From Lachnospiraceae bacterium NK4A179 (GTDB lineage Bacteria; Bacillota; Clostridia; Lachnospirales; Lachnospiraceae), in contig ATWC01000003.1 in NCBI GenBank assembly GCA_000421045.1, positions 62,001 through 126,000 on the forward strand: DNA of 64,000 nt. The letters are read 5' to 3'. Both the position numbers and the translations under genes were made by a program. Shown here one piece after another: positions 1-64,000 of this stretch. The notes beneath the pieces are model-generated. The model was not told where the DNA came from. It searched no databases and saw nothing but the letters and a program-made list of their open reading frames with translations. Numbering within the stretch: the stretch's first letter is position 1; every line of letters starts with the position of its first letter.

Positions 1-9603: not shown

Positions 9604-10125
9604 ATGAGCAACAACAGTCCATTATTTACGAAGATAGGTCTGGGGAATCTCGATCTGGGTATACTGCTCATAATAGCCTATGTTCTCATCATAGTTGTTG
9701 TAGTCATGTTTTTAATCATGACCGGAAAATACAACAGACTCAAGTCAAGGTATGAGAGATTCATGATGGGATCAAAGGCTGTGTCTCTTGAAAAGGATAT
9801 CCAGGAACTCACTGAGAATGTAAATATTCTTATAGAAAATGACCAGACCAACGCCGATGATATAAAAGAACTTTACAGAAAGCACAGAAAAGCATTCCAG
9901 AAGATGGGGCTTGTTAAATATGATGCTTTCAAGGAAATGGGCGGAAACTTAAGCTTCTCACTTGCACTGCTTGATGAGAACAATGACGGTCTGATCCTTA
10001 ACTCAGTGCATTCAAGCACAGGATGCTATTCATATACAAAGGATATTAAGCAGGGAAAATGCAACATTGAACTGTCCGCAGAGGAAAGTTCGGCACTTGC
10101 ACAGGCTCTTGCAGGAATAAAATAA
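9604..10125 (+). CDS. DUF4446 membrane protein
   Basis: 173 residues, function unknown. One N-terminal transmembrane helix (LLIIAYVLIIVVVVMFLIM) is followed by a coiled-coil-like stretch (about residues 45-95) and a C-terminal domain with NLSFSLALLDENNDGLILNSV and SYTKDIKQG, which I recognise as DUF4446. It is commonly found directly after parB, so a membrane-linked role near chromosome partitioning is possible but unproven. I chose the ATG at 9604 just after a GAGGTGG site overlapping the parB stop; a GTG at 9598 in the same frame would add two residues. Confidence 0.85.
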   Translation: MSNNSPLFTKIGLGNLDLGILLIIAYVLIIVVVVMFLIMTGKYNRLKSRYERFMMGSKAVSLEKDIQELTENVNILIENDQTNADDIKELYRKHRKAFQKMGLVKYDAFKEMGGNLSFSLALLDENNDGLILNSVHSSTGCYSYTKDIKQGKCNIELSAEESSALAQALAGIK

Positions 10126-10153
10126 ATCAAATGTAAGAAAAGAGGATACGAAG

Positions 10154-11440
10154 ATGCTCGACATTAAGTTTTTAAGGGAAAATCCGGATGCAGTAAAGGA
10201 AAATATCAAGAAGAAATTCCAGGATGATAAGCTTCCTCTTGTTGATGAAGTTATCGCCCTTGATAAAGAGAGACGCGAGTGCCAGCAGGAAGCTGACAAT
10301 CTTAAGGCATCACGCAATACTCTTTCAAAGCAGATAGGTGCGCTTATGAAAGAGGGCAAGAAGGATGAAGCCGAGAAGGTAAAGGCAGAAGTTCAGGCAG
10401 ACGCAGACAGACTTTCAGAGCTTGATAAAAATCTTTCCGAACTTGAAGAGAAAGTAAACAAGATCATGATGGTGATCCCTCAGATGATCGATCCTTCAGT
10501 TCCTATCGGTGAGGATGATACTCATAATGTAGAGATCGAAAAGTTCGGCGATCCTGTTGTTCCTGATTTTGAGATACCCTATCACACTGAGATAATGGAG
10601 AGTTTTGACGGTATCGATCTGGATGCGGCAGGACGTGTTGCAGGAAACGGATTCTATTATCTTATGGGAGACATTGCAAGGCTTCATTCTGCAGTCATCT
10701 CCTATGCAAGGGATTTCATGATCGACAGAGGATTCACATACTGCGTACCTCCTTTCATGATCCGTTCAAATGTTGTAACAGGCGTTATGAGCTTTGCCGA
10801 GATGGATGCCATGATGTACAAGATCGAAGGAGAAGACCTTTATCTTATAGGTACCAGTGAGCATTCTATGATAGGTAAGTTCATCGACCAGATAGTTGAT
10901 GAGGAAAAGCTTCCCTATACTCTTACAAGTTATTCACCCTGCTTCCGTAAGGAGAAGGGTTCACACGGTATAGAGGAAAGAGGCGTTTACCGTATCCATC
11001 AGTTTGAAAAGCAGGAGATGATCGTTGTCTGCAAGCCCGAAGAGTCACCTATGTGGTTTGATAAGCTCTGGCAGAATACAGTTGATCTCTTCAGATCACT
11101 GGATATCCCTGTACGTACTCTTGAGTGCTGCTCAGGTGACCTTGCAGATCTTAAGGTTAAGTCTCTTGACGTTGAAGCATGGAGTCCCAGACAGAAGAAG
11201 TACTTTGAAGTGGGCAGCTGCTCCAACTTAGGTGATGCACAGGCCAGAAGATTAAAGATAAGAGTTAAGGCCAAGGACGGAAACAAGTATCTTGCACACA
11301 CTCTGAATAATACAGTAGTTGCTCCTCCCAGAATGCTCATCGCATTCCTTGAGAATAACCTTCAGGCAGACGGTTCAGTCCGCATCCCTGAGGTACTCAG
11401 ACCTTACATGGGAGGAAAGACAGAGATCAGAAAAAAATAA
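10154..11440 (+). CDS. serS: serine--tRNA ligase
   Basis: 428 residues. A class II aminoacyl-tRNA synthetase that charges tRNA-Ser. The N-terminal coiled-coil arm for tRNA binding (about residues 30-100) is followed by a catalytic core with TSEHSMIGKF, motif 2 CFRKEKGSHGIEERGVYRIHQFE and motif 3 NTVVAPPRMLIAFLENN. The motif 2 loop differs from the common bacterial form (EAGS-type followed by DTRGL) and matches the variant I associate with some Clostridia and archaea. The ATG follows an AGAGGA site. No T-box leader fits in the 28-base gap upstream, so expression probably depends on the parB-DUF4446 transcript. Confidence 0.96.
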   Translation: MLDIKFLRENPDAVKENIKKKFQDDKLPLVDEVIALDKERRECQQEADNLKASRNTLSKQIGALMKEGKKDEAEKVKAEVQADADRLSELDKNLSELEEKVNKIMMVIPQMIDPSVPIGEDDTHNVEIEKFGDPVVPDFEIPYHTEIMESFDGIDLDAAGRVAGNGFYYLMGDIARLHSAVISYARDFMIDRGFTYCVPPFMIRSNVVTGVMSFAEMDAMMYKIEGEDLYLIGTSEHSMIGKFIDQIVDEEKLPYTLTSYSPCFRKEKGSHGIEERGVYRIHQFEKQEMIVVCKPEESPMWFDKLWQNTVDLFRSLDIPVRTLECCSGDLADLKVKSLDVEAWSPRQKKYFEVGSCSNLGDAQARRLKIRVKAKDGNKYLAHTLNNTVVAPPRMLIAFLENNLQADGSVRIPEVLRPYMGGKTEIRKK

Positions 11441-11471
11441 AAATCAATAAAACAGAGGGGAAAAGCATTAA

Positions 11472-12527
11472 ATGAGAAAGAAGAACAAAAGATTTACCGC
11501 GCTCATACTCGCAGCAGCCATGCTAGTTTCAGTATTCACATCATTACTGCCGGAAACTCACGCGGAAGCTGCAGGCATAGCAACAGGCATTGATGTATCA
11601 AAGTATCAGGGCCCCATAAACTGGCAGGCAGTTAAGAATGCCGGTGTTACCTTCGCGTTTATACGCGTAGGAAATACCACCTCAGGAGTTGATCCGTTTT
11701 TTGCACAGAACATGACAGGTGCTGCAGCCGTTGGTATCAAGACAGGTGTTTACATTTATTCAAATGCCAAGAATGCAGCTGAGGCACAGGCTGAGGCCGG
11801 AATGGTGCTGCAGCTTATAGCTCCTTATCAGGTGAGCATGCCTGTGGTCATCGACCTTGAGAATGATGTGCACAAGATGATGACACCGACACAGAATGCG
11901 GAAGTTATCAACAACTTCTGTGCGATCATCGAAGCAGCCGGCTATTATCCCATGGTATACAGCAACAAATACTTCTTCACACAGAGGATAGCACCTGTTG
12001 CATATGACAAATGGGTAGCACAGTATTCGGGAAGCTGCGATGTTCCCGGAGCTGCCGTATGGCAGGCAACAAATACCGGAAGCGTGGCAGGCGTAGCCGG
12101 AAATGTTGATATAGATTATCTTTTCAAGGACTACAGCAAGCTGATCGTTCCTAACGGCTTTGCACAGAGAGGCAATTCTATCAGATTTTACGAGAATTAC
12201 ATGCTCGTGAGAAACCGTTTTGTAAGCTGGAATGATGCCGTATATTACATTGACGGCAACGGATGCCCCTTAACAGGCGGTAAGACACTTCTCGGAGACG
12301 CCTTCTATTTCTTCGCACCTGACGGAAAGATGTATACAGGAATGTTCAAGGCAGAGGAAGGCACGTATTACTACGACGTAGACGGCAAGCAGAAGACCGG
12401 TATTGTACAATATGATGGAAATATCTATTACTTTGATGAAAATACAGGTCTTATGATCACCGGTCCGAAGGAGATAAACGGACAGGTATTTATGTTTGAC
12501 GAGAAGACCGGTGCCCTTGTAATGTAA
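11472..12527 (+). CDS. secreted GH25 lysozyme with C-terminal wall-binding repeats
   Basis: 351 residues. A signal peptide (MRKKNKR, hydrophobic core, ending near HAEAAG) is followed by a GH25 muramidase domain: GIDVSKYQGPINWQAVK with the first catalytic-site aspartate, FAFIRVG, and MPVVIDLEND with the Asp-x-Glu pair. It should cut the N-acetylmuramic acid to N-acetylglucosamine bond of peptidoglycan. After about residue 220 come short aromatic/glycine repeats (NDAVYYIDGNGCPLTG, DAFYFFAPDGKMYTG, GTYYYDVDGKQKTG, GNIYYFDENTGLMITG), which are choline-binding-like wall modules. It may remodel the wall or act on competitors. GAGGGGAAAAGC precedes the ATG. The gene follows serS after 31 bases and is followed by a tRNA promoter. 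Confidence 0.9.
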   Translation: MRKKNKRFTALILAAAMLVSVFTSLLPETHAEAAGIATGIDVSKYQGPINWQAVKNAGVTFAFIRVGNTTSGVDPFFAQNMTGAAAVGIKTGVYIYSNAKNAAEAQAEAGMVLQLIAPYQVSMPVVIDLENDVHKMMTPTQNAEVINNFCAIIEAAGYYPMVYSNKYFFTQRIAPVAYDKWVAQYSGSCDVPGAAVWQATNTGSVAGVAGNVDIDYLFKDYSKLIVPNGFAQRGNSIRFYENYMLVRNRFVSWNDAVYYIDGNGCPLTGGKTLLGDAFYFFAPDGKMYTGMFKAEEGTYYYDVDGKQKTGIVQYDGNIYYFDENTGLMITGPKEINGQVFMFDEKTGALVM

Positions 12528-12534
12528 AAAGAGT

Positions 12535-12563
12535 TTGCATTTTAAGGCCAATTCGGCTATTAT
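12535..12563 (+). promoter_or_regulatory. promoter for the tRNA-Arg gene
   Basis: TTGCAT at 12535-12540, a 17-base spacer and TATTAT at 12558-12563. Transcription would begin near 12570, about 60 bases before the tRNA. A small hairpin (AGTCTG-TTTG-CAGACT) lies in the leader and could be a processing feature. Confidence 0.6.
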
Positions 12564-12628
12564 ATCTAAGTCTGTTTGCAGACTATATTCTGATACCAAA
12601 CAGAGATATTGTTACAGACAGACAGTTT

Positions 12629-12702
12629 GTTTCTGTAGCTCAGCAGGATAGAGCGTTCGCCTCCTAAGCGAAAGGCCGGCGGTTCGAATCCGCCCAGGAA
12701 CA
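12629..12702 (+). tRNA. tRNA-Arg, anticodon CCT (reads AGG)
   Basis: A complete cloverleaf can be drawn by eye. The acceptor arms are GTTTCTG (12629-12635) and CAGGAAC (12695-12701), with one G-U pair. The D arm is GCTC/GAGC. The anticodon stem is TTCGC/GCGAA around the loop CTCCTAA, with CCT at positions 34-36. The variable loop is AGGCC, and the T arm is GGCGG/CCGCC around TTCGAAT. The discriminator base is A (12702) and no CCA is encoded. The gene is immediately followed by a highly palindromic stretch. Confidence 0.95.
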
Positions 12703-12714
12703 TGTGTGTTAAAA

Positions 12715-12948
12715 TGAGCCACGCATGAATCCTTCGAGTAAGAGCCAAGTGTGTGCTTGCACAACACTTGGCGGCTTATGAGAAGGATTCATATGCGGCG
12801 AATGCCGCATCATCTCGCGTGACGAATCATGCAGTAAGCATGATTCGTCATGCGAGATGATATGCGTGGCGTATGCGGTAACATACCTCGTGTGTATGCA
12901 TGCGAGATGATATGCGTGGCTCGTGCATGAGCCATGCGTGTCACACGC
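12715..12948. repeat. dense nested palindromic element after tRNA-Arg
   Basis: No credible gene is seen between the tRNA and the next ATG at 12977. Instead there is layered symmetry. The outer arms GAGCCACGCAT (12716-12726) and its exact complement (12912-12922) enclose several hairpins: an 11-bp arm (12725-12735 with 12782-12792) capped by a 9-bp stem (12744-12752 with 12764-12772); a 7-bp GC-rich hairpin (12793-12799 with 12804-12810); a 22-bp near-perfect hairpin (12811-12832 with 12838-12859; one G-U pair, five-base loop); and GTATG/CATAC (12871-12886). A 22-base exact direct repeat occurs at 12849-12870 and 12899-12920. A further stem lies at 12918-12922 with 12929-12933. It could be a structured RNA, a mobile palindromic element, or a tRNA-linked insertion. 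Confidence 0.8.
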
Positions 12949-12960
12949 GTTTTCTTTTGT
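12936..12960 (+). terminator. possible intrinsic terminator ahead of DUF3048 gene
   Basis: GCGTG-TCA-CACGC stem (12936-12948) followed by a T-rich run (GTTTTCTTTTG). It would end transcripts from the tRNA and palindromic region just before the ribosome site of the next gene. The stem is short, so this is tentative. Confidence 0.45.
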
Positions 12961-12976
12961 TTCTAGGGAGGAAATT

Positions 12977-14146
12977 ATGAAGAACAGAATGAAAGTATTA
13001 GCCTGCATATTTGCAGCAGCTATTACTGTTGTAGGTTGCGAAGGCCTTGGCGGAGGTGCAGAGCCTACTCCTGAAGTGGTTGAGCTCAATCTCGGAGATA
13101 ATACCGGCACTGCTGCAACTGAAGCTACGGATGGTACACCGACTGAGGAAGTGGTTGAGGATGAGCCTGTTCCCGATGGTATGTACAGAAGTGAGCTTAC
13201 CAACGAGATCATTTCAGAGGATCTTAAGGATCAGCGTCCTGTAGCCATAATGGTCGATAATGAGACATATGCATTCCCTCATATCGGTCTTAATAAGGCA
13301 GACGTTGTATATGAGATCATGAACAGTACACAAAACGGACGTATAACACGTCTTATGTGCCTTGTAAAAGACTGGAAGAATATCGAGCAGTTTGGTTCGG
13401 TACGAAGCACAAGACCTACAAACTTCATGCTTGCAGGTGACTGGAATGCGATACTCTGCCATGACGGCGGTCCTGTTATCTATATCAACAGCTTTGTTGC
13501 AAAGGATTATACAGATAACTTAAGCGGCGGCTTTGCAAGATATTCAAACGGCAAGGCAACCGAGTTCACAGAGTATGTAACGGCTAATGATTATACAAAT
13601 CCTTCTACCGGAAAGTCATATGATGGTCTTGTAAAGAGAGTTAAGGATGCCGGATACAGTGAGACATACAATTCATACTATTCCGGAAGCAGTGATTTCA
13701 AGTTTGCAAAGGGCGGCAACAGAAAGCTTGATGACAGCAATGATGACTGCACATATGTAAAGCTTCCCATGCAGCATACCGGTTCCGAGCTCAAGTATAA
13801 TGAAGAAACAGGAACCTATGATTACTATGTATATGGTGATCCTCATACGGATCCTCTTGATGGAGACAAGATCCTTTCTTTCAAGAACGTGATCCTTCAG
13901 AAAGCCGATTTCACACAGCTTGATGATCATGGCTATCTTATTTACAACATTATCGTAGGTGAGCCTTGGGATGGATATTACTGCACAAACGGCAAATGTG
14001 AGGAGATCATGTGGGCCAAGGTTGCAGAAGAAGGAAATACCTATTACAGCGTGAAGGATACAGGCGATCCTCTTGAGATCAACACAGGTAAGACATACAT
14101 CTGCCTTGTACCTGATGATCAGTGGAATGATCTCGTGATCAAATAA
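12977..14146 (+). CDS. DUF3048 (YerB-like) lipoprotein
   Basis: 389 residues from the ATG at 12977, which follows GGGAGG; the longer frame from 12923 has no signal peptide at its start. Lipobox VVGC places the lipidated cysteine at residue 21. A short Thr/Glu/Pro linker (about residues 27-70) leads into a DUF3048 domain: RPVAIMVDNETYAFPHIGLNKADVVYE, TRLMCLV, FGSVRSTRP and HDGGPVIYIN. The motif order matches YerB of Bacillus, a surface lipoprotein of unclear function. The second half (about residues 260-385) matches the family's C-terminal domain, with VILQ and ending YICLVPDDQWNDL. It ends at a shared terminator with the convergent gene. The upstream element may affect its expression. Confidence 0.88.
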   Translation: MKNRMKVLACIFAAAITVVGCEGLGGGAEPTPEVVELNLGDNTGTAATEATDGTPTEEVVEDEPVPDGMYRSELTNEIISEDLKDQRPVAIMVDNETYAFPHIGLNKADVVYEIMNSTQNGRITRLMCLVKDWKNIEQFGSVRSTRPTNFMLAGDWNAILCHDGGPVIYINSFVAKDYTDNLSGGFARYSNGKATEFTEYVTANDYTNPSTGKSYDGLVKRVKDAGYSETYNSYYSGSSDFKFAKGGNRKLDDSNDDCTYVKLPMQHTGSELKYNEETGTYDYYVYGDPHTDPLDGDKILSFKNVILQKADFTQLDDHGYLIYNIIVGEPWDGYYCTNGKCEEIMWAKVAEEGNTYYSVKDTGDPLEINTGKTYICLVPDDQWNDLVIK

Positions 14147-14161
14147 GAGATAATTAAGAAT

Positions 14162-14947
14162 TCAGAAAAACCGGTAATGATAAGCATTGCCGGTTTTTTT
14201 TGTGCGCTGTGCAAGACCGGCTGCATACATGAGAGCACAGAGAGTGGATGAAAAAGAAGCTGAGAATCCGGACAGACGTGCCACATCCCTGCTCATGAAT
14301 TCTTCCGGAAGTTCCTTCCTGCATTTTTCCGGAAGGAAAGAGAGATAATCAGATGGTTTATCAAATGAAATGGTCCCGAGAATCTTTACGGGTATTCTGT
14401 CTGCCTTGTCGGCATCCCTCTTTCCGTATTTTGCATTTCCGTTGTATATCCTGTATTCCTCACAGTCAAGAAGACAAAGCTGCAGATGCAGATGTTCATC
14501 TGTCAGATAATCCTTTATACGAAGCAGTTCTATCACTGCATCATAAGGTGAACCGTGCTTTGAAGAAGTGCGCGGCTTTAACATGGTTCCATCGTTTTTA
14601 TCTATATAGATCAGTTTTTTGTTTATGCTTATCGGATATACGACAGTTACTTCATATTCCGGAAGAAATGCCGAAAGCTTGGGACGAAGATGTCCGAAAT
14701 TGCCGGATTGTATCTCAAATATCTCCCCTTCCCTGCAGGCATCGGCAACATAGTTACCAATATGTATCTCGTGATAATCCTGATCGGGAAGATAATAATA
14801 TTTGAGAACGGAATGCACGCTCTTTTCGCCGAGTGTTCCTATGCCTTTTGCAAAGCCGTCTCTGGGGATCATGCATTCACAGGCTTCATTAAAAAGTTTT
14901 TCGTCAGGAGGATCAATAATGAATCCTTCCAAAAGATCATTTCGCAT
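14162..14947 (-). CDS. unknown protein, PD-(D/E)XK-nuclease-like pattern
   Basis: I do not recognise a named family. From the ATG at 14947 it has 261 residues and no signal peptide or membrane helix. The middle reads GTLGEKSVHSVLKYYY, then NYVADACREGEIFEIQSGNFGHLRPKL and VTVVYPI: a conserved-looking Glu, then Asp, then Glu-x-Gln. This is the spacing of PD-(D/E)XK nuclease cores, with Gln in place of the usual Lys. The C-terminal part (RDVARLSGFSASFSSTLCALMYAAGL) resembles a DNA-binding helix-turn-helix. A strong promoter has its -10 box only six bases before this ATG, so the mRNA may be leaderless. Earlier in-frame starts (14965 ATG, 14983 TTG) lie within the promoter and lack a ribosome site. 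The last codons encode the terminator hairpin. Confidence 0.65.
   Translation of the reverse strand: MRNDLLEGFIIDPPDEKLFNEACECMIPRDGFAKGIGTLGEKSVHSVLKYYYLPDQDYHEIHIGNYVADACREGEIFEIQSGNFGHLRPKLSAFLPEYEVTVVYPISINKKLIYIDKNDGTMLKPRTSSKHGSPYDAVIELLRIKDYLTDEHLHLQLCLLDCEEYRIYNGNAKYGKRDADKADRIPVKILGTISFDKPSDYLSFLPEKCRKELPEEFMSRDVARLSGFSASFSSTLCALMYAAGLAQRTKKTGNAYHYRFF
14166..14198. terminator. bidirectional intrinsic terminator between convergent genes
   Basis: The arms AAAAACCGGTAATG (14166-14179) and CATTGCCGGTTTTT (14185-14198) surround a five-base loop. The pairing is perfect apart from one T/G position. It has a T-run for rightward transcripts (continuing to 14201) and an A-run that becomes a T-run for leftward ones. 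It lies inside the last codons of the leftward gene. Confidence 0.85.
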
Positions 14948-14953
14948 GAAGTG

Positions 14954-14983
14954 ATTATAAGACATCAATGCAAGTGGTATCAA
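14954..14983 (-). promoter_or_regulatory. leftward promoter for the unknown gene, probably leaderless
   Basis: Reading leftward: TTGATA (14983-14978), an 18-base spacer, TATAAT (14959-14954). Initiation seven bases downstream of the -10 box falls on the A of the ATG at 14947. Confidence 0.65.
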
Positions 14984-14996
14984 TTGTTTTTAAATA

Positions 14997-15018
14997 GGTC
15001 CAAAGTCGCTTTGATACC
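14997..15018. promoter_or_regulatory. dyad next to the endoglucanase promoter, possible operator
   Basis: The arms CAAAG and CTTTG surround TCG, with GGT and ACC at symmetric outer positions, giving a 22-base interrupted dyad centred on a CG-containing step. It covers the -35 zone of the rightward promoter and lies just upstream of the leftward one. This form is typical of LacI-family operators. It is inference only. Confidence 0.35.
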
Positions 15019-15025
15019 TGTGTCA

Positions 15026-15034
15026 TGGTATAAT
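15026..15034 (+). promoter_or_regulatory. extended -10 promoter for the GH5 gene
   Basis: TGGTATAAT is an extended -10 element with no good -35 box at 17 bases. Transcription would start near 15041, about 20 bases before the ATG at 15064. The same nine bases precede rubrerythrin and pgi. Confidence 0.6.
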
Positions 15035-15063
15035 ATTGTGGGTTTTTATAGGAGAATGAAATT

Positions 15064-16764
15064 ATGAAAAATTTAAAACTGATATTTATTTCGACTGTGG
15101 CCGTTACTGTGACTTTAGGAGCAATCCTGATCTTAGTAATATATTTAAATGCAACAAATGCGGAGAAGAAAGAATCTCCTGCAGAGGAAGTGGCTTCTGT
15201 GAATATTGAAATAAGTGAAGCGCCTACAGAGCCGACAGAAACGCCTGACGAGGCAACACCTACCGCAGCACCGACTGAAGTACCTTCTGAAAAGACTGCT
15301 TCCCCTACTCCGACAAAGAAGACGGAAGCCAAAGCTACCGAAGTTGCCAAAGCAACAGAAAAGGCGACCGAAAAAGCAGAGATAACCGAAGCTGCCGTGG
15401 CAGCAGAACCTGTAGCAGCACTGCCTGCAGGTTCCACACCTGTTGCCGTTCACGGTGCGCTTAAGGTAAGCGGTTCGCATCTTACAGATAAGAATGGAAA
15501 CAATTTTCAGATAAAAGGTGTTTCAACACACGGTCTTGCATGGTTTCCCGGATATGTGAACAAGGAATCTTTCAAAACTCTCCGTGATGAATGGGGAGCA
15601 AACTGTGTGCGCCTTGCAATGTATACAACGGAATATGGCGGATACTGTGAAGGCGGAGCCGATAAGATGAAAGGCATTGTTGATAATGGCGTAAGCGCAG
15701 CCACGGAACTTGGCATGTATGTGATCATAGACTGGCATGTGCTGCAGGATAAGGATCCCAATGTGCATGCAAAGGAAGCTGTTGCTTTCTTCAGTGAAGT
15801 GTCAAAAAAATATGCCGCCAACAGCAATGTCATCTATGAGATATGTAACGAACCAAACGGTGATGTTGGCTGGGGAAGTATCAAAGCCTATGCCGAGCAG
15901 GTTATACCCGTTATCAAAGCAAACGATCCGGATGCCATCATAATAGTCGGTACACCTACCTGGTCACAGGAAGTTGATAAAGCTGCAGCCGATCCCATTA
16001 CCGGTTACAGCAACATAATGTATACTCTGCATTTCTATGCCGGTACACATAAGGACAGTTTGAGAAATACTCTTCAGGGGGCTGTAAACAAGGGCCTGCC
16101 TGTATTTGTAACAGAGTTTGGAACCTGCGATGCTAGTGGCAGCGGCGGCAATGATTTTGCATCAGCTGATGCATGGATCAGTCTTCTCGATAAGAATGGT
16201 ATAAGCTACTGCATATGGAGTCTCTGTAACAAGGCTGAAACCTCGGCACTTATAAACAGTTCATGTGATAAGACAGCCGGCTGGTCCGAAGCCGATCTTT
16301 CCGAAGCAGGCAAGTGGTATGTAAAGAAGCTCGGAAATAATGTAAAGCCGGGATCACTTAATATAGGCGGTCCTGCAGGAAACAAGGCCGATGGTGCAGG
16401 CAAAGAAAAAAATGATCCTAAGCCCGGTCCCGCACATGATGCGGTAAAGGCAGATTCAGGAAACACATCCATCACTCTGTCAGAGAGCAACGGATGGAAT
16501 GATGGAAACAAGGATTACCATCAGATCGATATCATCGTAAAGAACAAAGGCGACAAGGAGATAAAGAACTGGAAAGCCGTAATAGATTTCGGCAAGGATG
16601 TGGAGATAGACCAGTCATGGAATGGAAAGTTTAATGTAAGCGGATCAAAGGTAACAGTCACACCTGCAGATTTCAATAAAAATGTTCCTGCAGGCGGAAC
16701 TGTTGATGCGGGACTTATCATAAAGTGTTCAGGCCCGGTAAAACCGTCTGTGACGGTGGAGTGA
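15064..16764 (+). CDS. GH5 endoglucanase, membrane-anchored, with C-terminal carbohydrate-binding domain
   Basis: 566 residues. An N-terminal hydrophobic anchor (about 8-28) is followed by a Thr/Glu/Pro/Lys-rich linker (about 35-125). The GH5 domain (about 135-425) shows KGVSTHGLAWF, ANCVRLAMY, MYVIIDWHVL, the acid/base glutamate in YEICNEPNGDV (about 262), YTLHFYAGTH, and the nucleophile in VFVTEFGTCDASG (about 349). A proline/glycine linker leads to a roughly 100-residue C-terminal module (WNDGNKDYHQIDIIVKNKG, then KNWKAVIDFGKD, WNGKFNVSGSKVTVTP), which resembles a CBM2/3-like cellulose-binding fold. The enzyme should hydrolyse beta-1,4-glucan at the cell surface. It has its own promoter with a possible operator, and an MBOAT gene follows after 7 bases. 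Confidence 0.9.
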   Translation: MKNLKLIFISTVAVTVTLGAILILVIYLNATNAEKKESPAEEVASVNIEISEAPTEPTETPDEATPTAAPTEVPSEKTASPTPTKKTEAKATEVAKATEKATEKAEITEAAVAAEPVAALPAGSTPVAVHGALKVSGSHLTDKNGNNFQIKGVSTHGLAWFPGYVNKESFKTLRDEWGANCVRLAMYTTEYGGYCEGGADKMKGIVDNGVSAATELGMYVIIDWHVLQDKDPNVHAKEAVAFFSEVSKKYAANSNVIYEICNEPNGDVGWGSIKAYAEQVIPVIKANDPDAIIIVGTPTWSQEVDKAAADPITGYSNIMYTLHFYAGTHKDSLRNTLQGAVNKGLPVFVTEFGTCDASGSGGNDFASADAWISLLDKNGISYCIWSLCNKAETSALINSSCDKTAGWSEADLSEAGKWYVKKLGNNVKPGSLNIGGPAGNKADGAGKEKNDPKPGPAHDAVKADSGNTSITLSESNGWNDGNKDYHQIDIIVKNKGDKEIKNWKAVIDFGKDVEIDQSWNGKFNVSGSKVTVTPADFNKNVPAGGTVDAGLIIKCSGPVKPSVTVE

Positions 16765-16771
16765 TTCTGCC

Positions 16772-18187
16772 ATGGATCTGCTTTCTTCAGGGATCATCAT
16801 ATTTTTTCTGCCTGCTGCACTGATCCTTTATTATGGCGCAGGTCATTTTATCAACAGGACCGCACAGAAAATGATACTCTGTACGGTCTCGCTGCTGTTT
16901 TATCTTTTTTTCGGATACATCCCGTTTCTTATCATGTTTGCGGAAGCGCTCGCAGACAGATACTTATCCGTAAAGCTGTCAGAGAAAAAATCGAAAGCAC
17001 TGCTTGCTTTTGCCATTTCGTTAAATGTTCTGGTGCTTTTACTTTTTAAATATCTGAATTTCTTTGCGGGCAATGTCTCGTTACTTGCAGGTAAGGCTTT
17101 TACACCCTTTGATCTGATAATGCCTGTAGGCATAAGCTATATAACTTTCAGTCAGATAGCTTATCTTGTTGACTCATACAGAGGTGAGACAAAAAATGTG
17201 AGCTTTATCGATTATATGATCTTTGTATTTTTCTTTCCAAAGATCATGCTGGGCCCCATCTGTCTTCATGAAGATATCATTCCTGCTCTGAACGATAAAA
17301 AACGCTTTAAGATAAATCCCGAGAATATGGGAATAGGCCTTATGCAGTTTACCACGGGCATGGCAAAAAAGCTTTTGATCGTTCCGCATTTAAGCAGCTC
17401 TGCTGACTTTGGTTTTGCATATATACCGAATCTTACATCAGCGGATGCCTGGTTTTTTGCAATAGTATACATGCTTCAGATCTATCTTGATTTTTCGGGC
17501 TATTGTGATATCGCCTGCGGTATAGCAAAGCTGTTCAATATAGATCTTCCGATGAATTTTGATTCGCCTTATAAGATGATCTCCGTAAGCGATTATTGGG
17601 CAAGATGGCATCTTACTCTCACAAGGTTTTTAAGAAAGTACATTTATTTTCCGCTCGGCGGAAACAGAAAAGGAAAGTTTCGTACATATGTTAATGTCAT
17701 GATCATTTTCCTGATAAGCGGATTCTGGCACGGTGCAAACTGGACATATATTTTCTGGGGCGGTCTTCACGGACTCTGCATGGTATTTGAGAAGATGTTT
17801 AAGAAAGAGCTTGAAAAGATACCGACACTTATCAGATGGATCGTGACAGCGCCTGTTATCGCGCTTCTGTGGGTATTCTTCCGCTGTGAGACTATAGGTG
17901 AGGCTTTTGAATATATCCGTAAGATGTTTTCGTTCAATTCTATTTTGCCAAGCCCTGTTTTCTGTGCATCGCTTGATTTCAATGATGTGCCGTTTATACA
18001 ACAGCATCTGAATATAGCCATGCCTCTGTTTGTTGCAGCAGTTTATGCCGGCTGTGTGTTCATACCGAATATCAGCCGAAGGAAATATAAAGCAAATACG
18101 TTTAACCTGATCGTAACGATTGTGCTGTTTGCGCTGTCATTTATATGTATCAGTGATGTGACACCATTTATATATTTTAAATTTTAA
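16772..18187 (+). CDS. MBOAT membrane O-acyltransferase, second copy
   Basis: 471 residues and a polytopic profile like the protein at 5747-7195. It has the same landmarks: YWARWHLTLTRFLRKYIYFP, LGGNRKGKF and FWHGANWTYIFWGG, with the conserved histidine near residue 320. Differences in the first half (for example FFPKIMLGPICLHEDI in place of the other copy's FFPQLIAGPIVRYRDI) suggest a different partner or acceptor. It starts 7 bases after the cellulase stop and is followed after 3 bases by an SGNH-like protein, so the two form an acylation pair. Its linkage to the cellulase may be only transcriptional. Confidence 0.9.
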   Translation: MDLLSSGIIIFFLPAALILYYGAGHFINRTAQKMILCTVSLLFYLFFGYIPFLIMFAEALADRYLSVKLSEKKSKALLAFAISLNVLVLLLFKYLNFFAGNVSLLAGKAFTPFDLIMPVGISYITFSQIAYLVDSYRGETKNVSFIDYMIFVFFFPKIMLGPICLHEDIIPALNDKKRFKINPENMGIGLMQFTTGMAKKLLIVPHLSSSADFGFAYIPNLTSADAWFFAIVYMLQIYLDFSGYCDIACGIAKLFNIDLPMNFDSPYKMISVSDYWARWHLTLTRFLRKYIYFPLGGNRKGKFRTYVNVMIIFLISGFWHGANWTYIFWGGLHGLCMVFEKMFKKELEKIPTLIRWIVTAPVIALLWVFFRCETIGEAFEYIRKMFSFNSILPSPVFCASLDFNDVPFIQQHLNIAMPLFVAAVYAGCVFIPNISRRKYKANTFNLIVTIVLFALSFICISDVTPFIYFKF

Positions 18188-18190
18188 AAA

Positions 18191-19267
18191 ATGTTAAAAG
18201 AGTTTTCCTGGAAAAAATGGTCCGTGGCGGCCTTCACAGTAATATGCGGAATGATAGTGCTTGTAATGGTGCTGGTCTTTGTTTTCGATCCCTTCTTTCA
18301 TTATCATGCTCCTTTGAAAGGGGTGCCTTATATCCTTGATAACGAGCGCTATCAGAATTACGGCATAGCAGCACATTTTGATTATGATGCTTTCATTACC
18401 GGAACATCCATGTGTGAAAATTTCAGACCTTCACAGGTTGATGAGCTGTTTGGAACAAACTGTGTGAAGCTTACAAACGGTGGCGCATTTTTCAAAGAAA
18501 CATCAGATATGGAAGCTTATGCGATGAAGAATAATCCTGATGTGAAGATGATCATCCGCTCTGTGGATCTTGCATTTGTATTTAACGAATGGGATTACAG
18601 AAACCCGGAAGTGCCTGATCCTGAGTATATGTATGACAACAATCCTTTCAATGACGGTGATTATATATTCAACACTTCTGTCGTAACGGATTATCTGCCG
18701 CGTACGATACAGCGCACCTTAAACGGTGATACTGCTGATACATTTGATGAATATGGCAATTTTGAGGACGAACTGACTTTCAGTAAGGAGGCGGTTTTGT
18801 CCCACACATCTCATCCTGCCCGTAATCCTGAGCAGAGAGGGATGACGGATGAGGAAAGGGAAGAATTAAGAGTAAGCATAGAAAAGAATTTTGTCGCAAA
18901 TGTTAAAGCTCATCCTGATGTGCAGTTTTATTATTTCTTCCCGCCCTACAGTGTGCTGGGATGGTACATAACCTATATTTCCGATGGAAAATATTATGCC
19001 TATACCGAAGCGATGCGCATGATATCTGAGGAAATGATCCAGTATGACAATGTACATCTGTTTACCTTTGATGATGCATATGATATAACGACAAACCTGG
19101 ATAATTACGGTGATGCAGGTCATTACAGTGCTGAGATAAGCGACTGGATCATTGAACAGATGGCAGCAGATAATTACAGGCTTACAGAGGATAACATCGA
19201 CAGCCGTCTGTCAGCGATAGAAAAGTATTATTACGAACTGGACTATGAAAAATTTTATGAGGAATAA
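18191..19267 (+). CDS. membrane-anchored SGNH-like protein, partner of MBOAT
   Basis: 358 residues. A signal anchor (about 12-32, AAFTVICGMIVLVMVLVFVF) is followed by an extracellular domain. Block I of an SGNH hydrolase is visible in DAFITGTSMCENFRPSQ (serine near residue 76). The C-terminal Asp-x-x-His is in YGDAGHYSAEISDWI (about 317-320). VQFYYFFPPYS fits the substrate-side strand. The segment between is longer than in DltD/AlgJ. Together with the MBOAT gene 3 bases upstream it should transfer or remove an acyl group on a surface polymer. No wall-anchoring motif is present. A Nudix gene follows after 7 bases and is probably unrelated in function. Confidence 0.75.
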   Translation: MLKEFSWKKWSVAAFTVICGMIVLVMVLVFVFDPFFHYHAPLKGVPYILDNERYQNYGIAAHFDYDAFITGTSMCENFRPSQVDELFGTNCVKLTNGGAFFKETSDMEAYAMKNNPDVKMIIRSVDLAFVFNEWDYRNPEVPDPEYMYDNNPFNDGDYIFNTSVVTDYLPRTIQRTLNGDTADTFDEYGNFEDELTFSKEAVLSHTSHPARNPEQRGMTDEEREELRVSIEKNFVANVKAHPDVQFYYFFPPYSVLGWYITYISDGKYYAYTEAMRMISEEMIQYDNVHLFTFDDAYDITTNLDNYGDAGHYSAEISDWIIEQMAADNYRLTEDNIDSRLSAIEKYYYELDYEKFYEE

Positions 19268-19274
19268 ATAAACT

Positions 19275-19940
19275 ATGAATAAAAAAGAACCTGTCATAAC
19301 AGATGAATGCATGAAGACAATGTTTGAATCGCAGTATCTGAATGTTTATGACCTTCAATATATGGAAGGCAGGCATTATTACAATGCAACAAGAAGAAAG
19401 AGAGAAGATACCGCTGTCCTTAAGTCAGAAGAAGAATACCTTCATATGATACCCGATGCTGTCAGCTGCTTTGTGATAGTTAAGGGCAGCGAAGATAAAC
19501 TTCTGCTTGCAAAGGAATACAGGTATCCTACGGGACATTTCATACTTGGTGTGCCTGCAGGCCTTATAGACAGAGCAGACATTGAGATAAAGCCGGATCC
19601 TGAGCAAACCCGTACAGAGGCACTTATAAAGGCGGCAAAACGTGAGCTTAAGGAAGAAACCGGGCTTACAGTATCGGACGTATCGGTCGTGAATCCGCTT
19701 GTTTTTTCAAGTCCGGGCCTTACGGATGAAAGTAATGCACTGGTGAAGGTGACCATTTCGGAGGAAGATCTGAAAGAACTTACCCAGAGTGGTGCTGAAG
19801 CTTCAGAGGTTTTTGACGGATTTGAACTGATCGACCGAAAGTTGGCAGAAAAACTTATAAAAGACGGTGTGGATGATGAAGGTCATTCCTATTCTGTTTA
19901 TACATGGATGGCCCTTGTTTTCTTCCTGTCGAAGTTGTAA
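19275..19940 (+). CDS. Nudix hydrolase (ADP-ribose pyrophosphatase-like)
   Basis: 221 residues, cytoplasmic. The Nudix helix is present as E-ALIKAAK-RELKEETGL, with the metal-binding glutamates. Upstream, GVPAGLIDR fits the usual 'P.G..d.ge' turn, but about 14 extra residues (ADIEIKPDPEQTRT) separate it from the helix, so the standard G-x5-E spacing is broken by an insertion. The N-terminal half (VIVKGSEDKLLLAKEYRYPTG) resembles ADP-ribose pyrophosphatases, which hydrolyse ADP-ribose to AMP and ribose-5-phosphate. Substrate preference is not fixed by sequence. It ends a transcript; the moxR promoter begins at its stop codon. Confidence 0.85.
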   Translation: MNKKEPVITDECMKTMFESQYLNVYDLQYMEGRHYYNATRRKREDTAVLKSEEEYLHMIPDAVSCFVIVKGSEDKLLLAKEYRYPTGHFILGVPAGLIDRADIEIKPDPEQTRTEALIKAAKRELKEETGLTVSDVSVVNPLVFSSPGLTDESNALVKVTISEEDLKELTQSGAEASEVFDGFELIDRKLAEKLIKDGVDDEGHSYSVYTWMALVFFLSKL

Positions 19941-19963
19941 ATATTACTTGCTAATGCTATTAT
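19935..19963 (+). promoter_or_regulatory. promoter of the MoxR/Bat-like operon
   Basis: TTGTAA at 19935-19940, a 17-base spacer and TATTAT at 19958-19963. Transcription would start near 19970, about 45 bases before the moxR ATG. Confidence 0.6.
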
Positions 19964-20013
19964 TAGATGTTAAAACAATACGTAATCAATAAGACAGGGG
20001 AGGGAATATACCT

Positions 20014-21021
20014 ATGGATAATAACGCAATGGGTGCAAAGATATCTGACGAGGATATGCAGTGGTCACAGGCTGCACTTCGCGATATAGACAAATTCTTT
20101 GCAACAAGAGTCATAGGACAGAAAAATCTTGAGCGAGCTCTGGTATCGGCCCTTATTGGAAACGGCCACGTGCTTGTCGAATCTGTACCCGGACTTGCCA
20201 AGACTACGGCTGCCAGAGCTCTGGCAGATGCTGTTAAGGGTAAGTTTTCAAGAATACAGTGCACACCGGATCTTCTTCCGGGCGATATCATAGGAACCCA
20301 GATATACAGACAGGATACAGGAAGCTTTGAGACAGTTCTCGGCCCTGTATTTGCGAACTTTGTGCTTCTTGATGAAATAAACAGATCAAGTGCAAAGACA
20401 CAGAGTGCCATGCTCGAGGCCATGGCAGAGCGTCAGGTAACCATCGGCGGAGTTTCCTATCCTATGCCCAAGGAACTCTTTATCGTTGTGGCAACGCAGA
20501 ACCCCATAGAGCAGGAAGGAACCTATCCTCTTTCGGAGGCTCAGTCAGACCGTTTCATGATAAAGGAGACGATCTTCTATCCCACACCCGAAGAAGATGT
20601 ATCTATCATCAATCTTGTTGAGAACAGGGAACAGAAAACAGAAGAGCTTTCACCTGTGATCGATGTTACGGAGGTGCTGAGACTTCAGCAGATAACAGAC
20701 AACGTTTACTGTGATGATGCGATAAAGAGATACATAGCTGCGATAGTTGCAGCTACAAGAAATGCCGATACGGTTCTTCCTCAGGAACTCAGAGGATACG
20801 TTAAGCTCGGAGCATCACCCAGAGCCATGATAGCTTTCCTGAAGATAGGAAAGGCAAATGCGCTCATGCAGGGCAGAGCCTATGTTACACCTGATGATAT
20901 CAAGATGGCAGCACACGGCGTTTTAAGACATCGTATAGCTCTTCGCTATATTGCGTCTGCCGACGGAGTTACTCCCGATATCGTCATCACTAATATGCTC
21001 AACTCTATACCCACTCCGTAA
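20014..21021 (+). CDS. MoxR-family AAA+ ATPase
   Basis: 335 residues. Walker A is in VESVPGLAKTTAARAL and Walker B in FVLLDEINRSSAKTQSAMLEAM. Sensor 1 is VVATQNPIEQEGTYPLSEAQSDRF, a hallmark of MoxR proteins. MoxR ATPases are chaperone-like and act with vWA proteins to assemble or activate partners, often at the membrane. It starts at an ATG after GGGGAGGG. It heads a six-gene run (DUF58, small membrane protein, two vWA proteins, TPR protein) matching the Bat/MoxR operon plan. Its client in this organism is unknown. Confidence 0.93.
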   Translation: MDNNAMGAKISDEDMQWSQAALRDIDKFFATRVIGQKNLERALVSALIGNGHVLVESVPGLAKTTAARALADAVKGKFSRIQCTPDLLPGDIIGTQIYRQDTGSFETVLGPVFANFVLLDEINRSSAKTQSAMLEAMAERQVTIGGVSYPMPKELFIVVATQNPIEQEGTYPLSEAQSDRFMIKETIFYPTPEEDVSIINLVENREQKTEELSPVIDVTEVLRLQQITDNVYCDDAIKRYIAAIVAATRNADTVLPQELRGYVKLGASPRAMIAFLKIGKANALMQGRAYVTPDDIKMAAHGVLRHRIALRYIASADGVTPDIVITNMLNSIPTP

Positions 21022-21039
21022 AGGATAAAGAAGTTATCG

Positions 21040-21987
21040 ATGGCAAAGGCAAAAGAAAAAAAAGAAAAAGCTAAACCTGAAGTAAAAAAGATGCAGAGGA
21101 TCAGGCCTAACTATGAGGCTTTGGACAGTTTGAGTTCAATGGTCCACTTTATTCAGTACGGCCGCACTTTAGACAGAAGTGACGGTGCTTTTCCGTCTGT
21201 CTTCAGAGGCCAGAGCATGGAGTTTGAGGATCTGAGACCCTATGTGCCCGGAGACAATCTCCGTGATATGGACTGGAAGTCTACTTCACGTGCAGGTATC
21301 CCTATGGTAAGAAATTATGTCGGTGATAAGCGCAAGCAGATCATATTTATCGCAGATACCGGAAAGACAATGAAAGGAACCATGCCTGACGGAAATGATA
21401 AACGTGAATGTGTTATGCTCTCACTCGGTACGGCAGCTTATCTTTCGATGAGAAGCGGTGCTGATATAAGCATTATTTGCGGTGATGACTGGAAGAGCCG
21501 TCTGAATCATTTTGAAAGGGGCGGCGGATATTTTGAAGAGAGCATGGATCTTATGCAGCATGCCCTGTTTAAAGATACGGAAAAAAAGGTTGAATGCCCT
21601 GAAGTATGGGAAGTCATAGACATGATACTTGATATGCCTCTCAGAGGTGTATCCATTTGTCTTGTGACGGATCTGAAGGGTATGTATGATATTCCGGAAA
21701 AAGCGCTCAGAGCAGCTGCCTCCGGAAGGGAGTTCTATGCTTTTGAGATCTCGGACGGAACTTTTGACAGAAGAAATTATTACGATGTTTTATCCGACCG
21801 TTTTATCCCGGGTTTTTTTAGCAGGAGTAAAAAACTGTCAGAAGAGATATGGAAGAAACAGGAAGAATATCAGACTCAGGTGCGCAACAAGTTAAGAAGA
21901 TGCGGTGTGGTCTATGCATATCTTGAGGATGAGAAGGAAATTCCTGAAACGGTTACTAAAGTATTAAACGGGGAGATTACAGACTGA
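21040..21987 (+). CDS. DUF58 (vWA-like) protein of the MoxR operon
   Basis: 315 residues. The DUF58 hallmark GDNLRDMDWKSTSRAG is at about residues 70-85, followed by a vWA-like stretch QIIFIADTGKTMKGT where the metal site would be. A highly charged N-terminus (KAKEKKEKAKPEVKK) and no membrane helix indicate a cytoplasmic protein. DUF58 proteins sit beside MoxR in most genomes and are probably direct partners. It ends in TGATG, sharing one base with the next start, so translation is coupled. Confidence 0.9.
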   Translation: MAKAKEKKEKAKPEVKKMQRIRPNYEALDSLSSMVHFIQYGRTLDRSDGAFPSVFRGQSMEFEDLRPYVPGDNLRDMDWKSTSRAGIPMVRNYVGDKRKQIIFIADTGKTMKGTMPDGNDKRECVMLSLGTAAYLSMRSGADISIICGDDWKSRLNHFERGGGYFEESMDLMQHALFKDTEKKVECPEVWEVIDMILDMPLRGVSICLVTDLKGMYDIPEKALRAAASGREFYAFEISDGTFDRRNYYDVLSDRFIPGFFSRSKKLSEEIWKKQEEYQTQVRNKLRRCGVVYAYLEDEKEIPETVTKVLNGEITD

Positions 21988-22484
21988 TGAAATATTCCGT
22001 TGATCTTCAACCGGCTATGATGGATGAATTATATTGGTTTTTCTTATGGCTTGGCGTTCTTGTCGCTATGGTCATGCTTGTGCTGGTTTATAGAAGCCTC
22101 CATGCAAAGGTATTGGAGTTACGCATAGCGAAGATGAATGCACTCAAGAAAAAGCTTCCGGTCATACCGGGTGCATACAGGATGATGTTCTTAAAAGATG
22201 CCGCATATGCACGTCTTAATCTGCTTGAAAGATCGCAGCGTGAAGGAAAGCTTACCATACGTGATACATGCATCGGTATAAGTGCCGTTATAAGAGAATT
22301 TCTCGCCAAGGCAGCAGGAAGAAATGCCGATTGTCAGACCCTGTTAGAGATACGTCAGTGGAACAGGCCGGAGGTTGTTATGTTTATAGATGGTATATAT
22401 GATGCTGAATTTTCAAGAATGTCAGTAAAAGATACAGAAAGACTTTTCAGAGAAGCAAGAAAGCTGGTGTTATCATGGAAGTAA
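21987..22484 (+). CDS. small membrane protein of the MoxR operon (DUF4381-like position)
   Basis: 165 residues. One membrane helix (about 13-35, WFFLWLGVLVAMVMLVLVY) is followed by a cytoplasmic alpha-helical domain containing RDTCIGISAVIREFLAKAAG and LFREARKLVL. In position and layout it matches the short DUF4381-type proteins between DUF58 and vWA genes in Bat operons, but the sequence is too diverged for a firm family call. The start overlaps the previous stop and its own 3' end overlaps the next gene by 10 bases, so it should be translated with them. Confidence 0.7.
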   Translation: MKYSVDLQPAMMDELYWFFLWLGVLVAMVMLVLVYRSLHAKVLELRIAKMNALKKKLPVIPGAYRMMFLKDAAYARLNLLERSQREGKLTIRDTCIGISAVIREFLAKAAGRNADCQTLLEIRQWNRPEVVMFIDGIYDAEFSRMSVKDTERLFREARKLVLSWK

Positions 22485-23614
22485 TAACACTTCGTCATCC
22501 CGGATTGACCACGGCACTCTCGATACTTGTGATCCTTGGGTTTGCAGCTGTTCTCATATTCCGTATATGGAAGATGAGAAAAGGCATAGATGAAAAAGAA
22601 CAGGCAAGACTTAAGGGAACGGCTACCATGTGGATAGCTGAGACTCTTCCGGGATATAAGCGCAAACGCGCAACTTATATCATACTTAATGTTATAGGGT
22701 TTGCCGGACTTATCATGAGTCTTTTAAGCTGTTCATATCTTATGGGACGTCCCAGCTATAATAAAGAGATCACAACAGGAGTGCAGAGAAGAGATATCTA
22801 TCTCTGTCTTGATGTTTCATATTCTCTTTACCAGCTCAATTATGATTTTGTCGACAGACTTGAAGAAGTAGTCAAGGGTCTTGAAGGCGACAGAGTCGGC
22901 ATCTCCATATTCAATACAACAACAGTGCAGTATATGCCAATGACGGATGATATGGAGTTCACTGCTGACAAGCTTGAAAAACTGAAGAAATATTTCATTC
23001 TGCAAAAACAATATGTAGAGCTGTATGAGGATATGGACAGCTATGACCTGATGAACATGAGCGAAGAAGAAATGAAGCAGTACGATAACCTCAAAAACCA
23101 GCTCAATGCATATGAAGCAGGTACTATCCTTAATAACTATTACAAGGGAAGTTCACTCATAGGAGAGGGACTTGCAAGCTGCCTGTATAACTTCCCTTCG
23201 CTTGGTGATTCGGAAAGAACACGTGTTATCATCATGGTAACGGATAATGCACAGAGTAATCTGATGCCTCCGACTGTAGAGCTTCCCGAGGCATGTGAAC
23301 TCTGCAAGAAGAATGATGTTACGGTTTTCGGTATCTTTCCTCCGGAATCATCAATGAGATTTCTTCAGGCTGGTCAGACGCCTGAAAAGCTGAGATCGGA
23401 CATGCAGAAGAATATAGAAAAGACCGGAGGCGCATTCTATATTGCGGCTGATGATTTTGATACCAGTGACATCATAAAGAAGATCCAGGCGCATGAAGCC
23501 ATGCAGGTCGATCAGATATCGATGACACGTACGCTGGATGATCCCAGAAAGGCCATAATCCTTTGCGTACTCGGATTTTCGCTTTTTGCTGCGATCAAGG
23601 GGGTGGGAGCATGA
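22475..23614 (+). CDS. vWA-domain membrane protein (BatA-like)
   Basis: 379 residues. There are two N-terminal helices (about 10-30 and 66-90), a vWA domain, and a hydrophobic segment at the C-terminus. The metal-ion-dependent adhesion site is visible as CLDVSYSL (Asp-x-Ser-x-Ser), then KGSSLIGEGL and VTDNAQSN. An insert of about 60 residues rich in Met, Glu and Tyr (near LYEDMDSYDLMNMSEEEM) separates the first two site loops, longer than in typical BatA. It probably faces outward and forms a complex with the following vWA protein under MoxR control. Start and stop overlap the neighbouring genes. Confidence 0.87.
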   Translation: MEVITLRHPGLTTALSILVILGFAAVLIFRIWKMRKGIDEKEQARLKGTATMWIAETLPGYKRKRATYIILNVIGFAGLIMSLLSCSYLMGRPSYNKEITTGVQRRDIYLCLDVSYSLYQLNYDFVDRLEEVVKGLEGDRVGISIFNTTTVQYMPMTDDMEFTADKLEKLKKYFILQKQYVELYEDMDSYDLMNMSEEEMKQYDNLKNQLNAYEAGTILNNYYKGSSLIGEGLASCLYNFPSLGDSERTRVIIMVTDNAQSNLMPPTVELPEACELCKKNDVTVFGIFPPESSMRFLQAGQTPEKLRSDMQKNIEKTGGAFYIAADDFDTSDIIKKIQAHEAMQVDQISMTRTLDDPRKAIILCVLGFSLFAAIKGVGA

Positions 23615-24561
23615 TAAAGTTCGATCCTGTTTTATCCCCCGTGATACTGGTGATAATCGTACTGATCCTTTTCGGTCTGCTCGCATTCGGTGCCATAAGG
23701 GCAGTAAGTTCACCTGTACGTAAGATAGTTACTGTATGCGTATCTGCATTGCTTTGTCTTTCAATACTACCGTTTGCCCTGCGCCCTATGGTAAGGAGTG
23801 CAAATGCACAGTATAAAAGACCCAATCTGGATGTTCTCTTTGTCCTTGATACGACTATCAGTATGTGGGGTGAGGATTATGCCGGATACAAGTCTCGTAT
23901 GGAAGGTGCTCAGGAAACCATCAGACATATAATGGATGAGCTTAAAGGAAGCTCGTTTGCACTTATAACTTTCGATGACAATAGTGAAGTGCGTATGCCT
24001 CTTACACAGGACTATCAGTCGATCGACGATGCAATGAGCGCTATCCGCAATCCGAGCAAGTATCTTGCAAAGGGAAGTACGCTCAATGCTCCGCGCGATG
24101 ACATGAAGTATATGCTTGAGCGAATGGGCAAAGAAGAAGGTCATGAAAGAGTGGTATTCTTCTTAAGTGATGGAGAGATAACAAACGGAGAGAGACTTAG
24201 CAGTTTTGCCGATATCGGCCAGAAAGTAGATTCGGGAGCTGTACTTGGATTCGGTACTGCAGCAGGTGCCAGCATGAGAGACGGAAACGGTTACGGTGTA
24301 AAGGATCCCGAGTCCGGAGAAACAGCGAAAAGCTGCCTTGATGAAGCTACGCTTCAGCAGCTGGCCAATGATCTGGGTGTGAAATATGTGCATGTAGATG
24401 ATCCGGATGAAGTGGATCCGGTTGTGAACAAAGCGCTTGTGGGAGCTGAACAGATCCTTGATGAGAGAGAGGATCTGGATTCCTATGATGATATTTATTA
24501 TATCTTTGTTCCTATATTCATGATTCTTTTGCTTACGGAGTTGTTCCTGTTCAGGGAGTAA
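23611..24561 (+). CDS. second vWA-domain membrane protein (BatA/BatB-like)
   Basis: 316 residues from the ATG at 23611, which has a GGGTGGGAG site and overlaps the previous stop as ATGA; a longer frame from 23563 is translation of the previous gene's DNA. Two N-terminal helices (about 7-28 and 36-55) precede the vWA domain: VLFVLDTTISMWG (Asp-x-Thr-x-Ser), the metal-site threonine near AKGSTLNAPRDDM, and FFLSDGEITNGE. A final C-terminal helix (IFVPIFMILLLTELFLF) anchors the other end. This is the BatA/BatB architecture. The next gene is preceded by a repeated hairpin leader. Confidence 0.88.
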   Translation: MIKFDPVLSPVILVIIVLILFGLLAFGAIRAVSSPVRKIVTVCVSALLCLSILPFALRPMVRSANAQYKRPNLDVLFVLDTTISMWGEDYAGYKSRMEGAQETIRHIMDELKGSSFALITFDDNSEVRMPLTQDYQSIDDAMSAIRNPSKYLAKGSTLNAPRDDMKYMLERMGKEEGHERVVFFLSDGEITNGERLSSFADIGQKVDSGAVLGFGTAAGASMRDGNGYGVKDPESGETAKSCLDEATLQQLANDLGVKYVHVDDPDEVDPVVNKALVGAEQILDEREDLDSYDDIYYIFVPIFMILLLTELFLFRE

Positions 24562-24566
24562 GAGCT

Positions 24567-24602
24567 CAGAGAAACCGCATACGCGTATTTCTCTTCGTGG
24601 AG
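24567..24602 (+). repeat. 36-nt 5'-UTR hairpin repeat, copy 1 (ends in ribosome site)
   Basis: AGAGAAA pairs with TTTCTCT around CCGCATACGCGTA, followed by TCGTGGAG, where GGAG is the ribosome site seven bases before the ATG at 24610. It matches 35195-35230 at 35 of 36 positions although the downstream genes are unrelated. The single difference (T for G) weakens the inner CCGC/GCGG stem. It sits between co-directional operon genes. Confidence 0.85.
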
Positions 24603-24609
24603 AATAAAT

Positions 24610-25620
24610 ATGAAGCTGAAGATTAAAAGTGAATCAGATAAGTTAAAAAGTCAGTATATTATCTTTAATATACTTCAGTTCCTTGCTGTGCTCGCGTGCA
24701 TAGCTACTTTTGTGTTCTTTATAATAATGGGTGTCAGGCTTTTGGTTAACAGTCTTTATGTTGCCGCTGCATCTCAGGATGTTTATATTGAGGCACCTGA
24801 AAAAATGATAGGAAGACAGGTAACATTTCTTGATCGTTATGTCACAAGATACAATATCGGTAACGGCAGATATGCCGCAGGTGATTATGACAGTGCCGTA
24901 AATAATTATGAAAAGGCATTAAGCGAGGGAATCCTTGGAGGCAGGAAGTGCAAAACATGTGTCAATCTTGCACTTTCACGTACCAAGACCATCGATTTTG
25001 AAACTATCTACAGCGAGTTTGGCAAGTTTAAAAAAGGCCAGGATATAGACAGGGAAGCTCTGATAAATCAGATAAAGGATGCGATCGGTGTACTTGAGGA
25101 TGCTGGTGAGGATCTTACCGCAAACGGATGTACCGGTGAGGAACCGGATATGTCGATCCCCGAAGAAGACAGGGAGACTGCAAGACTTCTAAAAGAAGAT
25201 ATAGATAAAGAGATAGAGGAACTCAAGAAGATGCTCGCCGAGCTTATGCAGGGTGGAGAAGGCGGTGATTCCCAGGGAGAAGAATCTCCGGATGGGGGAT
25301 CCGGAAGCGGCAAAAAGGCTTCCCAGAACGGATCGGGCGGAACCACATCCAGAGAGGATAAGATAAAGGGAGAGCTTGAGAAGCAGCAGCGCGAAGCTAT
25401 GGAAGAGCAGAGTGAAGCTGAGGAAGATTACGAGTGGTATAAGGAGCAGAACGGCCAGAATGAAGGCGGTCCTGACGGAGACAATCAGGATGAAAACAGC
25501 CAGGGCGGCAAAGATAAGCAGCAAGGCGGTTTTGGCAATGATCAACAAGGCGGCGGTGGCGGACAAGGCAACGGAGAAGACGAAAGCGAGCCCGATGAGG
25601 ATAAGATAAAGCCGTGGTGA
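24610..25620 (+). CDS. membrane-anchored TPR-like protein with Gly/Gln/Glu-rich tail (BatC-like)
   Basis: 336 residues. One N-terminal helix (about 22-45) is followed by a TPR-like unit (YNIGNGRYAAGDYDSAVNNYEKALSEG) and a coiled coil (LLKEDIDKEIEELKKMLAELM). A long disordered tail from about residue 215 is dominated by Gly, Gln, Glu, Asp and Asn and ends DEDKIKPW. The TPR plus acidic tail matches BatC-type proteins that close Bat operons. It probably scaffolds the vWA proteins. It is translated from the ribosome site supplied by the 36-nt hairpin leader, so it may be controlled apart from upstream genes. Confidence 0.78.
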   Translation: MKLKIKSESDKLKSQYIIFNILQFLAVLACIATFVFFIIMGVRLLVNSLYVAAASQDVYIEAPEKMIGRQVTFLDRYVTRYNIGNGRYAAGDYDSAVNNYEKALSEGILGGRKCKTCVNLALSRTKTIDFETIYSEFGKFKKGQDIDREALINQIKDAIGVLEDAGEDLTANGCTGEEPDMSIPEEDRETARLLKEDIDKEIEELKKMLAELMQGGEGGDSQGEESPDGGSGSGKKASQNGSGGTTSREDKIKGELEKQQREAMEEQSEAEEDYEWYKEQNGQNEGGPDGDNQDENSQGGKDKQQGGFGNDQQGGGGGQGNGEDESEPDEDKIKPW

Positions 25621-25635
25621 TCCTTTTAGTAGATT

Positions 25636-26967
25636 ATGGAACAGATTTCATTATTTGATATAGACAATGCAATGCCGGAACCTCTGGCAGAAAAACTGCG
25701 TCCGAGAAACCTTTCCGAGTATGTAGGACAGACACATCTTTTGGGAGAAGGAAAATCCCTGCGCAGGCTGATAGAGAGCGACAGTGTTTCCTCGATGATA
25801 CTCTGGGGACCTCCAGGAGTGGGAAAGACAACGCTTGCCCGTATAATAGCCGGGCGTACAAAGGCTGACTTTGTGAATTTTTCCGCGGTGACCAGCGGTA
25901 TTAAAGAAATAAAAAAAGTAATGGAAGATGCCGAACTCAACAGAAAGAGCGGCAGGGAAACCATTCTTTTTGTGGACGAGATACATCGTTTCAACAAGGC
26001 ACAGCAGGATGCTTTTCTTCCCTATGTGGAAAAGGGCAGTATCATACTGATAGGCGCCACTACGGAGAATCCTTCTTTTGAGATAAACGGCGCTCTGCTT
26101 TCCAGATGTCATGTTTTTGTGATGCATGAGCTTACGCCTGAAGAAATGGTGACGGTGCTTAAGCGTGCTCTTAATGATGAGAGAGGCTTTGGCACAATGG
26201 ATGTAAATATATCTGACAGTATACTTGAGAATACGGCCGCATTTGCGGACGGGGATGCAAGACGTGCCTTATCCACTCTTGAGATGCTTGTTCTTAACGG
26301 TGACATTGGTAAGGACGGATCGATCACAGTGACCGATGAGACCTTTGAACAGTTCACCTCAAGAAAGTCGCTTCTTTATGATAAGAAGGGCGAGGGTCAT
26401 TACAATCTTATTTCCGCTCTGCACAAATCCATGAGAAATTCCGATGCGGATGCATCGGTATACTGGCTTGCAAGAATGCTTGAGGCCGGTGAGGATCCTA
26501 TCTACATAGCAAGACGTGTAACAAGATTTGCCGCTGAGGATGTGGGACTTGCAGATCCCGAGGCATTGAAGCTTGCTGTATCGGCATTTGAAGCATGCAG
26601 ACTGATAGGTATGCCGGAATGCAGTGTGCACCTGACAGAAGCTGTGGTCTATATGGCACTTGCACCCAAGTCAAATGCCATGGAAGTTGCCTATAATGAG
26701 GCAAAGGAAGATGTCGCAAAACTTCCGAATGCGCCGGTCCCTCTTCATATAAGGAACGGAGAGACTTCTCTTATGAGAGAGGCAGGTTACGGAAAGGGCT
26801 ATAAATACGCTCACAATTATGAAGGCGCGGTGACGGCTATGCACTGTCTTCCCGATGAACTGCAGGGAACAGAGTATTATCATCCCACGGACAGGGGCTT
26901 AGAGAAAAAATTGGGGGAACGATACGAAGAATTAAAGCAATGGAAGGCTGTTCACGAAGATGACTGA
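25636..26967 (+). CDS. rarA: replication-associated recombination protein A (MgsA/RarA)
   Basis: 443 residues. An AAA+ ATPase of the clamp-loader clade that acts at stalled forks with single-strand-binding protein. The N-terminal QISLFD is followed by LAEKLRPRNLSEYVGQTHLLG, typical of RarA. Walker A is GPPGVGKTTLARI (about 57-64), Walker B is FVDEIHRFNKAQQDAFLP and sensor 1 is LIGATTENPSFE. The C-terminal domain has YWLARMLEAGEDP and RRVTRFAAEDVGLADP, then HYLP-like motif MHCLPDELQGTEYYHPT. The ATG follows the TPR gene by 15 bases. The stop overlaps the next start by 8 bases. Confidence 0.95.
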   Translation: MEQISLFDIDNAMPEPLAEKLRPRNLSEYVGQTHLLGEGKSLRRLIESDSVSSMILWGPPGVGKTTLARIIAGRTKADFVNFSAVTSGIKEIKKVMEDAELNRKSGRETILFVDEIHRFNKAQQDAFLPYVEKGSIILIGATTENPSFEINGALLSRCHVFVMHELTPEEMVTVLKRALNDERGFGTMDVNISDSILENTAAFADGDARRALSTLEMLVLNGDIGKDGSITVTDETFEQFTSRKSLLYDKKGEGHYNLISALHKSMRNSDADASVYWLARMLEAGEDPIYIARRVTRFAAEDVGLADPEALKLAVSAFEACRLIGMPECSVHLTEAVVYMALAPKSNAMEVAYNEAKEDVAKLPNAPVPLHIRNGETSLMREAGYGKGYKYAHNYEGAVTAMHCLPDELQGTEYYHPTDRGLEKKLGERYEELKQWKAVHEDD

Positions 26968-27847
26968 AAAAACCGCGACCGGAGATAATAAAGCAAACGG
27001 AAAGATAAAAGGAATAATATGCATACTGTTGGCTGCATTCGGGTTTTCACTTATGACATTCTTTGTAAGGATATCAGGGGATGTTCCGACAATGCAGAAG
27101 GCATTCTTCAGGAATGCGGTTGCCGCAGTCATAGTTCTTATACCGATATTAAAAAGTGAAAAGAAATTTTACATACCCAAGAGCAGTTGGAAGGATCTTT
27201 TCTTCCGCTGTTTTTTTGGAACATCAGGTCTTATCGGCAATTTCTATGCCATAGACAGGCTTCAGATCGCAGATGCCAATATGTTAAACAAGCTTTCGCC
27301 CTTTTTTGCGATACTGGCATCGATCATCATCTTAAAAGAAGTCCCTTCAAAATTTGATGTGATAGCAACCGTGATAGCTTTTATCGGGGCTGTCTTTATC
27401 GTTCGTCCGACAGGAGGCATGGAAATGATCCCTGCGCTCGTGGGGTTGTATGGCGGTTTCGGAGCCGGTGTGGCTTATACCTTTGTAAGGAGCCTGGGCA
27501 AGAAGGGCGAAAGGACCGAGATAATAGTGTTCTGTTTTTCATTCTTCTCATCACTGGTGACACTTCCGTTCCTTATATTTGATTTCCACCCGATGTCATT
27601 AAAACAGACAATGTTCCTGATCCTTGCAGGAGTATTTGCAAGCCTTGGGCAGTTCAGTATCACTACGGCCTATAAATTTGCACCGGCCAAGGAAATATCT
27701 GTATTTGACTATACACAGGTTATATTTGCCGCGATCTTAGGTTTTACCTTCCTTGGAGAAACACCTGTCCTGTTAAGTTTTATCGGATACGCGATAATAA
27801 TCGGTGTGGCGATCGTCCGCTGGCGCTATACGCTTAAAAAGGGATGA
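26960..27847 (+). CDS. DMT-superfamily (EamA) transporter
   Basis: 295 residues with about ten membrane helices in two EamA halves: GIICILLAAFGFSLMTFFVR begins the first and GLYGGFGAGVAYTFVRSLG the second. The family includes metabolite and amino-acid exporters; the substrate is unknown. FAPAKEISVFDYTQVIFAAILGFTFLGE is the typical end of the second repeat. It overlaps rarA by 8 bases, so it is probably the last gene of the moxR-rarA transcript. A small hairpin (CCAGTTT/AAACTGG) follows its stop, without a T-run. Confidence 0.9.
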   Translation: MTEKTATGDNKANGKIKGIICILLAAFGFSLMTFFVRISGDVPTMQKAFFRNAVAAVIVLIPILKSEKKFYIPKSSWKDLFFRCFFGTSGLIGNFYAIDRLQIADANMLNKLSPFFAILASIIILKEVPSKFDVIATVIAFIGAVFIVRPTGGMEMIPALVGLYGGFGAGVAYTFVRSLGKKGERTEIIVFCFSFFSSLVTLPFLIFDFHPMSLKQTMFLILAGVFASLGQFSITTAYKFAPAKEISVFDYTQVIFAAILGFTFLGETPVLLSFIGYAIIIGVAIVRWRYTLKKG

Positions 27848-27937
27848 GACCAGTTTTAAACTGGACGAGATGCTAATTTTAGTGGATAATATCATTGAGG
27901 GGGATTTTTGGATCAATAATCTGGGGGATGGCTGGTT

Positions 27938-29980
27938 ATGTCAAATGGTACGCCGGATATGATGTCGACGGCGGCATCGATCATTATCGTCGATCTTAAT
28001 ACTGCAGATTACCATGTGCTTAAAAAGCACTGGACTTTTTCTGATGATTATACCGGCGGAGTCGGATGGGACTCCGCTGTTAAATTATTTACAGACAAAG
28101 AGCTTGTACAGGAAGAAGAAAATACGGCTCTTATGGATCATTTTCTTATTGCCGGAATGCGTAAAGATCTGGCAAACCTTGAAACACTTCTTGTTATCGA
28201 TGTGCTCAAAAAGGATGGTATCTGGTGCAGACTCTCTGCTGTTCCTTCTGCTGTCGATGAAAACGGAAAGATCAATTCAGTTACCGTAACCATTTCAAAT
28301 ATCACCGAAGATATAAAAAGAAAATATAAAGACGAACAGATGCGCAGGCGTTACGTAGCCCTTCAGGAGGGTATGAGCCGCATTCATGATTCGGAGTTTC
28401 TTCTTAATCTCGATGAAGATACTTACCATGCATTCAAGCTTCCCGAATCAGTCGGTGATGTACCGATGGATGGAAAGAGATCATGGTTTGTTGAATATTT
28501 CCTGAATCTGCTTAAGGGCGAGACTGTTATATCTGATAACTATGAAGTAAGTTTTCCTGAGATATCCAAGAAGCTTCAGACAGAATGGCTTAAGGCCAAT
28601 CTCAGGGATGAGCGTCTGGTGGAGATAGATTACAGCAGAAAGAGAGATGGAAAAAAGAGATGGTTCCGTATGACTTTATTTGCAATAGCAGATAATGAGG
28701 CAGGCGAACCTTCACAGGTCATGATGGTTACTACTGAGATCACGGAAGCAAGGGAGCAGGAATTCAAGTATCAGGAAGCTCTTAAGGAATCCGCGAAGGC
28801 TGCTGATATTGCCAATAAGGCAAAGTCTGATTTCCTGTCACGTATGTCCCATGATATCAGGACGCCGATGAATGCCATTCTCGGTTTCTCATCGCTTCTT
28901 ATTGATGAGCGTTATGACAGTGTTCAGGTTGAGACTTATGCAAATAAGATACTTGCATCAGGTGAACAGCTTCTTTCACTGATAAACGATGTGCTGGATA
29001 TGTCCAGGATAGAATCCGGAAAGATGGATCTTTCAGTCAGACCTTTTTCTTTTTCACAGATGATGGATACGGTTTCCGGAATCATAAAAGAACTGGCAAG
29101 AGCAAAGGATCAGAATTTCATCTGCAATATGCGTGGACTTGAAGACAGGATATATATAGCCGATGAATCAAGGATCTCACAGGTGCTCATCAATATCCTC
29201 AACAATTCCGTAAAGTATACGGATAATCAGGGAACCATTTCTCTTTCAGTCAGTGTAAAGCCGATCGAAGGAAGCAGAGCAAAATATGAACGCGTAAGAT
29301 TCATTATCGAAGATAACGGTCAGGGCATGTCGGAAGAATTTCTTCAGGAAGCTTTCGAACCGTTTTCAAGGGAAACCCGTGCAGGCACACGTTCTTCGCA
29401 GGGTACAGGTCTCGGGCTTTCGATAACAAAGGATCTTGTCAGTCTTATGGGCGGTACCATAGATGTCAAATCCTGGGTTGGAGAAGGTTCGGTATTTACG
29501 ATAGAGATACCCATGGCTCTTCCTGAGGAGGGATCTTCAAGACAGCTCTCAAACAGGGATGCGGACAAGTCTTACGACAGTATATTTAATGGCCTGAATG
29601 TTCTTGTATGTGAAGATAATACTCTCAATTCAGAGATAATGGGAAGGATTCTCGAGATGAATGGCGCACATGTCACACCCGCATATAACGGACGTGAGGC
29701 GCTGGAAATATTTAAAGAAAGCCGTGACGGCAGGTATGATCTGATCTTTATGGATATACAGATGCCTGTCATGAATGGATATGAAGCAACAAAGGCAATA
29801 AGAGGAAGCAAACGTCCCGGTGCGGAAACGATACCTATTATTGCAGTAACAGCAAACGCATTTTCAAATGATGTACGTGATGCTCTTCTTGCAGGTATGG
29901 ATGCACACGTTTCCAAGCCCGTAAATATTGAAGAGATGAAGAAAACCGTAGCAAGAGTATTTTCGGCAAAGAAGGTATAA
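27938..29980 (+). CDS. hybrid sensor histidine kinase/response regulator
   Basis: 680 residues, no membrane helix. The N-terminal 270 residues contain one or two PAS-like regions (second around YEVSFPEISKKLQTEWLK ... KKRWFRMTLFAI). HisKA follows with the phospho-acceptor His about 305 in SRMSHDIRTPMNAILGFSS. The HATPase has QVLINILNNSVKYT, FIIEDNGQGMS and GTGLGLSITKDLVSLMGG. A receiver domain starts near 554 (NVLVCEDNTLNSEIM), with the phospho-aspartate near 606 in LIFMDIQMPVMNGYEA and SKP near the end. There is no output domain and no HPt, so a separate partner must receive the phosphate. Soluble sensing of an internal signal is likely. A lipid kinase starts one base after its stop. Confidence 0.93.
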   Translation: MSNGTPDMMSTAASIIIVDLNTADYHVLKKHWTFSDDYTGGVGWDSAVKLFTDKELVQEEENTALMDHFLIAGMRKDLANLETLLVIDVLKKDGIWCRLSAVPSAVDENGKINSVTVTISNITEDIKRKYKDEQMRRRYVALQEGMSRIHDSEFLLNLDEDTYHAFKLPESVGDVPMDGKRSWFVEYFLNLLKGETVISDNYEVSFPEISKKLQTEWLKANLRDERLVEIDYSRKRDGKKRWFRMTLFAIADNEAGEPSQVMMVTTEITEAREQEFKYQEALKESAKAADIANKAKSDFLSRMSHDIRTPMNAILGFSSLLIDERYDSVQVETYANKILASGEQLLSLINDVLDMSRIESGKMDLSVRPFSFSQMMDTVSGIIKELARAKDQNFICNMRGLEDRIYIADESRISQVLINILNNSVKYTDNQGTISLSVSVKPIEGSRAKYERVRFIIEDNGQGMSEEFLQEAFEPFSRETRAGTRSSQGTGLGLSITKDLVSLMGGTIDVKSWVGEGSVFTIEIPMALPEEGSSRQLSNRDADKSYDSIFNGLNVLVCEDNTLNSEIMGRILEMNGAHVTPAYNGREALEIFKESRDGRYDLIFMDIQMPVMNGYEATKAIRGSKRPGAETIPIIAVTANAFSNDVRDALLAGMDAHVSKPVNIEEMKKTVARVFSAKKV

Positions 29981-29981
29981 G

Positions 29982-30959
29982 ATGTATTATTTTATTATCA
30001 ATCCCGCATCGGCAAAAGGTAGCGGACGCAACACATGGAATGAACTGATGCCTCTCATAGAAGAGGAACATATACCTTACAGAAGGTATTATACGGAAAA
30101 AGACAGAGGTGCCGATCTGATAATGGAGAAGCTCCTTGGCAAGGATCGTGACGAGATCACGGTATTTGTAATGGGAGGTGACGGTACAGTCAATTCTTTC
30201 CTTCATGGAATGAGAGCTTATGAAAAAGCTCATCCGGATGATGATCCGTTCAAGAGAGTAAAGCTTGCATATGTTCCGGTTGGTTCAGCTAATGATATGG
30301 CTAAAGCTCTTGAGTATCCCGAGAAACCGGCAGATGCATTTCTTTCCGTAATGGATAAGTTAAAAAACGGAGCATTCAGGAAGATGGATATAGGAAGCCT
30401 CACATATATCGATCCTGAAAGTGAATCGTTAAAAGATGAAATAAGATATTTTGCCGTAAGTTGCGGAATGGGTTTTGATGCATCCGTATGCGCAGAGGCA
30501 ATGAATTCAAAAATGAAGAAAGTCCTTAACGGTATAGGACTTGGAAAGTTAAGTTACGGCGGAATAAGCATAAAGCAGCTGATGACATCTCATATGCCGG
30601 ATATGGAAGTAATAACAGACGGTGAGACAAGGAATGTGAAAAGCTGCATGATGGTTACCGTGATGAATCATAAGTATCAGGGTGGAGGCGTTATGTTTAC
30701 GCCTGATGCAGTTGATGATGACGGAAAGCTTGATTTCCTGTATACCGAAGAAATGAAAAGGGCAGATGTTGCAAAGATACTGCCCAAAGCCTATAGTGGT
30801 GCTCATGTCGGAACACCGGGTATTGTGATCGGAACTACGGAAGAGATACGGATAAAGAGCCCGGATCCGCTTTATGTTCATACCGATGGAGAAGTTGAAA
30901 CCAGAGCAAAAGAGATACTGGTGAAAGTCTGTCCGGGGAGGCTCACGTTCGCCGGTTAA
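29982..30959 (+). CDS. DagK/YegS-type lipid kinase
   Basis: 325 residues. A diacylglycerol-kinase catalytic domain: IINPASAKGSG at the N-terminus, the nucleotide-binding VMGGDGTVNSFLHG (about 64-77), and PVGSANDMAKALEYP (the GTANDFA motif). The C-terminal beta domain has VSCGMGFDASVC and MVTVMNHKYQGGGVMFTPDAVDDDGKLD. Relatives phosphorylate diacylglycerol recycled from lipoteichoic acid synthesis, or other lipids and sphingosine-like compounds. The presence of a phosphoglycerol-transferase-like protein in this window would generate diacylglycerol if it behaves like LtaS. It is soluble and peripheral to the membrane. Confidence 0.9.
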   Translation: MYYFIINPASAKGSGRNTWNELMPLIEEEHIPYRRYYTEKDRGADLIMEKLLGKDRDEITVFVMGGDGTVNSFLHGMRAYEKAHPDDDPFKRVKLAYVPVGSANDMAKALEYPEKPADAFLSVMDKLKNGAFRKMDIGSLTYIDPESESLKDEIRYFAVSCGMGFDASVCAEAMNSKMKKVLNGIGLGKLSYGGISIKQLMTSHMPDMEVITDGETRNVKSCMMVTVMNHKYQGGGVMFTPDAVDDDGKLDFLYTEEMKRADVAKILPKAYSGAHVGTPGIVIGTTEEIRIKSPDPLYVHTDGEVETRAKEILVKVCPGRLTFAG

Positions 30960-30968
30960 AGGAGAACG

Positions 30969-32942
30969 ATGTACAGTTTATACTATTTTGATACCTGCGC
31001 TCTGTGGGTGATGGTAGCAATAATAACATCGATCGTTTTGCGGCGCATGTATAGAGGTGCAGTGAACCGTATCTATCTTGCACTTGCATGTCTTGAACTG
31101 TGCACAACTGTTTTTGATATGTTCAGATGTGCTCCGCTCACTATACTTGGTGAGCTGGGACAGTCCGGTATTTTCAGAACAGTGATGTGTTACAGTTATC
31201 TCTTTCTGCTTGCCTCAAGCATGCCGCTGTTTATGGCTCTTATTGCGTTGATGACAGGAACCTGGCAGAAACTCAGGCGTAATGCTGTCGTCGGCTGTCT
31301 GTTTTTTATCCCTCTGATCCTTTTTTATATCCTGATAATATTAAACATCCGTACTCATTGGCTCTTTGATTACCAGTATGTGAGTGATGAGCTCACATAT
31401 CAGCAGGGAACTTATATGTTCGTATATGAACTGTTCATCGTTTATTTCCTGATCTATTCTCTGGTATGGCTTCTGTATACGGAAAAACGCATGTCTTTCA
31501 GGAAATATATCGCTCTTCTTATCATCTATCCCATAAAGGGTTTTACTATAATGATGCAGATACTGGTTCCGCAAATGATGGTTACGATGTTTGGATCTGC
31601 ACTGTCAATGCTAATAATCGCATTTTTTGTTTTCCGTGCAGATGAGGATGTGGATCAGGAAACAGGTGCGAGATCGCTCACTTCCTTCGATAAAGATATT
31701 GAAAATATATTTTATACAGGGGAAGAGGCACTGGTCCTTTTTGTAAAGATCGCGAATGATGTGTCCATCAGACAGATGCTGGAGCACAGGGTTTATCGTG
31801 ACATGATAAAGAGGATAGCTGAGGTAGCAGAGCCGCTTACGAAGAAGAAACGCGGAAAGAAAAAACGCAGATCGGATTTTTACTATCTCCATAACGGTCT
31901 GTTTGCCGATATCATTACAGGCGATAATGACAGCTTATTGGTTGATGAGGAGATAGAAGAGATCTCCGAAAAGTTCAAGACAGGTTTTCCTGTGGATGGT
32001 GTTGATATTCAGCTCAGGGTATGTTTTGCAGGAGCATTCATTCCCGAAGATGTGGATAACGGAATACAGTTAAGACGTTTTTCCGAAAGCTTCCACAACA
32101 TGGTACAGCCCTGGGATCTGGTTATGTATTCCGAACTGGCTCCGGACAGGGATTTCGTTATACTGAATAATATCGACCGCATAGTGGCAAAAGCCATAAA
32201 GGAAAAAAGATTCCAGATGTACTATCAGCCGATTTATTCACTTAAGACAAAGTCTTTCCGGACTGCTGAAGCGCTTATAAGACTTAATGATCCTGAACTT
32301 GGATTCATTTCTCCATCTATATTCATTCCTGCTGCAGAGAAGAACGGACAGATCATAGAGATAGGCGATTTTGTGATAGAGGATGTGTGTCGTTTCATTT
32401 CTACAGAGAATCTTGCAGAGTTAGGTATAGATCATATAGAAGTGAATCTTTCTGTTGTGCAGTGCATGCAGGGAGATATGGCTGAGAAGATAAGAAAGAA
32501 TTTTGAAAAGTATAAAATTGTACCCGGAAAGATAGATTTTGAGATTACCGAAACAGCGACAGACAGTGCTTATGATACGGTCTTAAAGACCATGAATGAT
32601 ATTTCGGTTTACGGAGGAAGTTTTTCGCTTGATGATTACGGTTCGGGCTATTCGAATCTTCATCGTGTGATGTCTTTCCCTTACAAGACGATCAAGATAG
32701 ACAAGAGCCTTACCGATGAGGCCGAAGATGAAAAGAAGCGCGGAATACTTCTTGAAGCCATACATCTGATCAAGAGTCTTGATGCTGATATCATTGTTGA
32801 GGGCGTTGAGACAAAGGAAATATCAGACTGGTTTGAAGCAAACGGATGTGATTTTATCCAGGGATTCTATTATGCAAGGCCTATGCCTGAAAAGGAATTC
32901 ATTGAATTCATGAAGACAAGGGCGGTACAGAGAAAGCGCTGA
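30969..32942 (+). CDS. membrane protein with EAL (cyclic-di-GMP phosphodiesterase) domain
   Basis: 657 residues. The N-terminal 220 residues form about seven helices, a 7TM-type sensor region. A middle part of about 180 residues shows no intact GGDEF motif and may be a degenerate cyclase-like linker. The EAL domain begins near residue 400: FQMYYQPIYS, RTAEALIRL (EAL signature), EVNLSVVQCM, IDFEITETA, SLDDYGSGYSNL (metal-site Asp-Asp), KTIKIDKSL and VEGVETKE. The catalytic residues I can check are present, so it should hydrolyse c-di-GMP to pGpG. The ATG follows GGAG. It is transcribed with the lipid kinase (9-base gap). Confidence 0.9.
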   Translation: MYSLYYFDTCALWVMVAIITSIVLRRMYRGAVNRIYLALACLELCTTVFDMFRCAPLTILGELGQSGIFRTVMCYSYLFLLASSMPLFMALIALMTGTWQKLRRNAVVGCLFFIPLILFYILIILNIRTHWLFDYQYVSDELTYQQGTYMFVYELFIVYFLIYSLVWLLYTEKRMSFRKYIALLIIYPIKGFTIMMQILVPQMMVTMFGSALSMLIIAFFVFRADEDVDQETGARSLTSFDKDIENIFYTGEEALVLFVKIANDVSIRQMLEHRVYRDMIKRIAEVAEPLTKKKRGKKKRRSDFYYLHNGLFADIITGDNDSLLVDEEIEEISEKFKTGFPVDGVDIQLRVCFAGAFIPEDVDNGIQLRRFSESFHNMVQPWDLVMYSELAPDRDFVILNNIDRIVAKAIKEKRFQMYYQPIYSLKTKSFRTAEALIRLNDPELGFISPSIFIPAAEKNGQIIEIGDFVIEDVCRFISTENLAELGIDHIEVNLSVVQCMQGDMAEKIRKNFEKYKIVPGKIDFEITETATDSAYDTVLKTMNDISVYGGSFSLDDYGSGYSNLHRVMSFPYKTIKIDKSLTDEAEDEKKRGILLEAIHLIKSLDADIIVEGVETKEISDWFEANGCDFIQGFYYARPMPEKEFIEFMKTRAVQRKR

Positions 32943-32964
32943 AGGTTTAAAGAAGCATCAGCGC
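32936..32964. terminator. weak hairpin between convergent EAL and permease genes
   Basis: GCGCTGA (32936-32942) pairs with TCAGCGC (32958-32964) around a 15-base loop, just across the two stop codons. The T-run after it is short on the leftward strand and absent rightward, so terminator function is uncertain. Confidence 0.35.
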
Positions 32965-34095
32965 AAAAAGATAAAGAGGTATAAGGAAGAGCACGTTCAC
33001 TGCCGTAAATCTTATGAAATACGGCATGCGTGCTTTTTTATCGTTCATGGCAATATATTTGTAGGAGATGAGGCTGGCCATGGATGCGATGAGTGTGCCA
33101 AGACCGCCTATATCACAGCCGTAGAGCAGTGCTTTCAGATCACCGGTAAATCCTGAAAGTAGTATCACACACGGTACGTTGCTTATCACCTGACTCAGAA
33201 GTGCGGAAACCATGAGTTCGCGACCTTCAAGAAGTGATTCTAAAGTAGCAGCAAGAGCCGGTATGCGGCTCATGTTACCTACAAAGATAAAGAATGCGAT
33301 GAATGTGAATATCAGAGAATAGTCTGTCTTAAGAACGCGTTTTTCACCATCAGCGATCACTGCAGCAATGACGGTGATCGTAAGCGGAATATACCAAGGG
33401 ATAGAATTATATAAAACAGTAAGTATGTTCAGAATAAAGAGGACTGAATAAAGCAGGATCTTTTTCTTTCCGTGTGCATTTCTCTTACCGGTCTTAGCAG
33501 GTTCATTTCCCGAATCCTTTCCCTTTCCTGCGATCTTTATCCATATGAGTGCGGTCAATACGATAAGGACTGCTGATGCAGCAGTAAGCGGAAGCATGAG
33601 CATTAAGAATTCAGGAACAGAAACATTCATCTTGTAGTAAAGATAAAGGTTCTGAGGGTTTCCTATAGGTGTGAGCATGCTGCCAAGGTTTGCGGCAACT
33701 GTCTGCATTACCGTGACAGGTATGAGGTAATGCTTCTTTCCGGATGTGGTCATCAGTTCTATGGTAAGAGGTACAAAAGTTATAAGCGCCACATCATTCG
33801 TAAGAAACATCGAAAAGAAAAAGCACAGCCCTATGAGCATCATACATATACCGGTATCATTCTTCACATGTCTGATAAGGAAGCCTGCGATATCGGAAAA
33901 AATGCCGAGATGTTTGTAGCCTTCCATTACTAAGATCAGACCTGTAAGTATCGCAAGAACTCTCCAGTTTATATATGAAATATATAATTTATCGGGATGC
34001 ACGAAAAAAGCCGAGATAAAGGCAAGTATTATTGCCACTGACAGTACGGTTTCGGCACGGAAAAAATCTGCGGTTTTCTTAAGAAATTCTTTCAT
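32947..34095 (-). CDS. ArsB/NhaD-type ion permease (SLC13-like)
   Basis: 382 residues and about ten to eleven helices. The ion-transporter motifs are FLTNDVALITFVPL (TNDVALI) and GSMLTPIGNPQNLYLY in the first half, and QVISNVPCVILLSGF with ALLYGCDIGGLGTLIASMAS in the second. This is the inverted-repeat plan of the ArsB/NhaD/CitMHS superfamily. Substrates range from arsenite and sodium to dicarboxylates; I cannot choose one. A promoter ends only about ten bases before the ATG and no ribosome site precedes it, so the transcript probably has almost no leader. It ends against the EAL gene. Confidence 0.88.
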   Translation of the reverse strand: MKEFLKKTADFFRAETVLSVAIILAFISAFFVHPDKLYISYINWRVLAILTGLILVMEGYKHLGIFSDIAGFLIRHVKNDTGICMMLIGLCFFFSMFLTNDVALITFVPLTIELMTTSGKKHYLIPVTVMQTVAANLGSMLTPIGNPQNLYLYYKMNVSVPEFLMLMLPLTAASAVLIVLTALIWIKIAGKGKDSGNEPAKTGKRNAHGKKKILLYSVLFILNILTVLYNSIPWYIPLTITVIAAVIADGEKRVLKTDYSLIFTFIAFFIFVGNMSRIPALAATLESLLEGRELMVSALLSQVISNVPCVILLSGFTGDLKALLYGCDIGGLGTLIASMASLISYKYIAMNDKKARMPYFIRFTAVNVLFLIPLYLFALMLL

Positions 34096-34105
34096 ACGAG
34101 GGGCT

Positions 34106-34133
34106 AGTATAACACAAATTTATAAGAATTCAA
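34106..34133 (-). promoter_or_regulatory. leftward promoter of the permease gene (short leader)
   Basis: Leftward TTGAAT (34133-34128), a 16-base spacer, TATACT (34111-34106). A start seven bases on is near 34099, only about four bases before the ATG at 34095. Confidence 0.5.
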
Positions 34134-34154
34134 AAGTAATTTTACATGTCATGA

Positions 34155-34163
34155 TGGTATAAT
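34155..34163 (+). promoter_or_regulatory. extended -10 promoter for rubrerythrin
   Basis: TGGTATAAT, identical to the elements before the GH5 gene and pgi, with no clear -35 box. It gives a leader of about 40 bases ending in AGGAGG. Confidence 0.6.
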
Positions 34164-34211
34164 AAAAATCGACCTGAAAATCTACACTTAACGAATAGGA
34201 GGACAATGACA

Positions 34212-34757
34212 ATGGCAGGAAATAACAAGTATGCCGGAACGCAGACCGAGAAGAATCTGGAAGCAGCTTTTGCAGGTGAGTCCCAGGCAAGAAACAAGTA
34301 CACATATTTTGCTTCTAAGGCTAAGAAAGAAGGTTATGAGCAGATAGCAGCTATTTTCCTTAAGACAGCCGATAATGAGAAAGAACATGCCAAGATGTGG
34401 TTCAAGGAACTGAACGGAATAGGTGATACCGCAGAAAACCTTGCAGCTGCAGCAGACGGTGAGAATTTCGAATGGACCGATATGTATGAAGATTTTGCAA
34501 AGACAGCTGAGGCAGAAGGCTTTAGTGAGCTTGCAGAAAAGTTCCGTATGGTAGGCGAGATAGAAAAGCATCATGAGGAACGCTACAGGGCTCTTCTTCA
34601 TAATGTGGAAGCTAAGGAAGTATTTGAAAAGAGTGAAGTGAAGGTATGGGAATGCAGGAATTGCGGACATATCATCGTAGGAACAAAGGCTCCGGATGTA
34701 TGTCCTGTTTGTGCTCATCCCCAGAGTTACTTCGAAGTTCACGCAGAGAATTATTGA
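34212..34757 (+). CDS. rubrerythrin
   Basis: 181 residues, cytoplasmic. A diiron peroxidase that removes hydrogen peroxide in anaerobes. The ferritin-like domain has [16 protein letters not shown] (first Glu-x-x-Arg helix), [14 protein letters not shown] (Glu-x-x-His), [11 protein letters not shown] and [14 protein letters not shown]. The C-terminal rubredoxin-like domain has [10 protein letters not shown] and [11 protein letters not shown], which supply the four cysteines for one iron. The AGGAGG site is nine bases before the ATG at 34212 and only three before the ATG at 34206, so I prefer 34212. It stands alone under its own promoter. Confidence 0.95.
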
Positions 34758-34772
34758 TATTATATACTGCTG

Positions 34773-35004
34773 ACTTCCCACCCCGTGTGGCCTGGTCTGA
34801 CGGTGGAATCGTTCGCCAAGCAGTTCTTACGAAAATGCCCCAAATAATTGGCTTTTTCCGGAACCGTTCACACGCCACATCCATGTGTCGTTGTTCACTC
34901 GGCCCGCCATCCATGGCGGCCCGTTCCTGATGAATCTATGCATTTTCGAGAACAGCTAAGGCTCACTTTAACACCGTCAGACCAGGCCACACGGGGTGGG
35001 AAGT
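34773..35004. mobile_element. 232-bp MITE-like element with 33-bp perfect terminal inverted repeats
   Basis: The left end 34773-34805 (ACTTCCCACCCCGTGTGGCC...) is the exact reverse complement of 34972-35004 (...GGCCACACGGGGTGGGAAGT). Inside, 34815-34838 and 34940-34962 are imperfectly complementary, sharing CGAAAATGC and GTTCT segments. A small GC-rich hairpin CCGCCA/TGGCGG sits at 34904-34919. The ends are richer in GC than the flanks. I see no open frame likely to be a gene and no clear target duplication (the flanks read CTG and TTA). It lies 15 bases after the rubrerythrin stop. It could be a non-autonomous transposable element or a long structured RNA or terminator. Confidence 0.8.
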
Positions 35005-35049
35005 TTAGGAATATAAAAAATATAGTCAAGATCTAATTAAATGCTGTGC

Positions 35050-35085
35050 GGGTGTCAAAAGGAATTTATGACACCCTCATCATTT
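35050..35085 (+). terminator. hairpin after the inverted-repeat element, terminator-like
   Basis: GGGTGTCA (35050-35057) pairs perfectly with TGACACCC (35069-35076), followed by TCATCATTTTT. The stem is good and the T-run is interrupted. Between 35005 and 35238 there is no gene, only this hairpin, a TATAAT at 35112-35117 and two further hairpins. Confidence 0.5.
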
Positions 35086-35149
35086 TTATACAAAATATCC
35101 CCAAAATGTACTATAATTTAAACAAACTAAGCAAATTTCGCAATAAATC

Positions 35150-35182
35150 GGTGCGAATGAAGACGCCTTCGGCGTACGCACC
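35150..35182 (+). repeat. two-tier hairpin in the HD-GYP leader
   Basis: The outer stem GGTGCG/CGCACC (35150-35155 with 35177-35182) encloses the inner stem ACGCC/GGCGT (35163-35167 with 35171-35175). It follows a possible TATAAT at 35112-35117, so it would be in the 5' leader of the next gene. It is not followed by a T-run. Confidence 0.5.
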
Positions 35183-35194
35183 AATTTACCACAT

Positions 35195-35230
35195 CAGAGA
35201 AACCGCATACGCGGATTTCTCTTCGTGGAG
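35195..35230 (+). repeat. 36-nt 5'-UTR hairpin repeat, copy 2 (ends in ribosome site)
   Basis: AGAGAAA-CCGC (35196-35206) pairs with GCGG-A-TTTCTCT (35211-35222) around the loop ATAC. TCGTGGAG then supplies GGAG eight bases before the ATG at 35239. It is 35/36 identical to 24567-24602. The stem is fully paired here apart from one bulged A. Confidence 0.85.
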
Positions 35231-35238
35231 GTATTTAC

Positions 35239-36378
35239 ATGATATTTGTGCCTGCCGAAAAACTTAAAGTAGGAATGAAGCTCGCAAAGCCGATCTTTAA
35301 CAAGAGCGGTGTGCTTCTTTATGACCGTGATACCCGTCTGAACCGTCAGGGCATCATCAGTATTAAGAATTTCAACCTTATAGGTGTATATATACTTGAA
35401 CCGGCAGAACCGCTGCCTCCGATGACAGAGGAGGACAGGGCGTATGAGCGTTTCCAGACAATGGGCGTATTTTCATTGCGTGATGCGATGAATGAGATAC
35501 GCGACAACAGAAACGAAAAGCCTGCAGAGGATCTGGCTGATGAGATCATACGCAGATATGCCAATCATGCCGGCAAGATCACATTTAATCAGAATCTCAG
35601 AAGCCCCGAAGATAATGTTTATAAGCATTCTCTTAACACGGCTATCCTTGCTGCGGCAACCTACAGCAGGCTTGCATCAGATCCGGACAGACAGAGGGCA
35701 GTAGTACTTGCGGCCCTTCTTCATGATATAGGCGCACTTGATATCCCTATGGCTGTAAAACAGAAAAATACCGCAGATATCACGCCTGAAGACAATGAGA
35801 TTATGGATCGCTGCCGTACAAAAGGGCATGATTTTCTTCTCGAGAAGACATCGATCGACACAAGTGTTACAAGAAATATAGCCTTACTGATAAAAGATAT
35901 TAAGGACAGACACAGCGGTGTTATAGGCTACAGTATTGTTGCAGATATGCAGGTTGAGGCACTGAAGGTTGCCTATTATTTCGATGAGCTCACTGCCATG
36001 AAATACGGTGAGGATCCGAAGTCTGATATAGAAGCCTACAAGATATTAAGGCATCCGAAGAATCATATGAACCAGCAGGCTCTTTTGGCACTTACAGGTG
36101 CGGTAAAGATAGTTCCTGTGGGATGCTGCGTTACCTTTACCAACGGTGATAAGGGTATAGTGCTTACCGAAAATGAGGATGATATACTCAGACCTTTTGT
36201 TCTTTCTTTCCGCAATAACAAAATTTTCAATCTTTCGGAAGGAAAGGTATACGAAAAATTCCAGATAGCGGATGTGTTAAAGACAATGGATAACCGCTAC
36301 ATCATGACCGATGAATACGAAAAATACAAACAGGCGCTTAAAGACGGAAAGGAAAAATCCATAAGTTTTGAAGCCTGA
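35239..36378 (+). CDS. HD-GYP-like protein with degenerate GYP region
   Basis: 379 residues, soluble. An N-terminal 55-residue module (VGMKLAKPIFNKSGVLLYDRDTRL) is common before HD-GYP domains. The HD domain has YKHSLNTAILAA (His about 130) and LAALLHDIGALDIP (His-Asp 162-163). After that the family pattern decays: the usual GK after the HD is GA, the histidine of the E....H...G motif is missing (MDRCRTKGHDFL), and the HHE..dGsGYP loop reads DRHSGVIGYS. The fold is probably kept, but c-di-GMP hydrolysis is doubtful; it may bind the nucleotide or act otherwise. The C-terminal 90 residues (CCVTFTNGDKGIVLTENE) resemble the usual tail. It is translated from the 36-nt hairpin leader. Confidence 0.82.
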   Translation: MIFVPAEKLKVGMKLAKPIFNKSGVLLYDRDTRLNRQGIISIKNFNLIGVYILEPAEPLPPMTEEDRAYERFQTMGVFSLRDAMNEIRDNRNEKPAEDLADEIIRRYANHAGKITFNQNLRSPEDNVYKHSLNTAILAAATYSRLASDPDRQRAVVLAALLHDIGALDIPMAVKQKNTADITPEDNEIMDRCRTKGHDFLLEKTSIDTSVTRNIALLIKDIKDRHSGVIGYSIVADMQVEALKVAYYFDELTAMKYGEDPKSDIEAYKILRHPKNHMNQQALLALTGAVKIVPVGCCVTFTNGDKGIVLTENEDDILRPFVLSFRNNKIFNLSEGKVYEKFQIADVLKTMDNRYIMTDEYEKYKQALKDGKEKSISFEA

Positions 36379-36395
36379 CGATAGAGAGGGAAGAT

Positions 36396-38912
36396 ATGCT
36401 TCGTGAAAGTTTATGCGGCGACGGCTGGACCATAAAGGAAAAAGGTGCTGCCGGCGGTTATCCCGCATCTGCACCATGTTCCGTGCTTTCGGTTCTTATG
36501 GAACAGAAGCGGATAGATGATCTGTATTACAGGGAAAATGAAAAACAGGCTTATGCCTGTCTCGAAAAAGATTATGAATTCATAAAAAATTTCAGCGTAA
36601 GCGGGGAACATATGCAGCAGGACTGCGTGGACCTTGTTTTCTATGGTATTGATACCGTCGCAGAAATATATCTCAACGGAAGTAAAATAGGCGTCACAAA
36701 GAACATGCACAGGACATACCGTTTTGCGGTAAAGGATACGATGAAAGTCGGAGCCAACGAACTGCGCATTGTATTTGAGTCACCCTTAAGATATATAAGA
36801 GAATTCAGAAGTGATGAAAATAAGAGTACTGATTATGCTCCTACAGGCTGCACTCCGGGTGCACAGTACATCCGCAAGTCAGAGTGTATGTTTGGCTGGG
36901 ACTGGGCTCCCAAGCTTCCCGATATAGGCATATTCAGGGATATTGTTGTGGAGAGTTTTTCAAAGGTAAGGCTCGGAGATGTTTATTTCAGTGAGGATCA
37001 TTACGAGGACAGTGTTATCCTTCATATAGATCCCATACTTGAGTATACGGATTCCATTCCCGTAGAGCTTGTGGTATCTGTCACCGGTGAGGAAGATAAG
37101 GTGATAATGACAAGGATGCCGGAATCAGGCACGGAGGTTTCCGAGCGCGGTGAGAACGAAGTGGTGATGGAGATCCATTCACCCCAGCTCTGGTGGCCGG
37201 CAGGATATGGTGACCAGCCGCTCTATACCGTAAAGATCACACTCAAGAAAGCAGACAAGATCTATGATGAAAGAGAATACCATATAGGTCTGCGTACAGT
37301 TGAGCTTATCAGAGAAAAAGATGATTACGGCGAATCCTTCTGCTTTGCGGTAAACGGCAGAAAGATATTTGCAAAAGGTGCTGATTATGTGCCTGAGGAT
37401 GCTATATATTCACGTATGTCAGACAGAAGGACGGAGCGCCTCATAAGAGATGCCGCTGCGGCCAACTTCAATTTCATACGTGTATGGGGAGGAGGCATAT
37501 ATCCTTCAGATGCATTCTATGATGCCTGTGATAAATACGGAATACTTGTATGGCAGGATCTTATGTTTGCCTGCAATCTGTATGAACTTAACCGGAAATT
37601 CGAGCACAGTATCCTTTCCGAGATACATGACAATGTCAGCCGTGTGAGACATCATGCATGTCTTGCACTCTGGTGCGGAAATAACGAGATAGAATCGGGC
37701 TGGTGCAACGGTACCTACGAGGGACAGGCACCTGCTCTAAAAGCTGACTATATAAAGCTTTTTGAATATCTGCTTCCGAGAGCTGTGGCAATGGATGATG
37801 AATATACACCTTACTGGCTTTCATCTCCTTCATCCGGCGGCAGCTTTGATGATCCTGACGATGAGACAAGAGGCGATTCACATTTCTGGGATGTATGGCA
37901 TGGAAATAAGGGGATCGACGAGTATAGGAATCATGTGTTCCGTTTCCTTTCTGAATTCGGATTCCAGTCTTTCCCGCTGATCAAGACAGTGAAGAGCTTT
38001 ACAGGTGAAGTGGACAGAAATATCTTCTCACCGGTAATGGAAGGTCATCAGAAGAATCCTTCCGGAAACGGAAAGATACTTACGGCTATATCGGAAAACT
38101 TCAGATATCCCAGAGATTTCGTGCAGTTCCTTTATATCAGTCAGATCATGCAGGGACTTGCAGTAAAGACCTGCGTTGAACATATGCGTCAGAACAGAGA
38201 CAGGTGCATGGGCACGCTTTACTGGCAGTTAAATGATACCTATCCTTCGGTATCATGGTCATCCGTGGATTATTACGGAAGATGGAAAGCCCTTCATTAC
38301 ATGGCACGCAGATTCTATGCGCCGGTTGCCGGAAGTGTTGAGGTAAACGGCACGGTAGTACAGCCGTATGTTGTTAATGATACGCTTGATATGATCTCAG
38401 TCAAAGTCAGGGTTTCTTTAAGGAGCATGGACGGTAAGGAGATCACGCACTATCTTGAAGATGTGAAGCTCAAGCCCGAGACAGCTCTTAAGCTTAAGCC
38501 CAGAGACTTTGAACGTCAGATGGAAGACAATTTCATTCGTGATGTATTTGTCAGTGTTGATTTTGATTTTTCAAACGGAACATCTCAGAAAGAGACAGCG
38601 GTATTTGTTCCTTACAAATCACTTGGTCTTAAGGAGGCAAATATTGAACTTGCCGTTGATGAGACCGAGGATGTATATGAAGTGACAGTAAGCAGCGATG
38701 TGTTCACTCCATTCGTTATGATAGATCTTATGGAAGGTGACGCAGTATTTTCTGATAATGTGGTGTCGATCTACAAGGATTGTCCTGCAGTATTCAGGGT
38801 AAAGAAGGATGATATAAAGAATGCGGATATCCGCTCTGCAAATGACCTTCTTGATGCGCTTGATATCTACACGCTTCAGGGATCCTTTGATATGGGAGAC
38901 GCGGTTTACTGA
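36396..38912 (+). CDS. GH2 beta-mannosidase
   Basis: 838 residues, no signal peptide, so a cytoplasmic enzyme for imported mannosides. The N-terminal jelly roll has VDLVFYGIDTVAEIYLNG and AQYIRKSECMFGWDWAP, typical of beta-mannosidases. The TIM barrel shows FIRVWGGGIYPSDAFYDACD, LALWCGNNEIESGW (acid/base Glu about 430) and FLSEFGFQSFP (nucleophile Glu about 520), then GTLYWQLNDTYPSVSWSSVDY. It releases terminal beta-1,4-mannose from manno-oligosaccharides. The ATG follows an AGGGAAG site 17 bases after the HD-GYP stop. Its end overlaps the convergent CotH-like gene by 7 bases. No transporter for mannosides is adjacent. Confidence 0.94.
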   Translation: MLRESLCGDGWTIKEKGAAGGYPASAPCSVLSVLMEQKRIDDLYYRENEKQAYACLEKDYEFIKNFSVSGEHMQQDCVDLVFYGIDTVAEIYLNGSKIGVTKNMHRTYRFAVKDTMKVGANELRIVFESPLRYIREFRSDENKSTDYAPTGCTPGAQYIRKSECMFGWDWAPKLPDIGIFRDIVVESFSKVRLGDVYFSEDHYEDSVILHIDPILEYTDSIPVELVVSVTGEEDKVIMTRMPESGTEVSERGENEVVMEIHSPQLWWPAGYGDQPLYTVKITLKKADKIYDEREYHIGLRTVELIREKDDYGESFCFAVNGRKIFAKGADYVPEDAIYSRMSDRRTERLIRDAAAANFNFIRVWGGGIYPSDAFYDACDKYGILVWQDLMFACNLYELNRKFEHSILSEIHDNVSRVRHHACLALWCGNNEIESGWCNGTYEGQAPALKADYIKLFEYLLPRAVAMDDEYTPYWLSSPSSGGSFDDPDDETRGDSHFWDVWHGNKGIDEYRNHVFRFLSEFGFQSFPLIKTVKSFTGEVDRNIFSPVMEGHQKNPSGNGKILTAISENFRYPRDFVQFLYISQIMQGLAVKTCVEHMRQNRDRCMGTLYWQLNDTYPSVSWSSVDYYGRWKALHYMARRFYAPVAGSVEVNGTVVQPYVVNDTLDMISVKVRVSLRSMDGKEITHYLEDVKLKPETALKLKPRDFERQMEDNFIRDVFVSVDFDFSNGTSQKETAVFVPYKSLGLKEANIELAVDETEDVYEVTVSSDVFTPFVMIDLMEGDAVFSDNVVSIYKDCPAVFRVKKDDIKNADIRSANDLLDALDIYTLQGSFDMGDAVY

Positions 38913-41485
38913 TCTGCTTTGGTAACTTCTGTATAACCGTTACAGTTAAATTCTTTTCCGCCAAAATAATTATTCATCTGCCCGCCTCGCACTACCAGTG
39001 CAGACGGGCTTTCTAATATATCATCACCTGCAATGAAAGCCATATTTCCATTGTTTATAAAGATGAAACCTTTTCCTTCTTTGTCTTCCTTATCACTTTT
39101 TACTGCATCCTTTCCTGCGCGGACTCTTATGGTTCCGCCGAAGATGCTTACGCTGTCATTTCCCTTAAGTCCGTTCTTTACGGATTGAACATAGATGTTT
39201 CCGTTCATGATCTTCAGATCATCTTTTGTTCCGATACCATTCCCGCATTCAGTCTTTACGGTAAGGCTTCCGCTTCCTCCCAGAGTCAGGTCGCAGCGTG
39301 AAAACAGGCAGGCAGTGGGCTTTTCTGATTTGTTTTCGTAAGTGTATTCGCCTGTTTTGATAAGGTAATTATTGGTGTCGTCTTTGGCGATGACGGACGC
39401 TTTGTCAGCTTTTTCAATATCAAGAGGGGCACTGAAATCGGAAGCTATAAAGGCATTGTCAAGAATGATCCTGACCTTTTTGTTATCGGGTCCGTCAACT
39501 TTTATGCTTCCTTTTCTCATGGTTCCGGATATAACATATATTCCGCCCTGTTTTATGGTGATAACGTTATCTTCAACATTTATGCAATCTTCTATATTTA
39601 CTTCATTGTCAGAACATGAACATACAAGTGAACCTTCGGAAAGATGCAGATTTATTGCTTTTTCAATGTCTTCATATTCTTTTCTGTCAAATTTGGAAAC
39701 CTTGACGGTCATGTTATCGCTGACGGTATATATCTCATCTGCACTGTTTTCTTCTGAAGCGGCATCAGCCGTATCTGCACTTATTGCAGAACTAACTTCA
39801 GAACGTAATCCGGAAATATGATCAGCGATATCAGAATGTATTTTAATGTGATACATGCTATTGAACTCGGTCGGCTGGCCGGCTGCCAGTGCCGCAGCGG
39901 TATTGGGATCCTGAAGCAGCTGCTGTATAAGAGCGGGATCAACAGGCGCCATGATATCGTCTGAGGGCATGGGAGTATCGCTAACGGTATATGCAGGAGC
40001 ATGTCTGTTGAAATCCTCCATGTGTATACTTGTATCTATCCAGTTGTATCTCTTTTCTATGAAGCGTTTTACAGTGTCGGCGGAATTAACGTTGCTGTAG
40101 GTTCCCCATCTTCTGTCATTTAGTGCGCGTGATGATTCAACAAGCGCGCGGTTTCTGCTGATGGAAGAATATGCAGCTTCCATCAGATCTATCTTTTTCT
40201 CGTCCCAGCGTTTCTGTACCTTTAGCATGAAATCATCCGATTTATAAAGATAAGACATCCAATGTCCCTGCGCCCTGTCATAAACCTGCTCGGCTGATGC
40301 CCAGTATGCATATGAGGTGTTGTCATAAGAGAAGTTTCCGTAGGCTCTGTCAAAATCCCATACGGGACAGAGTTTCAGTTTCTCGCCAAAAGGCTTGTAC
40401 ATAAAGGTGCTTCGCCATAAGGCGGAGTCCGTGTTGCAGGTCATTTCCATTATGATGAACCAGTCTACGAAGGAATCCACGTCAATATACTGATCATATC
40501 CCTCACCTGCGACGATCGCTTTGTCTGTCGCATCGATATAATCCTTTACGTAAGTAAATTCCTCTGAATTTTGTTTTTCCGGTTCGGGATAGTGAAGGAA
40601 AAGCTGCGGTGTATGCGCTGCCTGGTAGTAATCTTTGGCATAGGTATGAGGGACTCTTAAGTCTCCGCCACATTCCAAAAAGAAAGGTACCTCATCATAC
40701 TTGGATACCATATTATCGGAAACCGGCTCCTCACCTAAAAGAACAGGACCTTTGGGAAACAGGTCCACTTTGTCGGGACCCATATCGATATGTTCCGAAA
40801 GAATATATATCCCCCTGTAGTCACCGTTTATATATACATTTACCGGTACCTGCTTTGGTGTATAGTCAAGATTATCCAATACGCGTGACATATCCATCGA
40901 GACAGGATTGCGTATGAAAGAGCGGTCTATGTAGCACGGTATGAGTGCGTATTTTTCTGCAGGCGTCCATCCGAGAATGGATACGGGATCCTCCAGATTC
41001 AGCAGATATGCCTTCTGCGGGAAATACCACCAGCTGGTGTTGCCACGGCCTCTTATCTTCATTGGATAGGTGTTTCCGTCAAAAGTCACATTTCCGCTGG
41101 CTGTCTTGTAACGGTCAATGCTCTGTGAAGGATTGTTTAAGTCTATCCTTAATTCATCAAGTGACACACTTTGATCTTTAATGGAATTTAAGGATGCGTC
41201 TTTCTCTGAATATCTGTTTCCTCCAAGTGCATATCTTATGTTTCCATTGGAAAAGACAGTTACGTCAGGTTCTTCGGATAATGTAAAAGGTGCTTCCGTG
41301 TCTGAAGCAATACCGGATAAAGGCAGTATGGAATCTGCCTGGAGCTGATCTTTTTTGGCTTCGGCTGCGGAAGTCTGCCCGGGCGCATCCTCATTTGCAA
41401 ATGCTCCCGCAGGGCACATGTCTGCAGCCTGAGCGGCAAGAAGTATGATCGTAATTATTCTGTAAAATAATTTTTTTGTTCTCAT
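38906..41485 (-). CDS. secreted CotH-like kinase domain fused to DUF4353-like carbohydrate-binding domain
   Basis: 859 residues from the ATG at 41485, which overlaps the upstream stop as ATGA and starts a signal peptide (MRTKKLF, hydrophobic, ending near AGAFA). The CotH region (about 110-420) has MKIRGRGNTSWWYFPQKAY, YIDRSFIRN, VYINGDYRGIYILSEHID and CPVWDFDRAYGN (metal-site Asp-x-Asp). This family contains atypical secreted protein kinases. The C-terminal part (about 590-855) shows repeated beta segments such as GNGIGTKDDLKIMNGNIYVQS and NGLKGNDSVSIFGGTIRV, characteristic of the DUF4353 beta-helical domain. It is the last gene of a three-gene leftward operon. Confidence 0.85.
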   Translation of the reverse strand: MRTKKLFYRIITIILLAAQAADMCPAGAFANEDAPGQTSAAEAKKDQLQADSILPLSGIASDTEAPFTLSEEPDVTVFSNGNIRYALGGNRYSEKDASLNSIKDQSVSLDELRIDLNNPSQSIDRYKTASGNVTFDGNTYPMKIRGRGNTSWWYFPQKAYLLNLEDPVSILGWTPAEKYALIPCYIDRSFIRNPVSMDMSRVLDNLDYTPKQVPVNVYINGDYRGIYILSEHIDMGPDKVDLFPKGPVLLGEEPVSDNMVSKYDEVPFFLECGGDLRVPHTYAKDYYQAAHTPQLFLHYPEPEKQNSEEFTYVKDYIDATDKAIVAGEGYDQYIDVDSFVDWFIIMEMTCNTDSALWRSTFMYKPFGEKLKLCPVWDFDRAYGNFSYDNTSYAYWASAEQVYDRAQGHWMSYLYKSDDFMLKVQKRWDEKKIDLMEAAYSSISRNRALVESSRALNDRRWGTYSNVNSADTVKRFIEKRYNWIDTSIHMEDFNRHAPAYTVSDTPMPSDDIMAPVDPALIQQLLQDPNTAAALAAGQPTEFNSMYHIKIHSDIADHISGLRSEVSSAISADTADAASEENSADEIYTVSDNMTVKVSKFDRKEYEDIEKAINLHLSEGSLVCSCSDNEVNIEDCINVEDNVITIKQGGIYVISGTMRKGSIKVDGPDNKKVRIILDNAFIASDFSAPLDIEKADKASVIAKDDTNNYLIKTGEYTYENKSEKPTACLFSRCDLTLGGSGSLTVKTECGNGIGTKDDLKIMNGNIYVQSVKNGLKGNDSVSIFGGTIRVRAGKDAVKSDKEDKEGKGFIFINNGNMAFIAGDDILESPSALVVRGGQMNNYFGGKEFNCNGYTEVTKADQ

Positions 41486-42657
41486 TCTATATCCGCGATC
41501 TTCCATTCATTGTCTATACGTACAAAGTAATATGTATTGTCAGTATCATCCTTTATTTCCTGACCATACATGTTCATTGTCTTTGTGAAAGATATCCTGC
41601 ATGAAAAACAGTCTTTGGAATAAACCGTATATTCGGAAACACTGTCTGATATAAAGGCTGTGCCCGTATGAGCGACAATGATCTCCATGTCCTGTCTTCT
41701 ATAGGTTTCCGCAAGTTTCAGATATTCGGAATCTTCGGGGAAAAGCGGTCTTATGGGATCTATGCTCGCTACTGCGCCGGGAAGGTCTCTTGTAAAGAAA
41801 AGGGAATAAGTATGTGCCATATCAAGAACCTTTTCCTTCAGGTCTTCCGGCATAGCCGGTGTTTCATAGCCTGTTTCAAATGAGAGATTTCCATTCCCGT
41901 CATCTGAAGCTTCACAGTTTATTATTTCACCCGAAGCGTTGCATATACTTACGGAAGGTGTATCCATAAAGCCCGGAACCTCCATGGTAACTATCTCGGG
42001 GATTTCGGTATATTTCCTGCAGTAATCAAGTTCGGGCATGGATACGCTTGCAGTAATGTGATCTTTGGAGATTTCTTTTCCGTTTATGTAAGCAGTCATA
42101 CCCTGGGGCATGGAAACCGTGACAGAATGTCTGTCATCATTTCTCTCAACATAAAGGTTTACCGGCTTCCATTCGGTTATCTTAAGGAATATAAGTCTTG
42201 AATAACTGTCACCCGGAATTAGTTTTGCATCGGCAAAGTGTTTACCGTTAACAGAGAAGGCATATGTAAACGAGCCGTCACTGTAATCCTCGCCTGTCAT
42301 TGTGTACTTTATATCTGCATTTTCTGCAGTGAGAGCAGAGTTAAGGTTTGAAATGTATTCAGAGTCTGTCTCGTATTCATTGCAGGAAATGCTTTTTTCA
42401 ACAGGAATGGAAAAGCCTTTGATCACTTCTTCCATGTAGTCGGTGTCTGCTGCTGCAATTTCTGTCTTCAGGCCCGAAGCGTGAAGTGATGCCGTTATCT
42501 GTTCCATTATCCGCTCAGGCTGTGAAGCCTCATACTGTATCAGACTTTTCCTCGCATGCAGCACCAGAAGGAATACCAGAACGATAAGCAGCACGGTATA
42601 GCTCAGATAAACGGTCTTTATCGGAGAATTCTTTTTTTCGATATCCTGTCTACTCAC
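41482..42657 (-). CDS. membrane-anchored extracellular protein of unknown function (TcaA-like layout)
   Basis: 391 residues. A short cytoplasmic N-terminus and one helix (about 15-35, TVYLSYTVLLIVLVFLLVLHA) leave about 350 residues outside. The middle contains a PEGA-like segment (HSVTVSMPQGMTAYINGKEIS). The C-terminal 110 residues end TYYFVRIDNEWKIADIE, the usual end of an NTF2/SnoaL-like domain. This layout recalls TcaA-type wall-associated proteins but the sequence match is weak. It overlaps both neighbours (8 bases upstream, 4 bases downstream), so all three proteins of this operon are probably made together. I do not assign a function. Confidence 0.6.
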   Translation of the reverse strand: MSRQDIEKKNSPIKTVYLSYTVLLIVLVFLLVLHARKSLIQYEASQPERIMEQITASLHASGLKTEIAAADTDYMEEVIKGFSIPVEKSISCNEYETDSEYISNLNSALTAENADIKYTMTGEDYSDGSFTYAFSVNGKHFADAKLIPGDSYSRLIFLKITEWKPVNLYVERNDDRHSVTVSMPQGMTAYINGKEISKDHITASVSMPELDYCRKYTEIPEIVTMEVPGFMDTPSVSICNASGEIINCEASDDGNGNLSFETGYETPAMPEDLKEKVLDMAHTYSLFFTRDLPGAVASIDPIRPLFPEDSEYLKLAETYRRQDMEIIVAHTGTAFISDSVSEYTVYSKDCFSCRISFTKTMNMYGQEIKDDTDNTYYFVRIDNEWKIADIE

Positions 42658-43780
42658 CGGAATCCTCCTTCTTTACAGCTACAAAGGCTGTGGGTACGCG
42701 CCTTGAGGTGTCTGCATATCTCATATGGGTTGATGTGATGGAATAGTCTCCGTCAAAATAAAGAGATGATGAACTGCCTCCGTCCAGGTTGGCAGCAGTT
42801 ACTGCACCGTATTTCATCATTACATTGATAAGGTCTTCACCTGTGGCGCCCAGATGTCCGCCTGTGCCTCTTCCGTCTGTGCAGAGGAAAAGAACCGTGC
42901 CGTCGGCACACTGACCGATGGCGGTCCTGGGATTTGCCCCGGCACCTCTTCCTCCGAGGGTAACAGGTTCTCCGTCTATTATGAGTTTTGTGAAATGATT
43001 GATGTTTCCGCCTGATATGTCCTTAAAGGATGCTGCATCCCTTATGCCGTGTTCCTTTACATAGGCTTCAAAGCCACCGGCACCCATTCCGCCCAGTTCC
43101 TTTACGATCAGCTTGTTATCTTTGTCAAAACCGACCATTACATCGCCATAGGAAGGCCCGTTAAAGAGTATCTTGCCGTCTTCCACTACAACACCCACGG
43201 GAAGTCCCCCCCAGTTGGTGCCTGAAGTAACATATTCACCGGCATTTATGCCTGCGAAAGCTCCGGACTGAATGCAGTGTTCGCCGACAGTGAGGCCGTT
43301 TTTATCCCGTTCGGGGCCCGACCAGGGATATGAACTTGAGAGCTTTACACATGAAGGGTCTTTGATTATAAGAAGGTTTGCTGCAAAAGTATGAGCCTTT
43401 ATGGGCAGCAGAACAAAGCCGTCCCCGTCAGGGTCTTCAGCAAGTGCCTTGTCTATCTCTTCAGATACAGCAGGTATGTTTGGAGATATGCTGTCCGCAG
43501 AAGCGTCAGTTTCAAGATTCAGATTGACTACAGGTATGTTTTCTGAGCCGTCGTCATTGCGGTCAGTGATTTCCAGAACTTCTTCATCTGTCAGATACCA
43601 GGATATGACAAACTTAAGCCCTCCCGTTTCAAGCATCGTAGCCACAAAGGTTTTTCTGGCTGACGGAGAAGGGCCGTTCACGAATAACCACATTATCAGA
43701 TATAGAGCCAGGATGATGGCTGCAAGTGTTGTTAAAAGGAATGCGGCAAACCATCCTGCGCCCCGAAGGAATCGTTTCAT
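42650..43780 (-). CDS. phosphodiester glycosidase (NAGPA/DUF2233) domain protein, membrane-anchored
   Basis: 376 residues from the ATG at 43780; a GTG at 43822 would add 14 residues ahead of the positive anchor start. One helix (about 10-32) is followed by an extracellular NAGPA domain: [30 protein letters not shown], the core [23 protein letters not shown], and [20 protein letters not shown] near the end. Relatives cleave phosphodiester-linked GlcNAc or modify wall teichoic or exopolysaccharide. It heads the 43780-38906 operon, facing pgi from overlapping divergent promoters. A wall-polymer role is likely and the exact bond unknown. Confidence 0.85.
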
Positions 43781-43812
43781 TAATTTATGTAACCTCGCCG
43801 CAAAACGGGGAT

Positions 43813-43841
43813 ATATTAGCACAATTGGAAATCATGTGCAA
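43813..43841 (-). promoter_or_regulatory. leftward promoter for the NAGPA-CotH operon
   Basis: Leftward TTGCAC (43841-43836), a 17-base spacer and TAATAT (43818-43813). The start would be near 43806, about 26 bases before the ATG at 43780. It overlaps the rightward pgi promoter. Confidence 0.5.
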
Positions 43842-43854
43842 ACAATGGTATAAT
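43825..43854 (+). promoter_or_regulatory. rightward promoter for pgi
   Basis: TTGGAA (43825-43830), an 18-base spacer, and the extended -10 TGGTATAAT (43846-43854). The leader to the ATG at 43948 is about 85 bases. A palindromic GCAGGC/ACCACC-type structure is not obvious within it. Confidence 0.6.
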
Positions 43855-43947
43855 CTATCCGTTTATGGGATAGTTTTTGGTGGAAATGGCCCGTATCATC
43901 TGCAGGCAAAACCACCACAAATAGTATATTTCAAAGGAGAAAATGAA

Positions 43948-45294
43948 ATGAGCAAGGTTACATTCGATTATTCAAAAGCAGCTCCGTTTATCAAGGATCA
44001 TGAAATGGAGAACATGAAGAAGATTGCCGAAGATGCCAAGGAGCTTCTTGTATCAAAGAAGGGCGCAGGCAATGATTTCTTAGGCTGGATCGATCTCCCT
44101 GTTAATTATGATAAGGATGAATTTGCACGCATAAAGAAAGCGGCTGCAAAGATCCAGAGCGATTCGGATGTGCTTGTTGTTATCGGTATCGGTGGCTCAT
44201 ACCTCGGTGCAAGAGCTGCCATCGAATATTTAAGACACAGCTTCTACAATGTATTAGACAAGGAGCAGAGAAAGACTCCTGAGATCTATTTCGTAGGAAA
44301 TTCGATCAGTTCAACATATCTTTCACATCTCCTTGATGTGATCGGAGACAGAGATTTCTCAATCAACATGATCTCAAAGTCAGGAACAACAACGGAGCCG
44401 GCCATTGCATTCCGTATCCTCAGAAAAAAGCTTGAGGAAAAGTATGGAAAGGCTGAAGCAGCAAAGAGGATCTATGCTACAACTGACAAGGCAAAGGGAT
44501 CATTAAAGAATCTTGCAAATGAGGAAGGTTTTGAGAGCTTTGTAGTTCCTGATGATATCGGCGGAAGATTTTCAGTACTTACAGCAGTAGGTCTTCTTCC
44601 CATTGCTGTATCAGGAGCAGATATCGATAAGCTTATGGAAGGTGCTGCAGCAGGCAGAAAGGCAGCGCTTGAGAGCAGCTTCGAGGATAATGATGCAGTT
44701 AAGTATGCTGCTATCAGAAACATCCTTTTAAGAAAGGGCAAGTCAGTAGAGATCCTTGCAAACTATGAGCCTTCGGTACATTTTGTATCAGAGTGGTGGA
44801 AGCAGCTCTACGGTGAGTCAGAGGGTAAGGACCAGAGAGGTATTTTCCCTGCAAGCGTTGATCTTACAACAGATCTTCACTCAATGGGTCAGTACATTCA
44901 GGACGGCGCCCGCATCATGTTTGAGACAGTTATCAATATTGAGACTCCGAGGGTTGAGCTTACTATCGAAGAGGAGCCCGTTGATCTTGACGGACTTAAC
45001 TACCTCACAGGTAAGACCGTTGATTTCGTAAACAAGAGTGCTATGAACGGAACCATCCTTGCTCATACAGACGGACAGGTTCCCAACCTTATGATAAAGG
45101 TTCCCGAGGTTAATGAATTCTATCTCGGCGAGCTCTTCTACTTCTTCGAGTTCGCATGCGGAGTAAGCGGATACATCCTTGGTGTTAATCCTTTCAATCA
45201 GCCCGGTGTTGAATCTTACAAGAAGAACATGTTCGCTCTTCTCGGCCGTCCCGGTTATGAAGCTCAGAGAGATGAGCTTATGAAGAGGCTCTGA
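43948..45294 (+). CDS. pgi: glucose-6-phosphate isomerase
   Basis: 448 residues from the ATG at 43948, which follows AAAGGAGAAA; the frame stays open upstream to 43726 but that part crosses the promoter. Glycolytic enzyme converting glucose-6-phosphate and fructose-6-phosphate. The landmarks are [55 protein letters not shown] (signature 1), [12 protein letters not shown] and the C-terminal [20 protein letters not shown] (signature 2, with the lysine). The shorter form is usual for Firmicutes. A second short ATG at 43943 is out of frame. The next gene starts after two bases. Confidence 0.97.
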
Positions 45295-45296
45295 TA

Positions 45297-46253
45297 ATGA
45301 AGATTGTCATACTTGAGCGAAACAGTGTAGGTGCCGATGTTTCGATGGCACCGATAAAAGCTTTCGGTGATGTGACAGAGTATACGGATACAACCCCGGA
45401 GACTGTGGCCGAACGTATTGCAGATGCAGATATAGTCATCGCAAATAAACTGCCCCTTAATGAGTCTACTCTGAAGGATGCGGCTAATGTAAAGATCATC
45501 TGCGAGTTTGCAACAGGTTATGACAATATAGATACCGAATACTGCAAAAACAGAGGGATAGCCGTATGCAATGTAAGCGGCTATTCAACTGAAGCAGTTG
45601 TGCAGCATACATTTGCTCTTTGTTTTTATCTTCTTGAGCATCTGCCCTATTATGATGAATATGTAAAAAGCGGAGCGTATTCTGCGCAGCCGCTTTTTAC
45701 CAATTATTCAAAGCATTTCACCGAGCTTTCCGGAAAGACCTGGGGTATCGTGGGAATGGGTACTATAGGCAGACGTGTGGCAGAGGTAGCAAGGGCATTC
45801 GGCTGCAGGGTAATGTATTATTCAACGGGCGGAAACCATGTGGTCGACGGATATGAAAAGGTGGATTTTGAAACTCTCCTTGCACAGTCCGATTTCGTAT
45901 CGCTTCACTGCCCGCTCAATGAGAAAACAAAGTATCTGATGGACAGCAGGGCTCTTTCAATAATGAAGCCCTCTGCAATACTCATAAATGTTGCGAGAGG
46001 AAAAGTTGTCAATAATGCGGATCTTGCGGCAGCACTTGAAAATAAGGAAATAGCAGCTGCAGGACTTGATGTGATGGAGGAGGAACCGATATCATCCGAT
46101 AATCCTCTGATGAAGATCAAAGACAGTAATGTACTTATGATCACCCCGCATATGGCATGGGCGAGCACGGAAGCCAGGATAAGATGTGTGGCTGAATGTG
46201 CTGAGAACATTAAAGCTTTTTTGAATAAAGAATCGAGGAACAGGATAGTATAG
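45297..46253 (+). CDS. D-2-hydroxyacid dehydrogenase
   Basis: 318 residues. An NAD-dependent enzyme reducing 2-oxoacids to D-2-hydroxyacids. The nucleotide fold has WGIVGMGTIGRRVAEVA (GxGxxG, about 150-165). The catalytic triad is visible: Arg in INVARGKVVNNADL, Glu in LDVMEEEPIS and His in ITPHMAWAS. The Ala-Trp-Ala context suggests a glycerate/hydroxypyruvate-type enzyme more than D-lactate dehydrogenase, but the substrate is uncertain. It starts two bases after pgi and ends just before the cardiolipin synthase gene, so this looks like one transcript. Confidence 0.92.
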   Translation: MKIVILERNSVGADVSMAPIKAFGDVTEYTDTTPETVAERIADADIVIANKLPLNESTLKDAANVKIICEFATGYDNIDTEYCKNRGIAVCNVSGYSTEAVVQHTFALCFYLLEHLPYYDEYVKSGAYSAQPLFTNYSKHFTELSGKTWGIVGMGTIGRRVAEVARAFGCRVMYYSTGGNHVVDGYEKVDFETLLAQSDFVSLHCPLNEKTKYLMDSRALSIMKPSAILINVARGKVVNNADLAAALENKEIAAAGLDVMEEEPISSDNPLMKIKDSNVLMITPHMAWASTEARIRCVAECAENIKAFLNKESRNRIV

Positions 46254-46256
46254 TAT

Positions 46257-47852
46257 ATGCCTGAGGCAGAGAAAGAGGTAAAAACAGGTAGTTTAAAGGA
46301 TAGGGTGCAGCATTTTGACAGAAGACGTGCGAAGTATCACGGGATCATTCGGGCTGCATCCGTTATTTTTGTTCTGATACTACAGATAGCCTTTATAGCC
46401 GGTCTTTCATACTGGATGCAGACTGACGGTCTGAAAATATATTTTGTTGTCGAGCTTCTTTCCGTTGCGATAGTATTCGGCCTTGTAAACAGTGAAGCAT
46501 ATAATCAGATGTTCTGGGTCGTGATACTTTTAGTGCTTCCGGGCTTTGGCTTTATACTGTACTTCTTCTGGGGAAGTATACGAAAAGATTTTGTTGTGAA
46601 CTCAGGCCTAAGGAAACGTGAGGCAGCGGCACTGGAGAGACTTCCGGATAATAAATGGCAGCTGGAAGAACTTGCGCAGGTTCATCCCAACAAGATCCAG
46701 ATCGCAAGGTTCCTTGATAAAGAAGGCTTTCCGATATACCAGCATACCAAGGCGAAATATTATCCTATCGGAAATGCCGAAATGGCAGAGGATTTCCTGA
46801 AAGATCTGAAAAGCGCCAAACAGAGTATTTTTCTGGAGTTTTTCATAGTATATGACGGTAAATGGTGGCGCGATATTGAGGAAGTGCTCATTGAAAAAGC
46901 TGAAGAAGGTGTAGATGTCAGGGTCCTGATAGATGATTTCGGAAGTATTTTCATGGACACGGTGGCAATGAAGAAAGCCATGAAGGCAAAGGGGATAAAG
47001 TTTGAATTATTCAATCCCATCAACCGACGTATCACCTCGATCAACTTTAACTACAGGAATCATCAGAAGATAATGGTAGTTGACGGCACCATAGGTTATA
47101 CCGGTGGATGCAATCTGGCTGATGAATATGTGAATTATATAAAACGATTCGGCGGATCGGAATGGAAAGATTCAATGGTCCGTCTTGAAGGAGAGGCTGT
47201 CTGGTCACTTACCAATATCTTTATAATGATGTGGGAAGACAGTACCGGCAAAATCGTTGAGGATATTGACCGCTTCAGGCCTTTATGGGAAGTAGATGAC
47301 CAGGGTTTTATACAGCCGTTTTCGGGTGGTCCGCACAAGGCGCCGTACAATCCCGTTGAAGGTGCTTATATGCGTATGATCTCCAAGGCCAGAGATTATA
47401 TATATATAACGACTCCTTATCTTGTACTTGATACAAGGATGTCGGATAATCTTATAGATGCTGCAAAGAGTGGAGTTGATGTCAGGATAATCACTCCGCA
47501 TATCTATGATAAATGGTATGTTTACATGGTAAACATATCCAACTACGGAAAGCTTCTTAAGGGCGGAGTAAGGATATACGAATACCAGCCCGGATTCATC
47601 CATGAAAAGGATGTGGTATCGGATGATGAATGCGCGATATGCGGTACCATAAATCTTGATTTCCGCAGTATGCACACACATCATGAGAACGGAGTCTTCT
47701 TCTGCCGTTCCAATGTGGTGCAAAGCGTAAAGGATAATATATGCGCTTCGCTTGAAAAGAGTGAAGAGATTACATATGAACAGTGGCATAACAGGCCTGT
47801 TTCACAGAAGATCATGCAGTGGATATTCAAACTTACAAGTCCGCTGCTTTAG
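46257..47852 (+). CDS. cls: cardiolipin synthase (phospholipase D family)
   Basis: 531 residues. Two or three N-terminal helices (about 35-110, including [15 protein letters not shown]) precede two PLD domains. The HKD motifs are complete: [18 protein letters not shown] (His about 268) and [20 protein letters not shown] (His about 448). The enzyme joins two phosphatidylglycerol molecules to cardiolipin plus glycerol. [16 protein letters not shown] matches the usual clostridial N-terminus. The start (ATG 46257, 3 bases after the dehydrogenase stop) is without a strong ribosome site, so coupling is likely. Confidence 0.92.
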
Positions 47853-47872
47853 AACCAACTATGGAGGCGATT

Positions 47873-49357
47873 ATGAGCAGGATGGGTTTTGACAACGAAA
47901 AGTATCTTAAACTTCAGTCAGAAAAGATACAGGAGAGGATAAAGTTCTTCGGCGGAAAGCTCTATCTGGAGTTTGGCGGAAAGCTTTTTGATGATTATCA
48001 TGCATCCCGTGTACTTCCCGGTTTTCATCCGGATTCAAAGATAAGGATGTTAAGCAAGATGAAGGATGATGCGGAGATAGTCATCGTCATCAATTCCGGA
48101 GACATAGAAAAGAACAAGGTCAGAGGCGATCTGGGAATAACCTATGATATGGACGTGCTCCGTCTTATCGACGCCTTCCGTGAATACGGTCTGTATGTAG
48201 GAAGTGTTGTACTCACACAGTTTTCTGCACAGCCTGCTGCGGTTGCTTATCAGAAAAAACTTGAGGCTCTTGGCATAAAGGTATACCGTCATTATGTGAT
48301 CCCGGGATATCCTGCAAATATACCTTTTATCGTAAGTGATGAAGGTTTTGGAAAGAATGATTATATAGAAACATCCAGATCACTTATCGTTGTAACGGCA
48401 CCCGGACCAGGCTCGGGAAAGATGGCAACCTGTCTTTCACAGCTTTATCATGAGTATAAGAGAGGCGTAAAGGCCGGTTATGCTAAATATGAGACATTCC
48501 CTATCTGGAATATTCCGCTTAAGCATCCTGTGAATCTTGCATATGAAGCAGCAACTGCTGATCTTAATGATGTGAATATGATCGATCCGTTCCATCTTGA
48601 AGCGTACGGAGAGACAACCATAAATTACAACAGAGATGTTGAGGTGTTCCCTGTTCTGAATGCAATGTTTGATCAGATCATGGGCGAGTCTCCTTACAAG
48701 TCTCCCACTGATATGGGTGTAAATATGGCAGGCAAGGCCATCATCGATGATGAAGCGGTAATGGCAGCAGCAAAGGCCGAGATCATAAGACGCTATTACA
48801 ATACTCTGTGCTTAAAGAGACAGGGTATGGCAGATGAAAATCAGGTTACAAAGATAGAGCTTCTTATGAAGCAGGCAGGTATCTCGATAGAAGACAGACC
48901 TGTTGTGGGAGCTGCACTGTTAAAGGCTGAGATGACCGGCGGTCCCGCAGCAGCCATGGAGCTTCCTGACGGAACTATCGTAACAGGAAAGACTTCTGAT
49001 CTTCTCGGAGCTTCTTCAGCACTCCTGCTTAATGCACTCAAGAGTCTTGCGGGTATTGATGATGAAGTGAAGCTTATATCTCCGGAAGTCATAGAACCGA
49101 TACAGACATTAAAGGTTGATTATCTTGGCGGACACAATCCCCGCCTTCATACAGATGAGATACTTATAGCTCTTTCCGTATGCGCCGCTACCGATGAAAA
49201 GGCAAGACATGCAATGGAACAGCTTAAGAATCTCAAAGGTACGGATGTGCATACGAGCGTAATGCTTTCATCTGTTGATACAAATACTTTCAGAAAGCTC
49301 GGAGTGAACCTTACCTGCGAGCCTCATTACCAGACAAAGAAACTTTACCACGGCTGA
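47873..49357 (+). CDS. DUF1846 family protein
   Basis: 494 residues from the ATG at 47873, which follows GGAGG; the frame is open back into the cardiolipin synthase gene but that part has no start with a ribosome site. I recognise the DUF1846 family by [70 protein letters not shown] and [27 protein letters not shown] looks like a nucleotide-binding loop. Structures exist for the family but no agreed function. It has no membrane helix. It sits with phospholipid and glycosyltransferase genes here. Confidence 0.9.
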
Positions 49358-49366
49358 AAGGGTTAA

Positions 49367-50500
49367 ATGAAAAAGCGTATAGTCATTGATTGCTTCAAAC
49401 TGGTCAAAGGTCAGGGAAAAAGCATAGGAATATATAATTGTGTTAAAGGTATTCTGAAATACCTTGCTGCAAGGCCTCATGATGATCTCGAATATATCAT
49501 TCTGGGAAATACTTATAATGCAGTTGATTTTGATATTCCGGGCATGCGCTTTATACCTGTGACAAAGTATGATCCCACTTCAAAAGCTCATGCTCTTATC
49601 TGGGAACTGTCACTTGTAAATCCTGCAGTTAAAAAACTGAATGCAGATGCAGTGTTGTTTCCGAGAGGGTTTGCGGCTGCATCTCATCCGGTGAAGGATA
49701 TAGTGCTGATACACGATCTGATCCCGCTCTATTATAGGGATCACTATCCTAAAGCCCTCGGCAGGGTGCAGAATGAGTATATATGCAGAAGGCTGGAACA
49801 GTCTGCACGTACGGCATCACATATCATCACTGTTTCTGATTTTTCAAAGAATGATATAGTAAACCGCTTCGGAACGGATCCGGATAAGATAAGTGTTATA
49901 TACCACGGGATGGAAGAAAGTCCTGCTTTCAGGTGCAATGAAGATAGCGATTATATAATTGCCGAAACATCTATGCTTCCGCATAAGAATGCACGCGGTA
50001 TACTGGAAGCCTACAGCAGATACCATGCTCTTTGTGATGCTGATTCCGGGACTCCGCTTCCTCTTAAGATAGTAGGCATAGATGATGCATTTTTAAATGA
50101 TAATCTGAAGGATGATAAGGCCAGGGCCGATATCGAATGCTACAGATATATAGAATCTGATGATGAACTTAACGGTATGGTAGCCGGAGCAAAGCTGTTT
50201 CTGTTTCTATCGGAAACGGAGGGCTTCGGATTTCCGCCGCTTGAAGCTATGCAGGCAGGAGTGCCTGTCGTATGCTCGAATGCTGCTTCGCTTCCCGAAG
50301 TTACGGGAAATGCAGCAGTTACGGTTGAACCTTTCGATACGGAAGGAGCGGCAGCTGCGATGTGCAGTATACTTGAAGATAAGGAAAAAAGCAAAGAACT
50401 TATAAGACTCGGAAAGCAAAATGTAAAGTGCTTCAGCTGGGAAAAAACCGCAGAGCAGTATGAAGATGTTTTAAGAACTGTGGTTTTTAACGGCGTATAA
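49367..50500 (+). CDS. GT4-type glycosyltransferase
   Basis: 377 residues, soluble. A GT-B glycosyltransferase. The C-terminal donor-binding half has LFLFLSETEGFGFPPLEAMQAGVPVVCSNAASLPEV (the E-x7-E motif of family GT4) and a C-terminal helix SWEKTAEQYEDVL. The N-terminal half has IVLIHDLIPLYYRDHYPK, and HIITVSDFSKNDIVNRF at the domain boundary. Sugar donor and acceptor are unknown. It probably acts in surface polysaccharide or glycolipid assembly. It starts 9 bases after DUF1846 and ends 13 bases before ftsH. Confidence 0.9.
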   Translation: MKKRIVIDCFKLVKGQGKSIGIYNCVKGILKYLAARPHDDLEYIILGNTYNAVDFDIPGMRFIPVTKYDPTSKAHALIWELSLVNPAVKKLNADAVLFPRGFAAASHPVKDIVLIHDLIPLYYRDHYPKALGRVQNEYICRRLEQSARTASHIITVSDFSKNDIVNRFGTDPDKISVIYHGMEESPAFRCNEDSDYIIAETSMLPHKNARGILEAYSRYHALCDADSGTPLPLKIVGIDDAFLNDNLKDDKARADIECYRYIESDDELNGMVAGAKLFLFLSETEGFGFPPLEAMQAGVPVVCSNAASLPEVTGNAAVTVEPFDTEGAAAAMCSILEDKEKSKELIRLGKQNVKCFSWEKTAEQYEDVLRTVVFNGV

Positions 50501-50513
50501 CGGAGGAAAGACT

Positions 50514-52775
50514 ATGATGAAGCCTGACTTGAAAAAGCCGCTGAGAATGCATGACGGTAACGGCGGCAAAGGAAATCAGAACGGAAGTAACGACAATAAC
50601 AATAATGGAAGCAGTAATGATAACGGAGGACATTCACCCAGCATTATGGTGTTTGTCATCGTTACCTTCCTTGCATTGCTCCTCATAAGTTATTTTGTGG
50701 GACGCACTTCAGCACAGAGTGAAGAGATCACATATGATAAATTCATTCAGATGGTCAAAGATGGCGAGGTAGAAAAGGTTTCTATCGAAGGTGACCGCGT
50801 GATAATAACGGCCAAGGGTGATAAGAAGGATTCCGGAAATCATAACGGGAAGACCTATTTCACAGGACTTGCAGAAGATTCAACTACGGTAACGGATCGT
50901 ATGCTCAGTGCCGGAGTGGAAGTAAAGAGCAAAGTCGAGAACGGATCGAGCCTTCTTATAAACATACTGCTTACATATGTACTGCCGCTTGTCATCATCT
51001 GGATCGCGATGGGCTTCATCTTTAACAGGCTCGGCAAATCCGGAGGCTTCGGTTTTAGTGTAGGCAAGTCAAATGCAAAGTTGTATGAAGGAAAAGAAAC
51101 AGGTATTACCTTCAAGGATGTTGCAGGTGAAGATGAGGCAAAGGAATCACTGGTTGAGATAGTTGATTTCCTTCATAATCCCACAAAATATGCCAAGATC
51201 GGTGCAAAGATACCCAAGGGCGGACTTCTTGTAGGACCTCCCGGAACCGGTAAGACACTTCTTGCAAAGGCTGTTGCCGGTGAGGCGGGTGTACCATTCT
51301 TCTTCCTTTCCGGTTCGGATTTCGTTGAGATTTATGTAGGTGTCGGTGCATCGCGAGTAAGAGATCTTTTCCATGAAGCAGAGAAAAATGCTCCCTGCAT
51401 AATTTTCATCGATGAGATAGATGCCATAGGACGCAGCCGTGATGCAAAGTTCGGCAGTGATACAGAGCGGGAGCAGACACTTAATCAGCTGCTTTCAGAG
51501 ATGGATGGTTTCGATCCAAATAAGGGTATCATAATTCTTGCAGCGACCAACAGACCTGAAGTCCTTGATAAAGCTCTTTTAAGACCCGGACGTTTTGACA
51601 GACGTATCATTGTTGAGGAGCCCGATCTTAAAGGACGTGTTGAGATACTTAAAGTTCATTCAAAAGATGTGCTTCTGGATCAGACTGTCGATCTGGATGC
51701 CATCGCTCTTGCAACTGTAGGCGCTGTAGGTGCCGATCTTGCAAACATGATAAATGAAGCTGCGATCCTTGCGGTAAAGCGCGGCAGAGAATATGTAAGC
51801 CAGAAGGATATGCTTGATGCGGTCGAGCTGGTTAGTATGGGTAAGGAAAAGAAGGACCGCATACTTTCAAAGAAAGAGAGACAGGTTGTTTCCTATCATG
51901 AGACAGGACATGCTCTTATCCATGCGCTTCAGAAGCATACCGAACCTGTCCAGAAGATCACCATCATTCCACGTACCCAGGGAACACTTGGATATGTTCT
52001 TTCATATCCTGAAGAAGAGAAGTTCATGCAGACCGAGAAGGAACTCAGGGCTGAACTTGTCAGCTTACTTGGAGGCCGCGCTGCGGAAGATATAGTATTT
52101 GATACCATCACGACCGGTGCAGCCAATGATATTGAAAAGGCAACAAGGATTGCCAGAGCTATGGTCACACGTTTCGGTATGAGCAAACGCTTCGGTATGA
52201 TGCAGATAGAGAGCTTGGACAATCAATACCTTAACCAGTCTACAACTCTTAACTGTTCTGATGAGACAGCAGCTGCTGTTGATGAAGAAGTGATGAAGAT
52301 CCTCAAGGAAAGCTATAAGGAAGCAAAGAGGATGCTCAAGGAAAACAGGGATGTGCTTGATAAGATAGCTGCATATCTGATCGAGAAGGAAAACATCACC
52401 GGCCATGAGTTCATGGAAATCTACTGTAGGGAAAAGGGACTGCCTATGCCCGAAAAAAACAGGGGTGAAGAAAGTCTTGCCAAGATGAGGAGTGAGAGGG
52501 AAGAACAGAAGAAGAGAGAGGAACAGCTTTCTCCTGCCACGCAGCCCACATCTTTAAGGACAGATATTTATCCTCCTTTGAAGGAGGGACCTCTGCCGCA
52601 GACACCGCCTGTTCCTCCTGCAGTGGCTCCCGCTCCACCTGCTTCGGAGAAAGCTTCTTCAGATGATGAAGCACAGAACGAAGAAAAGGAGATGAGCGAG
52701 GAGGAAAGTTTTGCAGCAGAATTAAAGAAACGCTCATATCATGAAAAATCAGAAGACGACGGAAATAACAACTGA
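50514..52775 (+). CDS. ftsH: ATP-dependent zinc metalloprotease FtsH
   Basis: 753 residues. The N-terminal 45 residues are Asn/Gly-rich and disordered ([12 protein letters not shown]). Helix 1 ([21 protein letters not shown]), an extracytoplasmic segment and helix 2 ([21 protein letters not shown]) follow. The AAA+ domain has [18 protein letters not shown] (Walker A about 240), [11 protein letters not shown] and the second region of homology [20 protein letters not shown]. The zinc protease motif is HETGHALIH (about 461). A Pro-rich/Glu-rich tail follows residue about 660. It degrades unfolded membrane proteins and regulators. The ATG follows GGAGGAAAG. The 3' end overlaps uvrC by 35 bases. 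Confidence 0.97.
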
Positions 52776-54675
52776 TACCTCCGGGCAGGAAAAAGTCAGG
52801 GAGAAAGCTCCCGACCGCATACTGCCCGGCGGTTTTAATGTTACGGAAGAATTGAAAAAGCTGCCCGGTTCACCGGGGGTTTATATCATGCGCGATGAAG
52901 ATGATACCATCATCTATATCGGAAAGGCCGTAAACCTAAGTAACCGTGTGCGCTCCTATTTCAGAGCGAACATTGGCAGAGGTCCCAAGATCGACCGCAT
53001 GGTCAGCCTTATCCGTCGTTTTGAATATATCATTACGGATTCTGAACTTGAGGCTCTTGTCCTCGAGAACAACCTGATAAAAGAGCATGAGCCCAAATAC
53101 AATACCATGCTCCGTGATGATAAGACATATCCTTACATACGCGTCACTGTGAATGAGCCGTATCCGCGCATCATGTTTTCCAGACAGATGAAAAAAGACA
53201 AGGCCAGATATTTCGGACCTTATACAAGTGCGGACGCTGTGCGCAGCACTATAGAACTGATAAACAGACTGTACGGTCTGCGTGACTGTTCCAGAAAACT
53301 TCCTCAGGATATCGGAAAAGAGAGGCCGTGTCTGAATTATCATATTGGGAAATGCTGCGGTCCCTGCATAAAAGACAGAGAGAGTGAAGAACAGTACAGG
53401 CAGAGGCTTTCAGGTGCCATAGATTTTCTGAACGGAAATTATGCTCCGGTGATAAAGCGTCTACAGAACAAAATGGAAGCCGCTTCCGAGGCAATGGAGT
53501 TTGAAGAAGCAGCATCTGTCAGGGATCTTCTGGCAAAAGTGCAGAGCATTGCACAGAAACAGAAGATAGAAGATATGAAGCTCGAAGACAAGGATGTGAT
53601 AGCCCTTGCACGTGATAAGGAAGATGCCGTGGTGCAGGTTTTCTTTGTGCGCGGAGGAAGGATGACCGGCCGAGAGCACTACTATATGAAGCATTCCGAG
53701 GAAGAGAGCGAGGAGAGCATATTAACGAGCTTTATAAAACAGTTTTATGCCGGCACTCCTTTTATTCCAAGAGAGATATTTCTTCCGATCGAAAGCAGCG
53801 AGACAGAGCTCATAGAGCAGTGGCTTAGTGGAAAGAGAGGAAGCCGTGTTTACTTAAAAGCTCCGAAGGCTGGTCAAAAAGAGAAGCTTGTGGAGCTTGC
53901 TGCAAACAATGCAAAGCTTGTTCTTACAAAGGACAGAGAAAAGATCCGCAGGGAGGAAGGCCGTACAATAGGCGCTGTGCGTGAGCTTGAAGAACTACTT
54001 GGGATGGATGGGCTCGACAGGATGGAATCCTTTGATATATCCAATATAAGCGGATATGAGAATGTTGCTTCGATGGTAGTATATGAAAAAGGAAAGCCGA
54101 AGAAGAGCGACTACAGAAAATTCAGGATAAAAACTGTTGAAGGTCCTGATGATTATGCAAGCATGAAGGAAGTGCTCACGAGACGATTCGAGCACGGACT
54201 TAAAGAAATAAGAGAGAACAGGACGGACGGTCATTTTGACCGCTTCCCCGATATTATCCTGATGGACGGCGGCAGAGGACAGGTAAACATTGCACTCGGT
54301 GTGCTTGAAAGCCTGGATCTGCACATACCTGTATGCGGAATGGTCAAGGATGATCATCACAGGACAAGAGGACTCTATTTCAATAATGAGGAGATACCTA
54401 TAGATAAGGACTGTGAGGCATTCAAGCTGCTCACAAGGATACAGGATGAAGTACACAGATTTGCGATAGAGTATCACAGGTCGTTACGCACTAAGGAACA
54501 GGTTCATTCCGTTCTTGATGATATACCCGGAGTAGGACCTAAGAGGAGACTGGATCTGATGAGAGCTTTTGCTTCGTTATCCGATATAAAGGAAGCTGAT
54601 GTGGAAACTCTTATGGAAAAAGGCGGTCTTCCCCGCAACACGGCTCAGAGTATATATGATTTCTTCAGGAAGTAG
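52741..54675 (+). CDS. uvrC: excinuclease ABC subunit C
   Basis: 644 residues. UvrC makes both incisions in nucleotide-excision repair. The N-terminal GIY-YIG nuclease domain is [24 protein letters not shown] motif ([15 protein letters not shown], about 250-265) binds UvrB. The RNase H-like nuclease has [10 protein letters not shown] and [11 protein letters not shown]. Tandem helix-hairpin-helix motifs ([37 protein letters not shown]) close the protein. The annotated ATG lies 35 bases inside ftsH with a weak ribosome site, so translation may depend on ftsH ribosomes. The first 30 residues are a low-complexity extension. It ends right before the promoter of the SGNH gene. Confidence 0.95.
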
Positions 54676-54677
54676 GG

Positions 54678-54683
54678 TATAAT
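54678..54683 (+). promoter_or_regulatory. -10 box just upstream of the SGNH gene (short leader)
   Basis: TATAAT preceded by AGGG, with no recognisable -35 box at 16-18 bases. If used, transcription starts near 54690, only about seven bases before the ATG at 54697, which has no ribosome site. Confidence 0.4.
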
Positions 54684-54696
54684 AGCAATTTGCAGT

Positions 54697-55698
54697 ATGA
54701 AGGACTTTAAGACATTAAAAAGTTTTATAAGGTTCGTGGTTAAGGTCGCGCTTATCGGCTTGATGGCGTTCGGAGTCTGGAAGTTTATCTTCTGGTATTT
54801 CTGGGAATATGACCGCGGTCCCGAAGCATACGCAAGCTCCTATCAGCGCGCGCTGTTAAGACAGATATATGCTCTTGAGGATGAAGACAGAGATCCGGAG
54901 ATAATAGTCTTCGGTTCTTCTTATGTACCTTTCGGAATAGATACAAAGACACTCGAGACAACAGTCGGAGACGGAAGAAAGGCGCAGATACTGGGAATAG
55001 AAGCTGCAATAGGCGTGCCGTATCTTATTCATGTACTTGAAGAGACAGCAAAGCCTGGTGATACGGTTGTTTATATGTTGGGCGAATCAAATCCCGTAAA
55101 TACCGATCTTATCTCGGTTTCGGCAGCACTTGAGCCTGATAAGGAAAAGCTTTTTGCGTTTTGGAAATGGAGAGATGCAAGTCTTCCGAAGTCATATCTT
55201 ACATGGAGAAAGTTTTATGCTTTCATTGTAAGTCCCGTGTCCAACAAGCTTCTGGAAAAGTATTCAAAGAAGCAGCCGGTCTACAATGTCAGTTCCTTTG
55301 ATGAAAACGGAAATATGACCGTTGAACGTATAGGCAGCGAGATGAGTTTCAATGAATCTCATAATGATGTGATCAAAATAGATGAGGTTGAAGAGGGTAG
55401 TATTGAAGCTCTTAATGAATTTGAAAAATGGTGTGCTGAAAATGATGTGGAATTTCTTATAACATATTCTCCCACTGTTGAAGAATCATGGCAGCAGTCG
55501 GATGAGATGTTTAAAAGTTTTGATGCAGATGTGGAAGCAGCAGTTAATGCCCCTGTTCTTGGCGGTTTTGAAGATTACACACTGCCTGCGGAATACTTTT
55601 TTAATCATGACCTCCATTTGAATTCGGAAGGTGCGGTAAAGTATTCTGAAATACTCGGTGAAAGGCTTAAGGAATATTATGGGCAGCGTTCTTTATAA
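54697..55698 (+). CDS. membrane-anchored SGNH-like protein paired with the YidC-sulfatase fusion
   Basis: 333 residues. One N-terminal anchor (about 12-32, FVVKVALIGLMAFGVWKFIFW) leaves an extracellular domain. Block I is IIVFGSSYVPFGID (serine near 75). A Gly/Glu/Ser/Asn turn is YMLGESNPVNTD. The C-terminal Asp and His lie in NHDLHLNSEGAVKYS. This is the DltD/AlgJ-like arrangement, with the nucleophile on a membrane-tethered domain. It has no ribosome site and a -10 box only 13 bases upstream, so it may be near-leaderless. The next gene begins inside its last 20 bases. The pairing with a polytopic enzyme repeats the MBOAT-SGNH layout at 16772-19267, but the partner here is different. Confidence 0.75.
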   Translation: MKDFKTLKSFIRFVVKVALIGLMAFGVWKFIFWYFWEYDRGPEAYASSYQRALLRQIYALEDEDRDPEIIVFGSSYVPFGIDTKTLETTVGDGRKAQILGIEAAIGVPYLIHVLEETAKPGDTVVYMLGESNPVNTDLISVSAALEPDKEKLFAFWKWRDASLPKSYLTWRKFYAFIVSPVSNKLLEKYSKKQPVYNVSSFDENGNMTVERIGSEMSFNESHNDVIKIDEVEEGSIEALNEFEKWCAENDVEFLITYSPTVEESWQQSDEMFKSFDADVEAAVNAPVLGGFEDYTLPAEYFFNHDLHLNSEGAVKYSEILGERLKEYYGQRSL

Positions 55699-58390
55699 TA
55701 TAATCATTCTTCCTGTACAGTATCTTATACAGCTTATTTTTTCGACCGTATGGCTTATGACATACAATGCGGGAGTTTCAATAATAGCAGTAAGTGCTGC
55801 GGTGAATCTTCTCTGTCTTCCTTTGTATAAAAGAGCGGATGCGATGCAGGAGGAGGAACGTCTCAGACAGGAGAAGATGAAACCCTGGATCGATCATATA
55901 GGAAAATACTTTTCCGGTGATGAGCGTTTCATGATGAGACAGGTATATTACAGGGAACAGAAGTATTCGCCTCTAAGTCCAATGAAGGGAATGGTTTCGC
56001 TTCTTCTGCAGATACCTTTCCTTATAGCCGCATACCGTTTTCTTTCAACACTTCCCATACTTAACGGAGAATCATTCTGGATATTCAGTGACCTTTCACA
56101 GCCGGACGGACTGCTGCGCATAGGTTCGCTTTCCATTAATGTGCTTCCGGTTCTTATGACAGTTTTTAATCTGCTTTCATCCGTCATCTACACAAAAGGA
56201 CTTTCATTCAGGGAGCGACTTCAGCCTTATGTGATAGCTATAGCTTTCCTGATCTTTCTTTATCCCTGTCCTTCGGGCCTGGTATTTTACTGGACACTCA
56301 ACAATCTTTTTTCACTGCTTAAGAATGTATTCTTAAAAGTTGTGAAAAATCCTGAGAAGGTACTTTCGATCATTTCGGCTTTATGCGGTGCAGCAATTTT
56401 GATCTGGTCCTTAAGCTCGGGTGCTCTCCTTAAGACAGTAGGTGCCAACAGGAAAGAGGCAGATGCCGGACATATAGTGCTCATAATCGCGGTGGTGCTC
56501 ATCACACTCATACCGCTTGCAAAGCTGCTTTTTGGAAAGAAGATAAAACAGCCCGATCTTCCGGATATGGGAAAGGGACTTTGGGTGATATCAGGTATCT
56601 TATCCGCTGCGGTATTCGGAGGCATCATACCTCTGTCTCTGGTGGCATCATCAGCTGTTGAATTTGTTGATTACGGAACAGGCACAATGCCGCTTGATAC
56701 GGTTCTTGTTCAGTTCTGTATAGCACTTGGCATATTTGTTTTCTGGTGGGGAGTTGTATATCTCACAGCAGATGAAAAGGGAAAGAAATATGTGACTATT
56801 GCTGCAGCAGCCATACCGCCCGTGATAGCAGTGGATTTCATGATATTCGGAAAGACTTTCGGAACGCTTTCAACAGATCTGCTTTATTCCGAGATGATCC
56901 ATTACTCTCCTGCAAGACAGCTTTTAAATATCGCAGGCATCGTGATACTTGCCGCAGTTGTTGTTTTCTTTTGCTGCAAACATAAGCGCATACTGTTTCT
57001 GTCCTATGTTGCGCTTTCGCTTGCTGCATTTTCACTCTGTGCTTCTTCTGTTATGAAGGTAAAGAACGATCTTGCTAAGGCAGGACTCGACAGGAGCCTG
57101 ACTGCATCCGCCTCATCTGAAACAGTGGAGCTTAAGGGATTCAGACTTTCCAGAACAGGAAAGAATGTTGTCGTTATCATGTTGGACAGGGCGATAGGAA
57201 GTTTCGTTCCCGATATAATGGAAGAAAGGCCGGAGCTTAAAGAAGGCTTTAAGGATTTTACATGGTATAAGCAGACAATTTCCTTTGGTGCTCATACCAA
57301 TTTCGGTTCGCCCGAGCTTTTCGGAGGATATGAATACACACCGCAGTCAATGAATGAAAGAAGTGACGAAAGACTTGCGGATAAGCATAATGAATCATTG
57401 AAGGTCCTTCCTAAACTGTTTTCCGAAAACGGTTATCACATTACGGTCTGTGACCTGCCTTATGCCGGTTATTCCGAAGTACCTTCAGAGGAGATTTTTA
57501 AGGATATCAATGATACCGATTGCATATTCATAAATGACGGTCAGTGCATATCCTCTCTTTCGGAAGAAGAAAAGAGCGAGATAACAGCCTCTGGCGGCGG
57601 AAGGAACTGGCGTTTCTTCATGTATGAAGTGATGAAGTCGCTTCCCATTTCACTTAATAAGTTTGTTTACAGCAAAGGTAAATACATGTCCGTAACAAAC
57701 ATACCCACGGATTATATAAATAACTATGCGGCAATGAAGAGTCTGCCTGCACTTACAGAGATAAGTGATGATGAAAAAGGCTGTGTACTTCTCATGAACA
57801 ACGAGATGACTCATGAAGTGGTGACATTGCAGCTTCCCGATTATACCTATCGTTCACATGCCTCAAATGATGAATATGCCGGAGGATATCACGGATTGTC
57901 TTCATGGCACACGGAAGTCAGAGCCTTCATGTGTCTGAATGACTGGTTTGATCTGCTCAAAAAAGAAGGCGTATGGGATAACACAAGGATCATTCTTGCT
58001 TCCGATCATGGTTTCGGGGAAGGTGCGATGGTTCTTGATGACGGATATGATGCACAGGCTTTCATGGCTCTTCTTCTTGTGAAGGATTTTGATTCTGATA
58101 ATACAGAAATGACAGAGGATGATGAGTTTATCACTATAGCTGATGTGCCGCATATGGCAGCAGAGGGTGCGGTAAATGCGGCAGTCAATCCGTATACAAA
58201 AAAGCCGCTTGAGGCTGATGAGGCTCAAAAGGCAGATCCAAAGATCACGGGTTCCGAAAATTATGTGATCACGGAAAATAACGGCGATGTTTTTGATACC
58301 GGAAACGACTCCTGGTATAGCGTTCACGGTGATATTTACGATAAGGATTCATGGGAGATACTGGGTCCCGACAATGCCGCGTCAAATTGA
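55679..58390 (+). CDS. YidC/Oxa1-like domain fused to sulfatase/LtaS-like phosphotransferase domain
   Basis: 903 residues from the ATG at 55679 (AAGGA site). Residues 1-220 follow the YidC/Oxa1 plan: AGVSIIAVSAAVNLLCLPLY (helix 2), a charged hairpin (MQEEERLRQEKM), YSPLSPMKGMVSLLLQIPF, a loop with FWIFSDLSQPDGL, INVLPVLMTVFNLLSSVIYT, and SGLVFYWTLNNLFSLLKN. The groove arginine of known YidC proteins aligns with Asn43. Residues 230-460 carry about seven more helices. From 495 an alkaline-phosphatase-superfamily domain faces outward: VVVIMLDRA (Asp503), AHTNFGSPELFGG (possible nucleophile Thr540), MNNEMTHEV (His712) and ASDHGFGEG (Asp776-His777). LtaS uses Glu, Thr, Asp and His in this order. 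A phosphoglycerol- or phosphoethanolamine-like transferase on a translocase scaffold is my inference. No canonical YidC role is shown. Confidence 0.8.
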   Translation: MGSVLYNIIILPVQYLIQLIFSTVWLMTYNAGVSIIAVSAAVNLLCLPLYKRADAMQEEERLRQEKMKPWIDHIGKYFSGDERFMMRQVYYREQKYSPLSPMKGMVSLLLQIPFLIAAYRFLSTLPILNGESFWIFSDLSQPDGLLRIGSLSINVLPVLMTVFNLLSSVIYTKGLSFRERLQPYVIAIAFLIFLYPCPSGLVFYWTLNNLFSLLKNVFLKVVKNPEKVLSIISALCGAAILIWSLSSGALLKTVGANRKEADAGHIVLIIAVVLITLIPLAKLLFGKKIKQPDLPDMGKGLWVISGILSAAVFGGIIPLSLVASSAVEFVDYGTGTMPLDTVLVQFCIALGIFVFWWGVVYLTADEKGKKYVTIAAAAIPPVIAVDFMIFGKTFGTLSTDLLYSEMIHYSPARQLLNIAGIVILAAVVVFFCCKHKRILFLSYVALSLAAFSLCASSVMKVKNDLAKAGLDRSLTASASSETVELKGFRLSRTGKNVVVIMLDRAIGSFVPDIMEERPELKEGFKDFTWYKQTISFGAHTNFGSPELFGGYEYTPQSMNERSDERLADKHNESLKVLPKLFSENGYHITVCDLPYAGYSEVPSEEIFKDINDTDCIFINDGQCISSLSEEEKSEITASGGGRNWRFFMYEVMKSLPISLNKFVYSKGKYMSVTNIPTDYINNYAAMKSLPALTEISDDEKGCVLLMNNEMTHEVVTLQLPDYTYRSHASNDEYAGGYHGLSSWHTEVRAFMCLNDWFDLLKKEGVWDNTRIILASDHGFGEGAMVLDDGYDAQAFMALLLVKDFDSDNTEMTEDDEFITIADVPHMAAEGAVNAAVNPYTKKPLEADEAQKADPKITGSENYVITENNGDVFDTGNDSWYSVHGDIYDKDSWEILGPDNAASN

Positions 58391-58415
58391 AGTATGTCTG
58401 AAATTGCTGTATCAT
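58387..58415 (+). promoter_or_regulatory. promoter for hprK
   Basis: TTGAAG (58387-58392) overlaps the fusion gene's stop, followed by a 17-base spacer and TATCAT (58410-58415). The leader to the ATG at 58450 is about 30 bases and includes GCAGGAGG. Confidence 0.5.
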
Positions 58416-58449
58416 TAAGAAGATATTTTTAAATGCAGGAGGTTTATAA

Positions 58450-59394
58450 ATGGCTAGTATTAGTCTGCAGCGTCTTATAGATAAATTCAAGATGAAAAAC
58501 CTTACAGGAGAGATCAATATCGATAAGATAAAGATCACCCAGCCTGATATAAACCGTCCGGCTATCCAGATGACGGGTTATTTCGAGCATTATGATTCAA
58601 CACGTCTGCAGATTGTAGGTTTCGTTGAGCATACATATATGCAGTCTCTTTCTGTTGAGCAGAAGACCAAAATTTACAACGAGATACTCAATCATCCGAC
58701 ACCTGCATTTGTTTTTTGCAGAGAACTTGAGCCGGATCCGCTCTTTCTTGAAACAGCGATCAAATACGGCATTCCTGTACTCAGCACATCAAAGGCAACA
58801 TCGGCATTCATGGCCGAGGTCATCAGATGGCTTAATGCAAAGCTTGCTCCCTGCATTCAGGTCCATGGAGTTCTTGTGGATATATACGGTGAAGGCGTGC
58901 TTATCACAGGCGAGAGCGGTATCGGTAAGAGTGAAGCCGCTATAGAGCTTATCAAGCGAGGTCACAGGCTTGTAAGTGACGATGCCGTTCTTATCAGAAA
59001 GGTTTCCGAGGATACGCTGATAGGCAGCGCACCCGAAGTTACTAAGCACCTGATTGAGATCAGGGGTATAGGCATAGTGGATGTGAAGCAGATGTTCGGT
59101 GTATCGAGCGTAAAGGATGACCAGCAGATAGACCTTGTCATCAAGTTAAAGGACTGGTCAAAGGATCAGGAATATGACAGGATGGGTCTTGAAGAGGAGT
59201 ACACCGAGTATCTTGGCAACAAGGTCGTAAGTCATACGATCCCTATAAGACCGGGACGTAACCTTGCGGTAATATGCGAATCGGCAGCCGTTAATCACAG
59301 ACAGAAAAAGATGGGTTATAATGCCGTGGAAGAACTTTATAAGAGACTTCAGGCTTCAATGGCCGTAAAAGAAGAAGAAAACGAGGAGGACTGA
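58450..59394 (+). CDS. hprK: HPr kinase/phosphorylase
   Basis: 314 residues. It phosphorylates HPr on serine 46 and removes the phosphate, setting carbon catabolite repression in Firmicutes. The N-terminal domain (residues 1-130) is followed by the kinase core: P-loop GESGIGKSEAAIEL, LVSDDAVLI, the HprK signature LIEIRGIGIVDVKQMFG, and LVIKLKDW. The length is normal. The ATG follows an AGGAGG site. It begins the run hprK, glcK, murB, acyltransferase, whiA, with short or overlapping spacing to the next two genes. Confidence 0.96.
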   Translation: MASISLQRLIDKFKMKNLTGEINIDKIKITQPDINRPAIQMTGYFEHYDSTRLQIVGFVEHTYMQSLSVEQKTKIYNEILNHPTPAFVFCRELEPDPLFLETAIKYGIPVLSTSKATSAFMAEVIRWLNAKLAPCIQVHGVLVDIYGEGVLITGESGIGKSEAAIELIKRGHRLVSDDAVLIRKVSEDTLIGSAPEVTKHLIEIRGIGIVDVKQMFGVSSVKDDQQIDLVIKLKDWSKDQEYDRMGLEEEYTEYLGNKVVSHTIPIRPGRNLAVICESAAVNHRQKKMGYNAVEELYKRLQASMAVKEEENEED

Positions 59395-59401
59395 CAGCTA
59401 T

Positions 59402-60340
59402 ATGGGCAAGTATGTGTTTGGGGTAGATCTTGGCGGTACAACAGTAAAGATGGGTCTGTTTGATACCGATGGAAATGTACAGGACAAGTGGGAGATCCCC
59501 ACAAGAAAACAGGATGCGGGAAAACTTATCCTTCCTGATATCGCTGAAGCCATTAAGAATAAGATGGCTGAGAAAAATATAGAAGCTTCAGATGTGACCG
59601 GTGTGGGCATCGGAGTGCCCGGTCCCGTTGACGGAGCCGGAATGATATATAAGGCACCGAATCTTGGCTGGGGTGTATTTTCCATAAAGGATACCTTAAG
59701 CGAGCTTCTTGGTGGAATGATCGTTGAAGCCGGAAATGATGCAAATGTTGCAGCTCTCGGTGAGATGTGGCGCGGCGGCGGAAAGGGCTACAGCAGCCTT
59801 GTAATGGTAACCCTCGGTACAGGCGTGGGCGGCGGCATAATAATAAACGGAAAGATCCTTACAGGATCGACCGGTGCAACAGGTGAAATAGGACATATCC
59901 ATATAGTTGACGGTGAGCCTGAAACCTGCGGTTGCGGAAAGCATGGCTGCCTCGAGATGTATGCATCTGCTACAGGAATTGCGCGTCTTGCAAACAGAAG
60001 ACTTGCAAAAGATGATGCACCCACTGTTTTAAGGAATGGTGATATCTCTGCAAAATCTGTATTTGATGCGGTAAAGAACGGAGATAAGGTGGCTATAGAG
60101 ATTGCCGAACAGTTCGGTGATTATCTTGCAAAGGGACTTGCTTCGGTTGCCGCAGCAGTCAATCCCGAAGCTTTTGTAATAGGCGGAGGAGTTTCAAAGG
60201 CAGGTCCTGTGCTGTTTGATTATATAGTTAAGTATTATAGGGAATATGTATTCCACGGAAGCGCTGATGCAAAATTCACGCTTGCTGAACTTGGAAATGA
60301 TGCAGGCATCTATGGTGCTGCAAAACTGGTGCTTTCTTGA
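59402..60340 (+). CDS. glcK: ROK-family glucokinase
   Basis: 312 residues. It phosphorylates glucose with ATP. The N-terminal phosphate loop is FGVDLGGTTVKMGLFD. GIGVPGPVDGAG and LVMVTLGTGVGGGIIINGKI follow. The ROK zinc signature is GHIHIVDGEPETCGCGKHGCLE (Cys-x-Cys-x4-Cys plus His). SVAAAVNPEAFVIGGGVSKAG ends the ATP site. Co-localisation with hprK supports a role in sugar phosphorylation and repression. Its stop codon overlaps the murB TTG start. The ATG lies 7 bases after the hprK stop. Confidence 0.93.
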   Translation: MGKYVFGVDLGGTTVKMGLFDTDGNVQDKWEIPTRKQDAGKLILPDIAEAIKNKMAEKNIEASDVTGVGIGVPGPVDGAGMIYKAPNLGWGVFSIKDTLSELLGGMIVEAGNDANVAALGEMWRGGGKGYSSLVMVTLGTGVGGGIIINGKILTGSTGATGEIGHIHIVDGEPETCGCGKHGCLEMYASATGIARLANRRLAKDDAPTVLRNGDISAKSVFDAVKNGDKVAIEIAEQFGDYLAKGLASVAAAVNPEAFVIGGGVSKAGPVLFDYIVKYYREYVFHGSADAKFTLAELGNDAGIYGAAKLVLS

Positions 60341-61260
60341 ATAAGCTCGAAGAAGAATTAAACAGACTTGCGGGCAGTGAAAATGTTCGCGTGAATGAGC
60401 CTATGGCTTCGCACTGTACTTTTCGTGCAGGCGGGCCGGCGGCTTATTTTGTGACTGCAGATACAAGGGATGCGCTTACGGCTCTCGTCAGGTTTCTTGA
60501 ATCCTCAGGAGAAAAGTATTTTATCCTCGGAAACGGAAGCAATATACTTGTTTCCGATAAAGGCTATGACGGTGTTATGATAAGACTCGGAAAGGCCTTT
60601 GAGGATATTTCGCGTGACGGGGGCAGGTTGATCGCAGGCAGCGCAGCGCCTCTTGTAAGGGTTTCTGTATATGCCTCCGATTGCGGTCTGTCCGGGCTTG
60701 AGTTTGCATCAGGTATACCGGGAACCATAGGCGGAGCTGTTTATATGAACGCAGGGGCCTATGGAGGCGAGATAAAGCAGATCCTTGAATATGCTGATAT
60801 ACTTTACCATAAAGACGGTCATTCCTTTGTGCAGAGAAAAAGCGCTGAGGAGCTGGATCTTTCCTATCGCCACAGTTCTTTAAAAGAATATGCGGGAACG
60901 GTGCTTGAGGCATCATTTGTTCTTAAGGAAGATGACAAGGCTCTTATAAAGCAGAGGATGGATGAACTGAAGATAAAGAGGCAGGAAAAGCAGCCTCTTG
61001 AATACGGCAGTGCGGGCAGCACCTTCAAGCGTCCCGAAGGGTATTTTGCAGGAAAGCTCATAGAAGATTCAGGTTTAAGAGGTGCTTCATGCGGAGATGC
61101 ATGTGTTTCCGAAAAACACTGCGGATTTATAGTCAATAAGGGAAAGGCTTCCGCATCCGAAATATACAGACTTATGTGCGAAGTGCAGGAAAAAGTCAGA
61201 GCGGATCATGGTGTCAGTCTTGAACCCGAGGTAATACTCCTCGGTAATTTCGCTGACTGA
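60337..61260 (+). CDS. murB: UDP-N-acetylenolpyruvoylglucosamine reductase
   Basis: 307 residues. A flavoenzyme that makes UDP-MurNAc from enolpyruvyl-UDP-GlcNAc using NADPH. FAD-binding motifs include FILGNGSNILVSDKG and LEFASGIPGTIGGAVYMNAGAYGGE. The C-terminal substrate domain has YRHSSLKE, GSAGSTFKRPEG (catalytic serine), GKLIEDSGLRGASCGDA and LEPEVILLG (catalytic glutamate). The start is a TTG (TTGAATAAG), which shares bases with the upstream TGA stop, so translation is coupled. rapZ usually follows murB in relatives but does not here. Confidence 0.95.
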   Translation: MNKLEEELNRLAGSENVRVNEPMASHCTFRAGGPAAYFVTADTRDALTALVRFLESSGEKYFILGNGSNILVSDKGYDGVMIRLGKAFEDISRDGGRLIAGSAAPLVRVSVYASDCGLSGLEFASGIPGTIGGAVYMNAGAYGGEIKQILEYADILYHKDGHSFVQRKSAEELDLSYRHSSLKEYAGTVLEASFVLKEDDKALIKQRMDELKIKRQEKQPLEYGSAGSTFKRPEGYFAGKLIEDSGLRGASCGDACVSEKHCGFIVNKGKASASEIYRLMCEVQEKVRADHGVSLEPEVILLGNFAD

Positions 61261-61287
61261 TGACATAAGGAACAAGAACAGATACAG

Positions 61288-62523
61288 ATGAGTGACGATA
61301 AAAAAGGAAAAATAATAATACATGTGGGTGATACATCCAACGTAGAGATCCAGACTGTAGAGTCAGGTCTTGAGGATGATGATATTCAGGTGGAGTATCA
61401 GGAAGCATATCAGGAAGAAGAGATCGAAGTTCCTGTAAAGAAAAAGAAGCGCAAGCATGAGAAAAGGGAAGTATATTTCGATATCCTGAGGATACTTGCC
61501 ATATTTATGGTTCTTTATACACAGACAGACAGTTATCAGTTGTTTGCGGAATGTGTTGCGGGAAGCTTCGGATATATTTTCTTTATGATGCTTTCGGTTG
61601 CGGCATACTGCGGACCGTTTATATTCTTCATGATATCGGGAGCACTTCTTCTGGATAAGGAGGAGACTCTTTCGCAGGTATTTAAAAAACGCATATTACG
61701 TATGCTATGTGTGCTTGTGATCATAACGGTCATGTATTATTTTTCGGATATACTGGCCGGCAAGGACAAACTGGATATCCGTACCTTCTTTGGAGATCTG
61801 TATGCCAAGGAAAGGATCCCGGCACTCTGGTTCCTTTATACATATCTGGGTTTTCTTATCTGTCTGCCGTTCTTAAGAGCAATGGCAAAGAATATGACGG
61901 TAAAGGAATTCCTTTACATGACAATAATCGTATTTGTCATAAGCTTTGTATTTCCCGAGTTTGAGGATAAGATCTTCTACGGCAGATATATTTTCAATAC
62001 AAACTTTTCTCTCGGGTGGCTGACCACATCGATAATCATCTATCCCATAGCGGGTTATTTCCTTCACAAGCGGCTGTCGACAGATATGCTGACAAAGCTG
62101 CTTCCCGTAGTATGGGGTGTAAATCTCGTGGTTATGGGAATAATCGTATACAATACCAAATACTATACGACCTATACTGAAAGTGTAAGATTATACACAG
62201 GTTATTTTTCATGGGGCTGCTTAAGCAATGCTTTTGCAATGTTCATGACAGCCAAGGTATTATTCTCGGGGAAGAAATTCGGACGCATTCCGGAGAAAGT
62301 GATCAGATCGGTTTCAGGCTGTGTTATGGGAGTATATCTTTTTCACCCCGCTGTCTTGGATCGTATCAAGTTCTTTGACAATATCGAGGCAAAGATATTC
62401 GGAGAGGTAACAGGTCCGATGAGGATATTCCCCTGTTTCTTATGGATAGGTGTCGTATTTACAGTCTGTCTGGTGCCTACATGGATCATCAGGCGTCTGC
62501 CATTTGCAAAGAAGATACTCTGA
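61288..62523 (+). CDS. acyltransferase-3-like membrane protein lacking the usual histidine
   Basis: 411 residues. A cytoplasmic N-terminus of about 60 residues (charged, ending KKKKRKHEKR) leads to about ten helices. The family start is recognisable as VYFDILRILAIFMVLYTQTD, but where acyltransferase-3 proteins have a histidine ('NHTG'-like) there is Gln79. A second landmark, CGPFIFFMISGALLL, matches the usual 'P.FfmiSGyll'. C-terminal CVMGVYLFHPAVLDRI is also typical. It may be catalytically altered or use another residue. Its gene sits between murB and whiA, where rapZ would be expected. Its stop is 1 base from the whiA start. Confidence 0.8.
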   Translation: MSDDKKGKIIIHVGDTSNVEIQTVESGLEDDDIQVEYQEAYQEEEIEVPVKKKKRKHEKREVYFDILRILAIFMVLYTQTDSYQLFAECVAGSFGYIFFMMLSVAAYCGPFIFFMISGALLLDKEETLSQVFKKRILRMLCVLVIITVMYYFSDILAGKDKLDIRTFFGDLYAKERIPALWFLYTYLGFLICLPFLRAMAKNMTVKEFLYMTIIVFVISFVFPEFEDKIFYGRYIFNTNFSLGWLTTSIIIYPIAGYFLHKRLSTDMLTKLLPVVWGVNLVVMGIIVYNTKYYTTYTESVRLYTGYFSWGCLSNAFAMFMTAKVLFSGKKFGRIPEKVIRSVSGCVMGVYLFHPAVLDRIKFFDNIEAKIFGEVTGPMRIFPCFLWIGVVFTVCLVPTWIIRRLPFAKKIL

Positions 62524-62524
62524 T

Positions 62525-63394
62525 ATGTCATTTACCGGTGATATCAAAAAAGAAATACTGGGTCATGAAAATGCGGCAAGGCACTGCCTCCTGGCAGAGA
62601 CGGCCGCATATCTTTCGTGTTTGGGAAATCTGGATGACGGTAAACTTTCTATCGTGCCTGAAAATGATCAGGTTTCGGAAAGGATAGCATCACTGTTTTT
62701 TAAACTGTACGGGGTAAAGAGCTTTGAGATAACGGATGAAACAAAGCGTCTTGAAATACTTCATTCTGTCAAAATGACTGAGGGTATAGGTGATACGGTA
62801 TCAGCGGTGCTCCTTAAGATGAGCTGCTGCAGAAGGGCAGCGCTTACCGCATGGTTTATGTGCATGGGATCGATAAGCGATCCAAAGAAGAATTACCACT
62901 GCGAATTTGCCTGCAGGAGTGAGGCTCAGGCACAGCAGATAATAGAATTGCTTTCGGACTTTGATGTGAGCGCTCACAGCATGATCAGGAAAGGAAGAAG
63001 CGTTGTTTACATCAAGGAGAGCGAGAGCATAGCAGAGCTTTTAAATATCGTAGGTGCACATGTAGCACTGATGGATCTTGAGAATCTGCGCATAGAGAAG
63101 GAACTGCGAAACGATGTGAACCGTGCCGTCAACTGCGATACAGCCAATGCCAGAAAGCTTGCCGATGCCTCGTCAAGACAGATCGAAGATATAAGGCTTT
63201 TAATGGATAACGGAGCATTTGCATCCCTTCCCGACGGACTTAAGGAGATAGCATCCGTAAGGCTTGAGAATCCTTATGTTTCGCTTGAAGAACTGGGAAA
63301 GCTCTTAGATCAGCCGATAGGCAAATCCGGGGTTAACCACAGATTAAGAAAGCTGTCCGAGGCTGCCGATAAGCTCAGAAAAGGGGACTCATAA
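62525..63394 (+). CDS. whiA: DNA-binding protein WhiA
   Basis: 289 residues from the ATG at 62525, which overlaps the acyltransferase stop region; the longer frame from 62450 crosses that gene. The N-terminal homing-endonuclease-like (LAGLIDADG) domain has MSFTGDIKKEI, LLAETAAYLSCLG and AALTAWFMCMGSISDPKKNYHCEFACRS. The C-terminal helix-turn-helix contains ASVRLENPYVSLEELGKLLD and GKSGVNHRLRKLSEAA, the most conserved part. In Firmicutes WhiA affects cell division and, in the hprK-murB-rapZ neighbourhood, may link sugar status to growth. The stop overlaps the convergent TraX-like gene by 6 bases. Confidence 0.94.
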   Translation: MSFTGDIKKEILGHENAARHCLLAETAAYLSCLGNLDDGKLSIVPENDQVSERIASLFFKLYGVKSFEITDETKRLEILHSVKMTEGIGDTVSAVLLKMSCCRRAALTAWFMCMGSISDPKKNYHCEFACRSEAQAQQIIELLSDFDVSAHSMIRKGRSVVYIKESESIAELLNIVGAHVALMDLENLRIEKELRNDVNRAVNCDTANARKLADASSRQIEDIRLLMDNGAFASLPDGLKEIASVRLENPYVSLEELGKLLDQPIGKSGVNHRLRKLSEAADKLRKGDS

Positions 63395-64000
63395 AAGGAA
63401 TACTACTATCAGCCCAAAGATCAACAGATGAGCGGGGTAGTAGAAATAAAAGAAATATTTGAGCTTACTTCCTTTGGTCCCGTTATAAAGTGCTATTGGC
63501 CATATGGCTATAAAGGCGAAGAGTTCCGAAGGCGACGAGATGAGGAGTATCGAGCAGGTTACGAGCATTGCCACGATACGGTTTTTCCTGAAAAGCCATG
63601 CGGCACATATTGCCAGTACTCCTACAAAAGAATAGTCGGTACGAAGGAAAAATGCCGCCACTGAAGCAGCTACCGTGAGCAATATGTATGAGACCCATCG
63701 TAAGGCGGGTTTTTCTGTTTTTTTATCCACTTCCTTCATAATGGCTATGGCGGCTACGGAAAGAGCCAGTGTAAAAAAGACATTCTGATCCTTTGGGAAA
63801 AAGAATGAATCATTATTTGCCATATCAAAAGGTATCTCTGAGATCAGGGCAAAGACAGACAGTCTTGCCAGATATTTCCAGATGTTCCTGGTGTAGCGGC
63901 AGCCTTCCGTAATGAGAAAGATATAAATGGGAAAGGCTATGCGCCCGATCAGGCGCATTATAATGTATAAGGATTTGTATTCCGGGTGAATGATAAAATC
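63389..64000 (-). CDS. TraX-like membrane protein, N-terminus beyond window edge
   Basis: Reading leftward the frame is open to the window edge (204 codons including stop), so the first ATG at 63958 is probably internal. About six helices remain. The TraX pattern is present: EYKSLYIIMRLIGRIAFPIYIFLITEG, then ARLSVFALISEIPFDMANN, DQNVFFTLALS and the C-terminal YFFYFYYPAHLLIFG. TraX proteins were named from plasmid pilin acetylation, but chromosomal Firmicutes members have unknown roles. It is convergent with whiA. Confidence 0.85.
   Translation of the reverse strand, partial: DFIIHPEYKSLYIIMRLIGRIAFPIYIFLITEGCRYTRNIWKYLARLSVFALISEIPFDMANNDSFFFPKDQNVFFTLALSVAAIAIMKEVDKKTEKPALRWVSYILLTVAASVAAFFLRTDYSFVGVLAICAAWLFRKNRIVAMLVTCSILLISSPSELFAFIAIWPIALYNGTKGSKLKYFFYFYYPAHLLIFGLIVVFLL

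Follow-up and report, generated by a model that had tools for sequence, protein, structure and literature searches.

A YidC-like/alkaline-phosphatase-superfamily fusion protein of Lachnospiraceae and its possible part in a three-domain machine for phospho-headgroup transfer

Why does a domain of the YidC/Oxa1 insertase fold share one polypeptide with an extracytoplasmic phosphotransferase-like domain, and which other proteins belong with it? The question is raised by a 903-residue protein encoded in the 64,000-nucleotide stretch of Lachnospiraceae bacterium NK4A179 DNA analysed here (the window). The original prediction described a module of YidC fold fused to a phosphotransferase of LtaS type, acting together with an overlapping SGNH-like protein on a lipid-linked substrate for surface-polymer decoration. 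The joining of the two modules has held, and a lipid-linked substrate and surface-polymer decoration are most likely, but the SGNH-like protein as an integral partner has not stood. A three-part assembly of YidC-like, Glyphos_transf and alkaline-phosphatase-fold (AP-fold) domains is well supported, by comparison across genomes, as a recurring set that is variously fused and linked to headgroup-activation genes. Whether the 903-residue protein serves as both membrane passage and outer part of a three-domain machine that transfers phospho-headgroups across the membrane is, in our judgement, evenly poised.

Architecture of the fusion protein

The 903-residue chain is a real fusion of a YidC-like domain, seven more helices and an AP-superfamily ectodomain (Table 1), and the 20-base overlap of its gene with the SGNH-like gene is equally real. 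The YidC-like N-terminus, as had been claimed, matches PF02096 in Pfam with 87.6 bits (cut-off 35, E 1.1e-24) and TIGR03592 with 84.3 bits, exactly at the cut-off of 84.3, and YidC structures in the PDB are matched by profile. An AlphaFold2 model of the chain (pLDDT 91.7) was compared by fold search, and the ectodomain was found to belong to the AP superfamily with the LtaP/LtaS fold. Because the AP domain fills the list of this whole-model search, in which only residues 493-903 are widely covered and the YidC part is not probed, the lack of YidC rows in it is no evidence. The fusion alignment (A2) was built from 87 of 100 fusion ORFs selected by length (820-1000 aa), strand and complete end. 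The LtaS-like catalytic residues named in the original prediction, Asp503, Thr540 and Asp776-His777, proved invariant, as did His712 (Table 1); we equate all five with LtaS residues by motif order, not by residue-level superposition.

In a tree of YidC domains, those of the fusion form one clade (100/100). The link of this clade to three-domain proteins is not relied on because it rests on long branches, and row C_L215, which was mis-framed, was disregarded. Many fusion paralogues per genome were found in searches of relatives' genomes, and the window genome holds two copies besides that in the window. With regard to a defence role, PADLOC gave no match for the fusion or the SGNH-like protein.

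Table 1. Positions of the features discussed, numbered from the first nucleotide of the window
Feature	Position	Strand	Basis or remark
SGNH-like membrane-anchored protein, 333 aa	54697..55698	+	conserved residues; neighbour of fusion
YidC-like/AP-superfamily fusion, 903 aa	55679..58390	+	ORF, profile matches, model
YidC/Oxa1-like domain, residues 1-221	55679..56341	+	Pfam PF02096, PDB YidC by profile, helices
Asn43, corresponding to the groove Arg of YidC (E. coli R366; also Arg in the alignment with 3wo6)	55805..55807	+	alignment
Seven further transmembrane helices, residues 225-467	56351..57079	+	AlphaFold2 model, hydropathy
Extracytoplasmic AP-superfamily domain, residues 488-903	57140..58387	+	AlphaFold2 model, fold search
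Asp503, presumed metal-site residue	57185..57187	+	88/88
Thr540, presumed nucleophile	57296..57298	+	88/88
His712, presumed active-site His	57812..57814	+	88/88
Asp776-His777, presumed metal-site residues	58004..58009	+	88/88
Acyltransferase-3 (AT3) protein of the conserved uvrC-SGNH-hprK-ROK-murB-AT3 locus	61288..62523	+	PF01757

A recurring Glyphos_transf partner and headgroup-activation genes

The protein that recurs as partner of the fusion is a TagF/TagB-like Glyphos_transf protein with a membrane anchor. Fusion loci were taken as the best 77 matches of a scan and are therefore no random sample; L069 and L072, with no fusion ORF >700 aa, were dropped, leaving 75. Among these best matches listed, a Glyphos_transf gene stands in the fusion operon at 57/75 and in the locus at 60/75, and where it lies upstream of the fusion, the two mostly overlap by 4 bases or are separated by 0-6 bases. 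The operon neighbours are covered by Pfam scans of 121 of 234, with 25 of the 97 matched families shown. The partner of L057 matches PF04464 with 44.4 bits (cut-off 22.1), and His154, His157 and an RPHP motif, which we take to be catalytic, are conserved in 21/21 partners. A partner scoring >500 bits was found in 11 of 12 fusion genomes and in no other genome among 391. Among 299 genomes of the family (298 genera), a strong match was present in 14 of 15 fusion genomes and no other (hypergeometric 4e-23, uncorrected for descent or for whole-operon transfer). For G494, counted among the 15, the matches listed comprise the fusion's YidC portion alone; these searches score few candidates per genome, which makes an absence less certain than a presence. 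None of the three fusion copies of the window genome, that in the window included, adjoins a Glyphos_transf gene, and the genome encodes two Glyphos_transf proteins, one of them in a putative aminoethylphosphonate operon (L135). This partner, whose gene is absent from the window, had been missed by the original prediction.

The same domains are also joined in other ways. Single frames of 1203-1376 residues carrying YidC, Glyphos_transf and AP-fold domains occur at six places in four genomes, in permuted order at L213; Pfam, applied to four of the six chains, gave three Sulfatase matches over the cut-off and one, in L210, below it. YidC-Glyphos proteins with an AP-fold protein next door are encoded at L236 and L237, the latter alongside a complete aminoethylphosphonate-type gene set. 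Of the YidC-Glyphos genomes, two were found to have the AP-fold gene next door: the best AP match lies about 66 kb off in G628 and on another contig in G014, G634 and G687, and the remaining ones have no AP match listed at E <= 1e-40.

Headgroup-type genes (choline, aminoethylphosphonate) were found at 34 of the 75 fusion loci (best matches listed), the other 41 having none within the locus DNA examined. Choline kinase occurs at 15 of these best-match loci, PEP mutase or phosphonopyruvate decarboxylase at 8, and LicC/PntC-like genes at 29. When the loci (best matches listed) of at least 16 kb are considered, 26/44 carry such genes against 0/20 control regions, which were hand-chosen from nine genomes and searched with the same queries, themselves taken from the fusion loci and the window genome.

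A proposed relay and its relation to known systems

We infer the donor, lipid, flipping step and acceptor of a relay as follows. A cytosolic, membrane-anchored Glyphos_transf enzyme would take a CDP- or CMP-activated group, for which phosphocholine, aminoethylphosphonate and perhaps glycerol phosphate are candidates, and would load it onto a membrane lipid. The polar groove of the YidC-like domain would let the loaded lipid cross the bilayer, after which the outward-facing AP-superfamily domain would transfer the group via Thr540 to a surface polymer. The window copy may act in trans with one of the two Glyphos_transf proteins of its genome. Lipid-linked surface decoration is favoured because the co-occurrence with Glyphos_transf, the three-domain fusions and the genes for CDP/CMP-headgroups all agree. 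Glyphos_transf enzymes usually make polymers in the cytosol, and the product could therefore be a chain and not a lipid-borne group. We propose, tentatively and on balance with more doubt than confidence, an undescribed class of machine in which a YidC fold moves a headgroup-charged lipid between TagF-like and LtaS-like transferases instead of inserting proteins, and which may, across many Clostridia and some Actinomycetota, carry out the missing late steps in the display of phosphocholine and aminoethylphosphonate.

The ectodomain shares the LtaP/LtaS fold with the LtaS/LtaP and GacH-type extracellular phosphotransferases. The membrane domain of LtaS consists of five helices, whereas the fusion has the YidC-like domain and seven helices in their place and, unlike LtaS/LtaP and GacH, is very closely tied phyletically to a cytosolic Glyphos_transf protein. 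From YidC/Oxa1 insertases, with which residues 1-221 agree at or over family cut-offs, it differs in being joined to transferase domains, in lacking the groove Arg throughout and in its many paralogues per genome. The partner resembles TagF/TagB-type enzymes in its PF04464 match and its conserved histidines and RPHP, but has an N-terminal membrane segment (YIDPGTGSM), is found with choline and aminoethylphosphonate genes and, in relatives, also occurs in one chain with a YidC-like domain.

Multi-component transmembrane glycosylation, as outlined in the available part of PMC8035078, comprises a GT-A enzyme, a flippase and a GT-C enzyme. Compared in logic alone, the proposed relay would be the same, with a lipid charged inside and flipped and the group transferred outside; it would differ in using phospho-headgroups and not sugars, a YidC fold and not GtrA/Wzx, and an AP-fold transferase and not GT-C. 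The portion of PMC6697681 available describes PntC/LicC enzymes in the nucleotidyl activation of aminoethylphosphonate and choline, with LicD-like phosphotransferases nearby, and no YidC-type transferase. PntC/LicC would supply activated headgroups, and genes of this kind adjoin the fusion system, which may in turn carry out the transfer that follows activation. Among the open-licence PMC papers listed, titles and abstract openings gave no description of this architecture or its parts, and no name for the three-domain set, which occurs in several combinations across many genera; the three-part machine has apparently not been described before. If the proposal is true, the YidC/Oxa1 fold gains a natural job in lipid-linked transport, which fits the lipid scrambling by YidC and other Oxa1-family insertases reported in vitro and in simulation (PMC10491306, available excerpt), and concrete genes are named for phosphocholine and aminoethylphosphonate surface display in bacteria of the gut and rumen. 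Should the flipping step prove wrong, proteins now matched only by YidC or sulfatase domains could still be re-annotated.

Alternative readings and the SGNH-like neighbour

With its LtaS/LtaP fold and conserved catalytic residues, and with two of the three copies in the window genome lying among glycosyltransferase or exopolysaccharide genes, the fusion might be an LtaS/GacH-like glycerol-phosphate transferase acting on outer-leaflet phosphatidylglycerol, its YidC-like domain being a scaffold or a booster of donor supply. We consider this unlikely, as it leaves the near-perfect match with a cytosolic Glyphos_transf partner and the YidC-Glyphos fusions unexplained. The one-chain fusions would suit a synthase-plus-export machine in which the Glyphos_transf domain builds a teichoic-acid-like chain in the cytosol, which would leave through the YidC-like domain and the additional helices and be attached or trimmed outside by the AP domain. 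PF04464 members include TagF/TarF-type enzymes, and one Glyphos_transf locus of the window genome holds TagD-like, LicD-like and YfhO-like genes, labelled by resemblance and not by family search. However, the commonest recognised neighbours are choline and aminoethylphosphonate activation genes, which speak for caps and not repeat units, and known members of the LtaS fold act on lipid-borne head groups; a polymer synthase is in our view rather improbable. A dedicated insertase, with a membrane protein of the polymer pathway as the cognate client of the YidC-like domain, agrees with the family scores and with an aromatic pair, Tyr204-Trp205, that is kept in 88/88 fusions. Against it, residue 43 is Asn in 80, Ser in 7 and Gln in 1 of 88 sequences, with Arg or Lys in 0/88, whereas Arg or Lys occupies the groove position in 30 of 31 stand-alone YidCs sampled across the order, the exception being the YidC of the window genome itself. 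Groove-Arg loss was rejected as decisive proof against insertion because it is seen in 7/7 housekeeping YidCs of the same genus (six Tyr, one Asn) and is tolerated in E. coli, whose R366A single mutant retains full activity; in YidC2 of S. mutans, where the Trp205 position also holds Trp, exchanging the Arg for a neutral residue abolished function (both from the accessible part of PMC8920935). Insertion would also leave the fusion to both transferases unexplained, and we regard it as highly improbable.

The SGNH-like protein was examined as a partner in its own right. GSS (73-75), G100, N132 and H307, which we assign tentatively to the SGNH blocks (Ser, Gly, Asn, His), are invariant in the alignment of homologues, and His304 stands where DxxH has Asp, HxxH being present in 11/11. 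Pfam and other family searches gave no family match, a profile of 11 homologues found nothing credible in PDB and Pfam, and a model from a two-row alignment (pLDDT only 51) had no Foldseek match at E <= 0.001. A search of 60 genomes found homologues in 20, which all belong to the same genus. That this protein and the fusion make up one acyl/phospho decoration system, as originally proposed, draws on the 20-base gene overlap, the adjacent pair in XPB1003/G027, a different fusion paralogue (38% identical) that abuts the opposite side of the same SGNH gene in G020, and a GDSL-type gene that precedes the fusion by three genes in Schwartzia (L129). Among the best 18 matches, however, three adjoin a fusion gene (G000, G020, G027), the others being judged from flanking DNA or, for G006, G011, G015, G022 and G031, from contig numbers only. 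In G002, G026 and G034 the SGNH gene is flanked by uvrC and hprK, the fusion being absent from that place, and in five other genomes it follows an MBOAT gene. G004, G010 and G018 carry it with a strong fusion match absent (none, E 3.8e-5, none). Surveyed from the other side, a clear homologue occurs at 1/75 fusion loci (best matches listed), plus a 16-bit match in L061. By this synteny without the fusion, the MBOAT neighbours and the 1/75 loci, a core partnership was rejected as a general rule; a joint system is very improbable, and the SGNH-like protein is probably a neighbour and no integral part of the fusion system. AT3 homologues are present in all six other uvrC-SGNH loci examined (L056, L226-L229, L232), and the AT3 protein of the window is a candidate partner of the SGNH-like protein, not of the fusion.

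Spread of the fusion

The 903-residue fusion encoded in the window, which joins a YidC-like domain, seven helices and an alkaline-phosphatase-superfamily (AP) domain, is widespread. A contig scan yielded at least 588 candidate stretches, at least 558 of them encoding a relative at E <= 1e-3, and the best 77 were retained as a best-match sample of fusion loci. By taxon label these comprise 69 Clostridia, one each of Erysipelotrichia, Negativicutes (Schwartzia succinivorans DSM 10502), Coriobacteriia and 'Actinomycetes' (a MAG), two Treponema (MAG contigs) and two without a class label. Single frames of 820-1000 aa account for 88 of their 100 fusion ORFs; given these and the spread over many genera, the fusion is therefore genuine, as originally predicted, and not an artefact of one assembly. 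In a 60-genome search, strong matches (E < 1e-60) were confined to the window's genus, where 27 of 35 genomes have one; the other 25 genomes gave none at that level. Wider genome samples place the fusion in other genera and families as well.

The window genome has three fusion copies and one housekeeping YidC. The highest copy number among the 60 genomes, up to nine inside 66 kb, occurs on one contig of G030, and this array may represent decoration enzymes undergoing diversification.

A Glyphos_transf partner and reshuffled domain joinings

A membrane-anchored Glyphos_transf (PF04464, TagF/TagB-like) protein lies within the fusion operon at 57, and within the locus at 60, of the 75 loci with a fusion ORF longer than 700 aa. 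This partner of approximately 420 aa has an N-terminal membrane segment, LYIDPGTGSMLF, followed by the Glyphos_transf domain. Its gene immediately precedes a fusion in 49 cases (mostly with few-base gaps or 4-base overlaps) and immediately follows one in 14 (spacing of -14 to 138 bases). Among 391 genomes of the class, 12 carry the fusion, and the partner (> 500 bits) is present in 11 of those 12 and in no other genome; three further genomes gave weak Glyphos matches (< 200 bits). Among 299 family genomes (298 genera), the fusion was found in 15, counting G494, where the YidC part alone is among the listed matches, and the partner in 14, all within the 15. The hypergeometric values, which ignore descent, are 2e-20 and 4e-23, respectively. 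Because the window's own copy has no adjoining Glyphos gene, the role assigned to it is drawn from its family.

The strongest evidence that the YidC, Glyphos and AP domains act together is that the same three recur in reshuffled joinings. Thirteen further family genomes with weak Glyphos matches (< 220 bits) all match the YidC-Glyphos part (residues 1-637) of a three-domain query; the matching frames are 594-715 residues long. In five of these (G195, G687, G717, G728 and G731) the listed match does not begin until the second half of the YidC domain, and the G728 match also contains a stop, so the YidC part of these five is less sure. With those five less sure, a YidC-like companion, fused or separate, is present in 27 of 27 genomes with such a Glyphos protein (E <= 1e-40). 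An AP-fold protein adjoins YidC-Glyphos in both genomes examined closely (G527, locus L236; G724, locus L237); the best AP match is about 66 kb away in G628 and on another contig in G014, G634 and G687, and the remaining YidC-Glyphos genomes have no AP match among those listed. Single frames of 1203-1376 residues carry all three domains in G002, G005 (two), G008 and G009 (two); Pfam was run on four of these six, the Sulfatase match of the L210 protein being under cut-off. Their order is YidC, Glyphos, AP, except for the permuted AP, YidC, Glyphos of L213. Among the open-licence papers listed in searches for this architecture or its parts, no description of the system was seen.

Small membrane ORFs (131-aa frame; YAHAYIDPSAVTYMIQ in L212) just upstream of two three-domain genes are akin to the detached N-terminal segment of separate Glyphos proteins. 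Large lipoprotein-like proteins flank two others, and some of these presumably resemble CotH-kinase-like proteins.

Likely substrate and proposed relay

Prominent among the Pfam families of 121 scanned operon neighbours are NTP_transf_3 (21), choline kinase (10), EamA transporters (7), aminotransferases (7), CTP_transf_like (5), PEP mutase (3) and LicD (3). By homology search, one or more genes of headgroup type (choline kinase, LicB-, LicC/PntC-, LicD- or TagD-like, PEP mutase or decarboxylase) are present at 34 of the 75 loci. Such genes occur at 26 of 44 loci of at least 16 kb versus none of 20 18-kb control regions drawn from nine genomes (Fisher 3e-6); a narrower set is positive at 30 of the 60 loci that have the Glyphos partner and at 2 of the 15 that lack it. 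Elsewhere in the window genome, one Glyphos gene is embedded in the L135 operon. Its neighbours there, named by resemblance, are a PEP mutase/cytidylyltransferase, a nucleotidyltransferase of LicC/PntC type, a decarboxylase of TPP type and an aminotransferase, a combination that fits a putative aminoethylphosphonate pathway. The same four genes surround the YidC-Glyphos and AP pair of L237 (homology search identified the PEP mutase and LicC/PntC genes, resemblance the other two). The available text of Rice et al. 2019 (PMC6697681) identifies the nucleotidyl-activation step of aminoethylphosphonate-type pathways, with LicD-like transferases nearby; the YidC-Glyphos-AP system could supply the enzyme that transfers the activated group in the following step.

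We propose a relay in which a lipid would be charged in the cytosol, would go through the YidC-like groove and would donate its group on the outer side, a logic like that described for multi-component transmembrane glycosylation (PMC8035078). Passage through the groove is plausible by analogy, because lipid scrambling by YidC, Oxa1 and Get1 has been reported both in vitro and in simulation (PMC10491306). The Tyr204-Trp205 pair and the polar Asn164, Asn208 and Asn209 are kept in 88 of 88 fusion YidC-like domains. The place of the groove Arg (R366 in E. coli) is taken by Asn, Ser or Gln in fusions and by Lys in three-domain proteins. According to the portions available of PMC8920935, this Arg is essential in S. 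mutans YidC2, which has Trp at the Trp205 place, and not essential in E. coli YidC. As E. coli tolerates its loss and housekeeping YidCs of the genus lack it, the replacement is only suggestive. The Arg, strictly conserved according to the literature, is absent from all seven housekeeping YidCs of the genus (L037, L187 and L189-L193; Tyr in six, Asn in one); in an order-wide set, 30 of 31 rows have Arg or Lys, the exception being the window genome's own.

The SGNH-like neighbour

The original prediction joined the fusion and the overlapping SGNH-like gene (P0002) in one system. The SGNH-like protein is more probably a neighbour than the partner: G002, G026 and G034 have the uvrC-SGNH-hprK order without any fusion in the flanking DNA, and G003 has a different insert there. 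Of 60 genomes, 20 have a P0002 homologue, every one of them within the window's genus and often with no fusion adjoining it; the pairing does not hold as a rule. What stands is a residual hint: in G020 a different fusion paralogue (38% identical) adjoins the SGNH gene on its uvrC side, so that two different fusions lie beside the same gene. The SGNH label itself is putative and unproven, and His replaces the DxxH aspartate in 11 of 11 homologues. We infer that the protein may be an O-acylation component. A homologue lies directly 3' of an MBOAT gene in G004, G007, G014, G018 and G025 (the MBOAT of G007 identified by Pfam, the rest by 53-95% identity to it), and an acyltransferase-3 gene follows murB at the window locus and at six of six other uvrC-SGNH loci examined. 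Two ORFs in other parts of the window that match the SGNH-associated MBOAT are possible O-acylation genes.

Features in the window and related loci
Feature	Position	Strand	Content
Conserved locus	window 52741-62523		uvrC, SGNH-like, (fusion), hprK, ROK kinase, murB, acyltransferase-3; fusion is a variable insert
TraX-family protein	window 63389-63958	-	PF05857, E 1.3e-38; near acyltransferase-3 end of locus
MBOAT-like ORFs	window 5747-7195; 16772-18187		36% and 28% identity, ~260 residues
Third fusion copy, window genome	L036:12187-14793 (contig C6)		within exopolysaccharide-type cluster with glycosyltransferases and Bac_transf sugar transferase
Housekeeping YidC, window genome	L037:4050-5381	-	
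Putative aminoethylphosphonate operon, window genome	L135:1491-7275 (contig C45)		includes Glyphos_transf gene with YIDPGTGSM membrane segment
Nine-copy array	G030:C73:487896-554069		YfhO-type and other large membrane proteins interspersed
Small membrane ORFs	L212:8380-8772; L211:8275-8667		
Lipoprotein-like proteins	L214:3601-5421, 9483-11426; L215:3372-5210, 9264-11243
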